From assembly GCF_900129905.1 (NCBI RefSeq), contig NZ_FQXG01000003.1:62001-126000 (forward strand): a DNA stretch of 64,000 bases. The letters run 5' to 3'. Shown piece after piece: positions 1 through 64,000 of this stretch (position 1 is the stretch's first letter; each line of letters begins with the position of its first letter). The DNA is from Ferrimonas marina (GTDB lineage: Bacteria; Pseudomonadota; Gammaproteobacteria; Enterobacterales; Shewanellaceae). The notes beneath the pieces are model-generated. The model saw only the letters and a program-made list of their open reading frames with translations, was not told the origin of the DNA and searched no databases. A program made the translations under genes and the position numbers.

Positions 1-550
1 GTGCGGCTCCGGCGTTTTCTGTCATAGGCTGGGGCTCCTGAAGCTGGGCTTCTGGCCCCGTAACCTGCCTAGTCCAGGTATCGAAGAAGTGGGTCAGCAG
101 GGTTGCCTGTTCAAGCAGATCAATATCTGTGTGGTGCTGGCTGGGATACTCCAGGTATTCCATCTCAGGTTCGCGCTTTAGGTAGGCCTTACCGTCCAGA
201 ATCATCACCGACTCAAGCAGTGCGCTTTCGCAGATCAGGGCTACCAGCGTGTTGTTGCAATCTACGGTTTCCCGTTCGTGATCCCTAGCAGCGAGGTGTT
301 CTACTGCAGTAGGGTCGCATTCGTACCGCGCTTCCCAGACGGGTTTGCCAAAGAGCCCAATAGCAATCTTGTCTGCTGCGAACATCAAATGGGGCAGCCA
401 GCCCTGGTCATAATTGAGGGCGCTGACGGTCGTCGGGGACTTCCAACCACCCACCAGTAGTTGCGAATAGGGTTGGCTGTCGTGGGTGTGGCGCAATAGG
501 GATTGGCCAAACACAGCGACCGCATCGCTGATTGTTCTGCGTTCTGTCAC
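1..550 (-). CDS. Unrecognised protein, C-terminus beyond left edge
   Basis: An open minus-strand frame runs from a GTG at 548-550 to the left edge without a stop, giving at least 183 residues. AAGG lies about 9 bases upstream of the GTG. The visible part is soluble, rich in aromatic and acidic residues, and has no signal peptide or membrane segment. It contains a WKSPTTVSALNYDQGWLPHL stretch and a later acidic, glutamine-rich tail. I do not recognise the family. It is divergent from the gene at 569 and lies next to conjugative transfer genes, so a role in transfer is possible but only inferred. Truncated by the window. Confidence 0.55.
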   Translation of the reverse strand, partial: MTERRTISDAVAVFGQSLLRHTHDSQPYSQLLVGGWKSPTTVSALNYDQGWLPHLMFAADKIAIGLFGKPVWEARYECDPTAVEHLAARDHERETVDCNNTLVALICESALLESVMILDGKAYLKREPEMEYLEYPSQHHTDIDLLEQATLLTHFFDTWTRQVTGPEAQLQEPQPMTENAGAA

Positions 551-568
551 TTCAAAAACCTTATAATT

Positions 569-1129
569 ATGCGAGGTACCGGCTGCCCTTCTAATCAGTA
601 TAAGGGGCCAAACTGCCAAAGTGCGGGAGTTGAGACTGTTTTGAATGGCACAGAGTTAGACGAACCGCTTGGGTTCGCCAAAAGAAACCCAGATCTGTTC
701 GATAACCGGCCCAGTCATGGGCTAAAGGCGACCTTGCTGGCAAGCCAGGCCCTGTCTGAATCACTGGGTCAATACAGTCATTACAAGGATGGGTCGGGTG
801 AGCCCGTGTCCTTTGTTCTGGCGTTCCCGGTGCATCTGGAGTCGCTGTTGCAGTACCCAAGGTGGGTGGCCGCTCAAGTGGATAGTGCCAGGAACATGCT
901 GTACCTGATCGCAGAGGTAACGATGGACGGTGAGACTGTGCGCTGCGCCATTCAGTTCCGTCTGCGGCCCAAGCGTATCGCATTGATCAAGCGCTTTGGC
1001 GCCATTGAGTTAGCGCAGCTTGATGCCTTTCTTGAGGGTGGCAAGACGGTTCTGACAATCGAAGTGAGCGAATTCTCAACAATGGATTGGGAGAAGCGGG
1101 CCGAAAAGAGGGAGACCGTGAGATGGTAG
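569..1129 (+). CDS. Hypothetical protein upstream of icmP
   Basis: A 186-residue frame from ATG 569; an ATG-equivalent start at 503 would overlap the divergent gene at 1-550, so I prefer 569 although its ribosome-binding site is weak. No signal peptide or membrane span is visible. The C-terminal half (about residues 90-186) alternates hydrophobic strands with charged residues and ends in a basic/acidic helix. I recognise no family. It lies 73 bases upstream of icmP in the same direction and probably belongs to the same transfer operon. Confidence 0.5.
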   Translation: MRGTGCPSNQYKGPNCQSAGVETVLNGTELDEPLGFAKRNPDLFDNRPSHGLKATLLASQALSESLGQYSHYKDGSGEPVSFVLAFPVHLESLLQYPRWVAAQVDSARNMLYLIAEVTMDGETVRCAIQFRLRPKRIALIKRFGAIELAQLDAFLEGGKTVLTIEVSEFSTMDWEKRAEKRETVRW

Positions 1130-1202
1130 TCAGCAAGGTATTAATTTATTCGCCGTTAGGTGGCGACGTTCTAACGAGTATAAATATGAAGGCTAGCCAA
1201 GC

Positions 1203-2453
1203 ATGAGTGAGCAGAAATCAGACAGCGGGTACATCATCATCGCCGTCGCAGTGATCGCGGCCGTGCATGTGTTGGTTAGCTACACCGATGTTTTAGCGTT
1301 CGTGTGGCGATGGGTGCGTATTGCTGAGTTGGCACCATTCCAGGTGCTGCCAATGCTGCACACCGGTGATGACTGGTTTGGGAGGGAATTCCAGACCTTG
1401 AAGACAGCATTCGAGTTCCTACTCGAAGCTACTCCCGATCAGTTAGACGCCAAAACCCGGGAAATCATCGACCGCCATGTCGCTAAGTACCTCTACTTGA
1501 CCTTCGGACTGCTGTTTCTCGGCATCGGGGTGCGCAGATTCCAGCGCGAGAAGCGCAACGTCAAAATTCACAACATGAGTTCCCTGCTTGCCCAGAACGC
1601 CGCAATCTATCCTTCCCTGCAGCCCTATCTCGATACAGATCCGGCCAAGGTAGATATTCAGTTTATGCGAGGTGATAAGTCTTCCGAGGCGTCGGCAGCC
1701 AGTCTGGACCCTGGAGAGTTGGCTCTAATGGCTCCTCCATTGGGGCTTGAGGAGCGTGCCAAGAGGGACACGAGCTTGAACCGGGCAATATGGGACGGTG
1801 CAGATGGCTTTGATGAGGATCTGGCCAGGGAATGCTTGATTGAACAGCTAGGCCGCCGCTTCACTGGGATACAGCATCTTGAAGAGCATGAGGCGGAGTT
1901 GTACAAGAACTTGGTCTCGAATATAAATCCCACGTCAGAGGCGATAAGGTCAACCGTTGTCGAGTTTTCCCAGCACATCATGGGTGAAGCCAAGCGGCGT
2001 CCCACGGGCTTGCTCCCAGAGGAGCAAAGGTTCTTCACCGCTATGGTCAAAGAGACCGATAAGCTCGGGAAGAAGGCCAAGCAATGGGACCGGCACGAGT
2101 ACGAAAAGCATTTTGTATTCAGTCCGGTGTTCATTGAGGCGTATAAGCAGATTGTGGGCGAGCGCGTTATGTCGCGACACGGCTATATTCGCAGTGGTTT
2201 GATGTCCTTGATGGATGAGGCGAGAGGAAGCGGCGTGGTGGCATCTGAATCAATGCGTTCTCTAAAGGCCCTGGATCGACCATTGTGGTACTGCATGAGT
2301 ACTGAAGGGCGGGAGGTAACCTTTGCGGAGTCAATGGGACCATTTTGTCAGAGGTTGGTCGAAGATGCGTGGGGTAAAGCAATCCCTGTCCCAGAAGTTG
2401 AAGCCGCAATCGATGGCTGGAAACGGTCACTGGGTATTGGCGTAGAGGATTGA
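1203..2453 (+). CDS. icmP: IcmP/DotM/TrbA-like type IVB secretion coupling component
   Basis: A 416-residue inner-membrane protein. In Dot/Icm and IncI transfer systems DotM/TrbA partners the coupling ATPase DotL/TrbC and helps recruit substrates at the inner membrane. The N-terminus has a membrane span at about residues 9-31 and another near 95-112, then a cytosolic domain. The C-terminal ALDRPLWYCMSTEGRE segment followed by AESMGPF closely recalls the DotM signature (LDRRLWY..., GPFAHW). The next gene downstream is the matching coupling ATPase, the same pairing as in IncI plasmids and Legionella. A 27-codon reading frame at 1123-1206 ends in ATGA overlapping this start. Assignment is from remembered family motifs. 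Confidence 0.8.
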   Translation: MSEQKSDSGYIIIAVAVIAAVHVLVSYTDVLAFVWRWVRIAELAPFQVLPMLHTGDDWFGREFQTLKTAFEFLLEATPDQLDAKTREIIDRHVAKYLYLTFGLLFLGIGVRRFQREKRNVKIHNMSSLLAQNAAIYPSLQPYLDTDPAKVDIQFMRGDKSSEASAASLDPGELALMAPPLGLEERAKRDTSLNRAIWDGADGFDEDLARECLIEQLGRRFTGIQHLEEHEAELYKNLVSNINPTSEAIRSTVVEFSQHIMGEAKRRPTGLLPEEQRFFTAMVKETDKLGKKAKQWDRHEYEKHFVFSPVFIEAYKQIVGERVMSRHGYIRSGLMSLMDEARGSGVVASESMRSLKALDRPLWYCMSTEGREVTFAESMGPFCQRLVEDAWGKAIPVPEVEAAIDGWKRSLGIGVED

Positions 2454-2601
2454 CCTGTCTGATGATTTGCCTTTCACTTACAAATTAATCGGACGCCAAC
2501 AAAGAGAGTAAAAAATCTAACGTTAGCGACACTGGGCCTATTCAGGGGGTAGGCATCTCACTTCTATATAATGGTGGGGTGTCTACCATAAGAATAAAAA
2601 G

Positions 2602-5019
2602 ATGGCCGAATCTTATCATGGCGTCAGCGTTAATGAGGATCTAGATCCTTCGTTGATGTGGCGCGACACCGCTCCAGTATCAGTCAAAGCTAAGCGATTC
2701 TTTCGGGACAATGACGCCTTCATTCTGATGATGTGTGGCTTTGCGACCATTGCCCTAGGACTTTTGCTGCCGCCTGAAAACCCTTTGTCATTAATTGCTG
2801 ACCTAGGGTTGGCCGTAGCGTTTGTCATCACTCTAATTCTAAGGCCAAAGAAAACAAAATACACCTTCAGAAGCCCGCGCAACCCAGGGGCAAAACCGAA
2901 TGATGATGACGGAATCCTATTATGGGGAACTTCCCTCGATGACTACACGCCCTTATATTCCTCGACTGGTGATTTAACCACGCACGCGTTGGTTTTCGGA
3001 AGCACCGGATCGGGCAAGTCTCGCTTCCTCTTGGGTGTGCTCTATCAGAGTATGTTATTTGGCTCTGGATGCATGATGGTCGACGGTAAAGGTGACAACA
3101 CGATTTGGCATTTGGTTTATTCAATATGTCGTCGTGTGGGCCGAGAAGATGATCTTCTTCTTATTAACTACCTCATCCCTGAAAACAAAGGTGACACGCA
3201 AGAGATTCGAGACTTATCCCGACTCAGTAATACCAACCAACCCTTTAATAGCGGCACTGCGGACGAACTTAGGACGTTGATTGTCGGCTTGATGCCTGAT
3301 GCGGGCCCTGACCCAATGTGGCAGGAGCGAGCATCTGCGATGCTCAAGGCCGTGCTGAGTTGCCTGGTGTACATGAGGGACCGTGGTGACTTCAACCTAG
3401 ACGTGCGCAAGATTCGAGAGTACATGCCCTTGGATAAGTGCATTGAGTTGACTCAGGACAAGGCCAACGTTCCTGACGCGGTCAAATACGATATGACGAA
3501 GTATTTGTTGGACTTGCCTGGCTACACCGAAGAAGATGCCTTTATGGGCACGCTTAATGCGAAGGCCCAAGAAAGCCACGGTTATTTGCAGATGCAATTG
3601 ACTGGCGTCTTATCTGATTTGAGCTCAACTTATAAGCATATTTTTGATACGCCCGTTGGTGAGGTTAGCTTTAGGGATGTGGTATTTAACCGCCGCGTAC
3701 TGTTTGTAATGCTACCAGCGCTTTCGCGAGATCCACAAGCTTTGGCGGGCCTTGGAAAACTGGTAATCAGTGGTATTAGATCGGCTCTTGCCCCAGCACT
3801 TGGCAGTTTAGCGGAGGGGTCTAAAGCCACCGTTGTAGATACCAAGCCGACTAACTCATCCGTTCCATTTGTATTAATTATGGACGAGTATGGGTTCTAT
3901 GCGGTACCTGGGTTTTCAATAGTCGCAGCACAAGCCAGGTCACTTGGCGTTTCGTGCTTTTGGGCGGGTCAGGATTACCCAGGATTCACACGCTCATCAG
4001 AAATTGAGGCAAAGTCAACGGTCGCGAATACTAACTTCACCGTGGTAATGAAGTTGGAAGATGCTGAGGATACTTACCAGCTTGTTCAAAAAAGGGCTGG
4101 CGAAGCTCAGGTTGAGTATGCCAGTGGGAAAGAGCGTTCTGGGACCAGTTCATATCGGGATCGTGGTACCACTGACGTCAGAAACGTAAATAGGGTTAAC
4201 CTGCGCGATTTGGTGCGCCAAAGGCCGGGGCAGGCACATATTCTTTGGAAGGATTACCTTATCCGAGCGCAGTTATATTATGCTGACCCTTTCCTCTCAA
4301 CTTATATGAAGCCCAACAAGTTCGTTATTGTGAATAAACCCACAACGGACCAATTGCGTGAGTTGGGTGAAAAGCGCGAGACCTATCGTAAGAACTTGCT
4401 TAGTGAGGAAAACAAAGCAGAGGGTGTTGAGGTAAGCGAAGGGCTTAAACGCCTGTTCGGTCACTATGGCCTGGCAATGTCCAGGCGTATGCCGTCCTCC
4501 AGTGCCAGTCAGTTTGCCGTTGCTGCGGGTGAAGTGCAGCGTAAGCTCATTGACGCTGGGATGGCCGCGTTGGTGGCTAAGCAGGAACGGGACAAAGAAC
4601 GCCTTGCCAAGGCAGCGGAAGAGGCCAAGAAACCGAAACCGGCTGAACCTGAGAGTGTGGCTCAGATGGAAGAGTCCACAGCATCTGCTTCAGTGGATGG
4701 GACCAGCAAGCCTGATCTTCAGTCTAGGGCCCCAGTTGTAGAGTCTGATAGGGGTGTTGAGGATAGCGGTAGGGGGTTAGGCAGTACGCTGAAGGACGTT
4801 ATTAATGACTCCATCAACGCCCGTATCCGTTCTATCGGGTTGAACCTATCTGTTGAGGAGCGTGCCCGCTACACAGTGGACGCTATTCTGCCGGACCAGG
4901 AAGACCTATCTGGTCTGGCTGCGGAGTTGGATACCTACCCCGAAGCCAGTCCCGAGAGGATTGCTGACGATGAACTGGAGGCTCTGATCGCGCAGATCCA
5001 GGCCGACGAAGACCTTTAG
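2602..5019 (+). CDS. icmO: IcmO/DotL/TrbC-like type IV coupling ATPase
   Basis: An 805-residue type IV coupling protein that would deliver substrates (relaxase-DNA or proteins) to a type IVB secretion channel. Two N-terminal membrane spans lie near residues 38-56 and 62-80. A Walker A GSTGSGKS is at 133-140, with VDGKGDN just after it, and a Walker B-type LIMDEYG has D428/E429. The segments REDDLLLIN, VLFVMLPALSRDP and AQARSLG..FWAGQD match DotL rather than VirD4/TraD. The C-terminal 170 residues are charged and low in complexity, as in DotL, where this region binds adaptor proteins. A 148-base gap separates it from icmP; a TATAAT at 2567-2572 could be a -10 but no good -35 is present. Confidence 0.88.
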   Translation: MAESYHGVSVNEDLDPSLMWRDTAPVSVKAKRFFRDNDAFILMMCGFATIALGLLLPPENPLSLIADLGLAVAFVITLILRPKKTKYTFRSPRNPGAKPNDDDGILLWGTSLDDYTPLYSSTGDLTTHALVFGSTGSGKSRFLLGVLYQSMLFGSGCMMVDGKGDNTIWHLVYSICRRVGREDDLLLINYLIPENKGDTQEIRDLSRLSNTNQPFNSGTADELRTLIVGLMPDAGPDPMWQERASAMLKAVLSCLVYMRDRGDFNLDVRKIREYMPLDKCIELTQDKANVPDAVKYDMTKYLLDLPGYTEEDAFMGTLNAKAQESHGYLQMQLTGVLSDLSSTYKHIFDTPVGEVSFRDVVFNRRVLFVMLPALSRDPQALAGLGKLVISGIRSALAPALGSLAEGSKATVVDTKPTNSSVPFVLIMDEYGFYAVPGFSIVAAQARSLGVSCFWAGQDYPGFTRSSEIEAKSTVANTNFTVVMKLEDAEDTYQLVQKRAGEAQVEYASGKERSGTSSYRDRGTTDVRNVNRVNLRDLVRQRPGQAHILWKDYLIRAQLYYADPFLSTYMKPNKFVIVNKPTTDQLRELGEKRETYRKNLLSEENKAEGVEVSEGLKRLFGHYGLAMSRRMPSSSASQFAVAAGEVQRKLIDAGMAALVAKQERDKERLAKAAEEAKKPKPAEPESVAQMEESTASASVDGTSKPDLQSRAPVVESDRGVEDSGRGLGSTLKDVINDSINARIRSIGLNLSVEERARYTVDAILPDQEDLSGLAAELDTYPEASPERIADDELEALIAQIQADEDL

Positions 5020-5022
5020 CGC

Positions 5023-5478
5023 TTACTTAAAGGCTAGGACCAGCCACATCATGGGCAGGCAAATGGGGGCAGCTGTCGGGTTTTCGAACTTGATGCCAGT
5101 AATGCCAACAGAGAACTTGCACTGTTCGGCGATCTCTTTTGCACACCCGCCGTCACACATCGCGCCCTTGATTGCTGAAGGGCTCGATATAACAGAAATA
5201 CCGAGGGTCGCACAGTTCATAAGGGGTTGTAGTGGACCCAGGGCATTTGAGGAGCTTTCGTAGCCTTCCTCTGCCAAATCTTCCGTACTGTCGGCTACCA
5301 CCGGGTTGCCGGCAGCGTCATAGGCCATCAATTCGCCATTCTCATCTGTGGCTTCCAGTTGCTCGGCCATAGACTGCATTGCTTCTACGTCATCGGTGGC
5401 GCACGAGTATGCACTCGCATTAACAGCTGGTGCAGCGATAGTAAGTGCGATCAGCAGAGCTTTAAAGTTGTTTGTCAT
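5023..5478 (-). CDS. Small exported protein, unknown
   Basis: A 151-residue protein with a clear Sec signal peptide (hydrophobic ALLIALTIAAPAVNA, cleavage near residue 23). The mature part is acidic and has several cysteines. A strong AAGGAGG lies 8 bases before the ATG. It is 15 bases downstream of the prepilin peptidase on the same strand, so probably co-transcribed with it. The C-terminus is hydrophobic (LPMMWLVLAF). I do not recognise the family. The location suggests a pilus or transfer accessory protein, but this is inference. Confidence 0.65.
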   Translation of the reverse strand: MTNNFKALLIALTIAAPAVNASAYSCATDDVEAMQSMAEQLEATDENGELMAYDAAGNPVVADSTEDLAEEGYESSSNALGPLQPLMNCATLGISVISSPSAIKGAMCDGGCAKEIAEQCKFSVGITGIKFENPTAAPICLPMMWLVLAFK

Positions 5479-5492
5479 AGTTGAGCCCTCCT

Positions 5493-6302
5493 TTAATTAT
5501 TGTATTCGAGTAGGGGTATCAATAGCCCCAACTCACTGAGAATTAGGGTGATCAGGGCGCCGACTAAAATGGGCGGCGCCATTGGGAGCGCACCTTCTGG
5601 GACGTCGGGGTCTGATGGCATGAGGCGACGTAGATACGCCACTGGGACACCCATTAGGCCGAATGCCCATGACAGTATGAACCCGTCTGGCCCTACCCAT
5701 GCCCCCACTGCTCCGAGCAGGGGTAGGTCACCCAGCCCAAGCCACTCCCTTCCCGTTGTTAGTCTGCCAATCGCATAGAGTACTAGGACAATGCCGCCGC
5801 CAAACAATGCGCCGGCCAGTGACTTCATCGCATTGGTTTCTAGGGTTCCTGAGGCCGCCAGCACTAAACCCAGAACACCGAGCGGGATAGTGATTGCGAA
5901 CGGTGCAAGCAGATGTCTGATGTCAATAATTATCAGTGCCAGTGCGAAGTAGCTAAATAATGACAGTGTGAGCGCCGACTGAGTGTCGAAGTTCAGTAGG
6001 AATACCCCTGGTATGGCCGCGCAAACTATCTCGAGCATGAAGTAGTTGCCGGGGATCTTCCCACCACAGCACTTAGCTCGGCCAAGCTGGAACAGCCATG
6101 TGACAACCGGGATGTTTCGGTAGAAGGGAATCAGGGTGTTGCAGTTGGGGCAATGCGACCTGCCCCAGAGCGTGTCGAATACTGGTGACTTGATCGTCCC
6201 CAAAATCATCATGGGTAGTCGGGTAGTCAAGACTGTGAGAAAGGAGCCCACACATGCCCCATACACGCAAGCAATCAGGATGATGAGCGTGTCAGTTGCC
6301 AT
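5493..6302 (-). CDS. Type IV prepilin peptidase (PilD/PilU-like)
   Basis: A 269-residue polytopic membrane protein of the A24 aspartyl peptidase family, which cleaves and usually N-methylates type IV prepilins. The cytoplasmic N-terminal domain has CPNC (51-54) and then KCCGGK (77-82); the second cysteine pair is adjacent rather than CxxC. The two expected catalytic aspartates are visible as D127 in LALIIIDIRHLLAP and D192 in GLGDLPL. About seven membrane segments follow. Its start overlaps the end of the upstream lipoprotein gene by 11 bases. IncI-type plasmids carry such an enzyme (PilU) for their thin pilus, which fits the neighbouring icmP-icmO pair. Confidence 0.85.
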   Translation of the reverse strand: MATDTLIILIACVYGACVGSFLTVLTTRLPMMILGTIKSPVFDTLWGRSHCPNCNTLIPFYRNIPVVTWLFQLGRAKCCGGKIPGNYFMLEIVCAAIPGVFLLNFDTQSALTLSLFSYFALALIIIDIRHLLAPFAITIPLGVLGLVLAASGTLETNAMKSLAGALFGGGIVLVLYAIGRLTTGREWLGLGDLPLLGAVGAWVGPDGFILSWAFGLMGVPVAYLRRLMPSDPDVPEGALPMAPPILVGALITLILSELGLLIPLLEYNN

Positions 6303-6852
6303 GCTGGCCCCGGATCACAACGGCACCATCGCGAGTTTTTAGCTGTACAAAGTCGTATTCCGCCAGCAGCGCATGCAGATCATCAACAGGCCCATTGTAG
6401 AGGCTGACATCATCAAAATGGTAAAGGACGATTGCATTTAGGGCTTCCTGGGTCAGATCCATGTAGTCGCGCCTTACCAGCGGATCCACTTCCCTTGCGC
6501 TATGCAGTTTAACCTTTGGATTAGTCAGTTGGAGGGTCATATCCCTGGTGTCCAGGTACAGCCCACCGGTGACCGAGGCGATGAATGTGGTGTTGATGGT
6601 GTAATCGTCACCGTTAGCGATTGTCTTTCCGGTCAGGTGGACGATCGGGCCTTGGTTTGTGATGGAGACGGTATGCCCTTCAAGCAGTATTTTCGCGTCG
6701 ACTGGGTCCATTTCACCGATGTGGTAGGTGACCTCGTACGACCGTGTTTCAACCTCAAGTAGTTGCTCGTTCATGTAGGACTCACTCACAGTGAATCCTG
6801 CGCAGCCGGATAGCAGAATGGCAGCAGTAGCGATAATAATGGAACGCATCAT
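6292..6852 (-). CDS. Lipoprotein, possibly DUF1439/YceB-like
   Basis: The protein begins MMRSIII and has a lipobox LLSGC at residues 13-17, so it should be an outer-membrane or periplasmic lipoprotein of 186 residues. AAGG stands 5 bases before the first of two ATGs (6852 and 6849). A longer start at 6882 would put ten charged residues before the signal, so I rejected it. The body, with repeated strand-like segments such as VHLTGKTI and GLYLDTRDMTLQL and a late helix LTQEALNAIVLYH, resembles E. coli YceB (DUF1439); this is a modest similarity from memory. It overlaps the prepilin peptidase gene by 11 bases and is probably translationally coupled to it. Confidence 0.6.
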   Translation of the reverse strand: MMRSIIIATAAILLSGCAGFTVSESYMNEQLLEVETRSYEVTYHIGEMDPVDAKILLEGHTVSITNQGPIVHLTGKTIANGDDYTINTTFIASVTGGLYLDTRDMTLQLTNPKVKLHSAREVDPLVRRDYMDLTQEALNAIVLYHFDDVSLYNGPVDDLHALLAEYDFVQLKTRDGAVVIRGQHGN

Positions 6853-6996
6853 GGGGCCCTTATCAAATCTGATCAGCACCATGATACGGCCCCTTGGAAG
6901 AAATCCTAAGGGGCGCCACGTCGTGAATTGTGATTGGTTTAGGCCGGGGGATTGGGGTGAACGGCCCTACTGCTAAATTCCCGGCCCAGCGTTTGC

Positions 6997-9900
6997 TCAG
7001 TGCAGCGTTGGGAGGCCGTTTCTAGAGGCCAGGTGCCTAAGAAAGGCTGCTTCGTCATCGCGGTAGAGCAGACTGTGTTCGTCGAAGTCACATTGTCCAA
7101 GCTCCAATCGCAGAGATTGAGCGACGGATTTGGGGTCCAGCGTATCCAGCACTTTAATGGTGGTGGCACCATTGCCATGCACACTGGTCACGCCTTTGCT
7201 GTCCAGGAGCAATCGCAGGCGCTGGGCAGTCACCAGTTGAGTTACCTCTGCCGGCACAGGCCCGTAGTTATCCTCAAGGTAGGCGATGGCCAGGTTGAGC
7301 GAGTGGTCATCAAGCGCAGACTGAGTCATGTGCGCTGCCATAAGGCGGTGTCCCGGCTCATGGATGTAGCTTTCTGGAACAAGCGCGTCGACAGGCATGT
7401 TCATGGCGCAGAGATCGCCGGTCAGGTTGCTGGCGTCGAGCACTTCTGTGCCAAATGCATCGACTTTGTCAGCGAGGTGCTTAAAGATCTTCAGGTAGTA
7501 GGAGTAGCCGGTCTTTTCGATCATACCGCTTTGCTCTTCGCCGAGCAGCTCCCCTGCCCCGCGCGCCTCCAGATCTGCCATGGCCAGCTCCAGGCCTTTG
7601 CCAAGCCCTGACGCTTCCTTGAGGTCCGACAGCCTACGCAAGCCGTCTTCTGTCGGGCTCTCCGATTCGATCAGATAGCAGTACGCCTGGCGACTGGAGC
7701 GACCAACACGACCACGAAGCTGGTGCAGTTGGGCGATCCCCATTTGGTCCGCGTTGTCGATGAACATGGTATTGGCGTTAGGGATGTCGATGCCTGTCTC
7801 AATGATGGTGGTAGCGACCAGGATGCTGAACTTTTTCTCCCTAAACTCCGTGGTGATCGCTTCCAGCTCACCGGTGGCCATTTGCCCATGGGCAAAACGT
7901 ACATCCTGGTGAGGGAACAGGCCTTCTATTTCCTGGGTTCGGGCTTCTATGGTGCTCACCCGGTTGTGAAGGACAAACACCTGGCCGCCACGGGAGATCT
8001 CCCGCTCAACGGACTCTTTAAATTTGTCTTTGTCACCGCGGTCCATGATGTGGGTTGCCGTAGGCAAACGCCCTTGCGGTGCAGTTTGCAAGGTGGCGAG
8101 ATCTCTCATCGAGTGCAGTGCTGAACCCAGTGACTTGGGGATCGGTGTGGCCGTAAGAGACAGTACGTGAACTTGCTCTTTGAGCTGGCTCAGTTTCTCT
8201 TTGTCCTTGGTACCAAAGCGGTGCTCTTCATCAATGATGACAAGCCCGGGGTTAGCAATGCTGACTGTCTTCTGGGTGAGTTTGGTCGTGCCAATGACAA
8301 TGACAGGATCGCCATCTTTGAGCTTTTGCTTAATCCCTTTGGCTTCAGCTGGAGTAGTGGATGCACTGAATAGCAATACCTCGAAACCACTCTCTGCAAA
8401 TCGGCCTTTCATTGACTGGTAGTGCTGCATGGCCAGCAAGTTGTTGGGGACCAGGAAGAGAACCTGGTAGCCACTGCTTACCACTCGACAGCAGGCGCGG
8501 GCCGCCACTTCGGTCTTACCAAAGCCAACATCACCTGACAGGAGCTTATCTACTTTCTTGCCGGCTTCCATTCGACCGTTGATATCGTCGATGACCTTAA
8601 CCTGATCGGTGGTTAGCTGGAACGGGAAGCTGTTGCAGAAGGTTTTGTACTGGTAGTTAGCTGGCGCCATTGCTAGGCCGGCTTTTTCTGCTTGTCGCTC
8701 TTGCTCTGTTAATTCCTTAAGCAGGAACTTGATGCTCAATTCGGCCTTTTGCAGCGAGTCTTTCCAGCCGGTGATCTTGAGCTTACCTTTGCGCTCTTTG
8801 ATCTTCTCACCGTCAGCGCCATCAAGCGGGGCGTTGTCTTTATCGGCACCGTTGTAGGGCGAGACCCAGCCCAGGTCCTGTTGGCGGACAAAGCGGGATG
8901 ATTCGCCCTTGTAGTTAATCTTGATGACAATCTCTTCGCCGTTACCGAAGTCCATGGGGGTAAAGGAGCACATACGGCCAATACCGAAGTGACCATGCAC
9001 AATCGGATCGCCCTCTTGAATGCTGGTAAGAGCGCGGGCACCCATAATGTCTACGGCTGAATCGACATCTTCGTGCAGTTTTGGGTCGTGGATCCGGATG
9101 CCGAACAGGTCTTCTTCGCACAAGATGGCCAGCCCCTGTTCTGGGCACTCTACTGAGCCCTTGAGTGGAGACAGGATGATATTGCCACCCGGGGTAATAT
9201 CTCCCCACGACTCGACGGCTTGGGCTTTGACGTCTGTCAGTTCAAGAATGCTTTGGAGTTGCTCCAGTCGCTTGTTGGAGTTGAGCACAAACACCAGCCG
9301 CTCGAATCGGTCCTGGTAGGACTCAATCAGCTCCATGGTTTCCTGGATAGTAGAGTGACGCAGACTATCCGGGCTCTTAGTGTTGACTTTAAACTGCTGC
9401 AGATTTGCCAGAAAAGAAGCCGCAAACAGCGCGGTTGTCGTTTTGCCTGTCCCTGGGCCGATATGGATGACCCCGCGGTGCTCTTGGTGCAGTGTCTCGA
9501 TCTCGTGGTCAAGACCGGACTTACCGACCCAAGCCTCAACGGGCTCGACCACCGGGTAGCCTTGCTGTCGGCATAGCTCATGGCGCTTGTCGATCAGGGC
9601 CAGGTAGCGACCTATAGCTTCGTTGGTGCCAGGGAAATAGAAGAAAGTCGACGGGTAGAGCTGGCCGAACAGGCTATTAAGAGCGACTTTGTGGAATAGC
9701 GGTGCAAACGCTTCTATACCAGACCCGTCAAGCTTCAGGTTCCGGGCATTCACATAGTGATCGTTCTTAAGCTGGTCGGCGAAGCGCTGGCGCCAGCTGG
9801 TGCGGAACTGGCCGGCGAAATCCTTGTTGATCAGGAATGGCTGGAATGGCGGAAGCTCAACTCGGGTCAGCCTCGGGCCAGTCCCCATTTGCCTGCGTGT

Positions 9901-10500
9901 GTCCAACTCCTTGATCTGTTCAATGCTGAGGTTGTCACCATCAAGACCTCGAAGGTAGAGGCGGTACGGCTTATCGCTATACAGATCAATTCGTAAGTTG
10001 CGTACCGAGAAATCTTTTGGGTTCTCGGTGAGGTTTTGCTCAACGTATCCAAGCTCAGTGAGCCGATTGCTTAGGTCCTGGCGGTTAATTACAGCGCCGA
10101 TATGAAGGCTGGAATGTTGGTTGAGCCAGAAATCAGTCCCAGGGAACTTGTGCAGCAGCGAGCTGGGCGAGCAGATGACCACGTTCGGGGATTCGGTGAC
10201 CAGGCGTTGGTATGCGGATGCCTGGCGCGCTGCCACGGTATGTGTCGGGGATTCACTGTCGAACGGGAGAGTGTCGAGTTCTGTTAATGACACAACCTTA
10301 CCCGGGACCAGGCTATCCATTGCAGCATATGCATCATCTTGCTCGGGGCCACCATTGGTAACAAGGACAAAGCGCTTCGACTCGTCCTGGTGGATCTGTG
10401 CTGCGAGGTCCAGATAGAAGGCTGCATTAATCTCGCCATCGACTGCACTGAACGTGCCATCGACGGAAAACAACAACTCTGGGGAGTACTGGAAATTCAT
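6997..10500 (-). CDS. mfd: Mfd-like transcription-repair coupling translocase
   Basis: A 1167-residue protein (E. coli Mfd is 1148). Mfd removes RNA polymerase stalled at lesions and recruits UvrA. Visible order: a UvrB-like N-terminal module with a PYR element in the D2 region; an RNA-polymerase-interaction domain near 495-565 (VHGHFGIGR...); translocase Walker A GDVGFGKT at 656-663; DEEH at 757-760; then TATPIP, TTIIETGIDIPNANT and QLRGRVGR; a C-terminal TRCF domain ends the protein. I chose ATG 10500 over 10539 because AGAAGAG precedes it and homology begins there. An unexpected P-loop-like GPGTGKTT lies at 348-355 in the N-terminal half. Mfd is normally a single-copy chromosomal gene, so this is probably an additional copy. 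Confidence 0.92.
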   Translation of the reverse strand: MNFQYSPELLFSVDGTFSAVDGEINAAFYLDLAAQIHQDESKRFVLVTNGGPEQDDAYAAMDSLVPGKVVSLTELDTLPFDSESPTHTVAARQASAYQRLVTESPNVVICSPSSLLHKFPGTDFWLNQHSSLHIGAVINRQDLSNRLTELGYVEQNLTENPKDFSVRNLRIDLYSDKPYRLYLRGLDGDNLSIEQIKELDTRRQMGTGPRLTRVELPPFQPFLINKDFAGQFRTSWRQRFADQLKNDHYVNARNLKLDGSGIEAFAPLFHKVALNSLFGQLYPSTFFYFPGTNEAIGRYLALIDKRHELCRQQGYPVVEPVEAWVGKSGLDHEIETLHQEHRGVIHIGPGTGKTTTALFAASFLANLQQFKVNTKSPDSLRHSTIQETMELIESYQDRFERLVFVLNSNKRLEQLQSILELTDVKAQAVESWGDITPGGNIILSPLKGSVECPEQGLAILCEEDLFGIRIHDPKLHEDVDSAVDIMGARALTSIQEGDPIVHGHFGIGRMCSFTPMDFGNGEEIVIKINYKGESSRFVRQQDLGWVSPYNGADKDNAPLDGADGEKIKERKGKLKITGWKDSLQKAELSIKFLLKELTEQERQAEKAGLAMAPANYQYKTFCNSFPFQLTTDQVKVIDDINGRMEAGKKVDKLLSGDVGFGKTEVAARACCRVVSSGYQVLFLVPNNLLAMQHYQSMKGRFAESGFEVLLFSASTTPAEAKGIKQKLKDGDPVIVIGTTKLTQKTVSIANPGLVIIDEEHRFGTKDKEKLSQLKEQVHVLSLTATPIPKSLGSALHSMRDLATLQTAPQGRLPTATHIMDRGDKDKFKESVEREISRGGQVFVLHNRVSTIEARTQEIEGLFPHQDVRFAHGQMATGELEAITTEFREKKFSILVATTIIETGIDIPNANTMFIDNADQMGIAQLHQLRGRVGRSSRQAYCYLIESESPTEDGLRRLSDLKEASGLGKGLELAMADLEARGAGELLGEEQSGMIEKTGYSYYLKIFKHLADKVDAFGTEVLDASNLTGDLCAMNMPVDALVPESYIHEPGHRLMAAHMTQSALDDHSLNLAIAYLEDNYGPVPAEVTQLVTAQRLRLLLDSKGVTSVHGNGATTIKVLDTLDPKSVAQSLRLELGQCDFDEHSLLYRDDEAAFLRHLASRNGLPTLH

Positions 10501-10572
10501 GGCTAGCTCTTCTGCGTAATTACAGTCCGAATATAGCAATTATCACAGTCGTGTCAACCGATGGGATATTAA

Positions 10573-10598
10573 GAAACCCCTGTAGATACAGGGGTTTC
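10573..10598 (-). terminator. Perfect 12-bp hairpin downstream of hpf-like gene
   Basis: GAAACCCCTGTA (10573-10584) and its exact complement (10587-10598) are separated by two bases. The hairpin lies between the hpf-like stop at 10620 and the mfd start at 10500. On the minus strand it is followed by TTAAT, a weak U-tract. It probably ends the hpf-like transcript or attenuates read-through into mfd. Confidence 0.55.
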
Positions 10599-10619
10599 AG
10601 CAGGCATAATTATTGTCGC

Positions 10620-10898
10620 TTAGCGACCAATTGTGCGGTGCTTGCGCTCATCGGCTTTGGACAGGCAGGTGTGGATGGCGTCGGTAACTGAGGCCATGAA
10701 GTGCTGGTTGCTCTTCCTGACGTTGAACGCTGCGCCGGAAATGGGCTTTGCTACGATCTGCGTGGTGAACTGGTCGTCCTTGCTTTCGATGTGCAAAGAC
10801 TGGACCGTGACTTGTCGGTTCTTCAGTTTTTCGGCTTTAGCAGCGATAAACTCTTGGTTCGCGGGGGATAGGTTGAAACCCTTTGCTGTGACTTCCAT
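10620..10898 (-). CDS. Short HPF/RaiA-family ribosome hibernation factor
   Basis: Starting at ATG 10898, which has GAGG 7 bases upstream, the product is 92 residues and begins MEVTAKGFNLSPANQEFIAAKAEKL. This matches the beta-alpha start of short HPF/YfiA proteins, which bind the 30S decoding region and silence or dimerise ribosomes. Later strands VQSLHIESKDD and TTQIVAKPISG, a C-terminal helix SVTDAIHTCLSKADE and a basic tail KHRTIGR complete the fold. A longer frame from 11006 gives an N-terminus without family resemblance. Such proteins are normally chromosomal; its presence next to mfd on this replicon is unusual. Family assignment is from pattern, without a search. Confidence 0.65.
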   Translation of the reverse strand: MEVTAKGFNLSPANQEFIAAKAEKLKNRQVTVQSLHIESKDDQFTTQIVAKPISGAAFNVRKSNQHFMASVTDAIHTCLSKADERKHRTIGR

Positions 10899-11072
10899 AC
10901 GGCTACCTCGATCACTATTGGGTACCTCCAGATTACCAAACCCGCACTCACTAATAGCCATAATTATTTTGTCGGTAGAAACAAGCACTACCGCTGAGCA
11001 GCTCAATGTGGCTATTTCCGATCTCTCAGCCTGGGGTTAGGCTGGTGAAAAAAGTCCGATAAGAGACTGCTG

Positions 11073-11393
11073 ATGATTGAGAAGTTAGAAAGTCTGACCG
11101 AACGGTTGGAAAACGTAACCGTTCTGCTCATGGCCCGTCGCCATGACTGTTACGGGAAAAAGGATGCAAAGGTGATCGCCTTTACCCATCGAGAGGTGCA
11201 AGAGCATAGGGAGTCGATGATGCGGTACCGGAACCGCCTGCAAAGCAGTACGCCCCAGGAAGAGTTCCCCTTGCCGCATGAGGATAGGATCGCGTTAACG
11301 GATGAAATGTTGGCGCATATCGATAAGGTGGAGAACGACTTCCTGCCGGACATAGAGGCCATCCTCGCGGACGACCCCGACCCGTTGCTGTGA
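11073..11393 (+). CDS. Small charged hypothetical protein
   Basis: A 106-residue, highly charged, mostly helical protein with no signal peptide or membrane span. It begins MIEKLESLTERLENV, a short amphipathic helix, and ends in an acidic proline-containing tail. AAGAGA lies a few bases upstream of the start. I recognise no family. It is divergent from the hpf-like gene. Confidence 0.5.
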   Translation: MIEKLESLTERLENVTVLLMARRHDCYGKKDAKVIAFTHREVQEHRESMMRYRNRLQSSTPQEEFPLPHEDRIALTDEMLAHIDKVENDFLPDIEAILADDPDPLL

Positions 11394-11478
11394 CAATTTT
11401 AGGCGCCTCCCGGTTCTGTTGACCTTGGAGTTAACGGCCCTTGGGGGCGCCGCACTTATGCATTAGAGGCGCAAGGGG

Positions 11479-11506
11479 TTGCTTTCGTTTGATATTTATG
11501 TATATT
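11479..11506 (+). promoter_or_regulatory. Sigma-70-like promoter upstream of 11539
   Basis: TTGCTT (11479-11484), a 16-base spacer and TATATT (11501-11506) lie 33 bases before the ATG at 11539. Immediately upstream, between 11405 and 11455, a GC-rich region contains complementary GGCGCC-type segments that may form a structure or a terminator for the preceding gene. Confidence 0.4.
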
Positions 11507-11538
11507 AGGTGGTAACTGTATCTACCAAGGAGTGGGAT

Positions 11539-11871
11539 ATGTTGATACCTCTGCCTGATTTTGTCGTTCGACGGATTGGATGGGTGCATGCGCCTATCCA
11601 GGCGACTCTATCTTTGTTTGCTCGGCTGGGTCTTCTGGTAATGCTGGTTGCCGCTGGTACCGCTAATGCTGAGTTGGCGGGATACGGCGCGGTTCTGCTG
11701 GTGCTTAGCCCTGTTATCGCCATCGCACTGAGAGCTGTTACCAAGATCCTTTTCCGCCGCAAGAGCATTGACGCGGTGTGGCGAGGAGAGGAACAGGAGA
11801 TCGGGCGCACCCTCTCGGATGAAGACGAAGACTTTCTTTACCAATTGGGGTTTACCACCGACCCCAAGTAG
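11539..11871 (+). CDS. Small membrane protein, unknown
   Basis: The ATG at 11539 has AAGGAG 7 bases upstream; the longer GTG start at 11509 lacks one. The 110-residue product has two hydrophobic segments (roughly residues 22-42 and 48-70) followed by a basic stretch (FRRKS) and an acidic C-terminal tail, suggesting an inner-membrane hairpin with a cytosolic tail. I do not recognise it. Confidence 0.55.
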   Translation: MLIPLPDFVVRRIGWVHAPIQATLSLFARLGLLVMLVAAGTANAELAGYGAVLLVLSPVIAIALRAVTKILFRRKSIDAVWRGEEQEIGRTLSDEDEDFLYQLGFTTDPK

Positions 11872-11889
11872 GTTAGTGGCCAGATCTCC

Positions 11890-12639
11890 CTAAAAATGCG
11901 CTTTCAAAAAGTCCCAGGCTAATTGAAGCGCATTTTTTCGTTGTCCCAGGGCAAGGCCCAGTTCCTCGTTTCGCTTGACCGCCTGCTCTGCCCTGGCACG
12001 GGTGCTGTGGAAGATCTGGCTGGAGAAGTTTGAGTTTTCGCTTGGACAGTGGTGCTGTAGCTTGCCGTACACAGAACCAGCCAGGTTCTGAACCAGATCG
12101 TGAGAGCCAATGCTCGCTTGCTCAAACTCATTGGCAATCACTTCAAAGATGCTCTCAAAATACTGCACCTGGTCACTGGAGTTGATGGTTAATGAGCCAT
12201 GACCGGTTGCGCAGACCAGCGGTACGATGATTGCGCGGTAGGACCGGTCTTCAAACTCTAGATGATCCAGCAGCGCATCGATGCTTTCATTTAGCTCCGC
12301 CAGGCGGTTGCGTCTGGGCAGTGTGGTAAAGCGGAACCCTAGGGACCACTTGCCGGTTTCAGGGGCATCGAGTATCCCGTCCAGGTCGGTGGAGGCCAAT
12401 GCGAACACCCTGGTTGAGGTAAAGATCATGTGGTCGATTAACCGCTCCTTACCCTGGTGGACAAACCTCAGTTCGTGGAGACACAGTGCGTGTTCTTCAT
12501 CGATGATTGCTGATAGCGCGCCGCTCACCCGGGCCCGTGCGCGTTCCGCACAGCGGCGCTCGTTGTTGTAGCTCAAGGTAAACAGCCCCCAGACTGCCAA
12601 CAAGATGGCGATAACCAGGAAGGCTGATAAAACGATCAT
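11890..12639 (-). CDS. Membrane-anchored protein with a possible degenerate NERD-like domain
   Basis: A 249-residue protein with one N-terminal membrane anchor (residues 2-24). The next segment, SAIIDEEHALCLHEL followed by ERLIDHMIFTSTRVFAL, has the strand pattern and IDH element of nuclease-related (NERD) domains. The ExK-type catalytic strand that usually follows is replaced by ALAST, so nuclease activity is doubtful. The C-terminal third is a charged helix with 'QNLAGSVYGKL' and 'KRNEELGLALGQ'. Divergent from the membrane protein at 12726. The family call is tentative. Confidence 0.45.
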   Translation of the reverse strand: MIVLSAFLVIAILLAVWGLFTLSYNNERRCAERARARVSGALSAIIDEEHALCLHELRFVHQGKERLIDHMIFTSTRVFALASTDLDGILDAPETGKWSLGFRFTTLPRRNRLAELNESIDALLDHLEFEDRSYRAIIVPLVCATGHGSLTINSSDQVQYFESIFEVIANEFEQASIGSHDLVQNLAGSVYGKLQHHCPSENSNFSSQIFHSTRARAEQAVKRNEELGLALGQRKNALQLAWDFLKAHF

Positions 12640-12725
12640 TCTGACAGTCTCTCCAAGACACGGCGTTAATAACGGCTCTAAGTTTACCGTACTGCGATGT
12701 ATAGTTGGTGAACGGCAATATTTAT

Positions 12726-13541
12726 ATGAGTCAACAACTAATGTTGAGCCCGGTAATGCTTTGGATAATGGTCGCCGGCCTGGCTGGTTTGGCGGGCCTA
12801 GCGCTGATCTCCATATTTAAAATTACTCGACTCGTCATCGCAGGATCGATCTTTTTGTTTCTGGTTGTGGCCCAGTCCGCGGTCTATCTCGACATCCTGT
12901 TGCCCTTTTCCTTTGAGACCGTAACGGCGATTGCTGCGGAATATCAATACCTGTTTGGGTTGCAGACCATCCTTACTGCGGCTGTCGCGTTTTTCGCTGC
13001 CCGGCAGGCTATCGCGAGCCCGTTTGTGGTCGGTCTGCCCCTGGCGCTACTTTGCCTTGCCGTTGCTGTTGCCGTGGCTCTGGTTGAAAAGCAGCAGGAG
13101 TTGATCGACGTCTTCCGGCCAGTGGCATCCTGGAGTACCGTTGAGCCAGCAGATGCAGCTGGGTCCCCCCCGATGACCCTTAGGCCGTACTCTGGTGTTG
13201 ATGGCAACAGTGACTACCGCGTCTGGACCTCTGTATTGCTTCCTCATTCTGCCAAGCCGCTGGTGTTTGGTGATTGGGTACATGGCTTGCCACACCAGGC
13301 TATGGCAGTCAGGGTGGACGCTGGCGAGGCCTCAGAGGGCCTTCGGATATCAGGCATCTCTATTAGTGAGAACACACTCATCGTCAATGCTTGCATTGAG
13401 AGTGGGCAGGGCGCCGAAGATGCCTACGTGGTGGTCCTTGATCACTTGGTCGACAGCGTGAAACGTATCAGGCTCAATGCCTCTGCTAGCCTGGGCCCCT
13501 GTAGCCATGCTGACCCATCCCCGGGGCCAGTCTTGGGTTAG
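12726..13541 (+). CDS. Polytopic membrane protein with extracytoplasmic domain, unknown
   Basis: From ATG 12726 the product is 271 residues. Four hydrophobic segments occupy about residues 8-115, followed by a soluble domain of some 150 residues that is probably periplasmic. The alternative TTG start at 12705 is less likely. The soluble domain is strand-rich (VWTSVLLPH, MAVRVDAG, LIVNACI) with a lone pair of cysteines. I recognise no family. It is the first of three co-oriented genes (12726, 13675, 14448), all apparently exported or membrane-bound. Confidence 0.5.
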   Translation: MSQQLMLSPVMLWIMVAGLAGLAGLALISIFKITRLVIAGSIFLFLVVAQSAVYLDILLPFSFETVTAIAAEYQYLFGLQTILTAAVAFFAARQAIASPFVVGLPLALLCLAVAVAVALVEKQQELIDVFRPVASWSTVEPADAAGSPPMTLRPYSGVDGNSDYRVWTSVLLPHSAKPLVFGDWVHGLPHQAMAVRVDAGEASEGLRISGISISENTLIVNACIESGQGAEDAYVVVLDHLVDSVKRIRLNASASLGPCSHADPSPGPVLG

Positions 13542-13674
13542 CGATGTCCTCAGCCCTGTCCTTCGAAGTGGCAACGTGTCGTGCCGCTTTACTCTCGGCG
13601 CTATTCCCGGCCCCAGAGCCCGAATGAACTGTGCTAGATTGTTATCAAACATAATTATCGGGTTTTAAAAACCA

Positions 13675-14442
13675 ATGAAAATGCTTCCATTGGCCTTCGC
13701 AGTGCTGGCTATTGTCCCGAGTGTCTATGCTAGTGAGCCGGCCGCAGATGCTGCTAAGACCGGATTGTTCCACTGGACTCCGCCCGCCCGCTATCAGCAA
13801 GCGGAGCCGGTTCGTGCTGAACCGCGCAGTCGTCTGGAAGTGGAGGAGGCTTCTAGTGGGATTACGACTTACCTTGCAAGTGATCCCCGTGATTTGATTG
13901 TCCCAGAGCCCTGTAAGTACATGCCTGGAGTCACCCGCGGTAATGTCAGGCCAGATCGGGCCGGCGTATTCTACGTCGAGACCGCCCAGTACAGCGACGA
14001 ACAGCATGCATTGGTCAAACGGATCTGCGAGCACGGGACGCGTGTGATTGCAGCTGTGGCTGATTACCCGAGTGCAGACGGGTCACCTGTTCGGACGTTG
14101 ATCGACTCCTGGGTAGCTCATTACCGAAGCGAGAACCGGTTTTTCGTGACCCTTGGCGACTGGATTGTAATTCCGGAGCACCGTTCTTACCGGGTCAAAC
14201 GTACGCTGTGGTTAAGTGACTCCGATCCGGATCTTCAACCAGTAAAATTGCAACGCAACCCCGATCCATTGATGGCAATGATGGAGTTGGATCCCAGGGA
14301 CCGATTCGCCCAGCAGGTGCTGCATTTTGAGTGGGAGATGAGCACGGCGGGTGACTTGGTGCCTGTGAGTGACCTGGCCAAGAAAATCACGCGGGCCAGC
14401 AAAAAGAGTCTGGGATCTTTCGGAAGCACGTCCCGCCGGTAA
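13675..14442 (+). CDS. Exported protein, unknown
   Basis: A 255-residue protein with a standard signal peptide (MKMLPLAFAVLAIVPSVYAS, cleavage near residue 20). The mature region is strand-rich with GVFYVETAQYSDEQHALVKRICEHG and WVAHYRSENRFFVTLGDWIVIPEHR segments. It ends in a basic serine-rich tail (KKSLGSFGSTSRR). No ribosome-binding site stands out before the ATG. It is followed 5 bases later by the SPOR-like gene, so the two are probably co-transcribed. No recognised family. Confidence 0.55.
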   Translation: MKMLPLAFAVLAIVPSVYASEPAADAAKTGLFHWTPPARYQQAEPVRAEPRSRLEVEEASSGITTYLASDPRDLIVPEPCKYMPGVTRGNVRPDRAGVFYVETAQYSDEQHALVKRICEHGTRVIAAVADYPSADGSPVRTLIDSWVAHYRSENRFFVTLGDWIVIPEHRSYRVKRTLWLSDSDPDLQPVKLQRNPDPLMAMMELDPRDRFAQQVLHFEWEMSTAGDLVPVSDLAKKITRASKKSLGSFGSTSRR

Positions 14443-14447
14443 CCGTT

Positions 14448-14993
14448 ATGACAAAGCACCGACCTCGCCCCACTGGCCAAAACATTGGCCGGACCAAGTT
14501 GCTAACCGCCCTGGTCAGTTTCTCAGTGGGTACCGTTTTCGGTGGGGCCCTGGTTGTGGTTGCCACTGACTATGCGCTTTTCCAACCGGTGACAACCGCT
14601 GAGGTCGTGATCGAGACGATCGACCAGACCAAAGTCCTTGGATCCACCGTTGCGATCGAGGAGCAGAAAAAACTGCAGGTGGCTTTGCCGGTGCTGCAAT
14701 CGGGTTATGACTACCATGATCGGTTGCAGGGCCACTCTATTGACCTCGCCTCAAGCCAGGTTGAAAGCTCCGCCAGTCTATCGCTTGCGTGTGCATCGCT
14801 GCGAAGCGAATCAGAGGCCCGTGAGCAGGTCACTATGCTGATTGACGCGGGTGTTCCCGAAGCCCGGGTGGTTGAAACTGGCGAGTGGTACCAAATCCGG
14901 GTTGGCCGTGACCTGACTTTCCGGGAGGCAGACAGGCTATCTCACGGTATGGACCGGCATGGCTACCATCGGTGTATCAAGGTTGGTGGCTAG
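14448..14993 (+). CDS. Membrane-anchored SPOR-like domain protein
   Basis: A 181-residue bitopic protein: a basic N-terminus, one membrane span (about residues 20-42), a linker, and a C-terminal domain of about 70 residues. That domain reads SLACASLRSESEAREQVTML, then WYQIRVGRDLTFREADRL and a final strand, which is the beta-alpha-beta-beta-alpha-beta pattern of SPOR domains. SPOR domains bind denuded peptidoglycan at division sites or envelope machines. It is downstream of an exported protein and just upstream of a convergent gene whose stop codon overlaps its own. Assignment by pattern only. Confidence 0.55.
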   Translation: MTKHRPRPTGQNIGRTKLLTALVSFSVGTVFGGALVVVATDYALFQPVTTAEVVIETIDQTKVLGSTVAIEEQKKLQVALPVLQSGYDYHDRLQGHSIDLASSQVESSASLSLACASLRSESEAREQVTMLIDAGVPEARVVETGEWYQIRVGRDLTFREADRLSHGMDRHGYHRCIKVGG

Positions 14994-16297
14994 CGCACTT
15001 CCTCGCCGTTCTGGTTACGCTTGATTTTGGGGGTTGAGACTGAACTCCCCGCGCTCAGTTCCACGCCGACCTGCATCGCCATTACGTAGCCGGTCGAGTC
15101 CCCTACTTTAACCGTGTCCACTTCTTGATCACCGCAGGTTAGTGTTGCCTGTTGAAGATCAGTGTCTACTTCTACGAACATGCGTTCGTCACAAAGAACG
15201 TTGGCGAAGCGCTTGGCTTGAGGGCCTGTGCTCCGGTGTCGTAAGTGATGGTTTCGCCGGGGGCCGACCCACACCCTGCCCTGCCCTTCAAGCTCAAAGC
15301 TCACCGTGAAGCTACCCGCATCGAAGTCCCGGGCAATGACGAAGCTGGCGCCATCCTCTTTGGCCACCCTGCGGGTAGCCACCGGATCGATCCGGTGTTC
15401 GAACCAGGCGGGGTCGAACCAGCCAAGGCTTACGGGTCCGGGGTAATACCCAGGCCGGTCCATGAAGTAGAGGTTGTCGTAAGCCTGGGCGTCTAGCCAG
15501 TCCATGTTGTTCGGGACCACTCCACCCCAGTGCCCGCGTGGGCCGAAGGCCAGAAGCTCGTCTCTCTCCCGTTTTAGGCCCCGGCTTTCAAGGTTGTCAG
15601 CGTGCTTCCTGCCGTGGGTTTGGAGGACCTTATTGCCTTGATGGTCGTACAGGACCAGGGCGACGTTGCGGCGAGATAGTCGGGCAAAGTCCTGGAAAAG
15701 GGCGGTGAAGTAGCTCTCTAACAACTCCATGCCGAACAGATTGTGCGCTTCGGGTGTTAAGTGGAGCAGTGCCGCTTCCGGGTAGTAGGATGGGCGCTCA
15801 AACATCCAGACACCGGTGGCGGCCAGTGACTCCCAGTTCCATAGCCATACTAGCCAAATTAGGGCATCCACCTGATGGTGAGCTGTCGGGTATTGGAAAT
15901 GCTCCTGCAGTAGGACAGTGCCTTGTCCTGGCACCAGGTACGATGTTTGCTCATCTCTGGCAATGTTACGGCTCACCAATGGGTACTGACTTGCTGAGTA
16001 GTTGCCTAGATCCCCGACATGCAGGTGGCACCTCTGGACAGCCCTTATGCTGACAACTTCATCGGGGTCCAGGCAGGCGATGGTAGCCGGATCGGTAAGG
16101 GTCGTTCTGCGCTTGTTCACTCTGACGGTGACCGGCTCTACACGACCGGTGCCCAAGAACTGTGCATCATGAGCAGTGGTGGCTGTATCGCCGCTGCTTT
16201 TGGGGTTTCCTGACGTCGTCTCGACGTGGGGCACTGCGCAGAGCATAGCCGAGCAGGCTATTGCCAGGGATATATGAACGCGCAGCGATCCGGTCAT
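14990..16297 (-). CDS. Large exported protein co-transcribed with fliJ, unknown
   Basis: A 435-residue protein with an N-terminal signal peptide (hydrophobic residues 6-22). The mature protein has aromatic-rich segments such as LIWLVWLWNWESLAATGVW and YDNLYFMDRPGYYPGP, then a C-terminal strand-rich domain with paired cysteines. AGGA stands 8 bases before its ATG, 2 bases after the stop of the spermidine-synthase-like gene. It therefore forms the third gene of a fliJ operon. I do not recognise a family; periplasmic or surface location is inferred. Confidence 0.6.
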   Translation of the reverse strand: MTGSLRVHISLAIACSAMLCAVPHVETTSGNPKSSGDTATTAHDAQFLGTGRVEPVTVRVNKRRTTLTDPATIACLDPDEVVSIRAVQRCHLHVGDLGNYSASQYPLVSRNIARDEQTSYLVPGQGTVLLQEHFQYPTAHHQVDALIWLVWLWNWESLAATGVWMFERPSYYPEAALLHLTPEAHNLFGMELLESYFTALFQDFARLSRRNVALVLYDHQGNKVLQTHGRKHADNLESRGLKRERDELLAFGPRGHWGGVVPNNMDWLDAQAYDNLYFMDRPGYYPGPVSLGWFDPAWFEHRIDPVATRRVAKEDGASFVIARDFDAGSFTVSFELEGQGRVWVGPRRNHHLRHRSTGPQAKRFANVLCDERMFVEVDTDLQQATLTCGDQEVDTVKVGDSTGYVMAMQVGVELSAGSSVSTPKIKRNQNGEEVR

Positions 16298-16299
16298 AT

Positions 16300-17631
16300 T
16301 TATAGTCCTGTCCGTACGTAGTCCAACTCACTGCGGTTAATCGGGTCGCGGTAGAGGCCGGCTCTTGTCTTGGAGCATGTGCTGATGATGTTCACCATGC
16401 TGCTTGCCTCAGTGTCTGTCTGCACCCGCTCGTGGTAGCAAACAGGGAACACTGAGCTGATCGTTGCCATGCTGTTCTTGGCATAGTCGTCGAGTAGATT
16501 CTGGTGGGCGATGCGATTGATGATCAAAATGCCATCCTCATTTAGGCGGTCGCGGATAGCGTGGTAGGCCTCAACGGTAAGCACCGTTGCAGGGACGCTA
16601 AAGCGAGAGTTGAACACGTCCAGTAGGATCGCATCGTAGCTCTGGGCCGCCGTATCAAGGAAGTGTCGTGCATCCGATTCAATGAAACTGCCGTTAATGG
16701 TCTTTTCCAAGAACTTCTTCTCAGCCAGTGCCTTCAGGCTTGGGTCGATGTCGACGTAGGTGAAGATCAGGTGCGCTACCCCTGCCCCTTCAGAAAGCGT
16801 AAAGCCGCCAGCACCCAACACCAGCACCTCTGCCCCATCAGGTAACTCGCTTAGGGCCTTTTGGGTGTGCTGGATATACTCCGAAGGCTGGCCATCATAC
16901 CCGATGCTCGAGTGGACGGCGTTGTTGATGATCATCTGCCGCTGCATGCTGGACTCGACCACGTAGATATCGTTGTAAAGGTTGGCCTCATCCAGGGTGA
17001 TCATCGGCAGGAGGTAATTTAGTGGAAACGCCAGAACCGCCAGTGAGCACACCGTTGCCAGCCGAAGCCCGGTGGTATGGCACAGTAGCGCGGTGAGAAG
17101 GGACAATAGGATTACCGAGGTCAAAGCTGCCGGCACCCCAAGCACGAACACCATGCCCAGGGAAATGGTGCCGATCCCGATCACGTTGCCCAGCGTTGTC
17201 ACCGCCATGGTCTTGGCCGGCAGCGACTGGTGGTGACTGTTCCTCCTGTGTGCCTCTTGCAGTAGCAGTGGGAAGGTCTGCGCCAGCCAGTAGCTGATCG
17301 GGATGCAGCTGAAGCAGGTATACACCGCGAGGACAGCCAGTCTTGGCATGTGGTTGGTCATAACCATGAACGTGGTACTAATGGCCAAGCTCGACAGTGT
17401 CACCGTGGCTACACCGCCTACCTTGATCAAGTTCATGGAGATCTGGCTCATGGGGGTTTCGGTCGAACGGGTCCCGCTAAGATACCCAAGGGTCAGGCCT
17501 ATCAGGGTTGCGGCTGTCACCAGTGCAGTGGCGATGTAATTGCCGCCGGCCTCGGGGCCGAGTTGCCTGATAAACAGCAGTTCGATGGAAAGTCCAATGA
17601 CCCCTTCGAGCCAGGCTATCAAGTAGATCAT
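16300..17631 (-). CDS. Membrane-fused spermidine-synthase-like protein
   Basis: A 443-residue protein: an N-terminal half with about six or seven membrane spans (residues 1-210), and a C-terminal Rossmann-like aminopropyl/methyltransferase-fold domain. In the latter, EVLVLGAGGFTLSE is the nucleotide-sugar-binding glycine loop, YVDIDPSL supplies the ribose-binding acid and SYDAILLDVFN the active-site acidic strand. This architecture is known for membrane-fused SpeE-like proteins whose substrates are mostly undefined. AGGA and GAGAGG precede the ATG. It starts between fliJ (4 bases upstream) and the exported 435-residue protein. Polyamine synthesis itself cannot be assumed. Confidence 0.72.
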   Translation of the reverse strand: MIYLIAWLEGVIGLSIELLFIRQLGPEAGGNYIATALVTAATLIGLTLGYLSGTRSTETPMSQISMNLIKVGGVATVTLSSLAISTTFMVMTNHMPRLAVLAVYTCFSCIPISYWLAQTFPLLLQEAHRRNSHHQSLPAKTMAVTTLGNVIGIGTISLGMVFVLGVPAALTSVILLSLLTALLCHTTGLRLATVCSLAVLAFPLNYLLPMITLDEANLYNDIYVVESSMQRQMIINNAVHSSIGYDGQPSEYIQHTQKALSELPDGAEVLVLGAGGFTLSEGAGVAHLIFTYVDIDPSLKALAEKKFLEKTINGSFIESDARHFLDTAAQSYDAILLDVFNSRFSVPATVLTVEAYHAIRDRLNEDGILIINRIAHQNLLDDYAKNSMATISSVFPVCYHERVQTDTEASSMVNIISTCSKTRAGLYRDPINRSELDYVRTGL

Positions 17632-17635
17632 GGTG

Positions 17636-18085
17636 TCATTCCTCTCGCATGCTCTTGTGGGCGCTGATGAGATCAGCTTCTTTTTGTTCGGCTTGCTCCA
17701 TGGCTGAGCGGATCTCGGTTTTTATCTTGCCAAGTAGCCTCTCTATCCCTTTATCTCGGCTGTAAGCACGGGCCCATTCAGCCTGGCGGGCTTCGGCCAC
17801 TTCATTGTGCTCTTCCTGTTTTTGCCGAGATCGTTCAACATCATCTATTAAGCGGGCACCCTGGGTATTATGAAGACTGGCAAATCCACCGTAGGTCGTC
17901 GTCGATAATGGAGTCTGAAGGTGGCTATCCAGGCGGCATTGCGCCTGTTCCAGTTCCTGTGTGGCCGCGCTGAGAAGTTCGTCGGCATGAAGCTTGGCTT
18001 TTAATGCCTTGTCCAGTACCGACTTGGTCTCTTGCTTGAACTGGCTTAGTGCCTTTTGGCGCCGTAGGAGCTTGCTTAAACCCAT
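17636..18085 (-). CDS. fliJ: FliJ-like flagellar export chaperone/stalk
   Basis: A 149-residue, almost wholly alpha-helical coiled-coil protein of typical FliJ length (E. coli 147). FliJ forms the stalk inside the FliI ATPase ring and helps chaperone escape. The first 60 and last 65 residues are charged heptad-like helices joined by a less regular segment (TPLSTTTYGGFASLHN). Sequence conservation of FliJ is low, so the call rests on size, coiled coil and position beside fliK. AAAAGGTG lies 6 bases before the ATG. It is divergent from fliK and heads an operon with two non-flagellar-looking genes. Confidence 0.7.
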   Translation of the reverse strand: MGLSKLLRRQKALSQFKQETKSVLDKALKAKLHADELLSAATQELEQAQCRLDSHLQTPLSTTTYGGFASLHNTQGARLIDDVERSRQKQEEHNEVAEARQAEWARAYSRDKGIERLLGKIKTEIRSAMEQAEQKEADLISAHKSMREE

Positions 18086-18154
18086 TAATTACACCTTTTG
18101 GGCTTACCGTGGATGTAAGATCGTATTCAACCTGTTGATTGTATTTGAGGGATT

Positions 18155-19480
18155 ATGGATTTCAAAGCTAGCCCGGTACTGCCGGGGATCCAGCCGGCCG
18201 CTTCACGGCGTGACGGGCCGGTCGAAGGCGCTGCAGAATTCCGCTCCATCTTTGAGGGAGTGGGCTCGGCTGGTGTCGACAGGGAGGGTCCGGAGGCAGA
18301 ACCTAAGACAGCAGGCTCGCAGCAGGGGGAGGAGTTAGAGATGGTGGATCTTGTTGGTGGCTTCGGCAGACCTTTGGGCTCTGCAAAGCCACAAGGTGAT
18401 TCAGTGGCCGGCGCAGAGGGGGATGACGTTCTTTCCTCTGGGGGGCAGGTGTCGGGGACCCTGCATGACACTGTAGAAGACGAAGGGATCTCTGTGCCAC
18501 CGATCGTGTCTGGGCCGGTGCCGCTGGGCAGGTCAGAGGGGGCACAGGGCGTGCCGGATGAGGATCCATCCCAAGGCACTGTAATTCAGCGAACCCCTGG
18601 GGGGCTCGACCGTATCACAGGTGAGGCCCGTGTTACTTCGTTGCCACCAGGGCCGCAAGAGGCACTGCCCCATGCCGCCGTGAGCAAGGGCAATGTGGCC
18701 GAAGTGGCTAGCACAGTGGGTGAGGTCCGACCGCGGTTGGCTGAGACAAATAACAGGCCCGTCGGCCGCGGACCCGAAAGTGACCATACTGTGTCTGTCA
18801 CACAAAAGGCACCTACGCATACAGAAGCAGGCATAAGGTCGGTTGCCACGGTGCCATCTTCCGCAGTGGGGCTGGCTGCCCACAGGCCAGCTTCTGCGCC
18901 TGCTGCTGACCCAGGAGCGCCTGTGGGGCCGGCAGCGCCAGCAATCACCGACAGCAACCAGGGTCCCTTGATCCCAAGCCCTGCTTACACGCCGCCAACG
19001 ATCCAGTTGCCACAGGGCGTTTCAAACCATGCTGGCCAGCAGATGGTCACGGTTCCTATCACCGAGCCTGCATGGGGCCGGGCAATGGCGGACATGATCA
19101 GCATGAATGTTGGCAAGCCAGGGTTCGAAGTGATGGTTCACCCTAAGCACCTGGGTCCGGTCAAAGTGATCGCCAAGGAAACAGAGGCTGGGATCAAGCT
19201 TGAAATCGCGGTTCGGGATCCAGTGGCGGCGAGTCTCATCCGCCAGCACCTGCCCGTCCTGCAGGCCCGGTTGGATAGTCAGGGCAACCCCGTGGATGTT
19301 GAGGTTAGTGCGGAGAGTGGTAGCGAGAACGCCTTTGCTGCCGGAGCAGATCACTCCAGCGATGAGGGGGGGCAGGCCAGCTCTACAACTGCAGGCGCCG
19401 CCGGCGACACAGAAGGCTCAAGTAGCAATTCCGACTCTGAGATCGCCACTCGTGAGTCAGCGCAAAGCATCCTCGCTTAA
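18155..19480 (+). CDS. fliK: FliK hook-length control protein
   Basis: A 441-residue protein with a long low-complexity, proline/glycine/alanine-rich N-terminal ruler (about residues 1-300). A conserved C-terminal domain follows with FEVMVHPKHLGPVKVIAKETEAGIKLEI and ASLIRQHLPVLQARL, the typical 'L.P..LG.v.v' and 'lr..l..Lr..L' elements of FliK. An acidic serine-rich tail closes it. FliK measures hook length and switches FlhB export specificity from hook to filament substrates. GAGGG precedes the ATG. It is divergent from fliJ and upstream of flagellin. Confidence 0.85.
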   Translation: MDFKASPVLPGIQPAASRRDGPVEGAAEFRSIFEGVGSAGVDREGPEAEPKTAGSQQGEELEMVDLVGGFGRPLGSAKPQGDSVAGAEGDDVLSSGGQVSGTLHDTVEDEGISVPPIVSGPVPLGRSEGAQGVPDEDPSQGTVIQRTPGGLDRITGEARVTSLPPGPQEALPHAAVSKGNVAEVASTVGEVRPRLAETNNRPVGRGPESDHTVSVTQKAPTHTEAGIRSVATVPSSAVGLAAHRPASAPAADPGAPVGPAAPAITDSNQGPLIPSPAYTPPTIQLPQGVSNHAGQQMVTVPITEPAWGRAMADMISMNVGKPGFEVMVHPKHLGPVKVIAKETEAGIKLEIAVRDPVAASLIRQHLPVLQARLDSQGNPVDVEVSAESGSENAFAAGADHSSDEGGQASSTTAGAAGDTEGSSSNSDSEIATRESAQSILA

Positions 19481-19516
19481 TTTATTTTCGACAAATAAAC
19501 ATTAGGATAGACACCC

Positions 19517-19539
19517 ACGCCCATATTATTTATGGGCGT
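19517..19539 (+). terminator. Hairpin between fliK and fliC
   Basis: ACGCCCATA (19517-19525) and TATGGGCGT (19531-19539) form a perfect 9-bp stem with a TTATT loop. The following TTAACTT is a poor U-tract, so this is a weak terminator or attenuator downstream of fliK, before the flagellin promoter region. Confidence 0.45.
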
Positions 19540-19543
19540 TAAC

Positions 19544-19571
19544 TTACCAAAATAAATAGCCGCGCCGATTA
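19544..19571 (+). promoter_or_regulatory. Possible sigma-28 promoter of flagellin
   Basis: GCCGATTA at 19564-19571 differs by one base from the sigma-28 -10 consensus GCCGATAA. TTACCAAA (19544-19551) lies 12 bases upstream as a loose -35. The start would be about 85 bases before the fliC ATG. A 7-bp inverted repeat (GCGCCGA 19562-19568 with TCGGCGC 19592-19598) overlaps it and may form a 5' leader hairpin. A flagellin promoter for FliA is expected because fliA is in the window. Confidence 0.4.
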
Positions 19572-19664
19572 ACCATGTACAGGCGAGGGTTTCGGCGCAC
19601 AATTCTAATAATAATTAAGTTGCGCCATCTCCCTCTTTGTTACATGTAGACAAAAGGTGCATCT

Positions 19665-20834
19665 ATGCTGTCAATTAACTACAACCCCATTGGCCAGAAC
19701 TCTGTAAATCAGATTGGTCAGTCCCAGCAGGGCATCCAATCTGTGATGCAAAAGCTGACCTCCGGTTCCCGCCTGAACTCCGCCGCCGACGACGTTGCCG
19801 GCTCCAGCATGGCGTCCCGCATGCGTGTGCAGAGCAACAGCCTGCAGACCTCTGTGGACAACGCCGGTATGGGCGTAAACCTGGTTTCCACCATGGACTC
19901 CGCCCTGAAGGAAACCGAAGCTCTGCTGACCCGCATGACCAAACTGGCTGAGATGAGCGCTACCGGTGCTTACTCCACCCAGGATCGTCAGAAAATGGAC
20001 CAGGAGTTCCAGTCCCTGCTGGCCGAACTGGACCGTAACGCATTCAGTGCTTCCTACAACGGCATTAACCTGCTGAACAAGGAAGGCGACACCGGCGCCA
20101 AGGCCGTGTTTGACATCGATATCTCCGGTGGTATCACCGTAGCCGGTGCCGGCAGCTTCGACTTTGACGTTGAAGACGGTCAAGGTAACACCGTATCCGT
20201 GAGCACCGCGTTCGTCGCTGGCGAGAAGCTGACCGCTGACGAAGTGATCTCCCGCATCAACGCTGACATCGGCGTAGCCGGTGCTAACGCCGTAGCCAGC
20301 CTGAACAGCCAGGGCCAGATCGTGATCGAGAACAACGATCGCGGCACCGACGGTACCAACCCGAACAACATCACCGTGACCGCGAGTCCGGTTGAGTTCG
20401 GTACCTCCACCGTAGCTGCTGGCGCTGACGGCTTCAGCGACACCGTGATCTCCGTAGGTAGCTCCGGCAACAGCTACGACAACATCTTCCTGCGCAACTA
20501 CGACATGTCCATCGCTGGTCTGGGTGTGTCCGGTCTGACCCTGCAGGACAGCACCAACATCGGCGCGACCCAGTCCGCTCTGAGCATTGCTCTGGACAAG
20601 GTCACCGAAGCTCGCTCCCACTACGGTTCTGCCCAGACCCGTATGGAATACGCTCAGGAGAACTTGCTGCAGGTTAAATCTGCAACCGACAACTCCCTGA
20701 GCAAGCTGCAGGACACCGACTACGCCGCCGCTACCATGCAGCTGGCCCAGGAGAAGGTGAAGAGCCAGGCGAGCCAGGCGATGCTGAGCCAGTCCAACTC
20801 CATGGCCGAAGAGGTTGTGGGTCTGCTGCGCTAA
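19665..20834 (+). CDS. fliC: Flagellin
   Basis: A 389-residue flagellin. The N-terminal D0/D1 segment (SGSRLNSAADDVAGSSMASRMRVQ) and the C-terminal D1/D0 helices (DTDYAAATMQLAQEKVKSQA, ending SMAEEVVGLLR) are classic. The middle (about residues 145-285) forms the variable surface domain. AAAGGTG lies 6 bases upstream of the ATG. Codon use is sharply biased (mostly CTG for leucine, C-ending third positions) compared with neighbours, as expected for a very abundant protein. It is the only flagellin gene in the window. A good terminator follows. The start MLSINYNP lacks a signal peptide, as expected for flagellar export. Confidence 0.95.
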   Translation: MLSINYNPIGQNSVNQIGQSQQGIQSVMQKLTSGSRLNSAADDVAGSSMASRMRVQSNSLQTSVDNAGMGVNLVSTMDSALKETEALLTRMTKLAEMSATGAYSTQDRQKMDQEFQSLLAELDRNAFSASYNGINLLNKEGDTGAKAVFDIDISGGITVAGAGSFDFDVEDGQGNTVSVSTAFVAGEKLTADEVISRINADIGVAGANAVASLNSQGQIVIENNDRGTDGTNPNNITVTASPVEFGTSTVAAGADGFSDTVISVGSSGNSYDNIFLRNYDMSIAGLGVSGLTLQDSTNIGATQSALSIALDKVTEARSHYGSAQTRMEYAQENLLQVKSATDNSLSKLQDTDYAAATMQLAQEKVKSQASQAMLSQSNSMAEEVVGLLR

Positions 20835-20850
20835 GCGCCTACTGACTGAG

Positions 20851-20876
20851 AAAGCCCGCCGAATGGCGGGCTTTTT
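20851..20876 (+). terminator. Rho-independent terminator after fliC
   Basis: AAAGCCCGCC and GGCGGGCTTT form a stem around a four-base loop, followed by further T residues. It is 17 bases after the fliC stop and separates the flagellin transcript from flgK-flgL. Confidence 0.85.
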
Positions 20877-21007
20877 GTTGTTTCAGACGCTCTAAGCCTC
20901 ATAAATAACGGTTTAGGTGAGGATGTTCCCTTCTGGTTCCGGCAAACCGGTTATATTATTAGGAAGTCTATTTACCGGGGTCTTTGCGTCTAGGAGAATT
21001 TGCCTGC

Positions 21008-22621
21008 ATGAGCACCCACATGATCAACATTGCACAGCAATCGCTGGCCGGCTTTAAAACGGCTGCAGCGACGGCCGCAAAGAACATCCAGTTTTCATCG
21101 GACCCGAACTTCGCCCGAGAATCCGTACGCTTTTCCACCGGCTTGGGTGGCCAGTTGGTGGTAGCCTCTGAGCGCATGGCAGACGCCTTTTTGAATCAGC
21201 GGCTGGGGGATAGCCGTTCTGCGCTGTCCTACACCACCCTGTACTCCACCCAGGCCTCGTTCACCGACAAGTTGGTCACCGGTGTGGTGATGGATGCCGA
21301 CGGTAACTACAACAATCCGCTGAGCTACAACACCACCGAGTATCTGCTGTCGTTTGAACGGTTGATGATTGATGACAACCCGTCTAACCGCGAGTTGGTG
21401 CTCAATGCCATGGCCACCATGGCCTACACCTTCAACAGCACCTCTGAGTCTTTAGAGGCCCAGATTGACGTGCTCAACAGCCAGATTGGTACCGAGGTGC
21501 AGCGGACCAACCAACTGATGGATCAATTGGCCCGGGTCAATGAGACCATACTGGCTACGCCGGCCGGCGGCCAAGATCCGACCTTGCTGAACCAGCGCGA
21601 TGCGCTGCTGGCTGAGCTGTCGGGTTTGGTTGATGTGCAGGTGCGCTTTTACGATAACGGCACGACCCGGGTGGAGTTGAAAAACGGCATGCCCCTCGTC
21701 GACAAAGACCTGGTCAACCACATGTCGGTGGGCCCGGGCCAGTTTGGCAACGATCCTGAGATCTACGTCGGTAACTTCCAGGTATCGGAGTACCCCAACG
21801 TCCTGGGTGGTAGTCTTGGCGCTGCTGTTGCCACCCGTGAAGAGGTGGTTGAGGACACTATCCGCCAGCTCGGCCTACTTGCTCTGACCCTGGTGAATGC
21901 CTCTAACGAGATCAACAACAACGGCTACACCAGTGCTGGTGTGAATGGCCCGGATCTGTTCGCGCAGATGATGGGCTATGGCGTTGCTGGCTCCGGTAAC
22001 ACCGGTAATGCACAGATCAACCTAACTTTCGCCCACGCTGACACCCAGAGCCTCAAAGCGGATCCGATGGTGCTAACCAGGACGCCTACCGGTTTTGAGG
22101 TTCGCGATGCCAATACCGGCGCGTTGCTGTCGAGCAGTGCGGGCCTGCCGGTTGTTGTGAATGGAGTGACCATTGATATGCCTGCGGGCGCTGCCAACAA
22201 CGGCGATGAGTTCTATCTGGATCCGATGCGAGATGTCGCGCAGCAGATGACGGTTGTAGCGACAGCTGACGACATTGCGGCCGCGGCTAACTTGCCGGTG
22301 GTCGATGGCGATAACGGCAACCTGTTGGCGTTCGCCGGGCTCAAGAACCAGCCCATCATGGGTGGCGGCGAGAGCACCATCACTGAGGGCTTCAGCATTG
22401 CCTTCAGCGAAATCGGGACCAAAGCCAGCGGTGCACAGTCCCGAATGACTACCGCAGAGTCCATTCTTAATTCCACGTTGGCTGAGCAGCAGGCGCTGTC
22501 CGGTGTCGTGCTCGAGGAGGAGCAGATCTCGCTCATCCAGTTCGAGCAGTTGTACCAAGCCAGCTCCAAGATCATCCAGACGTCCCAGGGTATGTTCAAC
22601 TCCCTGCTGGGCGTCTTCTAA
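21008..22621 (+). CDS. flgK: FlgK hook-filament junction protein 1 (HAP1)
   Basis: A 537-residue axial protein forming the first junction layer between hook and filament. Start ATG 21008 (MSTHMINIAQQSLAGFKTAAATAAKN) gives the conserved N-terminal helix, with AGGAG 11 bases upstream; a TTG at 20984 is an alternative. The middle contains LLNQRDALLAELSGLVDVQVRFYDNG, a hallmark of FlgK. The C-terminus (LEEEQISLIQFEQLYQASSK...) is the usual axial D0 helix. It is separated by 11 bases from flgL, forming a flgKL pair after the flagellin terminator. Confidence 0.93.
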   Translation: MSTHMINIAQQSLAGFKTAAATAAKNIQFSSDPNFARESVRFSTGLGGQLVVASERMADAFLNQRLGDSRSALSYTTLYSTQASFTDKLVTGVVMDADGNYNNPLSYNTTEYLLSFERLMIDDNPSNRELVLNAMATMAYTFNSTSESLEAQIDVLNSQIGTEVQRTNQLMDQLARVNETILATPAGGQDPTLLNQRDALLAELSGLVDVQVRFYDNGTTRVELKNGMPLVDKDLVNHMSVGPGQFGNDPEIYVGNFQVSEYPNVLGGSLGAAVATREEVVEDTIRQLGLLALTLVNASNEINNNGYTSAGVNGPDLFAQMMGYGVAGSGNTGNAQINLTFAHADTQSLKADPMVLTRTPTGFEVRDANTGALLSSSAGLPVVVNGVTIDMPAGAANNGDEFYLDPMRDVAQQMTVVATADDIAAAANLPVVDGDNGNLLAFAGLKNQPIMGGGESTITEGFSIAFSEIGTKASGAQSRMTTAESILNSTLAEQQALSGVVLEEEQISLIQFEQLYQASSKIIQTSQGMFNSLLGVF

Positions 22622-22632
22622 AGGGGGATGCC

Positions 22633-23550
22633 ATGAGAGTTTCCACGCTCCAATCGTTTGAGTCCAACCGTATGGCCATGATCAATTCATCTGCGTTGAT
22701 GAATAAGGCCATGGGCGAGATGAACGTCAAGGTGTCTCAAGCAAAGGACGCTCCGGCGGACATTGCGCAGATCACCATGCTGAAGAAGTCGATAGCCGAG
22801 AACGACCAATACTCCAAGAACATCGATGCCATTGGCCTGCGTCTGGGTGAGGGTGAGACTCACCTGAAACGCTTCGATGATGCCCTGAGCAAGTACGTTG
22901 AGATCATGGACCGGGCGGCTAACGGCACCACCAACAGTGACGACCTCAAAGCGTTCTCCGAGGAGATCAACCAGCTGTTGTATGAGGTGGCTACCACGGC
23001 GAACTCCCGGGCTGCCAACGGTGAGTACATCTTTGGCGGCGCCGTAACTGATCAGGCTCCTTTTGACCTGGTCTACGACACTGGCGGTCGGATCATCGGT
23101 GCAACCTATGTCGGTGACGCTAACCAGCAGCAGATGGTGACCGGGACTGGGACCAGCGTCGGTACCACCTGGGATGGCTCTGCAGTTTTCTCCGACGGTG
23201 CGGGTAACTCCCTGCTGGATCACATGATGGCCACCCGGGACCGGCTGGCCACTGGGATTAACCTGGATGAAACTGAGCTGGCTCAATACAAAGCGGACGC
23301 CGATGCGTTCAACGAGAATGCGCTGGTGTCTGTTAACCGCCTGGCGCTGGATCAGGCCAGCGTCTCCCGTCAGTCAGCGCAATTCAACGCGTTTGATGAG
23401 ATGTACCGTGGGCAGTTGTCCAGTCTGCAGGACGCCGATCTGGTTGAGGTTAGCCTTAAGATCAAGCAGTTTGAGCAGTTGCAGTTGGCCAACATGGGTG
23501 TGGTCCAGACTGGCATCAACATGACCAACCAGTTCTTGCAGATGTTCTGA
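22633..23550 (+). CDS. flgL: FlgL hook-filament junction protein 3 (HAP3)
   Basis: A 305-residue axial protein of the flagellin/FlgL family, the junction layer that contacts the filament. The N-terminal region shows QAKDAPADIAQITMLKKSIAENDQYSKNID, and NGEYIFGG at about residue 132 is a FlgL hallmark. The C-terminal helix has DADLVEVSLKIKQFEQLQLA. A GGGGG-containing ribosome-binding site precedes the ATG. Follows flgK by 11 bases and is followed by a terminator. Confidence 0.92.
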   Translation: MRVSTLQSFESNRMAMINSSALMNKAMGEMNVKVSQAKDAPADIAQITMLKKSIAENDQYSKNIDAIGLRLGEGETHLKRFDDALSKYVEIMDRAANGTTNSDDLKAFSEEINQLLYEVATTANSRAANGEYIFGGAVTDQAPFDLVYDTGGRIIGATYVGDANQQQMVTGTGTSVGTTWDGSAVFSDGAGNSLLDHMMATRDRLATGINLDETELAQYKADADAFNENALVSVNRLALDQASVSRQSAQFNAFDEMYRGQLSSLQDADLVEVSLKIKQFEQLQLANMGVVQTGINMTNQFLQMF

Positions 23551-23570
23551 CCTTGTCCTTTGTCGAACAA

Positions 23571-23594
23571 GCGCCGGCCCATGCCGGCGTTTTT
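23571..23594 (+). terminator. Rho-independent terminator after flgL
   Basis: CGCCGGC (23572-23578) and GCCGGCG (23583-23589) enclose a CCAT loop and are followed by five T residues. It ends the flgKL transcript ahead of the convergent gene at 23602. Confidence 0.85.
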
Positions 23595-23601
23595 GATCGG
23601 T

Positions 23602-24051
23602 TTAATAGCCAGTTTGTTCACTAGATTCTGGCTGGGAGTTTTCGATCCGCTCTTTCTCAGCCACTGCATCATCAAACTCTGCTTTCTTGGAGAACGATCG
23701 TGCGAGTGATTTGAGGGCCTTCAGCTTTAACGTAATCACTTGTCCCCCTACCAAGAGTTCGCAAATGCCAATCTGAGGCATGACGTTCACCACACCTGAC
23801 TGTTGGTTGTAAGCCCAACGCTTTACAAAACCTGAGACGTAGAGTTCAAATGCGCTCTTGCAGTGACTTTGGTCAGCGGCACATGTTTCCCATAGCTCGG
23901 CAGCCTGTAAGAGTACAGATGCAACTAGCCTGTGGTGATTTAGGCAGCGGAACTGTAAAGACTGGACCGTGAAACCGTCATTTGTCTCCGGCAATGCCAC
24001 GACTATGGCAAAACCAGGCTTGGGGCTGTCAAAGTGAGTTTTAGTGATCAT
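23602..24051 (-). CDS. Hypothetical protein inserted between flgL and fliI
   Basis: From ATG 24051 (GGAG 6 bases upstream) the product is 149 residues; a longer frame from 24117 has no such site. It is probably cytoplasmic: no signal or membrane span is visible. The order is strand-rich N-terminus (FAIVVALPE), a central helical part with two cysteines, a strand segment VGGQVITLKLKAL and a charged C-terminal tail. It opposes the flagellar genes on either side. I do not recognise it. The 340 bases upstream (24052-24391) contain no gene I can support; an isolated TGGCAC at 24132 lacks a correctly spaced sigma-54 -12 element. Confidence 0.5.
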   Translation of the reverse strand: MITKTHFDSPKPGFAIVVALPETNDGFTVQSLQFRCLNHHRLVASVLLQAAELWETCAADQSHCKSAFELYVSGFVKRWAYNQQSGVVNVMPQIGICELLVGGQVITLKLKALKSLARSFSKKAEFDDAVAEKERIENSQPESSEQTGY

Positions 24052-24391
24052 AGGTGGCTCCGGCTTTAAGCAGTCATGCATTACATTACAAATAAACGTC
24101 CACAAATCACACAGCACATTACGTTAGAACCTGGCACTGATTGTGAGTGCACATAGAATCTCCAGTAGAAAAGCGCAGCTTGAGCAAGCAAGTGAACAAC
24201 CTGGTTTCTATTTGGGCTGTGCGTGTTCGCTATGGGTGCCGGAATGGCCATCGTGGGCTAGGGCGCAAAGCGGTTTGCGTTAACCAAGGCTGCTACTTGT
24301 ACTGGTCGTGACGAAGGATCTTCCTTTTGGTTGGGTGATTCCAATGTCCCCTTCGGATTCATGCGGGGTGCTGGTAAGCTCGAAGAGTTAA

Positions 24392-25747
24392 TTGTTGTTT
24401 GGGAAGTCGCGTGTGTCGGCATTGTTAGACCGGTTTGCCCGGGCATCTATCAAGCTGGGGGTTACTCCGCCAGCAACGCAGGTTGGGCGGTTGAGCTCGA
24501 CCTCTGGCATGGTTCTAAGGGTGTCGGGGGTTCAGGGGACGATAGGATCAAGGTACCTGCTCAAAGCGGGTTGTAGCCGTGTACCTGCGGATCTGGTTGC
24601 CTTTACTGATGGCCAGGCCTCTCTTTTGCCGATCGCCTACGTTGGCGGCCTGCGCCAGGGCGGTGAGGTGGAGTTGGTCCAGGAGCAGGCATCGGTGCTG
24701 GTTGGCCAGGGCCTCTTGGGCCGTGTCGTCGATTGCCAGTGCCACCCGATCGACGATCTGGGTGTTATTGGGGTCGAGGGTCCTGCCAGGTTGGTAAGCG
24801 CACCGATCTCCCCTCTCAAGCGCGGAGTCATCGACGAACCGCTAGACGTTGGCGTGAGGGCGATCAACGGCCTCATGACGATCGGCAAGGGCCAGCGGGT
24901 AGGCCTGTTCGCGGGTACCGGTGTGGGCAAGTCCGTGTTGCTGTCGATGATGGCCAAGAACACCGCGGCAGACATTGTGGTGATCGGCCTTATTGGTGAG
25001 CGTGGTCGTGAGGTGAAGGAATTCGTCGAGCGAACCTTGAGCCCAGAGGCTCGCAAGCGCAGTGTTATTGTGGCTGCGCCGGCCGACGAACCGCCACTGG
25101 CCAGGCTGCAGGCGGCCCAGACGTGCACCGCGATTGCAGAGTGGTTCAGGGACCGCGGCCACAATGTCCTGATGATCATGGATTCGCTGACTCGCTTCGC
25201 CCAAGCTCAGCGGGAAGTGGCGTTATCGCTTGGCGAGCCGCCGGCCAGCAAAGGTTATCCACCGTCAGTGTTCAGCATGATCCCGCAGTTGGTCGAGCGA
25301 GCCGGCAAGATGGGCGCTGGCGGGTCCATTACCGCTATCTACACCGTGTTGACAGAGAATGATGACCCCAACGATCCAGTGGCAGACGCTGCGCGAGGCG
25401 TGCTGGATGGGCATATCCTGTTGAGCCGAGAGATGGCCGCCCAGGGTGTTTACCCGGCCATCGACGTTCCGAACTCGCTGTCCAGGGTTATGCCGGATGT
25501 CACCGCGCCAAATTATTTAGACCAAGCAGTTACGATACGTAGGCTGTATGCCGATTACATAAATAATAGGGATCTGATTCAGGTTGGCGCCTACAAGCAT
25601 GGCACGGACGCTAACGTCGATCTTTCCATAGCCGCCCACCCAGAGCTCATCGAATTCATCCGGCAGCGTCCTGACGAACCGGTCTCAGTCTCTGAGTCAC
25701 AAGAGCGGATTTCCCAATTGAGCCAAAAGTACAGGTTGAGACAATGA
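24392..25747 (+). CDS. fliI: FliI flagellar export ATPase
   Basis: A 451-residue F1-beta-like ATPase (E. coli 457) that energises flagellar protein export with FliH and FliJ. The P-loop AGTGVGKS is at residues 174-181. GLIGERGREVKEF, the Walker B strand LMIMDSLTRFAQAQRE and the GEPPASKGYPPSVF arginine-region motif are all present. The best start is TTG 24392 with GAAGAG 7 bases upstream; no ATG occurs at the expected place. The N-terminus is therefore less certain than the rest. The stop overlaps the fliS start (ATGA). Confidence 0.94.
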   Translation: MLFGKSRVSALLDRFARASIKLGVTPPATQVGRLSSTSGMVLRVSGVQGTIGSRYLLKAGCSRVPADLVAFTDGQASLLPIAYVGGLRQGGEVELVQEQASVLVGQGLLGRVVDCQCHPIDDLGVIGVEGPARLVSAPISPLKRGVIDEPLDVGVRAINGLMTIGKGQRVGLFAGTGVGKSVLLSMMAKNTAADIVVIGLIGERGREVKEFVERTLSPEARKRSVIVAAPADEPPLARLQAAQTCTAIAEWFRDRGHNVLMIMDSLTRFAQAQREVALSLGEPPASKGYPPSVFSMIPQLVERAGKMGAGGSITAIYTVLTENDDPNDPVADAARGVLDGHILLSREMAAQGVYPAIDVPNSLSRVMPDVTAPNYLDQAVTIRRLYADYINNRDLIQVGAYKHGTDANVDLSIAAHPELIEFIRQRPDEPVSVSESQERISQLSQKYRLRQ

Positions 25748-26262
25748 GTCGTAATTTTGCAGCTGACAAGCTTTATGCACGTAGCCTCGAGAGCCGGGTT
25801 GCGGGGGCATCGCCCCATCGCCTGACGGCCCTACTCTACTCAGAGATCATCCGATGCCTGAAAGACTCCATCGGTTACATTCAGCGCGCTAAGTCCTTTG
25901 AACAAGCAGCTGACAAACTGGGCGCCGGAACCGATACACTGAGTGTTATTGGTGCTGAAAACGTGAAAAAGCGGGGCAACCTGTTGCGACAAGCGGGGCA
26001 GATGAACGCTGAGCGCAGCCGCTTGCTCTACAAGGCCAACCAGATCCTGACCCACCTGATGTCAGTGCTGCAGGACGATAAGTTCCCGGAGTTGGCCAAG
26101 GACTTCCGCTACCTGTACTCGTTCATCATCGGTAAAAATCTTGAATGCGCGAAGACCGGCGATCCTAAGTTTGCCCGCGATGCCCTACGCATCGCTGAAG
26201 AGTTGCTGAAGACCTGGCAGACCATCCCGGCTAAGTATCACTATGTGACCGCGGCAACCTAA
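25744..26262 (+). CDS. fliS: FliS-like flagellin export chaperone
   Basis: A 172-residue helical protein; FliS is usually near 130 residues. The N-terminal SRNFAADKLYARSLESRVAGASPHRLTALLYSEII matches the FliS pattern (Y......v..asP..Li.mLy), and the C-terminal helix has FIIGKNLECAKTGD and EELLKTWQ. FliS binds the disordered flagellin C-terminus and prevents premature assembly. The extra residues are about positions 55-85 (GAGTDTLSVIGAENVKKRG). It overlaps fliI by four bases (ATGA) and lies 13 bases before fliD. Confidence 0.82.
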   Translation: MSRNFAADKLYARSLESRVAGASPHRLTALLYSEIIRCLKDSIGYIQRAKSFEQAADKLGAGTDTLSVIGAENVKKRGNLLRQAGQMNAERSRLLYKANQILTHLMSVLQDDKFPELAKDFRYLYSFIIGKNLECAKTGDPKFARDALRIAEELLKTWQTIPAKYHYVTAAT

Positions 26263-26275
26263 GGGGATAATAATA

Positions 26276-28393
26276 ATGACAACTGGGCTTTCGTTTGACC
26301 CGTTTTCCAATAACGGCGGTCAACTGGTAGGTGGTACCACTTACTTCCAAAACGCGACTTCCAACGCTGAGCTGGCCAACCAGATCCTGCAGGCTTCCGG
26401 TGGTGGCTCCGACTTCGGTTTTGATACCGGCCTCATCGTAGATCAGAAGTTGCTGCAGGAGTTCGGTACCAGCATTCCAATGCTGCAGCAGCAGATCACC
26501 AACACCCGGGTCCGCCAGGGTGCGCTCAACAGCCTGCAAACCAGCGTGCAGTCGTTCCAGCGGGATACCCTGACTCGCCTATCCGATCCCGGCTACCTGG
26601 TGTCTCAAAGCATCTACGTCTCCGATCCGGATGCTGCCAAGGTGTCGATTGCTGATCAGTCCGCTTTCCGGAACAACGCCCAGTTTTCGCTGGAAGTGCT
26701 CCAGCTGGCTCAATCCAGCACTTTGGGCAGCACTCACTTTACCTCCCCAGATCAGCTGGCCGGCTCTGGTGATCTAACCTTTGATTTTGGCAGCTACGCT
26801 CCAGACGGTACCTTCACGGGCAACGGTCAGGGCGCTGGCGGCACCATTACGCTGGAGGCGGGTGACACTCTAGAGGACTTGGTGGCTAAGGTGAACTCCG
26901 CCGACATGGGTGTGAGGGCTGAACTGGTGTCCACAGGCAGCGGCTACCAGGTTGTGTTCCGCTCGGAGCAGACCGGTGCTGAGTACGACATGCAGATCAC
27001 GGCAACGCCGGATGCACAGGCCGGCTCTGGCTCGCTGAATGACTTTGCCTACAGCAGGCTCGGCGGCGGCATGACCCAAGCGATTGCGGGCCAAGATGCA
27101 CTGTTTAAGGTCAACGGTATCGAGTACAGCAGCTCGACCAACCAGGCCACCGACATCATGGGCATGAACATCAGCCTGACCGGCGTCACCAGTGGAGAAG
27201 TGAACATCTCTATTGAGCAGAACCCGGAGCAGCTGATCGAGAACGTTCAGTACCTGGTGGACTCCTACAACCTGCTCATGGATTCACTGGGTTTCCTGGA
27301 CGATGCATCGCCCGGTGCAGACTACCGCGGTGCCCTGCACGGTGAGGGGATCGTTGCCGGTGTTATCGAGGCCATGAATGACGCCATCAGGGTGTTCGAG
27401 TCCGGGGACTACAACCTCACCCAGATGGGGCTGTCCTTCGATGCCAACAACAACCTGGTGCTGGACCGAAGTGCCCTGACTGACGCACTGAGTAACAACC
27501 CCCACCTGTTGAGTGACGCCCTGCTCACCACGGCTGAGACCAGCAGTTCCTGGGTCAAGGTGAGCGACTACGGTAACGACATGAGCGGCAATATCACCGC
27601 TTACTACACCAAGGACGGGAGCTACGACTTCGAGGTGACCACTCAGGCCGAGCAGGCCCGGGCGTCCTCTGGTGCGCTGCCGGGTGCGGTTACCATTGGT
27701 GCAGGAGATCAGGATCTTTCAGTGAGCATCAACGGTGTCGCCGTAGATATCCAGATCGCCCAGGGCACCTATACACCTGATGAGCTGGCGCTGATCATCC
27801 AGTCGCAGATCAACGGCAACGCCGAGATCCGCTCCGGCGGCCACTCCGTCGAGGTGGTGGCCGGCGCTGATGGGTCGCTTAGCATTGCGACGGCGGGGTA
27901 TGGCGCCAGCCGGAGCGTGCAGATCACCAGTGACAACGCAGCCCTTGGCTTTACCCAGATGGCCGATCCTGCCATCGGGGTCGACATCGTTGGCCGCATC
28001 AATGGCGAACTCGCTATCGGTGAGGGGAACACCCTGACGTCCATGTTGGACAATGACACCAAGGGCCTAACCATCGAGGTCGACCCGGGGGCGCCTTCAG
28101 GCCTCACCGGCTCTATTGACCTGCAGCGCGGTTTCCTGGAGAGCCTGAACAATGCCTTTGAGCAAATGGCGACTACTACCGGGGTGATCGGCGAGAAGGT
28201 GAGCCAGTACACCACAGATCTGGACGCTCAGGACAGTGCTAGCCTGCTCTCTCAGCTTGAGGAGCTCGAGGCTTCGTACGCTAAGCGCGAGACCTTTCAC
28301 TTCAAGCAGTACGGCGCCTATGAGGCCAGGTTTGTAGCTGCGACCAACACTACCCAGATGTTGGAGCAGATGTTCTTTACCGAGAAGAAATAG
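26276..28393 (+). CDS. fliD: FliD filament cap protein (HAP2)
   Basis: A 705-residue filament cap protein; E. coli FliD is 468, so the surface domains are enlarged. N-terminal residues 1-110 include the TRVRQGALNSLQTSVQSFQ helix. Mid-protein FliD_N/FliD_C elements include ALFKVNGIEYSSSTNQATDIM, SLTGVTSGEVNISI and VQYLVDSYNLLMDSLGFL. The C-terminal helix contains LLSQLEELEASYAKRETFHFKQYGAYE before a stretch TQMLEQMFF. AAGGGGA precedes the ATG. FliD promotes flagellin polymerisation at the tip. It follows fliS closely. Confidence 0.9.
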   Translation: MTTGLSFDPFSNNGGQLVGGTTYFQNATSNAELANQILQASGGGSDFGFDTGLIVDQKLLQEFGTSIPMLQQQITNTRVRQGALNSLQTSVQSFQRDTLTRLSDPGYLVSQSIYVSDPDAAKVSIADQSAFRNNAQFSLEVLQLAQSSTLGSTHFTSPDQLAGSGDLTFDFGSYAPDGTFTGNGQGAGGTITLEAGDTLEDLVAKVNSADMGVRAELVSTGSGYQVVFRSEQTGAEYDMQITATPDAQAGSGSLNDFAYSRLGGGMTQAIAGQDALFKVNGIEYSSSTNQATDIMGMNISLTGVTSGEVNISIEQNPEQLIENVQYLVDSYNLLMDSLGFLDDASPGADYRGALHGEGIVAGVIEAMNDAIRVFESGDYNLTQMGLSFDANNNLVLDRSALTDALSNNPHLLSDALLTTAETSSSWVKVSDYGNDMSGNITAYYTKDGSYDFEVTTQAEQARASSGALPGAVTIGAGDQDLSVSINGVAVDIQIAQGTYTPDELALIIQSQINGNAEIRSGGHSVEVVAGADGSLSIATAGYGASRSVQITSDNAALGFTQMADPAIGVDIVGRINGELAIGEGNTLTSMLDNDTKGLTIEVDPGAPSGLTGSIDLQRGFLESLNNAFEQMATTTGVIGEKVSQYTTDLDAQDSASLLSQLEELEASYAKRETFHFKQYGAYEARFVAATNTTQMLEQMFFTEKK

Positions 28394-28407
28394 GGCTGGA
28401 GCAAGAC

Positions 28408-28932
28408 GTGGAAAAAATGTCGGTATTTAATTTTGGCTATCATGTCGAGTCCAACTACTTTCGCTTTCGCCAGCTGTACTGTGTGAACTCAGAGGGGCGG
28501 GTGGCGCTGAGCAGTGTGCCTTTCGTGATGTGCATGATTGTGGCGATCGCTGTAATGGGGATCGTTGCTCTGCTCAGTTCCTCCGGTGTGATTGGGTTTG
28601 TGGTGGGCGTTTTAGCTGGGGCAGCAGGTCTGGCTTATGTTCACCAATTGAACAGAAGGATCTTTGGAGATCTGAAGGACCGCCTGTCGTATCTCCATTC
28701 AAGCCCACTGGATTGGGTGAGCACCCTGGCGAGCATTCAACAACTGGATGAGCGTTATCTCTGGGCCCAGGAGAGCGATGTGGAAGCTGGCCTGCGCTAT
28801 CTCAGGGCCCGCCTTCGTGATCACGACGTGGAGTCGGACGGGGAGGACCTCTACGATAACCTGGTGCGGTTTGTCTTCTTCGCCCACGGGCGGCTCGTTG
28901 AGAGCACCCAGTTGCACCCCACAGCAGACTGA
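28408..28932 (+). CDS. Membrane protein in the position of fliT, unknown
   Basis: A 174-residue protein starting at GTG 28408 with GGAG 6 bases upstream (ATG 28417 is the alternative). It has two strong membrane segments (residues about 36-58 and 58-76) and a C-terminal acidic helical domain (YLWAQESDVEAGLRYLRARLRDHD). It follows fliD by 14 bases, where fliT often lies, but FliT is a small soluble helical chaperone, so I do not call it FliT. No family recognised. A terminator follows immediately. Confidence 0.6.
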   Translation: MEKMSVFNFGYHVESNYFRFRQLYCVNSEGRVALSSVPFVMCMIVAIAVMGIVALLSSSGVIGFVVGVLAGAAGLAYVHQLNRRIFGDLKDRLSYLHSSPLDWVSTLASIQQLDERYLWAQESDVEAGLRYLRARLRDHDVESDGEDLYDNLVRFVFFAHGRLVESTQLHPTAD

Positions 28933-28933
28933 C

Positions 28934-28961
28934 AAAAAAGCCGGCATTAAGCCGGCTTTTT
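28934..28961. terminator. Bidirectional terminator
   Basis: A-tract, GCCGGC (28940-28945), loop ATTAA, GCCGGC (28951-28956), T-tract. The A- and T-tracts make it function in both directions between the convergent gene at 28408-28932 and dnaQ at 28981. Confidence 0.88.
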
Positions 28962-28980
28962 CAATTCTTGGAGATAATGC

Positions 28981-29706
28981 TCAGGAGGCGGGGACGAAGA
29001 AGTTTGTGTCGGCTTCACTCTCAGTTGATGAGACCTCGATGGTGGCCAGATCGGTGTTCATCGGGGTCAGTCCCGCCAGCAGCATCTGCTGCAACTGCTC
29101 CCGGTTCTTACCATTCCAGTCAGGTGCAGCCTGGCCCCCCGCCTTATTGCCGAACAGCATTTCTTGGTTTTCTTTGGGGCTGAGCATGGCGAACAGAACG
29201 TCGGCTAGGATGTCTGAGTCGATAAGGGCGCCGTGCAAGGTGCGATTGCTCCTGTCGACCTTGAGCCGTTTGCACAAGGCATCCAGGTTATTGGCCTTGC
29301 CAGGATAAAGCCGCCGGGCGTACTCCAGTGTGTCAACGACGGTACAGTATTCCGACAAGGGCTTGTAGCCGCAGGCTTGGAGTTCGCGGTCTAGGAACTC
29401 CGTATCAAACTGGGCGTTGTGGAAACAGACGATGGCGCCGTTAACGAACTGAACCAGTGCCTCGGCCACGTCGGGGAAGGTTTGGCCACCGGATTCGGAC
29501 ACTAGGCTTTCGCGGTCCCAGCCATGAACCTGCTCTGCTTCGAAATCGACCTCCCTGCCTGGATCAAGATACTCGTGGTAGTTCTTGCCGGTGTTCACGC
29601 CAGCGACACGCTCAACCAGTGCAATCTCGATCATCTTGTGGTCTGGGCCCATGCCGGTGGTTTCGGTATCCCCCACCAGTACACGGCCATCGAAGTTCAT
29701 TCCCAT
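28981..29706 (-). CDS. dnaQ: DNA polymerase III epsilon subunit (DnaQ) proofreading exonuclease
   Basis: A 241-residue DEDDh 3'-5' exonuclease (E. coli 243). The active-site residues are visible: D13 and E15 in GDTETTG, D101 in HNAQFD, H158 and D163 in HGALIDSD. The C-terminal tail has QEMLF at 181-185, exactly where E. coli epsilon has its clamp-binding QTSMAF. It ends with a disordered acidic tail; the E. coli tail tethers epsilon to the alpha PHP domain. GGGAG precedes the ATG. Divergent from dnaE by 90 bases, forming a replicase core module on this replicon. Function as epsilon, rather than a stand-alone nuclease, is supported by that pairing. Confidence 0.92.
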   Translation of the reverse strand: MGMNFDGRVLVGDTETTGMGPDHKMIEIALVERVAGVNTGKNYHEYLDPGREVDFEAEQVHGWDRESLVSESGGQTFPDVAEALVQFVNGAIVCFHNAQFDTEFLDRELQACGYKPLSEYCTVVDTLEYARRLYPGKANNLDALCKRLKVDRSNRTLHGALIDSDILADVLFAMLSPKENQEMLFGNKAGGQAAPDWNGKNREQLQQMLLAGLTPMNTDLATIEVSSTESEADTNFFVPAS

Positions 29707-29796
29707 TACTGCTCCCGCAAGATACGTATTTCTGCATCCAGTTAACGGATGCGGTAGCCTAATGATACAGAGAGAGTCACTGATCTAGGAGCCATT

Positions 29797-32700
29797 TTGG
29801 CAGCGCAGTTTGTTCACCTGAATGTTCACTCAGACCTATCCATGCAGGATTCGTTGATCCGGCCTGGCCAGCTTTTCGAAGCAGTCGCTGCGGAGGGGGG
29901 TAAGGCGGTCGGTCTGGCTGACTTGGGCAACATGCATGCCGCGGTGAAGGCGTACAACCTGGGCAAGAAGCACCGGGTGAAGCCGTTAACCGGTTACCAG
30001 GCGGCTGTCCGCTTTGAAGAGTTTGACTCCCCTGCCCCGGTGATTCTCTACGCCGCCAATGAGCGAGGCTATCTGAACCTACTCAAGATCGCCTCGTTGG
30101 CTTTTGAGCACCAGGAGGCTGAGCACCCGGTGATCCCGTTTTCTGTCCTCCAGCAACACGCTGGCGGAGTGCTGCTGTTGTGTGGTGGGCGCGATGGCGC
30201 CATCGGGCGGTTGCTGCTTGCTGGGGAGGCCGATGCGGCTCGTGATCTGCTGGAAAGGATCAAGTCCACGTTCACGGATGGGGCTTACATCGAACTGCAG
30301 CGGGTGGGGCATCCTGACGATGAGCGTTTCAACAGTGCCGCGGTGGCGTTGTCCAAGGCCACAGCAACCCCATGTGTCGCCACCAACGTGGTCCGGTTCC
30401 TGAGCCCAGAGGACTACGAGTCTCATTTGATCCGGGTGGCGATTGCCAGAAAGGTCACCGCTGAGAGCCTTGCTGAGCAGGACCCATATCATTGCACTCC
30501 GCATCAATACCTGAAGTCTGCCGATGAGATGGCGGCGCTGTTTGCTGACTTGCCGGCGGCAGTAGAGAACACCGTTAGGTTTGCGCAACGGTGTAACTTC
30601 CACCTGAAGCAGGGAAAGTACTACCTGCCCGATTATCCGCCAGCGCGGGACGCCGGGGTAAGCGAAGAGGACTTCTTGCGCCGCCAGGCCGCTGAAGGGC
30701 TCGCTGAGCGACTGGAGCAACTGGCAAGGATTAGCCCTGGGTACTTCGATGAAGCGAAGGTCAAGGAGTACCAGGAGCGTTTGAAGTACGAGTTGGACAT
30801 CATTATCCAGATGGGATTCCCGGGGTACTTTCTGATCGTGATGGAGTTCATCCAGTGGTCAAAGGACAACGATATTCCTGTGGGTCCGGGTCGGGGTTCC
30901 GGTGCGGGTTCGCTGGTGGCCTATGCCCTGAAGATCACCGATCTGGATCCATTGCAGTACGACTTGCTGTTTGAGCGCTTCCTTAATCCAGAGCGGGTAT
31001 CCATGCCCGACTTTGACGTCGATTTTTGCATGGACCGGCGGGATGAGGTCATCGAGCACACGGCTGACATGTATGGCCACCGGGCTGTCGGTCAGATCGT
31101 AACCTTCGGGACCATGGCTGCCAGGGCAGTTGTGCGCGACGTTGCAAGGGCGCTGGGCCATCCGTACCGAGTGGGCGACCGCATTGCCAAGCTGATCCCC
31201 GGCGAGCCAGGTACTAAGCTGGCTGATGCCATGGGGCCAGAGACTGATCTGCAGGCGCTAGCGGATTCGGACGGGGCAATGCGCCGGTTGCTGGAGCACG
31301 CGCTCAAGCTGGAGGGTTTGACCCGGCATACCGGCCGGCACGCAGGCGGTATCGTCATCGCACCGGGGGGGATCGACGGCTTCAGCCCCACTATGTGCGA
31401 TCCTGGAGGGGAGCACCTTGCAGCGCAGTACGACAAGAGTGATGTCGAGAAAACCGGCCTGGTGAAGTTTGACTACCTGGGGCTGCGTACACTGACTATC
31501 GTCCACATGGCCCTGCAAAGCCTTAACCGTGAACGCGAGGCGAAAGGGCTGCCCCCCCTCCACCCTGAGGAGATCCCGCTGGACTGCCCCAAGGCCATTG
31601 CCCTGCTTCAGACATGCGAAACCACCGCGGTATTCCAGCTGGAGTCCTCCGGCATGAAGAACCTCATCAGACGGATTGTCCCAGAGAACTTCGAGGAGAT
31701 GATCGCTCTGGTGGCGTTGTTCCGGCCGGGGCCTTTGGGTTCTGGGATGGTGGACAACTTTGTTAACCGTAAACATGGCAGGGAAGAGGTAGAGTTCATC
31801 ATCCCGGCGAGCCGGGATAAGCGGGTTTCGTCGCTGCTGGAGCCGATCCTGACTAACACCTACGGGGTGATCCTGTACCAAGAGCAAGTGATGATGGCTG
31901 CGCAGGTGCTTGGGGGTTACAGCCTGGGTCAGGCTGATATTCTGCGCCGGGCAATGGGTAAGAAGAACCCGGAGGAGATGGAGAAGCAGAAAAGCGTCTT
32001 TGTCGACGGTTGCACCGCCAATGGGATCAGTCAGGACATCAGCTCAGAGATCTTCACCCTGATCGAGAAGTTCGCCGGGTATGGCTTTAACAAGTCGCAC
32101 AGTGCGGCTTACGCTCTGGTGTCTTACCAGACCCTGTGGCTAAAGGCCCACCACCCTGATCACTTCATGGCGGCGGTAATGTCCTCTGCGATGGAGAAAA
32201 CCGACAAAACGGTCGGGTTCATTCATGAGAGCCACCGCATGGGCCTCCAGGTGCTGCGCCCCTCCATCAACCAGTCGCGTGGCCACTTCCAGGTGGAGCA
32301 GGCGGGGATCCGTTATGGCCTGAGAGCAGCTAAGGGGATCGGCGACAAGTACGTTGAGTCAATGCTGGCTGAGCGAGATGCCAATGGGCCATTCAAAGAT
32401 CTGGCCGACCTACTGGTCCGCACAAACCCGGGGAAAACGGTTCTCAAAGCCGCGATCTACGCCGGTGCACTGGACGATTTTGAGCTCCCGCGGTGGGTGC
32501 TCCTGTCCCAGGTTGCGCTGGCACAGGTCACAGCGCGCGACCAATTGAAGAAGTCGGTGCCGTTAGATCACGCGGCGGAGACCGTCAGGCAGGTGCTCGC
32601 AAGCGCTTCGTTGGAGTCAGATGCCTGGACCCGGGCAACGACCTTAGCTAACGAGTATTCGACCCTGGGCCTGTTCCTAAGCGGCCATCCATTGGATGAG

Positions 32701-33498
32701 TATGCCCAGGAGGTACGCCCGCTGATCTCAGGCCAGTTACGCGACTACGTGGTGTCGGACATCGATGGGGAAGACAGTGCCGAGCCAGATGATGAAACAG
32801 CAGAAGGTCGAAAGCTGGCCTCTAAGAAGCGGCAGGAGCGACCAGCCGTCATTGCTGCTCAGCTGGTCACCGTGGATATCCGCCAGGGCCGGCGGGGTAA
32901 GTTTGCCTACGCAAAGCTGGATGACGGCACAGGGCAGATAGAGGCGGCGTTCTTTGGTAAGGCGCTCACCAGCAACATCCAACACCTGGTTCAGGGTGCG
33001 CTGGTGGTGATCAAGGGGCACATCCGTTTCAATGAGCGTACCGATAGCCAGCAATTGGTGGTGCGGGAGATGCAGGGATTGCTGGATCTGAGGGAGAGCC
33101 AGCTGGCATTTATCCGGCTGTTGGCCGGTCCAGATTTTGATAGTGCCGCTGTCACGCGGGTTCGTGAGGTCATCGAGAGCGCATCGATGGGTGGCACCCG
33201 GGTCTATGTCAAGATCTCGAAGGGGGGCCGGCAACAGGAGCGTCAGGTCAGTAAAAGGAGCATCCGAATTACCGACGCTGTGCTGGGCCAATTGCGGGAC
33301 CAGTTCGGCGAACAGGGCGTAGAGCTGGTCTACCGCGGCGGCGGGCAGTTTGGTACCGATGATGCTTCGACACTGCAGCGCGACCATCGGGACCAAGAGT
33401 TGAAGGAGGTGGGCGATATGACCCGCAATGCCCGTCATCAGGCCTTGTGGGCCGCTCTGAATCAGGCCGAATTGGTCATGAACAAAGGCCGCCCCTGA
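29797..33498 (+). CDS. dnaE: DNA polymerase III alpha subunit (DnaE)
   Basis: A 1233-residue replicative polymerase (E. coli DnaE 1160). The PHP domain starts with FVHLNVHSDLSMQDSL. The catalytic aspartates are D405 and D407 in PDFDVDF and D559 in KFDYLGLRTL (E. coli 401, 403, 555). The finger and thumb regions are very close to E. coli DnaE1 (GFPGYFLIVMEFIQWSKDN, VGPGRGSGAGSL, RPGPLGSGMVDNF, KFAGYGFNKSHSAAY). An OB domain lies around 1025-1085 after an acidic insert. The E. coli internal clamp motif QADMF is not recognisable in the equivalent segment (residues about 889-960). Start is TTG 29797 with AGGAG 6 bases upstream. A chromosomal DnaE is presumably also present. Confidence 0.94.
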   Translation: MAAQFVHLNVHSDLSMQDSLIRPGQLFEAVAAEGGKAVGLADLGNMHAAVKAYNLGKKHRVKPLTGYQAAVRFEEFDSPAPVILYAANERGYLNLLKIASLAFEHQEAEHPVIPFSVLQQHAGGVLLLCGGRDGAIGRLLLAGEADAARDLLERIKSTFTDGAYIELQRVGHPDDERFNSAAVALSKATATPCVATNVVRFLSPEDYESHLIRVAIARKVTAESLAEQDPYHCTPHQYLKSADEMAALFADLPAAVENTVRFAQRCNFHLKQGKYYLPDYPPARDAGVSEEDFLRRQAAEGLAERLEQLARISPGYFDEAKVKEYQERLKYELDIIIQMGFPGYFLIVMEFIQWSKDNDIPVGPGRGSGAGSLVAYALKITDLDPLQYDLLFERFLNPERVSMPDFDVDFCMDRRDEVIEHTADMYGHRAVGQIVTFGTMAARAVVRDVARALGHPYRVGDRIAKLIPGEPGTKLADAMGPETDLQALADSDGAMRRLLEHALKLEGLTRHTGRHAGGIVIAPGGIDGFSPTMCDPGGEHLAAQYDKSDVEKTGLVKFDYLGLRTLTIVHMALQSLNREREAKGLPPLHPEEIPLDCPKAIALLQTCETTAVFQLESSGMKNLIRRIVPENFEEMIALVALFRPGPLGSGMVDNFVNRKHGREEVEFIIPASRDKRVSSLLEPILTNTYGVILYQEQVMMAAQVLGGYSLGQADILRRAMGKKNPEEMEKQKSVFVDGCTANGISQDISSEIFTLIEKFAGYGFNKSHSAAYALVSYQTLWLKAHHPDHFMAAVMSSAMEKTDKTVGFIHESHRMGLQVLRPSINQSRGHFQVEQAGIRYGLRAAKGIGDKYVESMLAERDANGPFKDLADLLVRTNPGKTVLKAAIYAGALDDFELPRWVLLSQVALAQVTARDQLKKSVPLDHAAETVRQVLASASLESDAWTRATTLANEYSTLGLFLSGHPLDEYAQEVRPLISGQLRDYVVSDIDGEDSAEPDDETAEGRKLASKKRQERPAVIAAQLVTVDIRQGRRGKFAYAKLDDGTGQIEAAFFGKALTSNIQHLVQGALVVIKGHIRFNERTDSQQLVVREMQGLLDLRESQLAFIRLLAGPDFDSAAVTRVREVIESASMGGTRVYVKISKGGRQQERQVSKRSIRITDAVLGQLRDQFGEQGVELVYRGGGQFGTDDASTLQRDHRDQELKEVGDMTRNARHQALWAALNQAELVMNKGRP

Positions 33499-33499
33499 C

Positions 33500-34120
33500 C
33501 TAGCTGTTTAGCTTGAACCAGGCCTTGTCCAGCAGGCTCCACTTTGGCCGGTAGGGTTTAAAGTCCTCCGCACAGTTATCAAAGAAGGCCTGGGTCAGTA
33601 CCATCCGGGATAGCCGCCGATAGTGGGTGACGTCGCGAACTTCACTGGCGTGGGCCAAAGGAAGCGACATTGTCGCCTTTTTGATTGTGCGCATCTGCTC
33701 GGTGTGTTCGCCGCCAACCGTATCCTTGATTAGCTGGATCTCGGCCTTAGAGAGGTTCAGCGTTGAGATGAGGGCCTCGACGTAGATGCGCAAGCCACCA
33801 CGGCCAGATGGGCAGTCCTTCAGCGTGGTGCTGACCTCGCTGTTGGTGATGGCAAAACTGATCCAATCGATGCTCACACGCTGCTTGTCGACTGCGAGGG
33901 TTTTGTTCTCGTTGGCGACATAGATGGCCGCCGCCATATCCCGGAGCTTCTCCCCTTGCGGAGGGGTCTTATTGCGGAATTGCAGTTTCAGCAGTGCCAG
34001 GCACAAGTCGTGATTGTGCCCTTCCCAGCGCTGCCGAACCCGGTCGGTCTCGCGAAAGGTGATCTCCCGGCGATACGCGTCATAGGCCGATCGCCACGGC
34101 CCCTTCAATTGCCATTCCAT
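33500..34120 (-). CDS. Hypothetical cytoplasmic protein next to dnaE
   Basis: A 206-residue basic, mostly helical protein with no signal peptide or membrane span. It begins MEWQLKGPWRSAYDAYRREITFRETDR and ends with a lysine/tryptophan-rich motif (PYRPKWSLLDKAWFKLNS). Its stop is one base after the dnaE stop, so the genes converge. I recognise no family. Divergent from the helix-turn-helix gene at 34234. Confidence 0.5.
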   Translation of the reverse strand: MEWQLKGPWRSAYDAYRREITFRETDRVRQRWEGHNHDLCLALLKLQFRNKTPPQGEKLRDMAAAIYVANENKTLAVDKQRVSIDWISFAITNSEVSTTLKDCPSGRGGLRIYVEALISTLNLSKAEIQLIKDTVGGEHTEQMRTIKKATMSLPLAHASEVRDVTHYRRLSRMVLTQAFFDNCAEDFKPYRPKWSLLDKAWFKLNS

Positions 34121-34172
34121 TATCGTTAATTATTGCCTTCGTTTTCTTATAGATTACCCTTACCCGGGGGGA

Positions 34173-34200
34173 TTGACTAACCTCTGGGTGCACCTAAAAT
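34173..34200 (+). promoter_or_regulatory. Sigma-70-like promoter of gene 34234
   Basis: TTGACT (34173-34178), a 16-base spacer and TAAAAT (34195-34200) lie 34 bases before the ATG at 34234. Confidence 0.5.
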
Positions 34201-34233
34201 CAGGTTGTTAGCTTGATGTAGGACAGTATATTA

Positions 34234-35343
34234 ATGAGCTTGATCCAAGGAGAGATCTGCGAAGCTATAGGCCTCGTGGACACAGGAACGCTTTCGGTTC
34301 GCAACAGGGAGATGACCCTCGCTAAGTTGGGTCTAGCCGGCGAGATGCCGGCTACCTTTCAGGAGATATCCCAGCGCTATGGTGTCACTCGCGAGGGGTG
34401 TCGAAAGGCCATCAAGCGCACGCTTGATGGGCTGGTCGCTCAACGCCAGGGACTGGTGGCCCTGCACAAAGCCAACGATGAGCTCACCAAGGTGGTACCG
34501 CTTCCCTTCTCTAGGTTCGAGGAGTGGGGCAAGGCGCGTGGGTACCTATCTGATGGCTTTGGTGTCGAGTCTATGTTGGCTTGTATGCAGGCTCTGCTGG
34601 GCGATTCGCATTACTACTCGCTGAAGATCGGCGGCGTGGACAATGTGGTGACCCATGAAACCCGCCACCTGCAAGAAATGGTTCTCGCCTACATCAAAAA
34701 GCGCAGCCGGCATAACGGTGCCGTGTCACTGCACGATATCTATCAGCATGACACCCTCACTGATGCGTTCGCCTCCAGGGATCACTTGCGACAGGTGACG
34801 TCAGATCTGATCCATGGCTACCCTGATTTGAGACTGGTTGGGACAACGGACAGCTGGGTATATGACGCGGGCTCTGAGAACAGGTTGGTGACCCGGGTGT
34901 TGCAGATCGGCACTGTCTTTCAAAAAGTGCCAATTGGAAGCTTGATAGACGGCCTTGACCGCTTCTGGTGCAGGAGCGTGAAAGACACTGAAAAGGACAA
35001 GGGGGCTGGCTATAGTCAGCGGCCACCACAAAGCGTGATTGTGGGGATTATAAAGCAGCAGCCTGGCGTTAGCGTCGATGGGGATCAGGTGAGTTTTGAC
35101 CCTGATCAGATCACATTGCGCAAAGAGATCGACAGCTTTTCCCTGGATGCGTTAAAGGCTTTTTCCAACGGGGAAGTGATCCGTGAGAAGGAGCTGGAAG
35201 AGCGGGTAACCAAGGGGGATCCGGCGTTGCATTATCGATACAGCAACTTCATTAATTTCTCTCCCTTAATCGTTAAGGTCTCCAGAGGCCTATACGCCCC
35301 TTTAGGTCAATTCAATCAGCTCCAGGGCGGGGTGCAGGCATGA
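34234..35343 (+). CDS. Protein with sigma-region-4-like helix-turn-helix, unknown role
   Basis: A 369-residue cytoplasmic protein. Residues about 22-70 read RNREMTLAKLGLAGE followed by ATFQEISQRYGVTREGCRKAIKRTL. This resembles region 4 of primary sigma factors (TLEEIG..FGVTRERIRQIE), including the strand of glycine between the two halves. No region 2 or 3 is visible, so it is not a complete sigma factor; a DNA-binding regulator is likely. The remainder (residues 90-369) is helical/strand-mixed without known motifs. Its own promoter stands upstream and its stop overlaps the next start (ATGA). Confidence 0.6.
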   Translation: MSLIQGEICEAIGLVDTGTLSVRNREMTLAKLGLAGEMPATFQEISQRYGVTREGCRKAIKRTLDGLVAQRQGLVALHKANDELTKVVPLPFSRFEEWGKARGYLSDGFGVESMLACMQALLGDSHYYSLKIGGVDNVVTHETRHLQEMVLAYIKKRSRHNGAVSLHDIYQHDTLTDAFASRDHLRQVTSDLIHGYPDLRLVGTTDSWVYDAGSENRLVTRVLQIGTVFQKVPIGSLIDGLDRFWCRSVKDTEKDKGAGYSQRPPQSVIVGIIKQQPGVSVDGDQVSFDPDQITLRKEIDSFSLDALKAFSNGEVIREKELEERVTKGDPALHYRYSNFINFSPLIVKVSRGLYAPLGQFNQLQGGVQA

Positions 35344-35837
35344 TCGGCATTCCGTCTATTAGAGCGGTTTCAATGGCGCTGGTGTTCGTCGCTACCAGCA
35401 ACACAGCGGCCGCTGCCCCGGGTTTCGGGCCGAAAGAAGTTGGTGAAGTTATGGCGCGGATCCAGGCTACCAACGATGTCTTCGCATCCGATGCTTACAC
35501 GCAGGCGTGCCTGGCTGCCGCCAACGTTGGGATTGAGGATGCGTACCAAGCGTTGTTGGTATTCGCTAAGGCCGGTGAGCTATTTAAATCAAGAATGGAG
35601 ATGCACCAGTCAGCGGCGGATAAGGGGCTGGAGGGGGAGGCGTTGGTGCGCCACAACCGCCAGTATCTGAGCAAGCATATGCTGGCGGATGCGAAGGAGG
35701 TGACGCAGAGGTTGCAGCCGGCCATAGAGTATTGTGAGAGCGTCAACCTGCAGATCTACGACATGGAAGGGATTGAGTACGATCCCATCGAAGACCTGCT
35801 CTACCAGCGACAGCAGGTGCCTAATACCAGTAACTAA
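35340..35837 (+). CDS. Exported protein coupled to the helix-turn-helix gene
   Basis: A 165-residue protein with a signal peptide (SMALVFVATSNTAAAAPG, cleavage near residue 25). The mature part is helical with two conserved-looking cysteines (QACLAAAN... and EYCESVN). Its ATG overlaps the stop of the upstream regulator (ATGA), so translation is coupled. No recognised family. Confidence 0.55.
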   Translation: MIGIPSIRAVSMALVFVATSNTAAAAPGFGPKEVGEVMARIQATNDVFASDAYTQACLAAANVGIEDAYQALLVFAKAGELFKSRMEMHQSAADKGLEGEALVRHNRQYLSKHMLADAKEVTQRLQPAIEYCESVNLQIYDMEGIEYDPIEDLLYQRQQVPNTSN

Positions 35838-35966
35838 TACCTACTGATCCGCCAGCAGGTTAAATTAAATCCGCTATAGAAACAATAATATTGCCAGCCT
35901 GCCGAGTTGTCGGCATTAGTTATTCTATGTATAGTTGGCCTGTAGACAACAACAAGGCTGGCGATC

Positions 35967-37235
35967 ATGAAAACACTCCTGGATGCAGCAACCCCCGAAG
36001 ACGTGCTGCGATTAATAGCTGAGGCGCAAGAAAGGCTGGAGGGCTACCGCAGGGAAAACAATGCGATCCTGATGTCATCCTATCCCGATATGTCGCCAAA
36101 GGAGCGTGATGAGCAAGCTCGGTCTAGAGACTCGGTCGGCGAAGAGGCAGCCTGGATCTACCTGGCAGAGAATTCCCTTCTCAAGCTGAAGAAAGTGATC
36201 GACAAGGGTGGCTACTCAGAGGCTGTTGCGAACTACGAGCTGGAGCAGGCGGATTATGGCTTCTCTAAGCTGATCGACACCTATCAGATGCGTTACAGCA
36301 ACGTGGATGAAGACGACCAGGAGATGCTGGCCGAAGTCGATGACATGTTTAACGAGGACTACTTCGCCGAGCTGGGGCCGAAAGAGGTCCTTGAGCAGCT
36401 TAGTGAAACCGTATGTCACCTCACTCCTGCCCTACAGGCGTTCTGGCTAGAGAAGTTCATGGAGCTGAATCATCAGCTGGTCCAGACCCTGCTGGAGTGT
36501 GTCGAAGAAGAGCCCCTGGATGTTGACCCTCTTGTTGAAATCCGCGCCAACCTTAAGGCGGTTGATCGCTTCACCAGGAAGAATCGCTACGAGGCCTACC
36601 CAAGCGAGCTTGAGGAGATGGAGCGGAATCCTGGCCGTCCAAAGTTGCCCAATACCTATTATCTCATCCGCGAGCGCATGAACGTTGAGGGTCTGGTTGC
36701 CCGCTACAAAGCTCTCCTGAAAGCCGACCCTGAGTTCAAGAAGCGTATGCCCAGCGAGGGCACCATTCTCAAGAAGGCCAAGGGCTACGCGCCAGAGAAG
36801 CGCCCGAGCCGTGCGCCGGCGGCTCCGATCACGCAATTGATATCTGACCGAAACAAGTTGCAGACTGAACTGGATAAGCTAAAGAAGGCCCCAGAGAAGG
36901 AGCGTCAGACTTCCCCGGGCGGGAAATTACTCGGCCGCAAAGGGCAGTCTCGTGAGGAGAAGATCGAACTCCAGGAGAGGAAAATCAAGGAAATCCTGAA
37001 CGAGATCCAGAGCACTGTTGACGCAGGTATGGCCAACAAAGATGCCAGAGAGCGATTGACCTTCGAGCGCTCCCATCTGATGGCTGAGCGTCGCACCCTG
37101 CGGAGCAAAATTAAGAATGCCGGGGGCATGGTCAATATGGCCACTGAAGAAGATACCGCTGAGATGCAGCAGTGGCGCGCTGAAGCGCAAAACTACGAAG
37201 CGCGTATCAAGGCAATCGAGCAGCAGCTAGCCTGA
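35967..37235 (+). CDS. Large charged coiled-coil protein, unknown
   Basis: A 422-residue soluble, very charged protein. The C-terminal half has long coiled-coil helices (LISDRNKLQTELDKLKK; LTFERSHLMAERRTLRSKIK; QNYEARIKAIEQQL). The N-terminal half is acidic and helical. No membrane or signal segment. A weak hairpin at about 35902-35917 (TGCCGA..TCGGCA) separates it from the upstream gene. It is followed by a strong terminator shared with motB. I do not recognise a family; structural or scaffolding roles are possible but unproven. Confidence 0.55.
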   Translation: MKTLLDAATPEDVLRLIAEAQERLEGYRRENNAILMSSYPDMSPKERDEQARSRDSVGEEAAWIYLAENSLLKLKKVIDKGGYSEAVANYELEQADYGFSKLIDTYQMRYSNVDEDDQEMLAEVDDMFNEDYFAELGPKEVLEQLSETVCHLTPALQAFWLEKFMELNHQLVQTLLECVEEEPLDVDPLVEIRANLKAVDRFTRKNRYEAYPSELEEMERNPGRPKLPNTYYLIRERMNVEGLVARYKALLKADPEFKKRMPSEGTILKKAKGYAPEKRPSRAPAAPITQLISDRNKLQTELDKLKKAPEKERQTSPGGKLLGRKGQSREEKIELQERKIKEILNEIQSTVDAGMANKDARERLTFERSHLMAERRTLRSKIKNAGGMVNMATEEDTAEMQQWRAEAQNYEARIKAIEQQLA

Positions 37236-37248
37236 TATAAGCAAAGAG

Positions 37249-37274
37249 AATGGGGCCCAGGGCCCCATTTTTTA
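37249..37274. terminator. Terminator between gene 35967 and motB
   Basis: AATGGGGCCC (37249-37258) and GGGCCCCATT (37260-37269) are complementary and are followed by TTTTTATT on the plus strand. On the minus strand it follows the motB stop. It serves convergent transcripts. Confidence 0.85.
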
Positions 37275-38060
37275 TTGTGCTTCTTCGATGGCGTCGGGGA
37301 GTTCCGATGACTTGGTCACGTAGGCAACTACCCGGCGATTCATCCTGCGGCCGGCAACGGTTTCATTGTCACCGATGGGGTTCAACTCGCCCTCCGCGTG
37401 CAACGTGGCCCGGTTGTGCTCAACGCCGCCGGCAGTAAGAGCGCCGATGACACTGATGGCGCGATGTGCCGACAGATGAAGGTTGCTTGGGTACCGCTGC
37501 GAGTTGATCCGCCGGTTATCCGCGTAGCCGAAGACATGAACAAACACCGGCGTAGTACCAAGCACCTCACCGACCTCCGCGATGCCCCCGCGGGCCTTTT
37601 CGCTGAGTGACGCTGAGCCGCTGCGGAACAGGAAGTCAGAACTGAACTGGATCTCGATGATCTCGGCGTCCTTGTCCATCAGAACCTGGGCTGCATCCTC
37701 TCGCACCATCGACTTAAGCTTCCGGTAGATCTCGGTCATATCGACGCCGGCAACATCAGAGTCTGCGCCCTGCTCTGTTTTGTCGTTCTGGTTATCCGCA
37801 CGGCCATCGATCATGGCTGTATCATCGACTGACACCTCACCGTAGGTGCGCTTGATGAAGTTCAGGGATTGCGTGTCCTTACCTTGAAACCACTCAGCAA
37901 CCCCGGTCTTGGCGTCCTCCGGGATCTGGCTGGTGATCCAAAGGACGAAGAAGACGCACGATAGGGTGGTGTAGAAATCCGCCAGCGCAATCTTCCAGGC
38001 GCTGCTCTTAGCGACCGCACCATCTTCCTCTGGGTGGTTGATGATGATCGGTTGCGTCAT
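37272..38060 (-). CDS. motB: MotB stator protein
   Basis: A 262-residue stator protein. One N-terminal membrane span includes ALADFYTTLSCVFFVLW, with D28 as the expected ion-carrying aspartate. The periplasmic C-terminal OmpA-like peptidoglycan-binding domain has FSSDFLFRSGSASLSEKAR, VHVFGYADNRR, NLHLSAHRAISV and GRRMNRRV motifs. It overlaps motA by four bases (ATGA). The long linker between membrane and OmpA domain is acidic. Proton versus sodium use cannot be told from the sequence alone. Confidence 0.88.
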   Translation of the reverse strand: MTQPIIINHPEEDGAVAKSSAWKIALADFYTTLSCVFFVLWITSQIPEDAKTGVAEWFQGKDTQSLNFIKRTYGEVSVDDTAMIDGRADNQNDKTEQGADSDVAGVDMTEIYRKLKSMVREDAAQVLMDKDAEIIEIQFSSDFLFRSGSASLSEKARGGIAEVGEVLGTTPVFVHVFGYADNRRINSQRYPSNLHLSAHRAISVIGALTAGGVEHNRATLHAEGELNPIGDNETVAGRRMNRRVVAYVTKSSELPDAIEEAQ

Positions 38061-38932
38061 GATTCATTCGCCTTGGTCAGGATTTCCTGGATCCGGTTGC
38101 GCAGGTGCTGGAAGTCCGGCCTGTAGCCAGGTTGGATCTGCTTCCTCGCCACTTCCGCTGTAACGAACAGGGCGTAGTCGTTGACCATCGCCATCAAGAA
38201 CGACTTGATGACAGTCAGGTACTCGCGCCTCTGCTCGGCAATCTTACCTAGGCCGGCAGATAGTGGGTAAAACACCCCGTACCCACTGAAGATCCCAAGG
38301 AAGGTACCGAACAGCGCGGCACCGATCTTCGCGCCCACCACGGCTGGTTCCTGGTCGATGAACATCATGGTCACGTTCATGCCCAGTACCGCAGCGACGA
38401 TACCAATCGACGGCATCACCTCGGTTAGCGATGACATCGCCTTTGAGGGGGTCAGGCTTTCCGTGTACTGGCTCTTAATGTCAGCATTGATGATGGCCTC
38501 AAGTTCATGGGCCATAAACTGCTCAGTGCCGGTTTCCAGTAAGCGGAAGTTGTCGACGATAAAGCTGACGGCATTCTTGTCCTTGAGAACCCTGGGGTAA
38601 CGCTGGAACAGGGGGCTGGCTTCTGGTTTGTTCAGGTGCTCATCCAGGCCGGAACTGCCATTGGCTTCTAGGTGGATCTTTAGCTCTGCCATCAGGCACA
38701 GCGTCTCCTCGAACTTCTCCGGCGAATAGAGCGGCTTGATCATGTGCCTGATGGCACCGAAGGCCTGAAAGCCGACCTTGAAGGGATAGCTGATCAGGAA
38801 GATGGAGGCCGCGGCACCGAGAACGATAATGTACTCGCCCGGGTGCCAGAGGAGCCCTGGGTGGCCCCCGTTCAGGAAAAAGCCACCAACAACACTGGCA
38901 AACAGCAAAAAGAAGGAAAGGACAGGCCTCAT
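38057..38932 (-). CDS. motA: MotA stator protein
   Basis: A 291-residue stator channel (E. coli 295) with four membrane segments, two near the N-terminus (RPVLSFFLLFASVVGGFFL, EYIIVLGAAASIFLI) and two after residue 180 (MPSIGIVAAVLGMNVTM, GAALFGTFLGIFSGYGVFYPLS). The cytoplasmic loop carries charged residues for rotor contact. I chose ATG 38932; an upstream frame to 39088 would cross the fliE terminator. Overlaps motB by four bases. Confidence 0.88.
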   Translation of the reverse strand: MRPVLSFFLLFASVVGGFFLNGGHPGLLWHPGEYIIVLGAAASIFLISYPFKVGFQAFGAIRHMIKPLYSPEKFEETLCLMAELKIHLEANGSSGLDEHLNKPEASPLFQRYPRVLKDKNAVSFIVDNFRLLETGTEQFMAHELEAIINADIKSQYTESLTPSKAMSSLTEVMPSIGIVAAVLGMNVTMMFIDQEPAVVGAKIGAALFGTFLGIFSGYGVFYPLSAGLGKIAEQRREYLTVIKSFLMAMVNDYALFVTAEVARKQIQPGYRPDFQHLRNRIQEILTKANES

Positions 38933-39035
38933 ATTTATTGTTCTTAGTAGAGGGTCTTGAAAACCATGATAGCGGAGTTGGTGGGTCCACAAGGGAAATC
39001 GGCTCAGGCCGCAGCTAGAGCGGGCTTCTAATAGC

Positions 39036-39069
39036 GAAAAACGGCCGCCAGATTGAGTGCTGGCGGCCG
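39036..39069 (-). terminator. Rho-independent terminator after fliE
   Basis: On the minus strand CGGCCGCCAG (39069-39060), a short loop and CTGGCGGCCG (39051-39042) are followed by five T residues. It lies 24 bases after the fliE stop and separates the fliA-to-fliE operon from motAB. Confidence 0.88.
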
Positions 39070-39093
39070 CTCTAGTGCAGGTAGTCATCTAGC

Positions 39094-39411
39094 TTACTGG
39101 CTAGAGATCGTTTGATATGCCTGCTGAAGCTTGTTACGGACTTCCATGATCAGGTCAAACGACAGCGAAGCCTGGGTCTGGGCCCTAAGGGTTTCGGCCA
39201 TGGTGACGTTCGGATCGCCCCGCAGCAGGGCCTGCTTGGTTTGAGACGCTACTATGGCTGACTGGTTAGCTTCGTTCATCGCTTTGGCGAAGCTGTCAGC
39301 CATGCTGGCAGAAACAACCTGATTCGCAGGTGGCTGCGCAGGGATCCCTGCCTGTGCAGACATCCGGTCCATAGAGACCTGTAGATCTGCCAATGACGCC
39401 TCGATGCTCAT
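39094..39411 (-). CDS. fliE: FliE MS-ring/rod junction protein
   Basis: A 105-residue protein of standard FliE length. It begins MSIEASLADLQVSMDRM and has the conserved C-terminal helix GDPNVTMAETLRAQTQASLSFDLIMEVRNKLQQAYQTI. FliE joins the MS ring and export gate to the rod and is exported. It is the last gene of the operon that starts with fliA, followed by a terminator. Confidence 0.88.
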   Translation of the reverse strand: MSIEASLADLQVSMDRMSAQAGIPAQPPANQVVSASMADSFAKAMNEANQSAIVASQTKQALLRGDPNVTMAETLRAQTQASLSFDLIMEVRNKLQQAYQTISSQ

Positions 39412-39433
39412 AAGCGGTGCCTCCGGTGCCGGT

Positions 39434-39796
39434 TTAGATCAGGGGCTGGTCTGCGTACTCAACCAGCTTGGTGATCTTCAGGTAATAGTTACCCTCGTGG
39501 GTCACAACCTGGCCCTTCGCCAACGGGGTGCCGTTGATCATCAGGTCGATGTCATCATTGACCTGCTTGTGCAGTGGAAGCACCTGGCCGGGGACCATTT
39601 GGCCAATGTCATCGAATGACATCTTGACGTTGCCCACTACAACGCTCATCTGCAGTTCGAGTGCCGGCGGCAGAATTGCGGGATTGGCAGCCAGGCTAGC
39701 CGCCGGGGAGTTAGGGTCAATCTCCTGGCCAAGGGCTTTAATGGATTCCATAGAGCCCAGTGCCATCTGTTCGTGATCGTTCATCTCTTGAGACAT
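39434..39796 (-). CDS. fliN: FliN C-ring protein
   Basis: A 120-residue protein. The C-terminal 70 residues (LELQMSVVVGNVKMSFDDIGQMVPGQVLPLHKQVNDDIDLMINGTPLAKGQVV) are the SpoA/FliN fold, with the typical L.vG..vL and d..v.l.vng segments. FliN forms the lower C ring with FliM and binds FliH. Spaced 13 bases after fliM. Confidence 0.88.
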   Translation of the reverse strand: MSQEMNDHEQMALGSMESIKALGQEIDPNSPAASLAANPAILPPALELQMSVVVGNVKMSFDDIGQMVPGQVLPLHKQVNDDIDLMINGTPLAKGQVVTHEGNYYLKITKLVEYADQPLI

Positions 39797-39808
39797 GGCT
39801 CAGGTTCC

Positions 39809-40705
39809 TTATTTAATTTGGATGTATTTTTCGTTGTCGTGGCGGCCGTAGCTGGCTTTGCCGACGACTTGGCCCTGCACCGTGAGGTCCACTTCGTTGA
39901 TCTGGCGGAGCGGGATCATGGTGCCGGTTTGGATTTCGCAAATCTGCTCGAGGGTCTTGGGGCGCTCGAGCAGAACCACGTCCACATTCAGCTTGGCCTT
40001 GGCGGCGGTTTTCAGCAGGCCTTCAGAGCGCTTGAACGTTGCAAGTTCGTGCACCTCGGCGATAAATGCAGCGTCAACAACCCAGTCCACTGAGTGGCGC
40101 TGGTCGTCAATGACAAACCAGAAGCGGTATATGGCCACCGGCTGTTGCTCAGGATAGATAGGCCGCTCTACGTTGAACTTGCCCAGGTCGCTTGCGTTAA
40201 CGGCCAGCAAATGGCTCCAGGAGTCGACGTAATGCTCTGCGATGGCCTCAGCCAGCGGTTCCAGGGTGATGGCATCCATGTAGCCCATACGCGCTCTCAC
40301 GTCGCTTGTGGGGCGGTATGCAGATGCACCGTAATGCAGAGCCACGAGGTGGTCGATAACCGGGAAGTTGAGATGGAGCATGGCAAAGCCTTGGTCATTC
40401 AGATCAAAGCGATGCAGGTAGCCGCAGGTATAGCCGTTTTTCAGGTACTCACCGTAGGTGGACTGGGTGATCACCTCGTCATCTTCAAAGGTGACCTTCC
40501 GGCCGATCATCTGGCTGAACAGTTGAGCGATGTGGCGGCTGTTTTCCCGATGCAGATCCGTCAGGCGGCTGATGTTGGAGTCCAGCGTTATCGTTTTAAT
40601 GTCCGCTTCAGGCGCCCAGTTGGGATCGTAGGCGCGCTCAACTTCATCACCAAGGTCTTGGCCCAAAGGCTCGAAACCAGCGCTTTCAGGGCTGTTAGAG
40701 CTCAT
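39809..40705 (-). CDS. fliM: FliM C-ring switch protein, lacking CheY peptide
   Basis: A 298-residue switch protein. The middle domain has DLHRENSRHIAQLFSQMIGRKV and TYGEYLKNGYTCGYLHRFDL, and the C-terminal SpoA domain has KLNVDVVLLERPKTLEQICEIQTGTMIPL. The usual N-terminal CheY-binding segment (LSQ-EIDALL) is absent: the first 30 residues are MSSNSPESAGFEPLGQDLGDE. The divergence is greater than for the neighbouring genes, but position between flhA and fliN and the SpoA domain support the call. Confidence 0.82.
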   Translation of the reverse strand: MSSNSPESAGFEPLGQDLGDEVERAYDPNWAPEADIKTITLDSNISRLTDLHRENSRHIAQLFSQMIGRKVTFEDDEVITQSTYGEYLKNGYTCGYLHRFDLNDQGFAMLHLNFPVIDHLVALHYGASAYRPTSDVRARMGYMDAITLEPLAEAIAEHYVDSWSHLLAVNASDLGKFNVERPIYPEQQPVAIYRFWFVIDDQRHSVDWVVDAAFIAEVHELATFKRSEGLLKTAAKAKLNVDVVLLERPKTLEQICEIQTGTMIPLRQINEVDLTVQGQVVGKASYGRHDNEKYIQIK

Positions 40706-40708
40706 TCG

Positions 40709-42859
40709 TTAATCTCCATTAATAACTGGGTCATCATAACCCACAGTCCCGGCAAAGTTGACTATCAAGCTTTTGGGGATCTCTTCTGTCGAGAGGATGT
40801 TCAATTCGCGGATGATTGGCCGTACCAGATCAACCAGCGGAAGGCGCAGGGCATGGGGCACAAACAGCACGGCCGGCTTACCCTGGCGCAACAGTTCTTC
40901 GGTCATCTGGCCAATTCTAATAATAACGTCTCGTGCCAGTTCGGGTTCGATTGATAGATCACCGGTCTTCATATTCAGGCCCTGCAACATTTGCATTTGC
41001 AGTTTGCCGTCAAGGCAGATGGCGTCCAGGCTCTCGGTGCTACCGGAAAGGTGGTAGATGATGCTCTCCACCATAGCCTTGCGGACCTGATCTGCCAGTT
41101 CCTGATCGGTGAGTCCCTGCGGGGCATAGCGCGCTATCGTCTCTAGTACCGTGCTCATATCAGAAAGGCTGATCTGCTCAGATAACAAATAGCGCATGAC
41201 CGTCAGCAGGCGACTAACAGAGACGGTTTTGGGGATCAGTTCGTCGATTAACCTGGGGAACTTGTTGCGGAGGTGGTCCATCATCCGGCTAACGTCCTCG
41301 TGGCCCAAAAGGGTGCCGAGGTTCTTGATCATGACCTGGTTTAGGTGAGACGCAATGATGCTAGCTGGGGCAGTGACGACGTACCCGCGGCTTCGAGCAT
41401 CGGATTCCTGCTCTTTCGAGATCCAGAACGCAGGTAGGCCAAACACTGGCTCGTTAGTTGGTATCCCGTCGATTTCTCCGGCAAGGCCGTCCATGTTGAT
41501 CGCCTGCACTAGGCTTGCTTTAACCTTGCCTTTGGCGCGAGGGATGCCGCGTATCAGGATGCGGTAAGACTCGCTGTCCAGATCCCGGACGGTTCTGATG
41601 TTGATGCTTTGGATCAGGATCCCGTACTCCTGGGAAACCATCTGCCTCGTGCCGATCGCCTGCGCTTTGAGATCCCCGGTCAGTTCATCAACCAGCGGGG
41701 TTAGGCGCATACCGAGCTCGATCACGATGGGATCCGGCGGAGTGATGTCCGATAGACTCAGTTCCGGCTTCTCAACCGGGACAAGCGGTTCGCCATCAAA
41801 GTTCTCAACACCGCCAGGTACCGGGCTGGCTGCCGCCTCAGATGCGCCATCTTCAGTTGCAGAAGGCGGTGCATTCTTGGCCATCATATGGGTGATGCCC
41901 AGCAGGAGCAGGCCCACGCCAACGAACGGTAAGGTCGGCATGCCAGGCACCAGGCCAATGGCGATGATTAGGCCGGATGCCATGTAGAGAGTGCGGGGAT
42001 CATCGAAGATCTGGATCTGAACCAAATCCGACAGTGAGACATCGGTAGACGACCGGGAGATGATCAGTGCAGTGGCTGATGCCAGAATGATGCTTGGTAT
42101 TTGTGCCACCAGGCCATCACCGATCGACAGCAAGGTGTAAGTCTCAACGGCAGAAGTGAACGGAATGCCGTGCTGTACTACGCCAATGATCAGGCCGCCG
42201 ATGATGTTGATCAGCAGGATTACGATCCCGGCAATGGCGTCACCTTTTACGAACTTGGATGTACCATCCAGCGCGCCGTTGAACTCGCTCTCGAGGGCCA
42301 GTTCTTTGCGACGCTTGCCCGCCTCGTCGGCTGTGATCGCCCCTTGGTTAAGGTCTGCATCGATGGCCAGTTGCTTGCCGGGTAGCGAGTCGAGTGTGAA
42401 CCGGGCATTCACCTCAGAGATACGTTCAGCACCTTTGGTGATTACGATGAAGTTCACCACTAGCAGGATCAGGAAAACGACCAGACCGACCGCCCAGTTG
42501 CCACCGATCACAAAGGTCCCGAAGGCCTCAATAACGTGGCCTGCGCCAGCTGAGCCAGTGTGCCCCTCGGTGAGAATAATCCGGGTTGAGGCAACGTTGA
42601 GGCCAAGCCTAGTCAGGGTGGCCATCAGTAGTACGGTGGGGAATACGGAGAAGTCAGTCGGTTTAAGAGTCCGTACCGCCACCAGGAGGATGACGATCGA
42701 CAACAGAATGTTGATGGTGAACATGGAGTCGAGCACGGCCGCCGGCAGCGGAACTGTGATCATCGCCAGCATGATCAGCAACAGCAGCGGGGCGCCTGAT
42801 GCGTTCGCTGCAATAGCCTTGAGTTTGTCGAAAATCCGTCCGTTCATTTTCTCTTCCAT
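40709..42859 (-). CDS. flhA: FlhA flagellar export gate protein
   Basis: A 716-residue export gate component (E. coli 692). Eight membrane segments lie in residues about 15-330, and the FHIPEP-family segments RLGLNVASTRIIL and VKGDAIAGIVI are visible. The cytoplasmic C-terminal domain, which docks chaperone-substrate complexes, begins near 370 (PIVIELGMRLTPLVDE) and includes PVFGLPAFWI. The start overlaps the flgA stop (TAATG). It forms the proton-driven export channel with FliPQR-FlhB. Confidence 0.94.
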   Translation of the reverse strand: MEEKMNGRIFDKLKAIAANASGAPLLLLIMLAMITVPLPAAVLDSMFTINILLSIVILLVAVRTLKPTDFSVFPTVLLMATLTRLGLNVASTRIILTEGHTGSAGAGHVIEAFGTFVIGGNWAVGLVVFLILLVVNFIVITKGAERISEVNARFTLDSLPGKQLAIDADLNQGAITADEAGKRRKELALESEFNGALDGTSKFVKGDAIAGIVILLINIIGGLIIGVVQHGIPFTSAVETYTLLSIGDGLVAQIPSIILASATALIISRSSTDVSLSDLVQIQIFDDPRTLYMASGLIIAIGLVPGMPTLPFVGVGLLLLGITHMMAKNAPPSATEDGASEAAASPVPGGVENFDGEPLVPVEKPELSLSDITPPDPIVIELGMRLTPLVDELTGDLKAQAIGTRQMVSQEYGILIQSINIRTVRDLDSESYRILIRGIPRAKGKVKASLVQAINMDGLAGEIDGIPTNEPVFGLPAFWISKEQESDARSRGYVVTAPASIIASHLNQVMIKNLGTLLGHEDVSRMMDHLRNKFPRLIDELIPKTVSVSRLLTVMRYLLSEQISLSDMSTVLETIARYAPQGLTDQELADQVRKAMVESIIYHLSGSTESLDAICLDGKLQMQMLQGLNMKTGDLSIEPELARDVIIRIGQMTEELLRQGKPAVLFVPHALRLPLVDLVRPIIRELNILSTEEIPKSLIVNFAGTVGYDDPVINGD

Positions 42860-43500
42860 TAGCGCTCAATCAGAGCGATGCCCTGGGAAATTGCCCGCGC
42901 ATTTACCGTTGCGCCAGATCGGGTATTGATGAACTTCCCTACCTCGCCCAGTTGTAAGTCCCGAATGGCCTCGCCAGATGTATCGAAAACCAGCCCGGGC
43001 ATCTGTGTTCTCAGGGTTACAGCCTGTCGCTTTCTGATTGCTGGAGTCGGTCGCAGATCGGAGTGGCGCACGTAGGATCCGCTTCGCAGCGGTCTGGTGC
43101 TCTCGTGGCCGCGTGGCAGGCCATCAGGGAATAGCATGTCACTGCGGACGATACGAAGATTGGCTTGGGCTTCTGCCGAACTGGACCTGTCGACGGGGCT
43201 CCAGCGAGATAAACTCCTGGTCGTGGCGAATACAGTCGCCACGCCAGTAGCGTTGAATGGGTAGGTCCGCCCTGAGTCACACAGAGACTCAACCACCCCG
43301 CGATCAAGCCGGTTAGCTTTCGGGGTCACTATGGCCCGTTGATCGCAGTCTTCCAGGTCGCTGGGGGCACCAGGGACCTGAACAGAAAAGACATCTACGC
43401 CCAAGGAGGCAAGGTACTGCTGTACGGCGTCCTCATAGTGGTTGGCATGAGCAGGTAACGTGCTCAAGGCCAGACCCGCGGCAAGTAGCAGGATTCTCAT
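42859..43500 (-). CDS. flgA: FlgA P-ring assembly chaperone
   Basis: A 213-residue periplasmic protein with a signal peptide (MRILLLAAGLALSTLPAHA). The C-terminal SAF domain shows RIVRSDMLFPDGLPRGHEST, RKRQAVTLRTQMPGLVF and GEVGKFINTRSGATVNA. FlgA assists FlgI P-ring assembly. Located between fliG and flhA rather than beside flgB, an unusual gene order. Confidence 0.85.
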   Translation of the reverse strand: MRILLLAAGLALSTLPAHANHYEDAVQQYLASLGVDVFSVQVPGAPSDLEDCDQRAIVTPKANRLDRGVVESLCDSGRTYPFNATGVATVFATTRSLSRWSPVDRSSSAEAQANLRIVRSDMLFPDGLPRGHESTRPLRSGSYVRHSDLRPTPAIRKRQAVTLRTQMPGLVFDTSGEAIRDLQLGEVGKFINTRSGATVNARAISQGIALIER

Positions 43501-43513
43501 GGGCTATCAGTGC

Positions 43514-44488
43514 CTAGCGCAGGTCAACACGACCCTCTGCCTCTTTTCGTTTAGCCGCTTTGAGGATCTCTGACTGAGCCGCTGTAATGTCCGCCTCCCG
43601 GCGTCGCTTCTTGCTCATCAGCTCTGCTTGCGCGATCAATCGGTTGCCTTCGGTCATTACACCAAGAACCTTGGCTTTGACTTCCTCACTGACGTTGACC
43701 AAGGCGATGCCGACGGTCATGGCGTTGAGGCCGTCGATCACCACACGCACATTGTTCTCCGGCAGTGCCATCACATCAGAGAACTTCAGGATCTTGGAGC
43801 GAACCAGTTCCGCCAGGTCCGGATCAGCTGCAGCAATAGCCTCAATCTCGGTGTCCATGGACTCTTCCGGCAGTGTTTCAAGCAGTTCCGCAACCTCAGA
43901 GGCGCCGTCATAGCTCTTCAGGGTTTTGAGGTGATCGATTTGGGATTCGATGAATTGGTTCACCTGTTCTACTCGCTCAACCGGAACGCTGGGGGACCTG
44001 CCCATCGAGATCATCACTTCGCAGCGCTGCTTAGGGGGCATAAGCGCCAGCACTTCGTTGGCCATTACCTTGGAGACCCGACTCAAGATGATTACCAGTA
44101 CCTGGCTATTCTCGTTCTTGATCAGGGTGTATACGCGATCTGCACCCAGGTCTTCTAGCTTTGTAAACCCAAAGAGCTTCTTCTCAAAGCTCGGGTTGGA
44201 CTCCATTAGTACCTGCTCCAGCTGGGTGTTCAGGTTGGGGTCCATTTCAGCATCTTCCGGCTCGACCTGGCGGGTGGCCAGTTGAGCGAACTCGTGGAGT
44301 ACCCAGATCGCTTGTCGGTCAGGGATGGCCCGCGGAGCCGTGTTTAGACGGTCCAGCAGGTGTTCGAGTTGCAGTTGTGGCAAGCGGCCAATGGTTTTCT
44401 CGCAGTTTTTGGCACCCAAGAGGCGCATCAGCAATTCCGCTTTATCGGGCCCAGTCATCGATTTCATCAGGGTTTTACTCTGGCTCAT
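43514..44488 (-). CDS. fliG: FliG motor switch protein
   Basis: A 324-residue rotor protein (E. coli 331). It has FliG N, middle and C domains; the middle includes SQVLVIILSRVSKVMANEVLALMPPKQRCEVMISMG, and the C domain LAELVRSKILKFSDVMALPENNVRVVIDGL. It ends in KKRRREADITAAQSEILKAAKRKEAEGRVDL, typical of the family. FliG couples MotA to the MS ring. GAGGG precedes the ATG. It follows fliF by 12 bases. Confidence 0.88.
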   Translation of the reverse strand: MSQSKTLMKSMTGPDKAELLMRLLGAKNCEKTIGRLPQLQLEHLLDRLNTAPRAIPDRQAIWVLHEFAQLATRQVEPEDAEMDPNLNTQLEQVLMESNPSFEKKLFGFTKLEDLGADRVYTLIKNENSQVLVIILSRVSKVMANEVLALMPPKQRCEVMISMGRSPSVPVERVEQVNQFIESQIDHLKTLKSYDGASEVAELLETLPEESMDTEIEAIAAADPDLAELVRSKILKFSDVMALPENNVRVVIDGLNAMTVGIALVNVSEEVKAKVLGVMTEGNRLIAQAELMSKKRRREADITAAQSEILKAAKRKEAEGRVDLR

Positions 44489-44499
44489 GCTTGGTACCC

Positions 44500-46281
44500 T
44501 CAGTCCTTAGTGGAGGCCGGTTCACGGTCGTCGGTGTTACTGGAGGCGTCGTTCCCTTCAGCATCGTCTCCGTCGGGCCCCGAGTCACTCTCGGGGAGTT
44601 CTGTGCTGTTGGCATCTCCTGGGGTTAGGGATACATCTCGCGCATGGCCGCCGCTCACAATGAAGTCGATAGTTTCGTCATCGTCGCTAAGCCAGGCTTT
44701 CATGATCTGCAGCGAGGCCTCTGGCTTCTCTTCGAACATGCTCAGTGCTTTCTCCTTGAGCAGGTCGATATCTGACGTTTCGGGCTCACTGATGCCAGTC
44801 TCCGGGTCAACCGGGTTGGTGTCATCACCTTCGAGCATGATCACGCCTTCGGATGCCTCAGGAACCTGGGCGCGTCGGCGTCGCACCAGGACAGCAATGA
44901 GCAACGCAGCAACCAGGGCAATGGCTCCAGCAACTATGTAGTCAGTCTGGTCAAGTTGCTCAAACAGGCTAGCCTCGGCGGGTTCTGCTCCGTCCGCCTC
45001 TGCCGCAGGGGCCTGGAGGAAGGGCTCCGCTACGACGCTGATCAGATCGTTCTCATTGACGCCATAGGTGGAAGACTCGACCAGCAGCTCAAGGGTCTGG
45101 AGTCTTTGGTTTAGGGCTTCTGTGATCTGTTCGGGGGAGGGATTCTCTTGCGGGAGATCGAGCTCAATGACACGGCGGTTGACCACCACTACCGCAGAGA
45201 TCGATTCAATTACCGCACCGGCAAAATTGGTCTGAGTGATGGTGCGCCCAACCTCGAAATTCCTTGTGGATTTCTCATGTCGCAGAGCAGGATTGCCGTC
45301 ACCGTAAAATGACCGGTCGCGGCGTTCAAACTCGGCATGGCCTGGGGGTTGGTTGGAGGTAGCTCCCGGCACTCCCTGTCCGCCGCGGTAACGTTCATCA
45401 AAGTCCAGCTCCACCTGCTCACTGACCATGGGGTTGGGTTCATCAGAGTAGGACTCGGTAGTCGACTTAACCTCGTCGTAATTGATCCGGGCAACGACGT
45501 TTACCCGGATGTTGTTGGCCCCAAAGATGGGGGCCATGACGTTGGTGATGTTTCGCTTCAGCTCATTCTCGACGTAAGTGGTATGTTCACGCTGGCTGCT
45601 GCTGAAGGACATGTTGTCCGAGTTGTTGTTGGTCAGTTGGTTGGCAAACTGATCGGTGATCACCACGTCGTTGGCGGAGAGGTTGGGGGTGGAGTTTGCT
45701 ACCAGTTTGGCAACTCCCTGTACCTGACTCTGGGTGAGTCTGACATCTCGGGCCAGCTCTAGCATCACTGATGCAGAAGCGGGCTTCGATGAGCGCAGGA
45801 ACTCGGTACGCTCGGACATCGCCAGGTGCACCTCGGAAGAGATCACGCCGGGTATCTTGTTAAGCGTCTTAATCAGGTTGCCAACCCGGATCTGCGCATC
45901 GTAATGCTGCAATTGGGTGTCATTGAGGAACATGCTCTGTTCCTGTTGCAGCAGGTCGTAACCGCTACTGGATGACTGGAACATCTGGCCGGCAGCTGTC
46001 AGTGCTGAGCGTGCCTTGGCAAGATCGTTGCGACCGATCATCACGCTGCCGTCGGCACCAATTTCGAAACGGATCTTCTCTGCCCGCAGGGATTCCAGCA
46101 CAGCAGGAACATCACTGTTGTCAGCTGGGGACACCAGGGGGACAAGCGCCCCTTTGTCGGCACTGATAGCGGCGACGATGCTGGTGCCGAGTACGACGGA
46201 GATAATTGAACCCACAACCAGGGTCTTGGTCGCTGAATTCAGGCTCTGGAACGCGGTGGTTAACCTGGAGATCGCTGTCAT
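44500..46281 (-). CDS. fliF: FliF MS-ring protein
   Basis: A 593-residue protein (E. coli 552). An N-terminal membrane span at about 20-40 precedes ring-building motifs (VPLVSPADNSDVPAVLESL; SGYDLLQQEQSMFLNDTQLQHYDAQIRVGNLIKTLNKIPGV; ISSEVHLAMSER). A second membrane span near 455-475 precedes a cytoplasmic tail that binds FliG. The tail is long and acidic. FliF builds the MS ring and houses the export gate. Confidence 0.93.
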   Translation of the reverse strand: MTAISRLTTAFQSLNSATKTLVVGSIISVVLGTSIVAAISADKGALVPLVSPADNSDVPAVLESLRAEKIRFEIGADGSVMIGRNDLAKARSALTAAGQMFQSSSSGYDLLQQEQSMFLNDTQLQHYDAQIRVGNLIKTLNKIPGVISSEVHLAMSERTEFLRSSKPASASVMLELARDVRLTQSQVQGVAKLVANSTPNLSANDVVITDQFANQLTNNNSDNMSFSSSQREHTTYVENELKRNITNVMAPIFGANNIRVNVVARINYDEVKSTTESYSDEPNPMVSEQVELDFDERYRGGQGVPGATSNQPPGHAEFERRDRSFYGDGNPALRHEKSTRNFEVGRTITQTNFAGAVIESISAVVVVNRRVIELDLPQENPSPEQITEALNQRLQTLELLVESSTYGVNENDLISVVAEPFLQAPAAEADGAEPAEASLFEQLDQTDYIVAGAIALVAALLIAVLVRRRRAQVPEASEGVIMLEGDDTNPVDPETGISEPETSDIDLLKEKALSMFEEKPEASLQIMKAWLSDDDETIDFIVSGGHARDVSLTPGDANSTELPESDSGPDGDDAEGNDASSNTDDREPASTKD

Positions 46282-46311
46282 ATTTCCACTTCAAAACTGC
46301 AAAAGAAGCCG

Positions 46312-47013
46312 TCAGTCGGAAATTACCATCTCCCTTAGGGTGGAAATCCCTTCCGAGCGTAGCTGCGAAACATAAGCTTGGCTGCAGGACATAATGGCGG
46401 CAATGTCCTTCATCTTAAGCCCTTCTAGGTAATACAGGCTTAGCACGAGCTTGATTCTCTCAGGAAGATTATCGATGCAGCTTTCTAGGTAGTCAATATC
46501 GAGGCCGGCATTAATTATGGAATCTTCGAGCATGTCAGTGGCATGCATGTCCAGCACTTCCGGAGCATCCTCAATGGCCATCATGGGTGTGCCAACGCCG
46601 GCCAGGATCTCTTCGACCTTCTTGGCACTGACCCCAAGTTGGTCAGCGATTTCCATCCGGGTTGGGTCCCGGTGATGCTCGTTCCGAAATGACGACAGAA
46701 GGGAATTATACTTTTTTATATCGTCAGTCAATGTCCGAGGTTTCAGGTTGAGGGCGCGAAGGTGATCGATCATCTCGCCCCTCACCCTGCGGTAGGCAAA
46801 AGACTCAAATGCTGTCCCCTGCTCCTCACCAAAGTTCTCGTAACTGTCGAGCAGGCCAATCATCCCCAGTTGTTTCAGGTCGTCGATCTCTACACAGGGG
46901 GGCACCGCCATCGAGCGCATGACATTGTGCGCGATACGGGTGACAAATCCTTCGTGGGCGGAAAGATCGACTGGACGCTTTAGGCGCTTTTCGTAAGCGG
47001 ACCGAGATACCAC
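46312..47013 (-). CDS. fliA: FliA sigma-28 flagellar sigma factor
   Basis: A 233-residue sigma-28 factor. Region 2 appears as IDDLKQLGMIGLLDSYENFGEEQGTAFESFAYRRVRGEMIDHLR, region 3 as HRDPTRMEIADQLGVSAKKVEEIL, and region 4 as LPERIKLVLSLYYLEGLKMKDIAAIMSCSQAYVSQLRSEGIS. It starts at GTG 47013. FliA normally drives flagellin, hook-associated and stator genes. It heads an operon with fliF, fliG, flgA, flhA, fliM, fliN and fliE. No flgM anti-sigma factor is visible in the window. Confidence 0.9.
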   Translation of the reverse strand: MVSRSAYEKRLKRPVDLSAHEGFVTRIAHNVMRSMAVPPCVEIDDLKQLGMIGLLDSYENFGEEQGTAFESFAYRRVRGEMIDHLRALNLKPRTLTDDIKKYNSLLSSFRNEHHRDPTRMEIADQLGVSAKKVEEILAGVGTPMMAIEDAPEVLDMHATDMLEDSIINAGLDIDYLESCIDNLPERIKLVLSLYYLEGLKMKDIAAIMSCSQAYVSQLRSEGISTLREMVISD

Positions 47014-47056
47014 TAAGCCTGAACTCCTGGCTTTATCGCTTGGTAGCTAACAGCTT

Positions 47057-47083
47057 ATCGCACCCGGGTTCGCGGGGTGCGAT
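47057..47083 (-). terminator. Hairpin between flgN and fliA
   Basis: ATCGCACCC (47057-47065) pairs perfectly with GGGTGCGAT (47075-47083), directly after the flgN stop. It lacks a U-tract, so it may be an attenuator rather than a strong terminator. Two GCGATAA copies follow on the minus strand before fliA. Confidence 0.45.
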
Positions 47084-47085
47084 CT

Positions 47086-47550
47086 TCACTCGGAACCACT
47101 GATAATGCCGCGCTTGCCATAGAGCTTAGGAGCGTCGGATTCTGACCTGAGTTCTGGATCATACGGCGATGCAGAGGCCTTCACCTGGTTAAAGAACGCC
47201 TGGTTGGCCTGCATCATTTCCTGGAGTAGGGTCAGTTCCGCTTTAGCCAGTTCCCCGGCGGTCTTGCAGCGTTGCCAAAGTTCGGCAGCGGCCGGTTGCT
47301 GATCAAGCCAGCGGCGCATGATTTCGGGGTCATAGGCGCCCATAGCCTGCTTGCACTCAGCCTGGATACGCTGCAAGCGCTCGCCTGCGATGTGTGTTTG
47401 CAGCTCAATGGTATCCATGGCGCTGACAAACTGGCCTTGCTGGAACTGTGCTGCCGCGGTTCGGGCGGTAGGGACCGTCTGGATGATTGTTTCTGAAGCA
47501 TTGAGAAACAGGGTCATATCGTCGAACAGGGCTTTCCATTTACTGCTCAT
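47086..47550 (-). CDS. flgN: FlgN-like chaperone for hook-associated proteins
   Basis: A 154-residue helical protein of FlgN size (E. coli 138). It is made of long helices (LQRIQAECKQAMGAYDPEIMRR; AELAKAELTLLQEMMQANQAFFNQV). FlgN chaperones FlgK and FlgL; both are encoded elsewhere in the window. The call rests on size, helical content and position at the end of the flgB-to-flgJ operon, not on strong motifs. Overlaps flgJ by 11 bases. Confidence 0.6.
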   Translation of the reverse strand: MSSKWKALFDDMTLFLNASETIIQTVPTARTAAAQFQQGQFVSAMDTIELQTHIAGERLQRIQAECKQAMGAYDPEIMRRWLDQQPAAAELWQRCKTAGELAKAELTLLQEMMQANQAFFNQVKASASPYDPELRSESDAPKLYGKRGIISGSE

Positions 47551-47842
47551 TCTGGGCCTCAGGAGTTAGCTGTTGCTGTACTGCCTTGGGGAGGTAATCC
47601 AGTGGTCCCTTAACCAGTGACAGCACCATTTGGTGGTAATGGAGTTCTTGCGCCATAGACATGCCAGCGCTCTGGGTCTCGCTGCTTAGCTGTGACTCAG
47701 AGACAGACTGGTGCAGGCTCTTGGCCAGCATCATGGCGGTTAGGTGTTCGGAGAACGCCTTGATTTGTTCAGACTCGGGGGAGTCATGGGCAACAATCGG
47801 GCCACCCAGGACACCGCCGAGGGGGGGAATTTCGTTGATCAT
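47540..47842 (-). CDS. flgJ: FlgJ-like rod-capping protein, rod-binding domain only
   Basis: A 100-residue protein following flgI. The helical segment SEQIKAFSEHLTAMMLAKSLHQSV and later MSMAQELHYHQMVLSLV fit the rod-binding domain of FlgJ (F...l...l...m...; Y..m.d..la..l). The peptidoglycan-hydrolase domain found in enteric FlgJ is absent. Position immediately after flgI supports the call. Overlaps flgN. Confidence 0.7.
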   Translation of the reverse strand: MINEIPPLGGVLGGPIVAHDSPESEQIKAFSEHLTAMMLAKSLHQSVSESQLSSETQSAGMSMAQELHYHQMVLSLVKGPLDYLPKAVQQQLTPEAQNEQ

Positions 47843-47846
47843 CGCG

Positions 47847-48938
47847 TTAGATCACCACGAGCTTCGCCCTGAGCGAGCCGGACTTTTTCAACAGCTGAAG
47901 CAGGTGCGCCATATCCTTGGGAGCGGTACCAGCGCGGTTGAATGCCTCAACCAGGTCGCTAAGAGTCGGTTCACCCTGAGCGACGACTGAAAGTTGGCCT
48001 TGGGTTTGCTCAATCTGGATCTCGGAGTTGGCCGTCACAATGGTATCGCCACCGGAGAACGACCGTGGCTGATACACATTGCTGGCTTCAGAGACGCTGA
48101 TGGTCCAGCGGCCTTCAGAGATCGCCACAGGCCATAAAATCACGTTCTCGCTGATGGAGACCGTGCCGGTTCGGCTGTTGACGGTCACCTGGGCGCTGGG
48201 TCGACCCACCTCTACATCCAGGTTTTGTACTGCTGCTAGGAAGTCGACCCGGCTGCTGCCAGGTGCTGGCGATGCGACATCAACCAGGCCGGCATCAACT
48301 GCGGTGGCGGTGCCTGCGCCGAACGTTGAGTTGATCTCGTTCGCGATATTGGCGGCAGTCTCGTAGTTCGGTTCATTCAGCGTCAGGCGGATGCTGGCGC
48401 TGGTGGTGAAGGCGGTGTCTACATAGCGCTCGATGGTGGCGCCGCCAGGGATCCGGCCTACTGTCGTTGTGTTCACCTGAACAGTAGAGCCATCTAGGCC
48501 CTCAGCGGAAAGGCCATCAACCAGCACCTGGCCCTGGGCCACTGCATAGACGTTACCGTCCAGCCCAAGCAGTGGCGAGGCGATGAGCGAACCGCCCTTC
48601 AGACTCTTTGCGTTGCCAATTGAAGAGACGGTGACATCGATGGTTTGTCCGGTGCGCTTGAAGGGATCCAGCTCCGCAGAAACAACTACCACGGCAGCGT
48701 TCCGCGCCGAGATGTTGATGCCTTCAGGCAGTCTAAAGCCGTACTTTGTCAGTTGTGCCTCGATCGCCCTGTTAATGTAGGTGCTACGGTCACCGGTACC
48801 ATCCAGGCCGATCACCAACCCATACCCAGACAGCTGGTTTTGCCGCACACCTTCTACCTCAACCAGGTCGATGACCCTTTGGGCAAAGGATGGGGCCGAT
48901 GCCAGTAGAGCGCCGGCGAGTATTAGCATTCGAATCAT
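47847..48938 (-). CDS. flgI: FlgI flagellar P-ring protein
   Basis: A 363-residue periplasmic P-ring subunit. From ATG 48938 it has a signal peptide (MLILAGALLASAPSFAQ). The family motifs DLVEVEGVRQNQLSGYGLVIGLDGTGD, NAAVVVVSAELDPFKRTGQTIDVTVSSIGNAKSLKGGSLIASPLLG and GTVSISENVILWPVAISEG are unmistakable. FlgI starts shortly after the flgH stop. Requires outer-membrane-bearing cells. Confidence 0.95.
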   Translation of the reverse strand: MIRMLILAGALLASAPSFAQRVIDLVEVEGVRQNQLSGYGLVIGLDGTGDRSTYINRAIEAQLTKYGFRLPEGINISARNAAVVVVSAELDPFKRTGQTIDVTVSSIGNAKSLKGGSLIASPLLGLDGNVYAVAQGQVLVDGLSAEGLDGSTVQVNTTTVGRIPGGATIERYVDTAFTTSASIRLTLNEPNYETAANIANEINSTFGAGTATAVDAGLVDVASPAPGSSRVDFLAAVQNLDVEVGRPSAQVTVNSRTGTVSISENVILWPVAISEGRWTISVSEASNVYQPRSFSGGDTIVTANSEIQIEQTQGQLSVVAQGEPTLSDLVEAFNRAGTAPKDMAHLLQLLKKSGSLRAKLVVI

Positions 48939-48955
48939 ATTGGAAACCCCAATTG

Positions 48956-49648
48956 TTAAAACGGCCACCAGGCGCCAGACAGGAACCGGCTTGCCCAGCC
49001 TTTATTGCTGCCTTCGTGGATCTCGCCTTCACCCAAATAAACGATCTGGGCATTGGCCAGCTTCGATGAGGGGACCGAGTTGGTGGCGGTATCGATGTCT
49101 GCTTCTCGGATGATGCCGGAGAGGCCAATAGTCTCGGTGCCGTTCTTTAGGGAGACCCGTTTCTTCCCGGCTACAGCAAGGTTGCCGTTAGGGTACACCT
49201 TCACCACGGTCACCGTCAGGTTGCCCTGAATTGAGTGGCTTTGGCTGTTCTCACCCCTGCCGACAAACTGATTCCCGGACTTAATGCCAAGGGCCATCTT
49301 GGTGGGCGCGGACCCAGTATCAATGGTGACGTCGTTGCTGAAGGTGTGGTTGCGAGTGGTAGAAGAACCGGCCGAGTCCCGGGCCCTGATGTCCTCTTGC
49401 ACCTCGATTACGATCAGATCGCCAATACGATAGGAGCGCCCGGTGCCGACCAGGATGTTGGCGTTCTCACTGTAGATGGTGCCGACGTCTCGCTCAGCGA
49501 TCATGTCAAAGTCTGTCACGAGCTCGTCCGGCGTCAGGTAGGCATCAGTGGCATCCTCTGCATCCGGGGTCGAACTGCATCCCGACAGAAAAAGGCCGGC
49601 CAGCAGCAATGCTGCCGGGCCGGTCAAAAGACTATAAATATTGCGCAC
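48956..49648 (-). CDS. flgH: FlgH flagellar L-ring lipoprotein
   Basis: From GTG 49648, preceded by AAGGGA, the product is 230 residues with a lipobox LFLSGC ending at C24. The family motifs RIGDLIVIEVQED, SNDVTIDTGS and GNLTVTVVKVYPNGNLAVAGKKRVSLKNGTETIGLSGIIREADI are present. A start at 49672 (GTG) would lengthen it by eight residues. FlgH forms the L ring in the outer membrane, indicating a Gram-negative envelope. Confidence 0.94.
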   Translation of the reverse strand: MRNIYSLLTGPAALLLAGLFLSGCSSTPDAEDATDAYLTPDELVTDFDMIAERDVGTIYSENANILVGTGRSYRIGDLIVIEVQEDIRARDSAGSSTTRNHTFSNDVTIDTGSAPTKMALGIKSGNQFVGRGENSQSHSIQGNLTVTVVKVYPNGNLAVAGKKRVSLKNGTETIGLSGIIREADIDTATNSVPSSKLANAQIVYLGEGEIHEGSNKGWASRFLSGAWWPF

Positions 49649-49720
49649 GTTACTTCCCTTCTCGCTAGTCACTCTGGTGATGGTATCAAGCGGATGACAA
49701 ACCTACGATATTAATTGGGT

Positions 49721-50503
49721 TTAGCCGAGTTGTTGATTGGCGTACTGCGCCATCTCATCGGCCGCCTTCATGACCTTAGTGTTCAGTTCAAAGTTTCGCT
49801 GAACCTCGATGAGCTTAACCAGGTTGGTTACGGTATCAACGTTAGAGGCTTCCAGAGCGCCTTGCATGATGTCACCAAAGCCGTCGGTACCGGCCATGCC
49901 GTAAACACCGCTACCGCTTGCTGCTGTTGACTGGTATAGGTTGCCGGCCAGTGGTTTTAGGCCTTGGGGGTTTTGAAAGCGTACCAGTTCGATCTCCCCG
50001 AGGATCTGGGGGAATGGGTCGCCGGGGATCATGGCCTTTACCGTCCCGTTAGGATCGATGAGGATGTCTTCCGCTTCATCCGGAACGGTAATGTCGGCTG
50101 CCAGTTGATAGCCCTGCAGGGTTACAATTTGCCCTTCCGCATTACGCTTCAGCTGGCCATCACGGGTGTAGTATTCCGCGCCATCATCTTTGACGATGGG
50201 GATGAAGCCATCACCGGAGATGGCAACATCAAGGCTGCCATTGGTAATTTGCAGTGAACCCTGAGAGTAATCCTTGGCTACGCCGGCGATCTTCACACCA
50301 GTACCGGAGTAAACCCCGGTCACTGAACCGCCTGCAGCAGCATCAGGTTCCCGGACCTGCTGATACATCAGGCTTTGAAAAACGGCCTGCTCGCCCTTAA
50401 AGCCGATGGAAGAGGCATTGGCTAAGTTGTTGGCGATCTCTTGCATGCGGTGTTGCTCGGCATGCATCCCTGTGGCCGCGACGTTAACGCCTGGAATTGC
50501 CAT
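49721..50503 (-). CDS. flgG: FlgG distal rod protein
   Basis: A 260-residue axial rod protein of exactly the usual length (E. coli 260). The N-terminal NNLANASSIGFKGEQAVFQSLMYQ and C-terminal GDIMQGALEASNVDTVTNLVKLIEVQRNFELNTKVMKAADEM are diagnostic. FlgG forms the distal rod, joined to the hook by FlgE. Lies 2 bases after flgF. Confidence 0.95.
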   Translation of the reverse strand: MAIPGVNVAATGMHAEQHRMQEIANNLANASSIGFKGEQAVFQSLMYQQVREPDAAAGGSVTGVYSGTGVKIAGVAKDYSQGSLQITNGSLDVAISGDGFIPIVKDDGAEYYTRDGQLKRNAEGQIVTLQGYQLAADITVPDEAEDILIDPNGTVKAMIPGDPFPQILGEIELVRFQNPQGLKPLAGNLYQSTAASGSGVYGMAGTDGFGDIMQGALEASNVDTVTNLVKLIEVQRNFELNTKVMKAADEMAQYANQQLG

Positions 50504-50505
50504 GG

Positions 50506-51240
50506 CTATTGCCCCCTTAAGATACCGATTGATTGCCTGTGCATACTGTCAGAGGCCTTCATGAGTTTGATGCTTTGCTCGTAGCTACGCTGGATGTGGA
50601 CCAGCTCAGCAAGGCTGAGCATGCTGTCGACGTTACTGGACTCCAGCACGCCGGTACGGATCCCGTCCCCCTGGTAAATCCGAGGTGACTGGGTGTCATC
50701 AATGCTGATCAGCAGTCCCTCAGGGGACTTACCTAGCTTGAGGTGGTCAAGTTCCACCAGTTGCAGGTAGCCTTCCCGGAAGACTGCGCCGCTGGGTGAT
50801 CGAGCAATAATCTGCCCCTCAGGGCTGATCGTGACCTTACTACCGGTCGGCACCGAGGCGGGGCCGCGTTCATCAAGCAGGAAATGGCCCTCAGAGGTCC
50901 GCAACATCCCCTGGTTGTCGAGCTGGATGCTCGCCGTGGTTACATAGCCGCGACTGCCGGACGGTGTTTGCACCTCCATGTAGGCGCCGTTTGCCGTGGT
51001 CACGTCAAGTTCGCGGTTTGTGGTGCGCAGCGTCCCCCTGCTCTTGTCCACACTTAGCGACTCGAGTTGAGTGAAGGCGGTATCGTTCAGCCCTGGGCCG
51101 TTGAGGTACAGGGCGTGGAAGTCAGCTTGGTCAGCCTTGAAGCCAGGCGTATTGGCGTTGGCCACGTTGTGCGAAAGCACCGCTTCCTGCTGGAAGTGCT
51201 GTTTCGCTGCTGACATGCCGACGTATAACGAGTTATCCAT
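50506..51240 (-). CDS. flgF: FlgF proximal rod protein
   Basis: A 244-residue rod protein. The N-terminal AVLSHNVANANTPGFKADQADFHALYLNG and C-terminal GVLESSNVDSMLSLAELVHIQRSYEQSIKLMKASD are typical of FlgF. It begins MDNSLYVGMSAAKQHF, as in other FlgF proteins. Located between flgE and flgG in canonical order. Confidence 0.92.
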   Translation of the reverse strand: MDNSLYVGMSAAKQHFQQEAVLSHNVANANTPGFKADQADFHALYLNGPGLNDTAFTQLESLSVDKSRGTLRTTNRELDVTTANGAYMEVQTPSGSRGYVTTASIQLDNQGMLRTSEGHFLLDERGPASVPTGSKVTISPEGQIIARSPSGAVFREGYLQLVELDHLKLGKSPEGLLISIDDTQSPRIYQGDGIRTGVLESSNVDSMLSLAELVHIQRSYEQSIKLMKASDSMHRQSIGILRGQ

Positions 51241-51273
51241 TCAGTAAAACCGGCGGGCAGGGCCCGCCCTCAG

Positions 51274-52479
51274 TTACAGATTGTTGAGCGTCTGTGAAAC
51301 CTGCTTGCCCACGGACAGTACTTGGGCAGCAGATTGGTAGTTACGCTGATCGGTGATCAGGCCAACCATTTGCTCGGCGACGTCGACGTTCGACATCTCC
51401 AGGGTTTCAGACAGGATCATTGAGGATCCGCCGCTGACTTTGAAGATGGCTTCACCGGAATCGTTGGTTTGGCTGAAGTTTCCACGGTTAGTGGTAGACA
51501 GCTCATGCTGTGCAGCGAAGGTCGCCAGTGCTACTTGGCCAACTACACGCTTTTCACCATTGTCGAAGAATGCGGTCATCAGGCCATCGTTCTCGATCGT
51601 GAAGGTGGTGAATTCACCTGCCGCGTTACCATCGGAAGCTACATCGCGAACGGAGATGTCGTTAGCGTAAGCGGTACTGGCAGACATATCGAGGTCTACC
51701 GTGGTCACGCCGTATGCGCCCAGTGCAGTGCTCAGATCCAGCGGAAGGTGGCCGGCAGGGACTGTGGCTGCACCATTCACCAAGATGTCAGCCAGGGTGC
51801 CATCTGGATTAAACACCGCTTCATAGGTGTCGGCCGGGTTCACTGCGGTGCCTGCCAGGTCGAAGTTCATGGTCCAGGTTGTCTGGCCAACAACCGGAGT
51901 GTCAGGCTGCTCGTTACTGAACAGAGCTCCGAGTACGTGAGACTCACCACGGGAATCGTAGACGGTCAAAGAAGTGGTCAGAGTCGGCTGGCTAGGTACA
52001 GAGCCAAGGTTCACGGAAATGGTGCCATTGGCGGTTACCTGGGGCGCCATTGGGCTTTTATCCAGCTGCAGGGGTACGGTGTTGCCCGAGGTTTCTGGGT
52101 AGGGGTAGCCCTGTACCTGGTAGCCATTCTTGTCTACGAGGTAGCCTGCGAGATCCACATCGAACTGGCCATTGGGGGTGAATTCCACGGCGCCGGTCAG
52201 GGGGTTGGCAACTGCAAAGAAGCCTTGACCCACGATGGCCAAGTGAGTGGATTTGCCGGTGGTCTCATAGGCGCCATTGCCAAAGTCACGCTCAATGCTG
52301 GACAGCCGCGACCCCATACCTGGGGATGATTTACTTTCACCTGCGTAGACCGCTTCAAAGCTTGCGCGTTCACTCTTGAACCCGATGCTACCGGCGTTGG
52401 CAATATTGTTGGACCGGGTTGCCAGAGAAGCGCTGGCCGAGTTGATACCGGTTTTAGCAGCGTTCATGAAGTCAGACAT
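51274..52479 (-). CDS. flgE: FlgE hook protein
   Basis: A 401-residue hook protein (E. coli 402). From ATG 52479, with GGAG 6 bases upstream. The N-terminal SASLATRSNNIANAGSIGFKSERASFEAVYAGES and C-terminal LEMSNVDVAEQMVGLITDQRNYQSAAQVLSVGKQVSQTLNNL are diagnostic. Central segments SVNLGSVPSQ and LTVYDSRGESHVL match hook-protein D1/D2 domains. It forms the universal joint. Confidence 0.95.
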   Translation of the reverse strand: MSDFMNAAKTGINSASASLATRSNNIANAGSIGFKSERASFEAVYAGESKSSPGMGSRLSSIERDFGNGAYETTGKSTHLAIVGQGFFAVANPLTGAVEFTPNGQFDVDLAGYLVDKNGYQVQGYPYPETSGNTVPLQLDKSPMAPQVTANGTISVNLGSVPSQPTLTTSLTVYDSRGESHVLGALFSNEQPDTPVVGQTTWTMNFDLAGTAVNPADTYEAVFNPDGTLADILVNGAATVPAGHLPLDLSTALGAYGVTTVDLDMSASTAYANDISVRDVASDGNAAGEFTTFTIENDGLMTAFFDNGEKRVVGQVALATFAAQHELSTTNRGNFSQTNDSGEAIFKVSGGSSMILSETLEMSNVDVAEQMVGLITDQRNYQSAAQVLSVGKQVSQTLNNL

Positions 52480-52553
52480 GGAAACTCCATCTTTCAATAA
52501 ATATAGGGGTTATCCCTCTCATTCAGACCATTCTACAACGAGAGGGTGGAAAA

Positions 52554-53225
52554 CTATCGAATCTGGTAAACATCACCCATAAGGATTTGCGCACCGCCGG
52601 TGATCACCCCGCGGTTCTCTGGGTAGAAGGTCACGGACTCAATTTTGCCGACAGCAAACACTGGGACGATTTTTTGGTCTTCGCCGGCCAGGGCGGTGAT
52701 CCTGTATTCACCGGGTAGAGCATTAATGCCAGTGCTGGTGATCCCATTCCAACTCCACGCATAGCTGCCATCGGTTTCCTCTGTAGCGGCAAAGGTGGCG
52801 ACCAGCGTGTCGCTCATGTCCTTCACTTCGATGCTGACCGCTGCACCAAGCAGTTCGGAGCCTGGCTCAACAATGCCAGCGATCGACGCTGACTTCTCGT
52901 TCCAGTACACGTTGTTAACGTAGAAGTCGGCCTCGTGGCCAACGAAGGCAGAGGTATTCATGCTGGCCTGGTACATGGAGGTGACGTTGGCCATCTCAAG
53001 GTTCTGGTTCACCTTCTCCAGCTGTTCCACCTGGGACAGCGTCGCCAGCTGTTGGATCATCTGGGAGTTGTCCATTGGCTCTGTCGGATCCTGGTTCTGG
53101 ATTTGAGCGAGAAACAGCGTCATGAACTGGTCATTGAGCTCAACGCTGTTGGCCAGCGCCGGGCCCGACATGGCAATAAAGCCGGCGGATAGTGCAGCCC
53201 CCAGGTAGTGTTTCGGGTTGATCAT
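52554..53225 (-). CDS. flgD: FlgD hook scaffold protein
   Basis: A 223-residue hook cap. The N-terminal part contains LNDQFMTLFLAQIQNQDPTEPMDNSQMIQQLATLSQVEQLEKVN, a FlgD signature. The C-terminal half has tudor/Ig-like strands and ends MGDVYQIR. Its start overlaps the flgC stop (TAATG). An alternative annotation would start slightly downstream because the first 24 residues are hydrophobic and signal-like (HYLGAALSAGFIAMSGPALA), unusual for FlgD. Confidence 0.9.
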   Translation of the reverse strand: MINPKHYLGAALSAGFIAMSGPALANSVELNDQFMTLFLAQIQNQDPTEPMDNSQMIQQLATLSQVEQLEKVNQNLEMANVTSMYQASMNTSAFVGHEADFYVNNVYWNEKSASIAGIVEPGSELLGAAVSIEVKDMSDTLVATFAATEETDGSYAWSWNGITSTGINALPGEYRITALAGEDQKIVPVFAVGKIESVTFYPENRGVITGGAQILMGDVYQIR

Positions 53226-53638
53226 TATTTTGCCCCCATGGCTCTGATGGTCGCCTCGGCCAGGGACTTGCTGGCTTTGAGGACCTCTACGTTGGCTTCG
53301 AACGAACGCTGGGCGCTCATCATGTCTGCCATCTGCTCTACGGTGTTCACATTGCTTTTGTATACGTAGCCATTCGGATCGGCAAGGGGGTGATTGGGGG
53401 AATACACCGCGGTGGGCGGCGCCTTGGACTCAACTATCTCGGTTACGCGCACGCCTAACCCTGGGTCACTGGGGTTGACGCGGTGTGATTCAAACAGGGG
53501 CAGCTTGGCCCTGAAGGCCTCAGCTTCACTGCTCGAGACAGACTCAGCATTAGCCAGATTGCTGGCAATGGTGTTCAGTCGAGTCGACTGAGCACTCATG
53601 CCGGAAGCAGAGACGTCGATTGCATTAATAATGGACAT
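53225..53638 (-). CDS. flgC: FlgC proximal rod protein
   Basis: A 137-residue rod protein (E. coli 134). SASGMSAQSTRLNTIASNLANAESVSS at the N-terminus and NVNTVEQMADMMSAQRSFEANVEVLKASKSLAEATIRAMG at the C-terminus are diagnostic. Starts overlapping the flgB stop (TAATG) and ends overlapping flgD (TAATG). Confidence 0.94.
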   Translation of the reverse strand: MSIINAIDVSASGMSAQSTRLNTIASNLANAESVSSSEAEAFRAKLPLFESHRVNPSDPGLGVRVTEIVESKAPPTAVYSPNHPLADPNGYVYKSNVNTVEQMADMMSAQRSFEANVEVLKASKSLAEATIRAMGAK

Positions 53639-54021
53639 TACTGGCCCTTGATCGCTTTTCGGAGGCCCTGAGAGCTGCCTTGAAGAAGTTCTAAGGCTAA
53701 ATTGTAACCGGTAACGGCCTTAGCGTGCTCGGTTGTTTCGCGGTGTATGTCCACGGTATTGCCATCAGCGGATCCAGTGCTTGGCCGCTGGTATTCCACA
53801 TTGAAACGACCGTGTGCTGTTGGATCCAGGTGCCCAGAATGCGTTGTTGTCATCCGCAGAGGGGCGCTCGCGTCGGCACGGCTCATTGCTGCCTCGAAGT
53901 CGATGGACTGGGCTTGATAGTGCGGTGTGTCCGCATTTGCGATGTTACCCGCGATGACGGACAGTTGCGCTTCCCTGGCTTCAAGGGCCACAGAATACGG
54001 CCCGAGAACGGTCTCGAACAT
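53638..54021 (-). CDS. flgB: FlgB proximal rod protein
   Basis: A 127-residue rod protein (E. coli 138). ALEAREAQLSVIAGNIANADTPHYQAQSIDFEAAM is the FlgB N-terminal signature, and the C-terminal NTVDIHRETTEHAKAVTGYNLALELL the axial helix. GAGGTG precedes the ATG. It is the first gene of the flgBCDEFGHIJN operon and is divergent from fliH, 115 bases away. Confidence 0.93.
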   Translation of the reverse strand: MFETVLGPYSVALEAREAQLSVIAGNIANADTPHYQAQSIDFEAAMSRADASAPLRMTTTHSGHLDPTAHGRFNVEYQRPSTGSADGNTVDIHRETTEHAKAVTGYNLALELLQGSSQGLRKAIKGQ

Positions 54022-54034
54022 TGATTACACCTCA

Positions 54035-54064
54035 TTGATTTTTCAAACTATCCCATTGTACAAT
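54035..54064 (+). promoter_or_regulatory. Sigma-70-like promoter before fliH, overlapping ATTGTACAAT palindrome
   Basis: TTGATT (54035-54040), an 18-base spacer and TACAAT (54059-54064) stand in the plus direction 73 bases before the fliH start. The -10 lies in the perfect palindrome ATTGTACAAT (54055-54064). It could therefore serve both directions, but no good -35 exists for flgB. Confidence 0.4.
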
Positions 54065-54136
54065 CCGTGCCCAGTAAGGGCGAGGATTTGCCTGATCTGC
54101 GTTGAATTGCAGTAGTACCGGAGGCGCCGGCTAGTT

Positions 54137-54796
54137 ATGGAAGACAGCAATAAATTTAACACCTTTGGGCCTGGAGATTTCCAGGATGAAGAGCGGCCCG
54201 GTGTTTCTCGTGAAACATCTGCCATTACGGTGTCAGTTGATGAGCACCCCCTCGGCGGCGCTGAGACGCTCGCCGAGGAGCAAGATGTACCTGAAGTCGC
54301 TGTTGTGCCTTCTGAGGAGCAGTTACAGGCTAGCTACGAGGCTGGCTTGGCAGAAGGGTACGAGAGGGGGCGTCAGGAGGCTGAAGAATCCGCTGAGCGT
54401 CGGGCATCCCAGGTGCGAGAAGAGGCGGCCAACCTTGTAAAATCGCTGGAGCTAAGTCGCATAATTATCCCCCCTCAAACGGATCATGTGTTGATCGACT
54501 TTGTTCAGGACCTTTGCCGTCACTTTTATCGCGACCAGGTGCTGGTTAAGCCTGAAGTTCTGGCTGGCCTCGTGGAGCAAGGGATGCAAACTGTTCGATC
54601 TTCTCATCCCGTATCCATACGGGTTTCGGCGAACGAAACAGAGCAATCTGTCAGTTTGCTGCGTGATGCCATAGGCGACCGTGGAGAAGTGGTGAGCGAC
54701 GCGGGGTTAGATGTCGGTGATTTTGTTCTCTTTACCGATGAGGGATCCGTGCACGCGAAACTCAGCGAGCGCCTGGCATCACTATTTCAGGACTGA
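54137..54796 (+). CDS. fliH: FliH flagellar export ATPase regulator
   Basis: A 219-residue cytoplasmic protein of FliH size (E. coli 235). An acidic N-terminus is followed by LQASYEAGLAEGYERGRQEAEESAERRASQVREEA, the GxxxG-bearing helix characteristic of FliH. The C-terminal domain (VLIDFVQDLCRHFYRD... PEVLAGLVEQGMQTV) contacts FliI. Separated 14 bases from fliP. FliI itself is about 30 kb away. Confidence 0.82.
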   Translation: MEDSNKFNTFGPGDFQDEERPGVSRETSAITVSVDEHPLGGAETLAEEQDVPEVAVVPSEEQLQASYEAGLAEGYERGRQEAEESAERRASQVREEAANLVKSLELSRIIIPPQTDHVLIDFVQDLCRHFYRDQVLVKPEVLAGLVEQGMQTVRSSHPVSIRVSANETEQSVSLLRDAIGDRGEVVSDAGLDVGDFVLFTDEGSVHAKLSERLASLFQD

Positions 54797-54810
54797 GGCC
54801 CTATCCTACT

Positions 54811-55536
54811 ATGCGTAATTATCTGCTGATGATTCTGTTGCTGCTGCCGGCAGCAAGTTTTGGTGCTGAAATACCCTTGCTGACCTCGGTGAACACAGAG
54901 ACGGGTACGGAGTTGACAACCAACTACCGCGTACTACTTCTGATGACCGTTTTGGGCTTCCTGCCAGCGTTGGTAGTTGCCTTGTCGCCGTTCACCAGGA
55001 TCTATATCGTGCTCAGTCTGCTTAGGTTGGCTTTGGGTACCCAACAAACACCAGGCAACCGGGTGTTGGTAGGCGTGGCCTTGTTAATGTCAGGCTTTAT
55101 TATGCAACCAGTGCTCAAGGACATGAATGAGAATGCACTGCAGCCCTACATCCAGGGGCAGATTACCGATCAGGAGGCCCTGGATGGTATTCAGGCTCCA
55201 TTGCGGAAGTTCCTGATGGACCAGACTCGCAAGCAGGACGTAGACGACTTCTTGGCCATTACAGGGACCGTGGTGAGTGACCAGGATGAAATACCCTTCC
55301 TGCACCTGGCCGCGGCTTTCATCGTCTCTGAGCTTCAGAGTGCCTTCCAGATCGGCCTGGTTCTCTTCGTGCCGTTTTTGATCATTGACCTTGTGGTGGC
55401 TTCGACCTTGATGTCGATGGGGATGATGATGGTTTCGCCAATGATCTTCTCGATACCGTTCAAGATTGCCCTTTTCACCCTGGTCAGTGGTTGGTCATTG
55501 CTGGTTCAGGGACTCTCCCAGAGCTACTACTTCTAG
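54811..55536 (+). CDS. fliP: FliP flagellar export gate protein
   Basis: A 241-residue protein (E. coli 245) with a signal peptide (LLMILLLLPAASFGAE). The family motifs YRVLLLMTVLGFLPALVVALSPFTRIYIVLSLLRLALGTQQTPGNRVLVGVAL, DDFLAI and ASTLMSMGMMMVSPMIFSIPFKIALFTLVSGWSLLV are clear. FliP forms the export gate with FliQ, FliR and FlhB. No fliO lies beside it in the window. Confidence 0.95.
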   Translation: MRNYLLMILLLLPAASFGAEIPLLTSVNTETGTELTTNYRVLLLMTVLGFLPALVVALSPFTRIYIVLSLLRLALGTQQTPGNRVLVGVALLMSGFIMQPVLKDMNENALQPYIQGQITDQEALDGIQAPLRKFLMDQTRKQDVDDFLAITGTVVSDQDEIPFLHLAAAFIVSELQSAFQIGLVLFVPFLIIDLVVASTLMSMGMMMVSPMIFSIPFKIALFTLVSGWSLLVQGLSQSYYF

Positions 55537-55547
55537 CGAGGTCGGCC

Positions 55548-55820
55548 GTGGATAAACAGTTTGTCCTCCAGATCATGCAAGATTCGATACTGCTGGCAGC
55601 TAAGATCGGTGGTCCCCTGATTGGCACCAGTCTATTACTGGGCGTGGTTGTGGCCCTGTTCATGGCGGCCACCAAGGTCAACGAAGCCAGCCTAAGCTTC
55701 GTTCCGAAGCTGGTCGGTATCGCTGTGGTGGCGCTGCTGATGGGGTCGTGGATGCTGGACGCAATGATGGCTTTCACCATACAGTTGTTTGCCAGCATTC
55801 CTAAGTTTGTCGGTGTGTAA
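55548..55820 (+). CDS. fliQ: FliQ flagellar export gate protein
   Basis: A 90-residue membrane protein (E. coli 89) starting at GTG 55548, with GAGG 7 bases upstream. A longer frame from 55491 would overlap fliP and lacks family resemblance. Two membrane spans are present, with DSILLAAKIGGPLIGTSLLLGVVVALFMAATKVNEASLSFVPKLVGIAVV. It overlaps fliR (TAATG) and lies 11 bases after fliP. Confidence 0.92.
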   Translation: MDKQFVLQIMQDSILLAAKIGGPLIGTSLLLGVVVALFMAATKVNEASLSFVPKLVGIAVVALLMGSWMLDAMMAFTIQLFASIPKFVGV

Positions 55821-56611
55821 TGGAACCGCTCCTTGGTCTGCTCCTTGCCCTTGTAACTGATGAGCAGTTAGCGGCATTCAGCTTTGCGGTGATCCGTATC
55901 GGTTCGTTTCTGCTGACTGCGCCATTGCTGAGCATGTCCGTGGTCTCCCCGCTTACCCGGGGTGTCGCTTCTTTGGCCTTTGCACTGGTGGTGCACCCTA
56001 CCCTATCTGTTCCAGCTGAACTTGGCATGGTGAACGGGGTAGCCTCTCTGATGGTGGTTGCGGCAGTTCACGAAGTGATCACCGGGCTTCTGATGGGCTT
56101 TGTCTTCTACGTAACCATGGAGATCCTAAGGATCGCGGGCTTGATGATGTCTTACGCTACACAGCTGGGCATGTCGCAGATGGTGGATCCCGCGACTCAG
56201 AGCCAGTCGGCCGTACTGGATAACTTCCTCTACTATGTTGGCCGGCTTTACTTCCTCGCGGCCTTTGGGGTTAGTTTTATGCTTGGCGCGGTGTTCAAGA
56301 GCTTTGAGACCATACCGATTGGCCACGCTATTTTTGCGGATCTATCACCGCTGACCGTCGCTTTGTGGACCAACTCAATGTGGGCTCACGCCATGATGAT
56401 GGCGATACCGTCCTTTGGTGTGGCTCTGACGTTGCAGGGGGCGATGGCGGTGATCACCCGTTCGGCGCCGACCCTAAACATCTTCAGCATTGGCTTCCCG
56501 ATAGTTATTGCCGTTGGTATCTACATGTTCGGGCAGTTTGCTCCGGTGATCCTGCGTAACTTTGAGGCGGCCGTTCCCTCAATGCTTGGGATCCTTGCGG
56601 GGGTGCTTTGA
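55820..56611 (+). CDS. fliR: FliR flagellar export gate protein
   Basis: A 263-residue polytopic protein (E. coli 261) with about six membrane spans. SFAVIRIGSFLLTAPLLS and EILRIAGLMMSYATQLGMSQMVDPATQSQSAVLDNFLYYVGRLYFL are typical of FliR. The start overlaps the fliQ stop and the end overlaps flhB (TGATG). Component of the export gate. Confidence 0.94.
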   Translation: MEPLLGLLLALVTDEQLAAFSFAVIRIGSFLLTAPLLSMSVVSPLTRGVASLAFALVVHPTLSVPAELGMVNGVASLMVVAAVHEVITGLLMGFVFYVTMEILRIAGLMMSYATQLGMSQMVDPATQSQSAVLDNFLYYVGRLYFLAAFGVSFMLGAVFKSFETIPIGHAIFADLSPLTVALWTNSMWAHAMMMAIPSFGVALTLQGAMAVITRSAPTLNIFSIGFPIVIAVGIYMFGQFAPVILRNFEAAVPSMLGILAGVL

Positions 56612-57741
56612 TGGCAGGAGACTCAACCCAAGACAAAACGCATAAGCCAACGCCAAAGAAGCTGGCAGACGCCAAGAAAAACGGCGAGGTGCCGCGAAGC
56701 GATGAGTTATCGAAGACTATCTCTTTGCTGGCTGGGTTTACGCTTCTCTGGATTGGCTTTGCGGGGATACTGCGTGGGATCATCTACATGCTTACCGAAG
56801 CGTTGTCGTATCACCCAGGCAAGGAGCTTACACCTGAAACCCTTCTCGGCCTGGTAGGCGAATTCCTCTATGCAGCATTTAGCCCCCTGTTCCCTATCGC
56901 CATAGCGTTGGCCGTCATCATGTATCTGTCTGAAACCCTGATGGGCGGGCAGATCTTTAGGCTTAAGAATGCTGCCCCGAAACTGTCCAACCTGGATATC
57001 GTTAAGGGCTTCGGTGAGATGGTGTCAGCATCAAACGCGATGACCTTGCTTAAGAGTATTCTCAAGCTGTGCCTGGTGCTCTCGGTGCTGTCGGTCGCCT
57101 TCGGGGATACGGTAGATCATTTCGTTGGCTTAATGGGCTTGCCCTACCACATCGCTCTGGGGGAGCTGGGACGCACTGTTATCGTCCTGCTACTCGCTTA
57201 CTCGGCGTCATTGATCGTGATTACAGCAATCGACGTCGGCTTCCAGCAAAAGCAGTTTATGAAGCAGATGATGATGACCACTCAGGACATTCGCGAAGAG
57301 TTTAAGCAAATGGAAGGCGACCCCATGATCAAGGGGCGTATCCGGGAAACAGCAAACCGGAACGCACAGTCGAGTTCATTGGAGGCCGTACCTGCAGCTG
57401 ACGCCGTGCTGGTTAACCCAGAGCACTATGCGGTGGCCATTCGCTATGACAAGAGCAAAGACCCCGTGCCACGAGTACTAAGCATTGGTGGTGATCACCT
57501 GGCCTTCAGGATCCGCCAAATTGCGACCGCGCATGAGATCCCCGTGTTGCCGGTACCGCCTCTTGCAAGGGCGATCTACTTCAATTGCCAGCCTGGCGGG
57601 TTCATCCCCAAAGACCTTTTTGAGCCTGTTGCAACGGTTCTGAGCTACCTGAACCATCTTGACGACCCACTGAGTTTTAAAATCGATGAGTCGTTCCTGG
57701 GGGACCTGAACGTGCCAAGGGAGTTGTCAGATCCTGAGTAG
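56608..57741 (+). CDS. flhB: FlhB export switch protein with NPEH motif
   Basis: A 377-residue protein (E. coli 382) with four membrane spans (residues about 30-230) and a cytoplasmic switch domain. The start DKTHKPTPKKLADAKKNGEVPRSDEL and the region DIREEFKQMEGDPMIKGRIR are diagnostic. The self-cleavage site, normally NPTH, is NPEH here (N270, P271, E272, H273). PLARAIY and IRYDKSKDPVPRVLSIGGDHLAFRIRQIA follow. FlhB changes export specificity after hook completion. Last gene of the fliHPQR-flhB operon. Confidence 0.94.
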   Translation: MMAGDSTQDKTHKPTPKKLADAKKNGEVPRSDELSKTISLLAGFTLLWIGFAGILRGIIYMLTEALSYHPGKELTPETLLGLVGEFLYAAFSPLFPIAIALAVIMYLSETLMGGQIFRLKNAAPKLSNLDIVKGFGEMVSASNAMTLLKSILKLCLVLSVLSVAFGDTVDHFVGLMGLPYHIALGELGRTVIVLLLAYSASLIVITAIDVGFQQKQFMKQMMMTTQDIREEFKQMEGDPMIKGRIRETANRNAQSSSLEAVPAADAVLVNPEHYAVAIRYDKSKDPVPRVLSIGGDHLAFRIRQIATAHEIPVLPVPPLARAIYFNCQPGGFIPKDLFEPVATVLSYLNHLDDPLSFKIDESFLGDLNVPRELSDPE

Positions 57742-57843
57742 CGCCGAGTAACCGTTTAACACATCATCTTCACAGATCCTCTGGCGAGTTTTCCTACCCT
57801 AATCATTCAAAAAGGTGAAGGGGTGAGAAGGGGTTTTCTGGTT

Positions 57844-57852
57844 CGATCCGCC
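57844..57852 (-). repeat. Inverted partial iteron
   Basis: CGATCCGCC is the reverse complement of GGCGGATCG, the core and 3' flank of the origin repeat. It is isolated about 340 bases upstream of the direct repeats and may be an extra initiator contact or chance. Confidence 0.4.
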
Positions 57853-58190
57853 AAAAATCGTATCAAAACTACAGTTTCATATACTGGCGATTATTCGATC
57901 GCTGTAACAATGGCTTGCGTACATCCCGTGAACCCGGTCTGGTGTAAAGTCCGGCCAGCCAGCTCCTCTCAAGCTTTGACACTATCCCTAGGCTTTGACC
58001 TTCACACAGGGGCCCCTGAGAGGCTCCCTGCTGCACTTTGTGCACTCAGTGCACTCAGTGTGTCTGGTTACTACTAAACCCGCTCTGTGGGCCCTCTGGT
58101 GCAGACATACACGCCGAAAAACACTGGAGTGATGGCAGCACGACACGGCGCGCCCGTTTCTCTGAGGCGGCCATCGTTTGTTGTAGGCGG

Positions 58191-58980
58191 ATCAGGCGAA
58201 ACCCGTGGGCGAGGTTATCAACCCCCTGTTTGTTGGCCCGTTGGGCCACTGTAGCTTCACCATAGCGGTCAAAAGGTTCTTCTGTTGTAGGCGGATCAGC
58301 ATCCAGCGAAATACTGGCCGACTGGGCCGACACAACCCCTTGTCACGTGGCTACTGCGTTGGCTGAATCATAGATGACTTGTTGTAGGCGGATCGGTATG
58401 CCGCCTCGCACAAGATGGTTCAATGCTCACCGCCCGGTATGGTTACCAATGAGGTGTGCCCTCCCTGTTTGTTGTAGGCGGATCGAAATGCCGGCCGAAT
58501 GCTACAGCAGCAATTTGATGTAGGCGGATCGCGCAGATGAGTGTATCGGCACGGTGGGTTGTTCCTGGGGCGAAATGGCAGAGTCGTCTCCCGTGGACAC
58601 AGGGAGGTGTCATTGAGCTTAACCTGATGTAGGCGGATCGATTTGGCAGATCATAGTGAGTTGCCTCACTGCATATACTGCCATGTGTGCTCTGGGCTGT
58701 GCTCTGTCGCGATGTGGAGGGCCGTACCGGGTTGCATAGTGTAGCGATCGGTATTTGATCGCCAATGCGATCTTCGATCGAATGGATCGACAGCTTTGTT
58801 GTAGGCGGATCGGTTTGGGCCCGGGCGGTACCGCTGTCTAGACCCAGAGTCGGAGTGCACGCTGGATGCTCCAGTATGCAGGTCCTGTAAGGTAACGGTA
58901 AGGCGGGGCAAGGTGAAGTTAGAAGACCAGAAGCGCTTACGGATAATGACAATTGGGTTGGATCAGTTGTTGGCGGATCG
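58191..58980 (+). repeat. Direct repeats TGTAGGCGGATC (iterons) with a Dam site
   Basis: Exact copies of TGTAGGCGGATC begin at 58192, 58286, 58383, 58473, 58519, 58628 and 58800, and a one-mismatch copy TGTTGGCGGATC begins at 58968. Each ends with GATC, the Dam methylation site; five of the eight are preceded by TTGT or GTTG. Spacing is irregular and wide (46-172 bases). RctB binding sites in Vibrio are 11-12-mers that contain GATC and depend on Dam methylation, so these are likely initiator-binding iterons. They lie upstream of an RctB-like gene. Confidence 0.85.
58746..58811. other. Cluster of six GATC sites
   Basis: GATC occurs at 58746, 58757, 58769, 58776, 58785 and 58808, six times in 66 bases, the last within an iteron. 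This is far denser than chance. Such clusters at other origins bind SeqA when hemimethylated and delay re-initiation. Confidence 0.55.
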
Positions 58981-59077
58981 CTAATCTGATGAACATATCT
59001 GGATTTGCGCTTGTATCTGTTGAGGGCTGATTGGTATTATGAAGTTGTCTTATCGCTATTGTGATGAGGCTTGAAAA

Positions 59078-59086
59078 TTATCCACA
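59078..59086 (+). other. DnaA box TTATCCACA
   Basis: A perfect match to the strong DnaA box TTATCCACA. It lies about 430 bases before the initiator start. Confidence 0.75.
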
Positions 59087-59096
59087 ACCCCCTCCC

Positions 59097-59105
59097 TGTG
59101 AATAA
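59097..59105 (-). other. DnaA box TTATTCACA (inverted)
   Basis: TGTGAATAA on the plus strand is TTATTCACA on the minus strand, matching the TTATNCACA DnaA consensus. It faces the box at 59078, separated by ten bases. Confidence 0.65.
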
Positions 59106-59133
59106 GCACTAGCATAAGCTGTTAATAAGCTGT
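59101..59133 (+). repeat. Phased ATAAGC repeats, possible unwinding element
   Basis: ATAAGC occurs at 59102, 59114 and 59125, about one helical turn apart; the last two extend to ATAAGCTGT. They directly follow the DnaA boxes. An AT-rich stretch runs on to about 59360. Such phased repeats beside DnaA boxes are typical of origin unwinding elements; function is inferred. Confidence 0.45.
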
Positions 59134-59323
59134 ATACACCCTGTTGGCAACACCAAAATATTTGATGTTGACCGATCGAGTTTTGTTGAAGGCTAATTAC
59201 CGCCCTGTTGAAGCAATTAAGTTCATTAAGAATGGCTCATCGAAATAACACCTGTATTCCATTGGCCGGCTTTATTAAAATACCCCATTGAGACAGCCAT
59301 CTAGTTCGATCTGAAATGATCGC

Positions 59324-59470
59324 TCTGTTCAAAAAATAATCCCACAACACTCGAACAGAAAAACTTCATGTACAAAGAGACCTTATAAGATCTAGCACCG
59401 GCACAAGCGCCGTTCGATCAGCCAACAGAAATCCTTCAAAACTCCAAAAAAAACAATTGACAGTTTTTGG
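59324..59470. promoter_or_regulatory. Two inverted repeats near the rep promoter
   Basis: TCTGTTC (59324-59330) pairs with GAACAGA (59353-59359). CCAAAAA (59444-59450) pairs with TTTTTGG (59464-59470) and brackets the -35 of the rep promoter. Both are candidates for autorepression sites of the initiator. No direct proof from sequence. Confidence 0.35.
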
Positions 59471-59485
59471 GGTCACTCTTACGAT
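59457..59485 (+). promoter_or_regulatory. Promoter of the rctB-like gene
   Basis: A consensus TTGACA (59457-59462), a 17-base spacer and TACGAT (59480-59485). The ATG of the initiator is at 59514. Confidence 0.6.
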
Positions 59486-59513
59486 GACCAAGTTGATTTT
59501 GAAGTGGTGATGT

Positions 59514-61625
59514 ATGGATAGCTTGTGCTTAAGTGGGTCCGAGGGATTGACCCAGGCTGATGGCAACCTGATCTTGGTTGACGACATCGAGTCGATGAGA
59601 GCGGTTTTGGAGCAGTGCAGCGCTCCCAAAAATCCAATCTTGTCCCAAAGCCACCAAGACATAATCAAGGTGGTTTGTTGGTCTTTGAGGCCTACGGAAG
59701 GTCGGCAGTTCATCACTGTCAAACAGATCCAGCAAGCCATCGGTCTTGAGCGTGATGTTGTCAATCAACGGATCAGCCGGATCCGGAGCAAGGGTGTGTT
59801 GAAGAAGGTTGAGTTTACTCTTCCCGAAGGAACACCGGCTCTGCCAAAGACTCAGTGCATGCGCATGGCTACTCTGATCGAGCTTGCCTCCATTGCTCAG
59901 GCATCCGAAAAGCGGAACCAGCGAGCGGCTAGTGCTAAGAACCGTTCTGGTACTGGCCGAGCAGCTAAGAAGGCTTTTTTGGCAACCCAGGGGCTTCCAG
60001 CAGAGATGGCTGTGGATGTCCCAGAATCCCCCAGGGGCCTGATCCCGAAGAACACCCCTCCCTTCGAGCAGATTGTTCCTCCTAAGGGCTCTGCAAAGAA
60101 GAAGCATGTTGCCAATGTATCTAGGGGTCATGACAAGTTCATGGTCTCCTGTGCCACTACTGATGACCACGTGATGGAACTAGAGGACCTGCAGGTGCTC
60201 TATTTGCTGATCGCGATGACCATTAATCAGTGGTCCAACTGCATCGAGTTCCTTAAGCAAAAGCAGATTAAGCCTTTTAATCGGGCATATATCGAGGTCA
60301 ACCAGATGTGCAAGATCCTGAATAAGTCAGGGTCGTTTTGGTACAAGAACCTAGCAAAGAGTGTTCTCAGGATTAAATCAACGGTGTTCGACCTTCACCA
60401 ATTGGAGGCGATGTACATCGATGATGAGGGGAATGACATCTACAGCAGCAAGGAATTCCGTTTCTTTCAGAACTGCACCTCGTATTCTAAGGATCGGGCC
60501 CGGGTTGTCGAAACCGATGAGGGTGAAGAAGTCGAGGTTTTGCCAAAGTCATTCATGATCGAGTGGAACGAAGAGCTCTACAAGAACATGCTGACAGACA
60601 AACACTTGTTCGTGCTGCCTATCTCCGTCCTTAGTGCACATCCAGATATTTTCTGGCTGTACGTTCACCTGCGTAACCGCTTCAGTAAGAAGTCAGAACG
60701 GGTCGTCATTGACATCCAGGAGCTGCATGACCGAATGAGCCCTGGCCAGACTGCTACCAACTTCAAGCGGACGCTGGCCACCGCACTGGAACAGTGGCGA
60801 AAGCGACCTGGTGTCACCACATCAACCAGTGAGGCATGTGAAATGGACATTGCTGGTCAGATGCAGGAGTTGACTGTAACAGCCATCGACTTGGAAGGCT
60901 TCCAGGTTGAGTTGTACACCGACGGCAAGCCAGATCGGATTGTCCGTCTGGAGGCTACCTGTAATCACCACAAGATGCTCAAATCACTGCATATAGACAG
61001 CGGTACGGATGGCATGGCGCCTGGTAAAGACATCAAGGCAGCACCTCAGGTTCCTAACCCGCTGACTGCACTTGAACCGGTAATGCGCTTTGCTCGCGAG
61101 CGTGGTGAGGAGTGGCCTAAAGAATTCCTCATTCGGATTGCTCAGAAGAAACTCCAAGATAGCGTTAGTTTCAGGCAAAGTAAGTACCTGCTCACCTGCA
61201 CTATCAACGATACTCAGAACCAGTACGTTTTGACTAGGTACAGCAGGTTTGAAGACTTAATGTTGGTTGCCGGCGCACTGGAGTTGGATATCGCTGATGA
61301 AGCCTCGCTATTTTCGATGCTGGACAAGAAGCGTGCGCAGCTATCGCTAATTCAGTGCGAGGGGGAGAAAGGTGTAAAGGGTCTCTCGCTGGATTCCTTC
61401 TCAGACCTCCAGGAGCGTCTGTACAGGCAGCACGCAACCGTTGTAGAGACCACTGAGCTGGTAGAGTTCCTGATTCAGAGATCGACTCTGAGACGCTCTG
61501 TTATCGATGCTTGGTCCAGCCGTTCAGAGGACGCCAGGGTTAAGATGACCATGGCCGTTGTTAAAGCGCTGGGTGGAGCTTCATTCGTACAGGAGCGGAG
61601 TGCAGAACAGCAAGCGTTATTCTGA
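59514..61625 (+). CDS. rctB: RctB-like replication initiator
   Basis: A 703-residue initiator (Vibrio RctB about 658). Similarity to RctB remembered from family sequences is spread over the protein. It is clearest at the block FMIEWNEELYKNMLTDKHLFVLPISVLSAHPDIFWLYVHLRNRFSKKSERVVIDIQELHDRM, at MVSCATTDDHVMELEDLQVLYLLIAMTI, and at VPNPL near residue 520. The N-terminal part has HTH-like ITVKQIQQAIGLERDVVNQRISRIRSKGVL. RctB binds GATC-containing iterons and opens the origin. The GATC repeats, DnaA boxes and a strong promoter lie just upstream. The divergence from Vibrio RctB is substantial, so the symbol denotes family rather than identity. Stop overlaps the convergent gene by nine bases. Confidence 0.78.
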   Translation: MDSLCLSGSEGLTQADGNLILVDDIESMRAVLEQCSAPKNPILSQSHQDIIKVVCWSLRPTEGRQFITVKQIQQAIGLERDVVNQRISRIRSKGVLKKVEFTLPEGTPALPKTQCMRMATLIELASIAQASEKRNQRAASAKNRSGTGRAAKKAFLATQGLPAEMAVDVPESPRGLIPKNTPPFEQIVPPKGSAKKKHVANVSRGHDKFMVSCATTDDHVMELEDLQVLYLLIAMTINQWSNCIEFLKQKQIKPFNRAYIEVNQMCKILNKSGSFWYKNLAKSVLRIKSTVFDLHQLEAMYIDDEGNDIYSSKEFRFFQNCTSYSKDRARVVETDEGEEVEVLPKSFMIEWNEELYKNMLTDKHLFVLPISVLSAHPDIFWLYVHLRNRFSKKSERVVIDIQELHDRMSPGQTATNFKRTLATALEQWRKRPGVTTSTSEACEMDIAGQMQELTVTAIDLEGFQVELYTDGKPDRIVRLEATCNHHKMLKSLHIDSGTDGMAPGKDIKAAPQVPNPLTALEPVMRFARERGEEWPKEFLIRIAQKKLQDSVSFRQSKYLLTCTINDTQNQYVLTRYSRFEDLMLVAGALELDIADEASLFSMLDKKRAQLSLIQCEGEKGVKGLSLDSFSDLQERLYRQHATVVETTELVEFLIQRSTLRRSVIDAWSSRSEDARVKMTMAVVKALGGASFVQERSAEQQALF

Positions 61626-62792
61626 CTCCGAATCGCTGCCAAACTCCTTGTCGTACAAGTCTAGCAGCCGCCTGATCTCAGCTGCGCTTAGGCCTTCTGA
61701 GATCAGGAACTCCATGAACTCATCCCTGCTAAATTCAGCTCCACCAGGGGTGACCCCGCGGTATAGATCGCCAGAAGTAAGTCCTGTGGCTGAGCGTTCA
61801 TCTTGCAGAGTAAAGCTAACTGCTCCCTCGTCCACAAGAGCACGCAGGCCATCTGAAGTGCCCTCTCCGTACTGATTGCCAGCGCGATTAATGCCCTGGT
61901 CGATGGAAGATTGCGATAGGGTAACCTTCTCATACACCCGCTCACCCGGAGGCACTGAGTCACTCAGTAAGCCTTCATTAACGACCCACATCCTCCACTC
62001 ATCCGGATTACGTTGTTTAAAGCTAGTCTCAAAGTCAGAACACTTGGCAGTGATGGACTGCCCTACCCTACTCCAGAGCTTTAATGCCTTCTCAACATGG
62101 ATGTTTCTGCCACCGGTTTTGGAATAGACAACTGAATTGGAGATAACCTCCCAGGCTTCACTGTCTAGGGACTTTAAATGAGTGTTGATGTCATCAATAT
62201 TCTGCTGCGATTTAACAATAGAAAGGTCTGAAGCATCACTCGAAACCTCACGGGTTTCAATGTCACTGAGCGTCTTAGAAATTTCAATCTTTGCTTGCTC
62301 GAGTTCATCAATTTGATCGGCCATCCGCCATATTTTTTCTGTCACATCGCTTTGATTAGAAGACAGCTGGCTTTTGATGGCGTTGAGCAACCCATTGTCG
62401 ATCCCACTGTATTCGCCATTGAGGCGACTGTGCTCTGCACTGATTTCTTCTATGGCAGTTGAGTAATCAACATAGGTCTGTGCCGCCTTTCTGTAATTAA
62501 GCCCAGACGTACCCGGCCCCTTGTACCTGCCCGCGTAATAGGAGTAAGAGCCCAGCCCGCCAGAGTCAGAGGTTAAATATGGCCCACAGAAATTTCTCAT
62601 GGCTTGCTCAAATAATTCCATTGAGCAGAAGCCATTGTAATTATTGTTGAAACAGCTCGGATCATTTGCCTTCATTGAGATCGGGTATTCTAAACCAAAG
62701 AGTTCATACCGATAGGTCCGTTCGGTATGAGATTCCAGGGCATTTGCCGAGGCAATAAAAGGCATGATCAAAAAGAGAATTTTCAGTTTCAT
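61617..62792 (-). CDS. Exported coiled-coil protein, unknown
   Basis: From ATG 62792 the product is 391 residues with a signal peptide (LKILFLIMPFIASANA). Several cysteines cluster near the N-terminus (DPSCFNNNYNGFCSMELFEQAMRNFCGP), then a helical coiled-coil centre (residues about 105-220) and an acidic C-terminal region ending in DSESE. A GTG at 62798 is an alternative start. No recognised family. It is divergent from the exported protein at 62820 and its stop overlaps the end of the initiator gene. Confidence 0.6.
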   Translation of the reverse strand: MKLKILFLIMPFIASANALESHTERTYRYELFGLEYPISMKANDPSCFNNNYNGFCSMELFEQAMRNFCGPYLTSDSGGLGSYSYYAGRYKGPGTSGLNYRKAAQTYVDYSTAIEEISAEHSRLNGEYSGIDNGLLNAIKSQLSSNQSDVTEKIWRMADQIDELEQAKIEISKTLSDIETREVSSDASDLSIVKSQQNIDDINTHLKSLDSEAWEVISNSVVYSKTGGRNIHVEKALKLWSRVGQSITAKCSDFETSFKQRNPDEWRMWVVNEGLLSDSVPPGERVYEKVTLSQSSIDQGINRAGNQYGEGTSDGLRALVDEGAVSFTLQDERSATGLTSGDLYRGVTPGGAEFSRDEFMEFLISEGLSAAEIRRLLDLYDKEFGSDSESE

Positions 62793-62819
62793 CTGCACTC
62801 TGGCTATCGTAAGCAGTAT

Positions 62820-63482
62820 ATGAACAGTTTACTCCAGGCGGCCCTGGTGGTTCTGATCTTGGGTATTGGGGCGTCCGCCTACGCGCTTCATCAGCCATTG
62901 CAGGCATCCAGGACGGTGCTGAGTAATGGAGAGCGAACTATTGTCGTTCAGGGCATGTATCACTATGGCCGGTCGTCCTTCTACCGTGCAGTAGAGAAAG
63001 ACCTGGTGGCATTAAAGGACGCGGGGTTAATTTGGGTCTTTGAGGGTGTGATTGTTGGAAGCACATCTGAGCGCCCTACCCTGCCCCAGGCAACTGCAGT
63101 TTCATTTGGCCCACACCACGCTCATCAGCCAGACTGGCACAATCTCATAAACCCGAGTGAAGACATAAATCTCGACATGTTGATCAGTTCGGCTGGAGGC
63201 TCATCCGGGCGTGATGAGCGACCTGCTTGTGCAAATTACATATCCAACCTGCCAATTTTTAGAGCTTGCTATCGCTTCTCAAATAACTTTTTCTTAGTGG
63301 TAGCACCAAACAAGAAAAAAACCGAAGCCTCCAGAAGTACACGCATATCATCAAAAATCTCAGACCTACAGCAAAGTGCAGTGGTTCACGTCGGAGAATC
63401 GCACGTCGGTCAAATTATCAGTGATCTGAGTTCTGAAAATGGGTTTGGCGTGGTTGAGGTGTCTCGGCGCTCGGTAATCTGA
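62820..63482 (+). CDS. Exported TIKI/TraB-like protein
   Basis: From ATG 62820 the product is 220 residues with a signal peptide (LLQAALVVLILGIGASAYA). Two GxxH motifs are visible, GMYH near residue 45 and GESH near 198, with a glutamate in VFEGVIV. This pattern characterises the TIKI/TraB/PrgY/GumN superfamily, some members of which are metalloproteases or pheromone-control proteins on conjugative plasmids. The resemblance is modest. The ATG shares a short divergent promoter region with the gene at 62792. Confidence 0.5.
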   Translation: MNSLLQAALVVLILGIGASAYALHQPLQASRTVLSNGERTIVVQGMYHYGRSSFYRAVEKDLVALKDAGLIWVFEGVIVGSTSERPTLPQATAVSFGPHHAHQPDWHNLINPSEDINLDMLISSAGGSSGRDERPACANYISNLPIFRACYRFSNNFFLVVAPNKKKTEASRSTRISSKISDLQQSAVVHVGESHVGQIISDLSSENGFGVVEVSRRSVI

Positions 63483-63785
63483 AGTCGGACAAATATAACC
63501 AAGTATTTGCGCCTTATTTTAACTGTCGCCATCTGACGCTGCTCTGTGGCCTTGGGTATCCGCTCTTGTGCATCCATAGGGCGCCGCCGTGAAATCGGGC
63601 TATGGATAGGCGCCTTCCTTCATCATCCCTGGCCGTTGCCCGCCTCGGCTCAACATCCTGACATTTCATCCTCCCCTCCCCTACTCTATCTTCAACTCAG
63701 TAAGACTCCTATTTAGAAGCAGAGAAAGTTGTTCCAGGTGAATGGTATCGGTAGGCCAACGCTACCGGCCTGGTATTCCCAGCTA

Positions 63786-63804
63786 CTGTATCGATTCGAT
63801 ACAG
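63786..63804. repeat. Palindrome CTGTATCGATTCGATACAG
   Basis: A perfect 9-bp inverted repeat with one central T. Such an odd-centred 19-bp palindrome fits a dimeric DNA-binding protein site. It shares the core TGTATCGA-n-TCGATACA with the second copy 105 bases away. It could be a centromere (parS-like) or operator. Note that it lies within 2.2 kb of the initiator, where partition genes often reside. Confidence 0.6.
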
Positions 63805-63891
63805 CCAGCTGGCGTGTGACCGGGTACCAGATTGTATAGCGGTGTGTTGGAGCCTGGGGGCTGGATCTACTCATCATTTGTTGTTCGGAAG

Positions 63892-63908
63892 TGTATCGAC
63901 TCGATACA
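63892..63908. repeat. Palindrome TGTATCGACTCGATACA
   Basis: An 8-bp inverted repeat TGTATCGA / TCGATACA around a central C, the second copy of the palindrome at 63786. A matching half-site TCGATACA is at 63973-63980, so a third, degenerate copy may be centred near 63972. Confidence 0.6.
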
Positions 63909-64000
63909 GCCCTGAGTATCAAGCCGAGTCGCCGGTCGAATAAGACAGGAGCCTAGCGGTCCGTGTAATGGTTCGATACATCTTTACTGTATGAGTCGGC

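Follow-up and report, generated by a model that had tools for sequence, protein, structure and literature searches.

A probable RctB-type replication origin with GATC-bearing iterons on a plasmid-like replicon of Ferrimonas marina

Introduction

RctB has mainly been studied in chromosome 2 (Chr2) of Vibrio, where Dam control and two-way replication go together with a conserved second chromosome. The closest described systems differ in their organization. Vibrionaceae ori2, as described in PMC6090056, has GATC-bearing 12-mers on one strand with 10-11 bp spacers, a DnaA box and an AT-rich stretch upstream of rctB, and the same account presents the crtS site as dissimilar to the 12-mer. Outside Vibrionales, RctB occurs on the chromid of Plesiomonas shigelloides, for which PMC8826520 describes a GATC-rich origin with scattered repeats (a 10-mer ending in GGATC and an 8-mer containing GGATC), parAB across the origin, two replichores with KOPS according to the authors, and presence in four genomes and nine strains examined. 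The unidirectional chromids of Pseudoalteromonas use a RepA-type initiator instead of RctB and, according to PMC7858055, keep a single skew sign, carry tus within the origin cluster and mostly have dif adjoining the origin. A paper from 2022 named an RctB-domain match in Ferrimonas marina and then set it aside.

The window analysed here is a stretch of 64,000 nucleotides from F. marina, positions 62001-126000 (forward strand) of a 576-kb contig, C10. Coordinates refer to the window unless they carry the contig name.

Results

Judged from its sequence, the region 57742-61625 is very probably where a large secondary replicon of plasmid descent starts its replication. From flhB onwards it contains a same-strand iteron array, two DnaA boxes, an AT-rich stretch, a promoter-like site and rctB:

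57845..57856, minus strand: degenerate inverted iteron with 2 mismatches, at the flhB-side edge
58182..58193, plus strand: iteron 1, exact TGTAGGCGGATC
58286..58297, plus strand: iteron 2, exact TGTAGGCGGATC
58383..58394, plus strand: iteron 3, exact TGTAGGCGGATC
58473..58484, plus strand: iteron 4, exact TGTAGGCGGATC
58519..58530, plus strand: iteron 5, exact TGTAGGCGGATC
58628..58639, plus strand: iteron 6, exact TGTAGGCGGATC
58746..58788, no strand: five GATC sites with 7-12 bp spacing, candidate SeqA/Dam target
58800..58811, plus strand: iteron 7, exact TGTAGGCGGATC
58942..59513, no strand: AT-rich stretch (56-62% AT per 100 bp), candidate unwinding element
58968..58979, plus strand: iteron 8, TGTTGGCGGATC, 1 mismatch
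59078..59086, plus strand: DnaA box TTATCCACA, perfect TTATNCACA
59097..59105, minus strand: DnaA box TTATTCACA, perfect TTATNCACA
59416..59427, minus strand: degenerate inverted iteron with 2 mismatches, just upstream of the rctB promoter
59457..59485, plus strand: sigma-70-like promoter before rctB, TTGACA-17-TACGAT, 10 of 12 consensus positions
59514..61625, plus strand: rctB-like replication initiator, 703 aa, ATG start (PF11826, PDB, MAFFT)

The original prediction of a 703-residue initiator of the RctB family was borne out by the profile search it had proposed. Pfam PF11826 (RctB_central) matched residues 195-418 with E 2.8e-16 and 60 bits against a cut-off of 27, and the solved RctB of V. 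cholerae (5ubf_A) matched residues 187-427 with E 4.1e-16. PDB entry 5tbf_A was also matched (E 4.4e-16); the depositors' name for 5tbf is a translation factor. No NCBIfam model scored above its cut-off for the initiator. Aligned by MAFFT with 23 RctB proteins it was 15-20% identical to them (17-18% to the five Chr2-type rows, 17% to RctB of P. shigelloides), and the regions of HTH_55 domain I (N-terminal) and domain IV (C-terminal) were aligned without a Pfam match. The structure model that had also been proposed was made from the single sequence, but its mean pLDDT of 33.4 renders it useless as support. In the RctB tree, where branches were long, the five Chr2-type rows formed a 100/100 clade, while the window initiator fell outside it without a supported sister. 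No RctB relatives were found in the collection of phages, viral contigs and genome contigs.

All seven exact copies and the one near copy of TGTAGGCGGATC that had been predicted were found, on the plus strand upstream of rctB. Their starts lie 104, 97, 90, 46, 109, 172 and 168 bp apart, a range of 46-172 bp which differs from the short spacers of Vibrio ori2 and resembles the scattered arrangement in Plesiomonas. At up to two mismatches the window holds 15 matches against 4.96 expected, and none of 100 shuffles equalled this. The only other exact copy in the 4.98-Mb genome lies within an ORF of C6, the sampled chromosome contig; the array is specific to the rctB locus. The two degenerate inverted copies are weak, because a window of this length should hold about five of them by chance; the one at 59416..59427 is a candidate autoregulatory operator. 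The C6 copy (C6:397523) was considered as a crtS-like site and rejected, since about 0.6 chance matches are expected in 5 Mb on both strands; the ORF that contains it reads as potA-like, judged by its neighbours. The longer TTGWTGTAGGCGGATC occurred at up to two mismatches in five places off C10, against one in the reversed control.

Each iteron contains GATC, and the host has a Dam-class methylase and SeqA, as with Vibrio Chr2-type origins. The SeqA gene is on contig C18 and D12-class methylase genes are on C13 and C10, the C10 copy exceeding the TIGR00571 dam cut-off. Between 57742 and 59513 there are 23 GATC sites, against an average of 10.4 (sd 4.0) for C10 windows of this length; at least 23 were counted in 4 of 565 overlapping C10 windows, and the origin may account for some of these four. 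The predicted distinct iteron core is real: the window iteron ends in GGCGGATC, whereas the five Chr2-type origins repeat GCATGATCA. As a claim of novelty it is weak, because RctB lineages generally have different repeats. GATC-bearing 9-mers in at least three copies were present in 15 of the 23 RctB origins classed (a 24th row, Vnig_pVNTG2, with only 440 bp upstream, was excluded), while in G046, G089, Vpen_p, Vchag_p1 and Ptor_97kb the most frequent repeat was another than the GATC one. We rejected the idea that GATC iterons define a single clade: the trait needs five changes on the tree, and no clustering is shown because 51 of 500 shuffles fit equally well.

DnaA boxes, as predicted, are present in the origin, and both are perfect. 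The window has three TTATNCACA sites, a number that chance also gives (at least three in 12 of 100 shuffles); two of these fall within a span of 28 bp in the origin. The AT content of 10-kb bins of C10 is mostly 40-48%. The predicted consensus promoter is present, although the abundance of such sites is not above chance (5 in 57600-64000 against 5.9 expected). No long repeat family of the 39-mer/29-mer kind was recognised in the origin, where single or diverged ones are possible. RctB would bind the iterons, probably better if these are Dam-methylated, and together with DnaA would melt the AT-rich stretch; it may also repress its own promoter, and sequestration of the GATC-rich origin by SeqA would limit initiation by RctB. 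The wide and irregular spacing could mean that the 12-mers act as operators, or serve another purpose beside rctB, and are not iterons. Such a reading seems very unlikely to us, as GATC is present in each copy, all copies are on one strand directly upstream of the initiator, and DnaA boxes and AT-rich DNA come after the array as in Vibrio and Plesiomonas.

The assembly consists of 18 contigs and leaves C10 unclosed; positions C10:512001-576248 are N, which leaves 512 kb readable. C10 looks like a replicon of its own. That the locus belongs to a diverged RctB secondary replicon, as predicted, is supported by sequence features: a nearby flip of KOPS polarity, a G+C content below that of C6, and genes common to RctB plasmids. 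The RctB replicon was matched in none of 13 other genomes of the genus and none of 22 other genomes of the family. It is not conserved in the host genus as Chr2 is in Vibrionaceae, and it lacks the clade-wide presence expected of a chromid. A search for Rep_3 initiators, confined to that family, found none genome-wide at E 0.001. In contrast to parAB in Plesiomonas, the parA-like gene on C10 is separated from rctB by 4.4 kb on the downstream side, and near it are two palindromes:

63787..63803, no strand: candidate parS palindrome TGTATCGATTCGATACA
63892..63908, no strand: candidate parS palindrome TGTATCGACTCGATACA

Genome-wide the palindrome has five sites, all on C10 (125787, 125892, 126069, 127656 and 317895), the first two being inside the window. 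Palindromes and parA-like gene thus follow the origin within 7 kb, and it is there that KOPS polarity flips. Forward and reverse counts of the KOPS motif GGGNAGGG on C10 were 7/26 to the left and 86/10 to the right of a change point best placed between C10:125674 and 126330, 2-3 kb beyond rctB, a shift that none of 2000 label permutations matched in strength. The motif holds for this host, as counts of 54/1 and 4/50 on the two sides of the C6 dif show. The upward step in GC skew is placed at about C10:129 kb (bootstrap range 123-136 kb, with no equal among 500 block permutations), although several positions in 125-194 kb place the step nearly as well.

Skew that is uniformly positive across the readable 512 kb, in a genome of 18 contigs with C10 not closed, would also be expected if the RctB locus were a relic or passenger and C10 one replichore of a larger molecule with its true origin elsewhere. 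Against this, the KOPS flip and the skew step coincide with the locus, right-arm skew of C10 exceeds that of C6 about fourfold (0.125 against 0.03) with lower G+C, the gene is intact, seven of eight iterons are identical, and the parA-like gene and the C10-only palindromes adjoin. We therefore regard a relic as unlikely. Integration of C10 in the main chromosome is likewise unlikely, being disfavoured by KOPS, G+C and skew strength.

Taking 57742-61625 as the origin, its direction of firing was read from skew, KOPS and Tus. Skew was positive in all 23 left and all 76 right 5-kb windows, and no sign change occurs at the origin, which is a feature of one-way replicons. The strand component at third positions was +0.099 (0.075 to 0.122) on the left and +0.168 (0.155 to 0.181) on the right; on C6 the same component changes sign at dif (+0.043, -0.022). 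A Tus homologue is encoded at C10:26226-27125, some 94 kb away from the iterons, whereas in Pseudoalteromonas tus sits in the origin cluster. It matched NCBIfam NF002810 with E 1.9e-35, below the equivalog cut-off (122 against 323 bits), and solved Tus with E 8.6e-21; as queries on C10, Tus of A. wodanis matched and that of a V. harveyi plasmid gave no match. With E. coli-type patterns, Ter-like sites for the C10 Tus showed no excess over the reversed control, and no dif was found on readable C10; the left-arm KOPS argue against a dif adjacent to the origin, the usual position in Pseudoalteromonas. Replication may be largely one-way, because skew is positive on both sides and a Tus homologue is on C10, a combination known from the Pseudoalteromonas chromids. 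Most of the replicon would then be copied by the rightward fork; its leftward counterpart would as a rule not form or would soon be halted, perhaps by the C10 Tus. From these sequence signals we give this dominance of the rightward fork not quite an even chance.

KOPS and skew disagree: on the left arm, KOPS are oriented outward from the origin, the pattern of a two-way replicon. For this reason we do not put one-way replication forward as a plain fact, and we infer it only. The discord could also arise at a two-way RctB origin whose left arm (C10:1-120000) was until recently replicated one way, with skew lagging and KOPS, being under selection, already turned. Such a history is a credible alternative, if somewhat short of even odds. 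It agrees with the two-sided KOPS, with the weaker skew on the left arm, with a switch of this kind described for Pseudoalteromonas chromids in PMC7858055, and with the sign change near rctB, unlike on C10, in three of the four further RctB replicons or contigs with a skew profile (G046, the Photobacterium toruni plasmid and, weakly, Vibrio chagasii p1; skew of the fourth, G193:C7, was uninformative). The uniformly positive left windows speak against it, and so does the fact that most other skewed left-arm octamers follow the right-arm strand, a weak point because the octamers had been chosen from the contig as a whole and several have little bias on C6. A recent inversion of the left arm was rejected, since KOPS and skew would flip together and such a joint flip was not seen.

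Three further features of the window are shared with RctB plasmids:

2602..5019, plus strand: TraG/TraD-like coupling protein of Dot/Icm-type transfer (PF12696, 3.6e-7)
6997..10539, minus strand: Mfd-like helicase (PF00270, PF03461, PF21132)
18155..57741, no strand: large extra flagellar cluster whose flhB abuts the origin region, with an orthologous counterpart on the P. toruni RctB plasmid

Plasmid unnamed2 of P. toruni WD2103 (NZ_CP101697.1) has an RctB 25% identical over 510 aa, a flagellar cluster of largely the same blocks, an Mfd-like helicase (34% over 1124 aa) and a CheY-like gene. It shares 32 reciprocal best matches with C10, 29 of them in the flagellar cluster and one an antisense ORF inside flhA. 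The FlhA pairing was supported 100/100, with long-branch warnings, and the FlhB of this plasmid ranked top among 225 plasmid records. It differs in size (97 kb, where C10 has at least 512 kb of readable sequence), in a further annotated replication initiation gene and in having parAB beside rctB. With V. chagasii p1 (NZ_AP025467.1, 188 kb) C10 has 31 reciprocal best matches, at least one antisense, which include RctB, Dot/Icm-type transfer genes, topoisomerase, helicase and RecA; the coupling protein is one such match (28.6% over 622 aa). Unlike on C10, flagellar genes are absent from these matches, and a ParM-type partition system is annotated. Neither these common modules nor the discord of skew and KOPS had appeared in the original prediction.

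Discussion

A private iteron is ordinary for the RctB family. Less ordinary are the skew that is positive on both sides and the modules common to RctB plasmids. The presence of a GATC-iteron RctB origin on a plasmid-like replicon, matched in none of the 13 other genomes of the genus, means that Dam-type iterons need not accompany chromosome status.

As a tentative proposal, clearly below an even chance, this may be the first RctB replicon that replicates mainly one way: a conjugative megaplasmid bearing flagellar genes, probably from Ferrimonas, with a Dam-type origin firing rightward, a plasmid Tus stopping the leftward fork, and KOPS already two-sided, thus between a one-way plasmid and a two-way chromosome, derived from a lineage of RctB plasmids that carries a flagellar set between marine families. 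The discord between KOPS and skew bears on how plasmids change from one-way to two-way replication, and the RctB-flagellum plasmid core held in common with Photobacterium suggests a route by which flagellar sets may pass between families.

The RctB initiator and its iterons

The open reading frame, the iterons, the DnaA boxes and the promoter-like site were all found where the original prediction had placed them, in a locus (57742-61625) that ends with rctB (59514-61625, + strand, 703 aa). Membership of the initiator in the RctB family is settled for its central part, since this part matched Pfam RctB_central (2.8e-16) and the solved RctB of Vibrio cholerae (4.1e-16); no NCBIfam model matched above cut-off. 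Twenty-four collected RctB proteins could be aligned with MAFFT over most of their length, the window protein being 15-20% identical to the rest, and such a global alignment does not by itself prove homology of the initiator's ends. In the IQ-TREE phylogeny of these 24 proteins, the window RctB was a long branch amid Vibrionaceae plasmid RctBs with no supported sister. The five RctBs of Vibrionaceae chromosome II type formed a separate clade (100/100), and Plesiomonas RctB clustered with those of genomes G046 and G089 and one V. nigripulchritudo plasmid (100/99). On the opposite strand, a 393-aa ORF (61617-62798) overlaps the final bases of rctB; it had no family match above cut-off in Pfam or NCBIfam, and its sequence looks like that of a secreted coiled-coil protein.

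Exact copies of TGTAGGCGGATC number eight in the 4.98-Mb genome, seven of them inside 630 bp at the rctB locus. Beyond the array, the readable part of C10, the contig that holds the window, contained no copy even when one mismatch was allowed. Such an array would hardly arise by chance, and it is restricted to the rctB locus. The repeat unit exceeds 12 bp, TTGWTGTAGGCGGATC being exact in five of eight copies and carrying one mismatch in two, and the spacing is broad and uneven (104, 97, 90, 46, 109, 172, 168). Two degenerate opposite-strand copies flank the array, one adjoining flhB and the other directly 5' of the promoter-like site, each with two mismatches; matches this poor also turn up by chance. 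The iteron had been proposed as new; as such it is not, since different RctB lineages have different repeats at their origins and GATC repeats reappear with varied cores.

Distribution of RctB

The initiator search of 60 genomes matched three, its own and two from other families, and none of the 13 other genomes of the genus or the 22 others of the family. Within the order, 394 genomes were searched with PF11826 and 38 matched, one of them below cut-off; 33 of the 38 belong to one family, which we infer to be Vibrionaceae. All 19 plasmid records matched by the window initiator were from Vibrionaceae; a search with a different family member additionally matched records from Oceanisphaera, Plesiomonas and Aliivibrio. 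Upstream of rctB on the 114-kb Oceanisphaera plasmid (Aeromonadales; L138:4001-5923) the repeats lack GATC. Outside Vibrionales, the domain has been reported only in Plesiomonas and F. marina, in one of six Ferrimonas strains (PMC8826520). The order and the rarity in the genus found here agree with this. The gene was thus probably noticed earlier, though apparently not described.

The replicon and its partition region

C10 is 576,248 bp long, with three stretches read as N, the longest at 512001-576248; the window corresponds to C10:62001-126000. Its G+C is 52-60% in nearly all 10-kb bins, against 57-62% in the sampled 400 kb of contig C6, which holds a dif-like site. We took GGGNAGGG to be the KOPS motif, as in E. 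coli. Its counts of 54/1 and 4/50 on the two sides of dif on C6 bear this out. On C10 the KOPS polarity switches between 125674 and 126330, 2-3 kb past the end of rctB. The palindrome TGTATCGANTCGATACA occurs five times in the genome, and four of these copies lie at this site. With the flip, the palindromes and a ParA-like ATPase in place, there are good grounds for calling the locus the origin-partition hub of its own replicon.

Features of C10 (positions on C10, in the window or in sub-regions L012-L033)
C10, from 128031: ParA-like ATPase (PF13614, 3.8e-17)
C10, directly after it: 395-aa protein, no Pfam match
C10:130796-131911 (L018:10796-11911): second FtsZ, adjoining partition-like genes
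Window 29797-33498 (+): DNA polymerase III alpha subunit, 1233 aa (PF07733, 6.2e-97)
L019:475-2820 and L019:3997-5565: DNA polymerase I-like and topoisomerase genes
L012:14430-14791; L029:6419-6732; L033:8060-8159 and 19272-19345: tmRNA/tRNA predictions
C10:26226-27125 (L013:6226-7125): Tus homologue, strong E-values, yet under NCBIfam equivalog cut-offs
L013:4195-5007: Dam methylase (TIGR00571, 3.1e-72, above cut-off), about 1.2 kb from the Tus homologue

One further FtsZ is encoded in the genome, on contig C13; the best plasmid-collection matches of the C10 copy, annotated ftsZ, were 58% identical over 81% of the protein. C10 bears several replication genes, counting Pol III alpha. A tmRNA-like gene and five tRNAs (Ser, Tyr, Ser, Tyr, Arg) were predicted in the 26 of 29 pieces scanned. 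Literature searches found no paper on this replicon.

Modules shared with other RctB plasmids

The 97-kb plasmid P. toruni unnamed2, top-ranked for the window initiator, carries the same flagellar cluster. It has 32 reciprocal best hits with C10 (one an antisense ORF within flhA), 29 of them inside 18155-57741 and mostly collinear in blocks. Its FlhB ranks first among 225 plasmid records, and its FlhA is 52% identical to that of the window. Among the 394 genomes searched in the order, 310 of which matched, the top scorer apart from the host genome reached 45%. The window and P. toruni FlhAs pair at 100/100 in a tree with nine from the order; this tree drew warnings about long branches and sequence composition. 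V. chagasii p1 (188 kb), also an RctB plasmid, gave 31 reciprocal best hits, of which at least one is antisense; they include consecutive transfer genes in the interval C10:149-166 kb. Given these common modules, C10 looks like an RctB plasmid that carries a flagellar cluster and a transfer system, each of which has a counterpart on another RctB plasmid. Literature searches found no paper on RctB plasmids bearing flagellar clusters.

Direction of replication

GC skew does not change sign along readable C10, being positive in 23/23 5-kb windows to the left and 76/76 to the right. Gene strand does not explain this, because the third-codon-position strand component is +0.099 left and +0.168 right, with separate confidence intervals; the same code gave a sign flip at dif on C6. 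The best position for a step in skew is 129 kb, positions up to 194 kb being nearly equal. Four other RctB replicons or contigs were profiled. The sign changes at about 100-120 kb on G046:C70, where rctB lies at about 109.8-111.9 kb, near rctB on the P. toruni plasmid and, weakly, near it on the V. chagasii plasmid; G193:C7 was irregular and uninformative.

The skew suggests, tentatively and with slightly less than even confidence, that C10 is replicated one way. We go no further because the KOPS polarity speaks against this reading; the main alternative is a two-way replicon that has recently changed. Literature searches, in which KOPS was not a query term, found no paper on such discord with skew in an RctB replicon. 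The Pseudoalteromonas chromids, mostly unidirectional, also have tus on the replicon, like C10 (PMC7858055). Genes annotated as Tus also lie near rctB on two other RctB plasmids, of A. wodanis (L139:6832-7812) and V. harveyi (L143:1720-2721); RctB plasmids may commonly carry fork traps.
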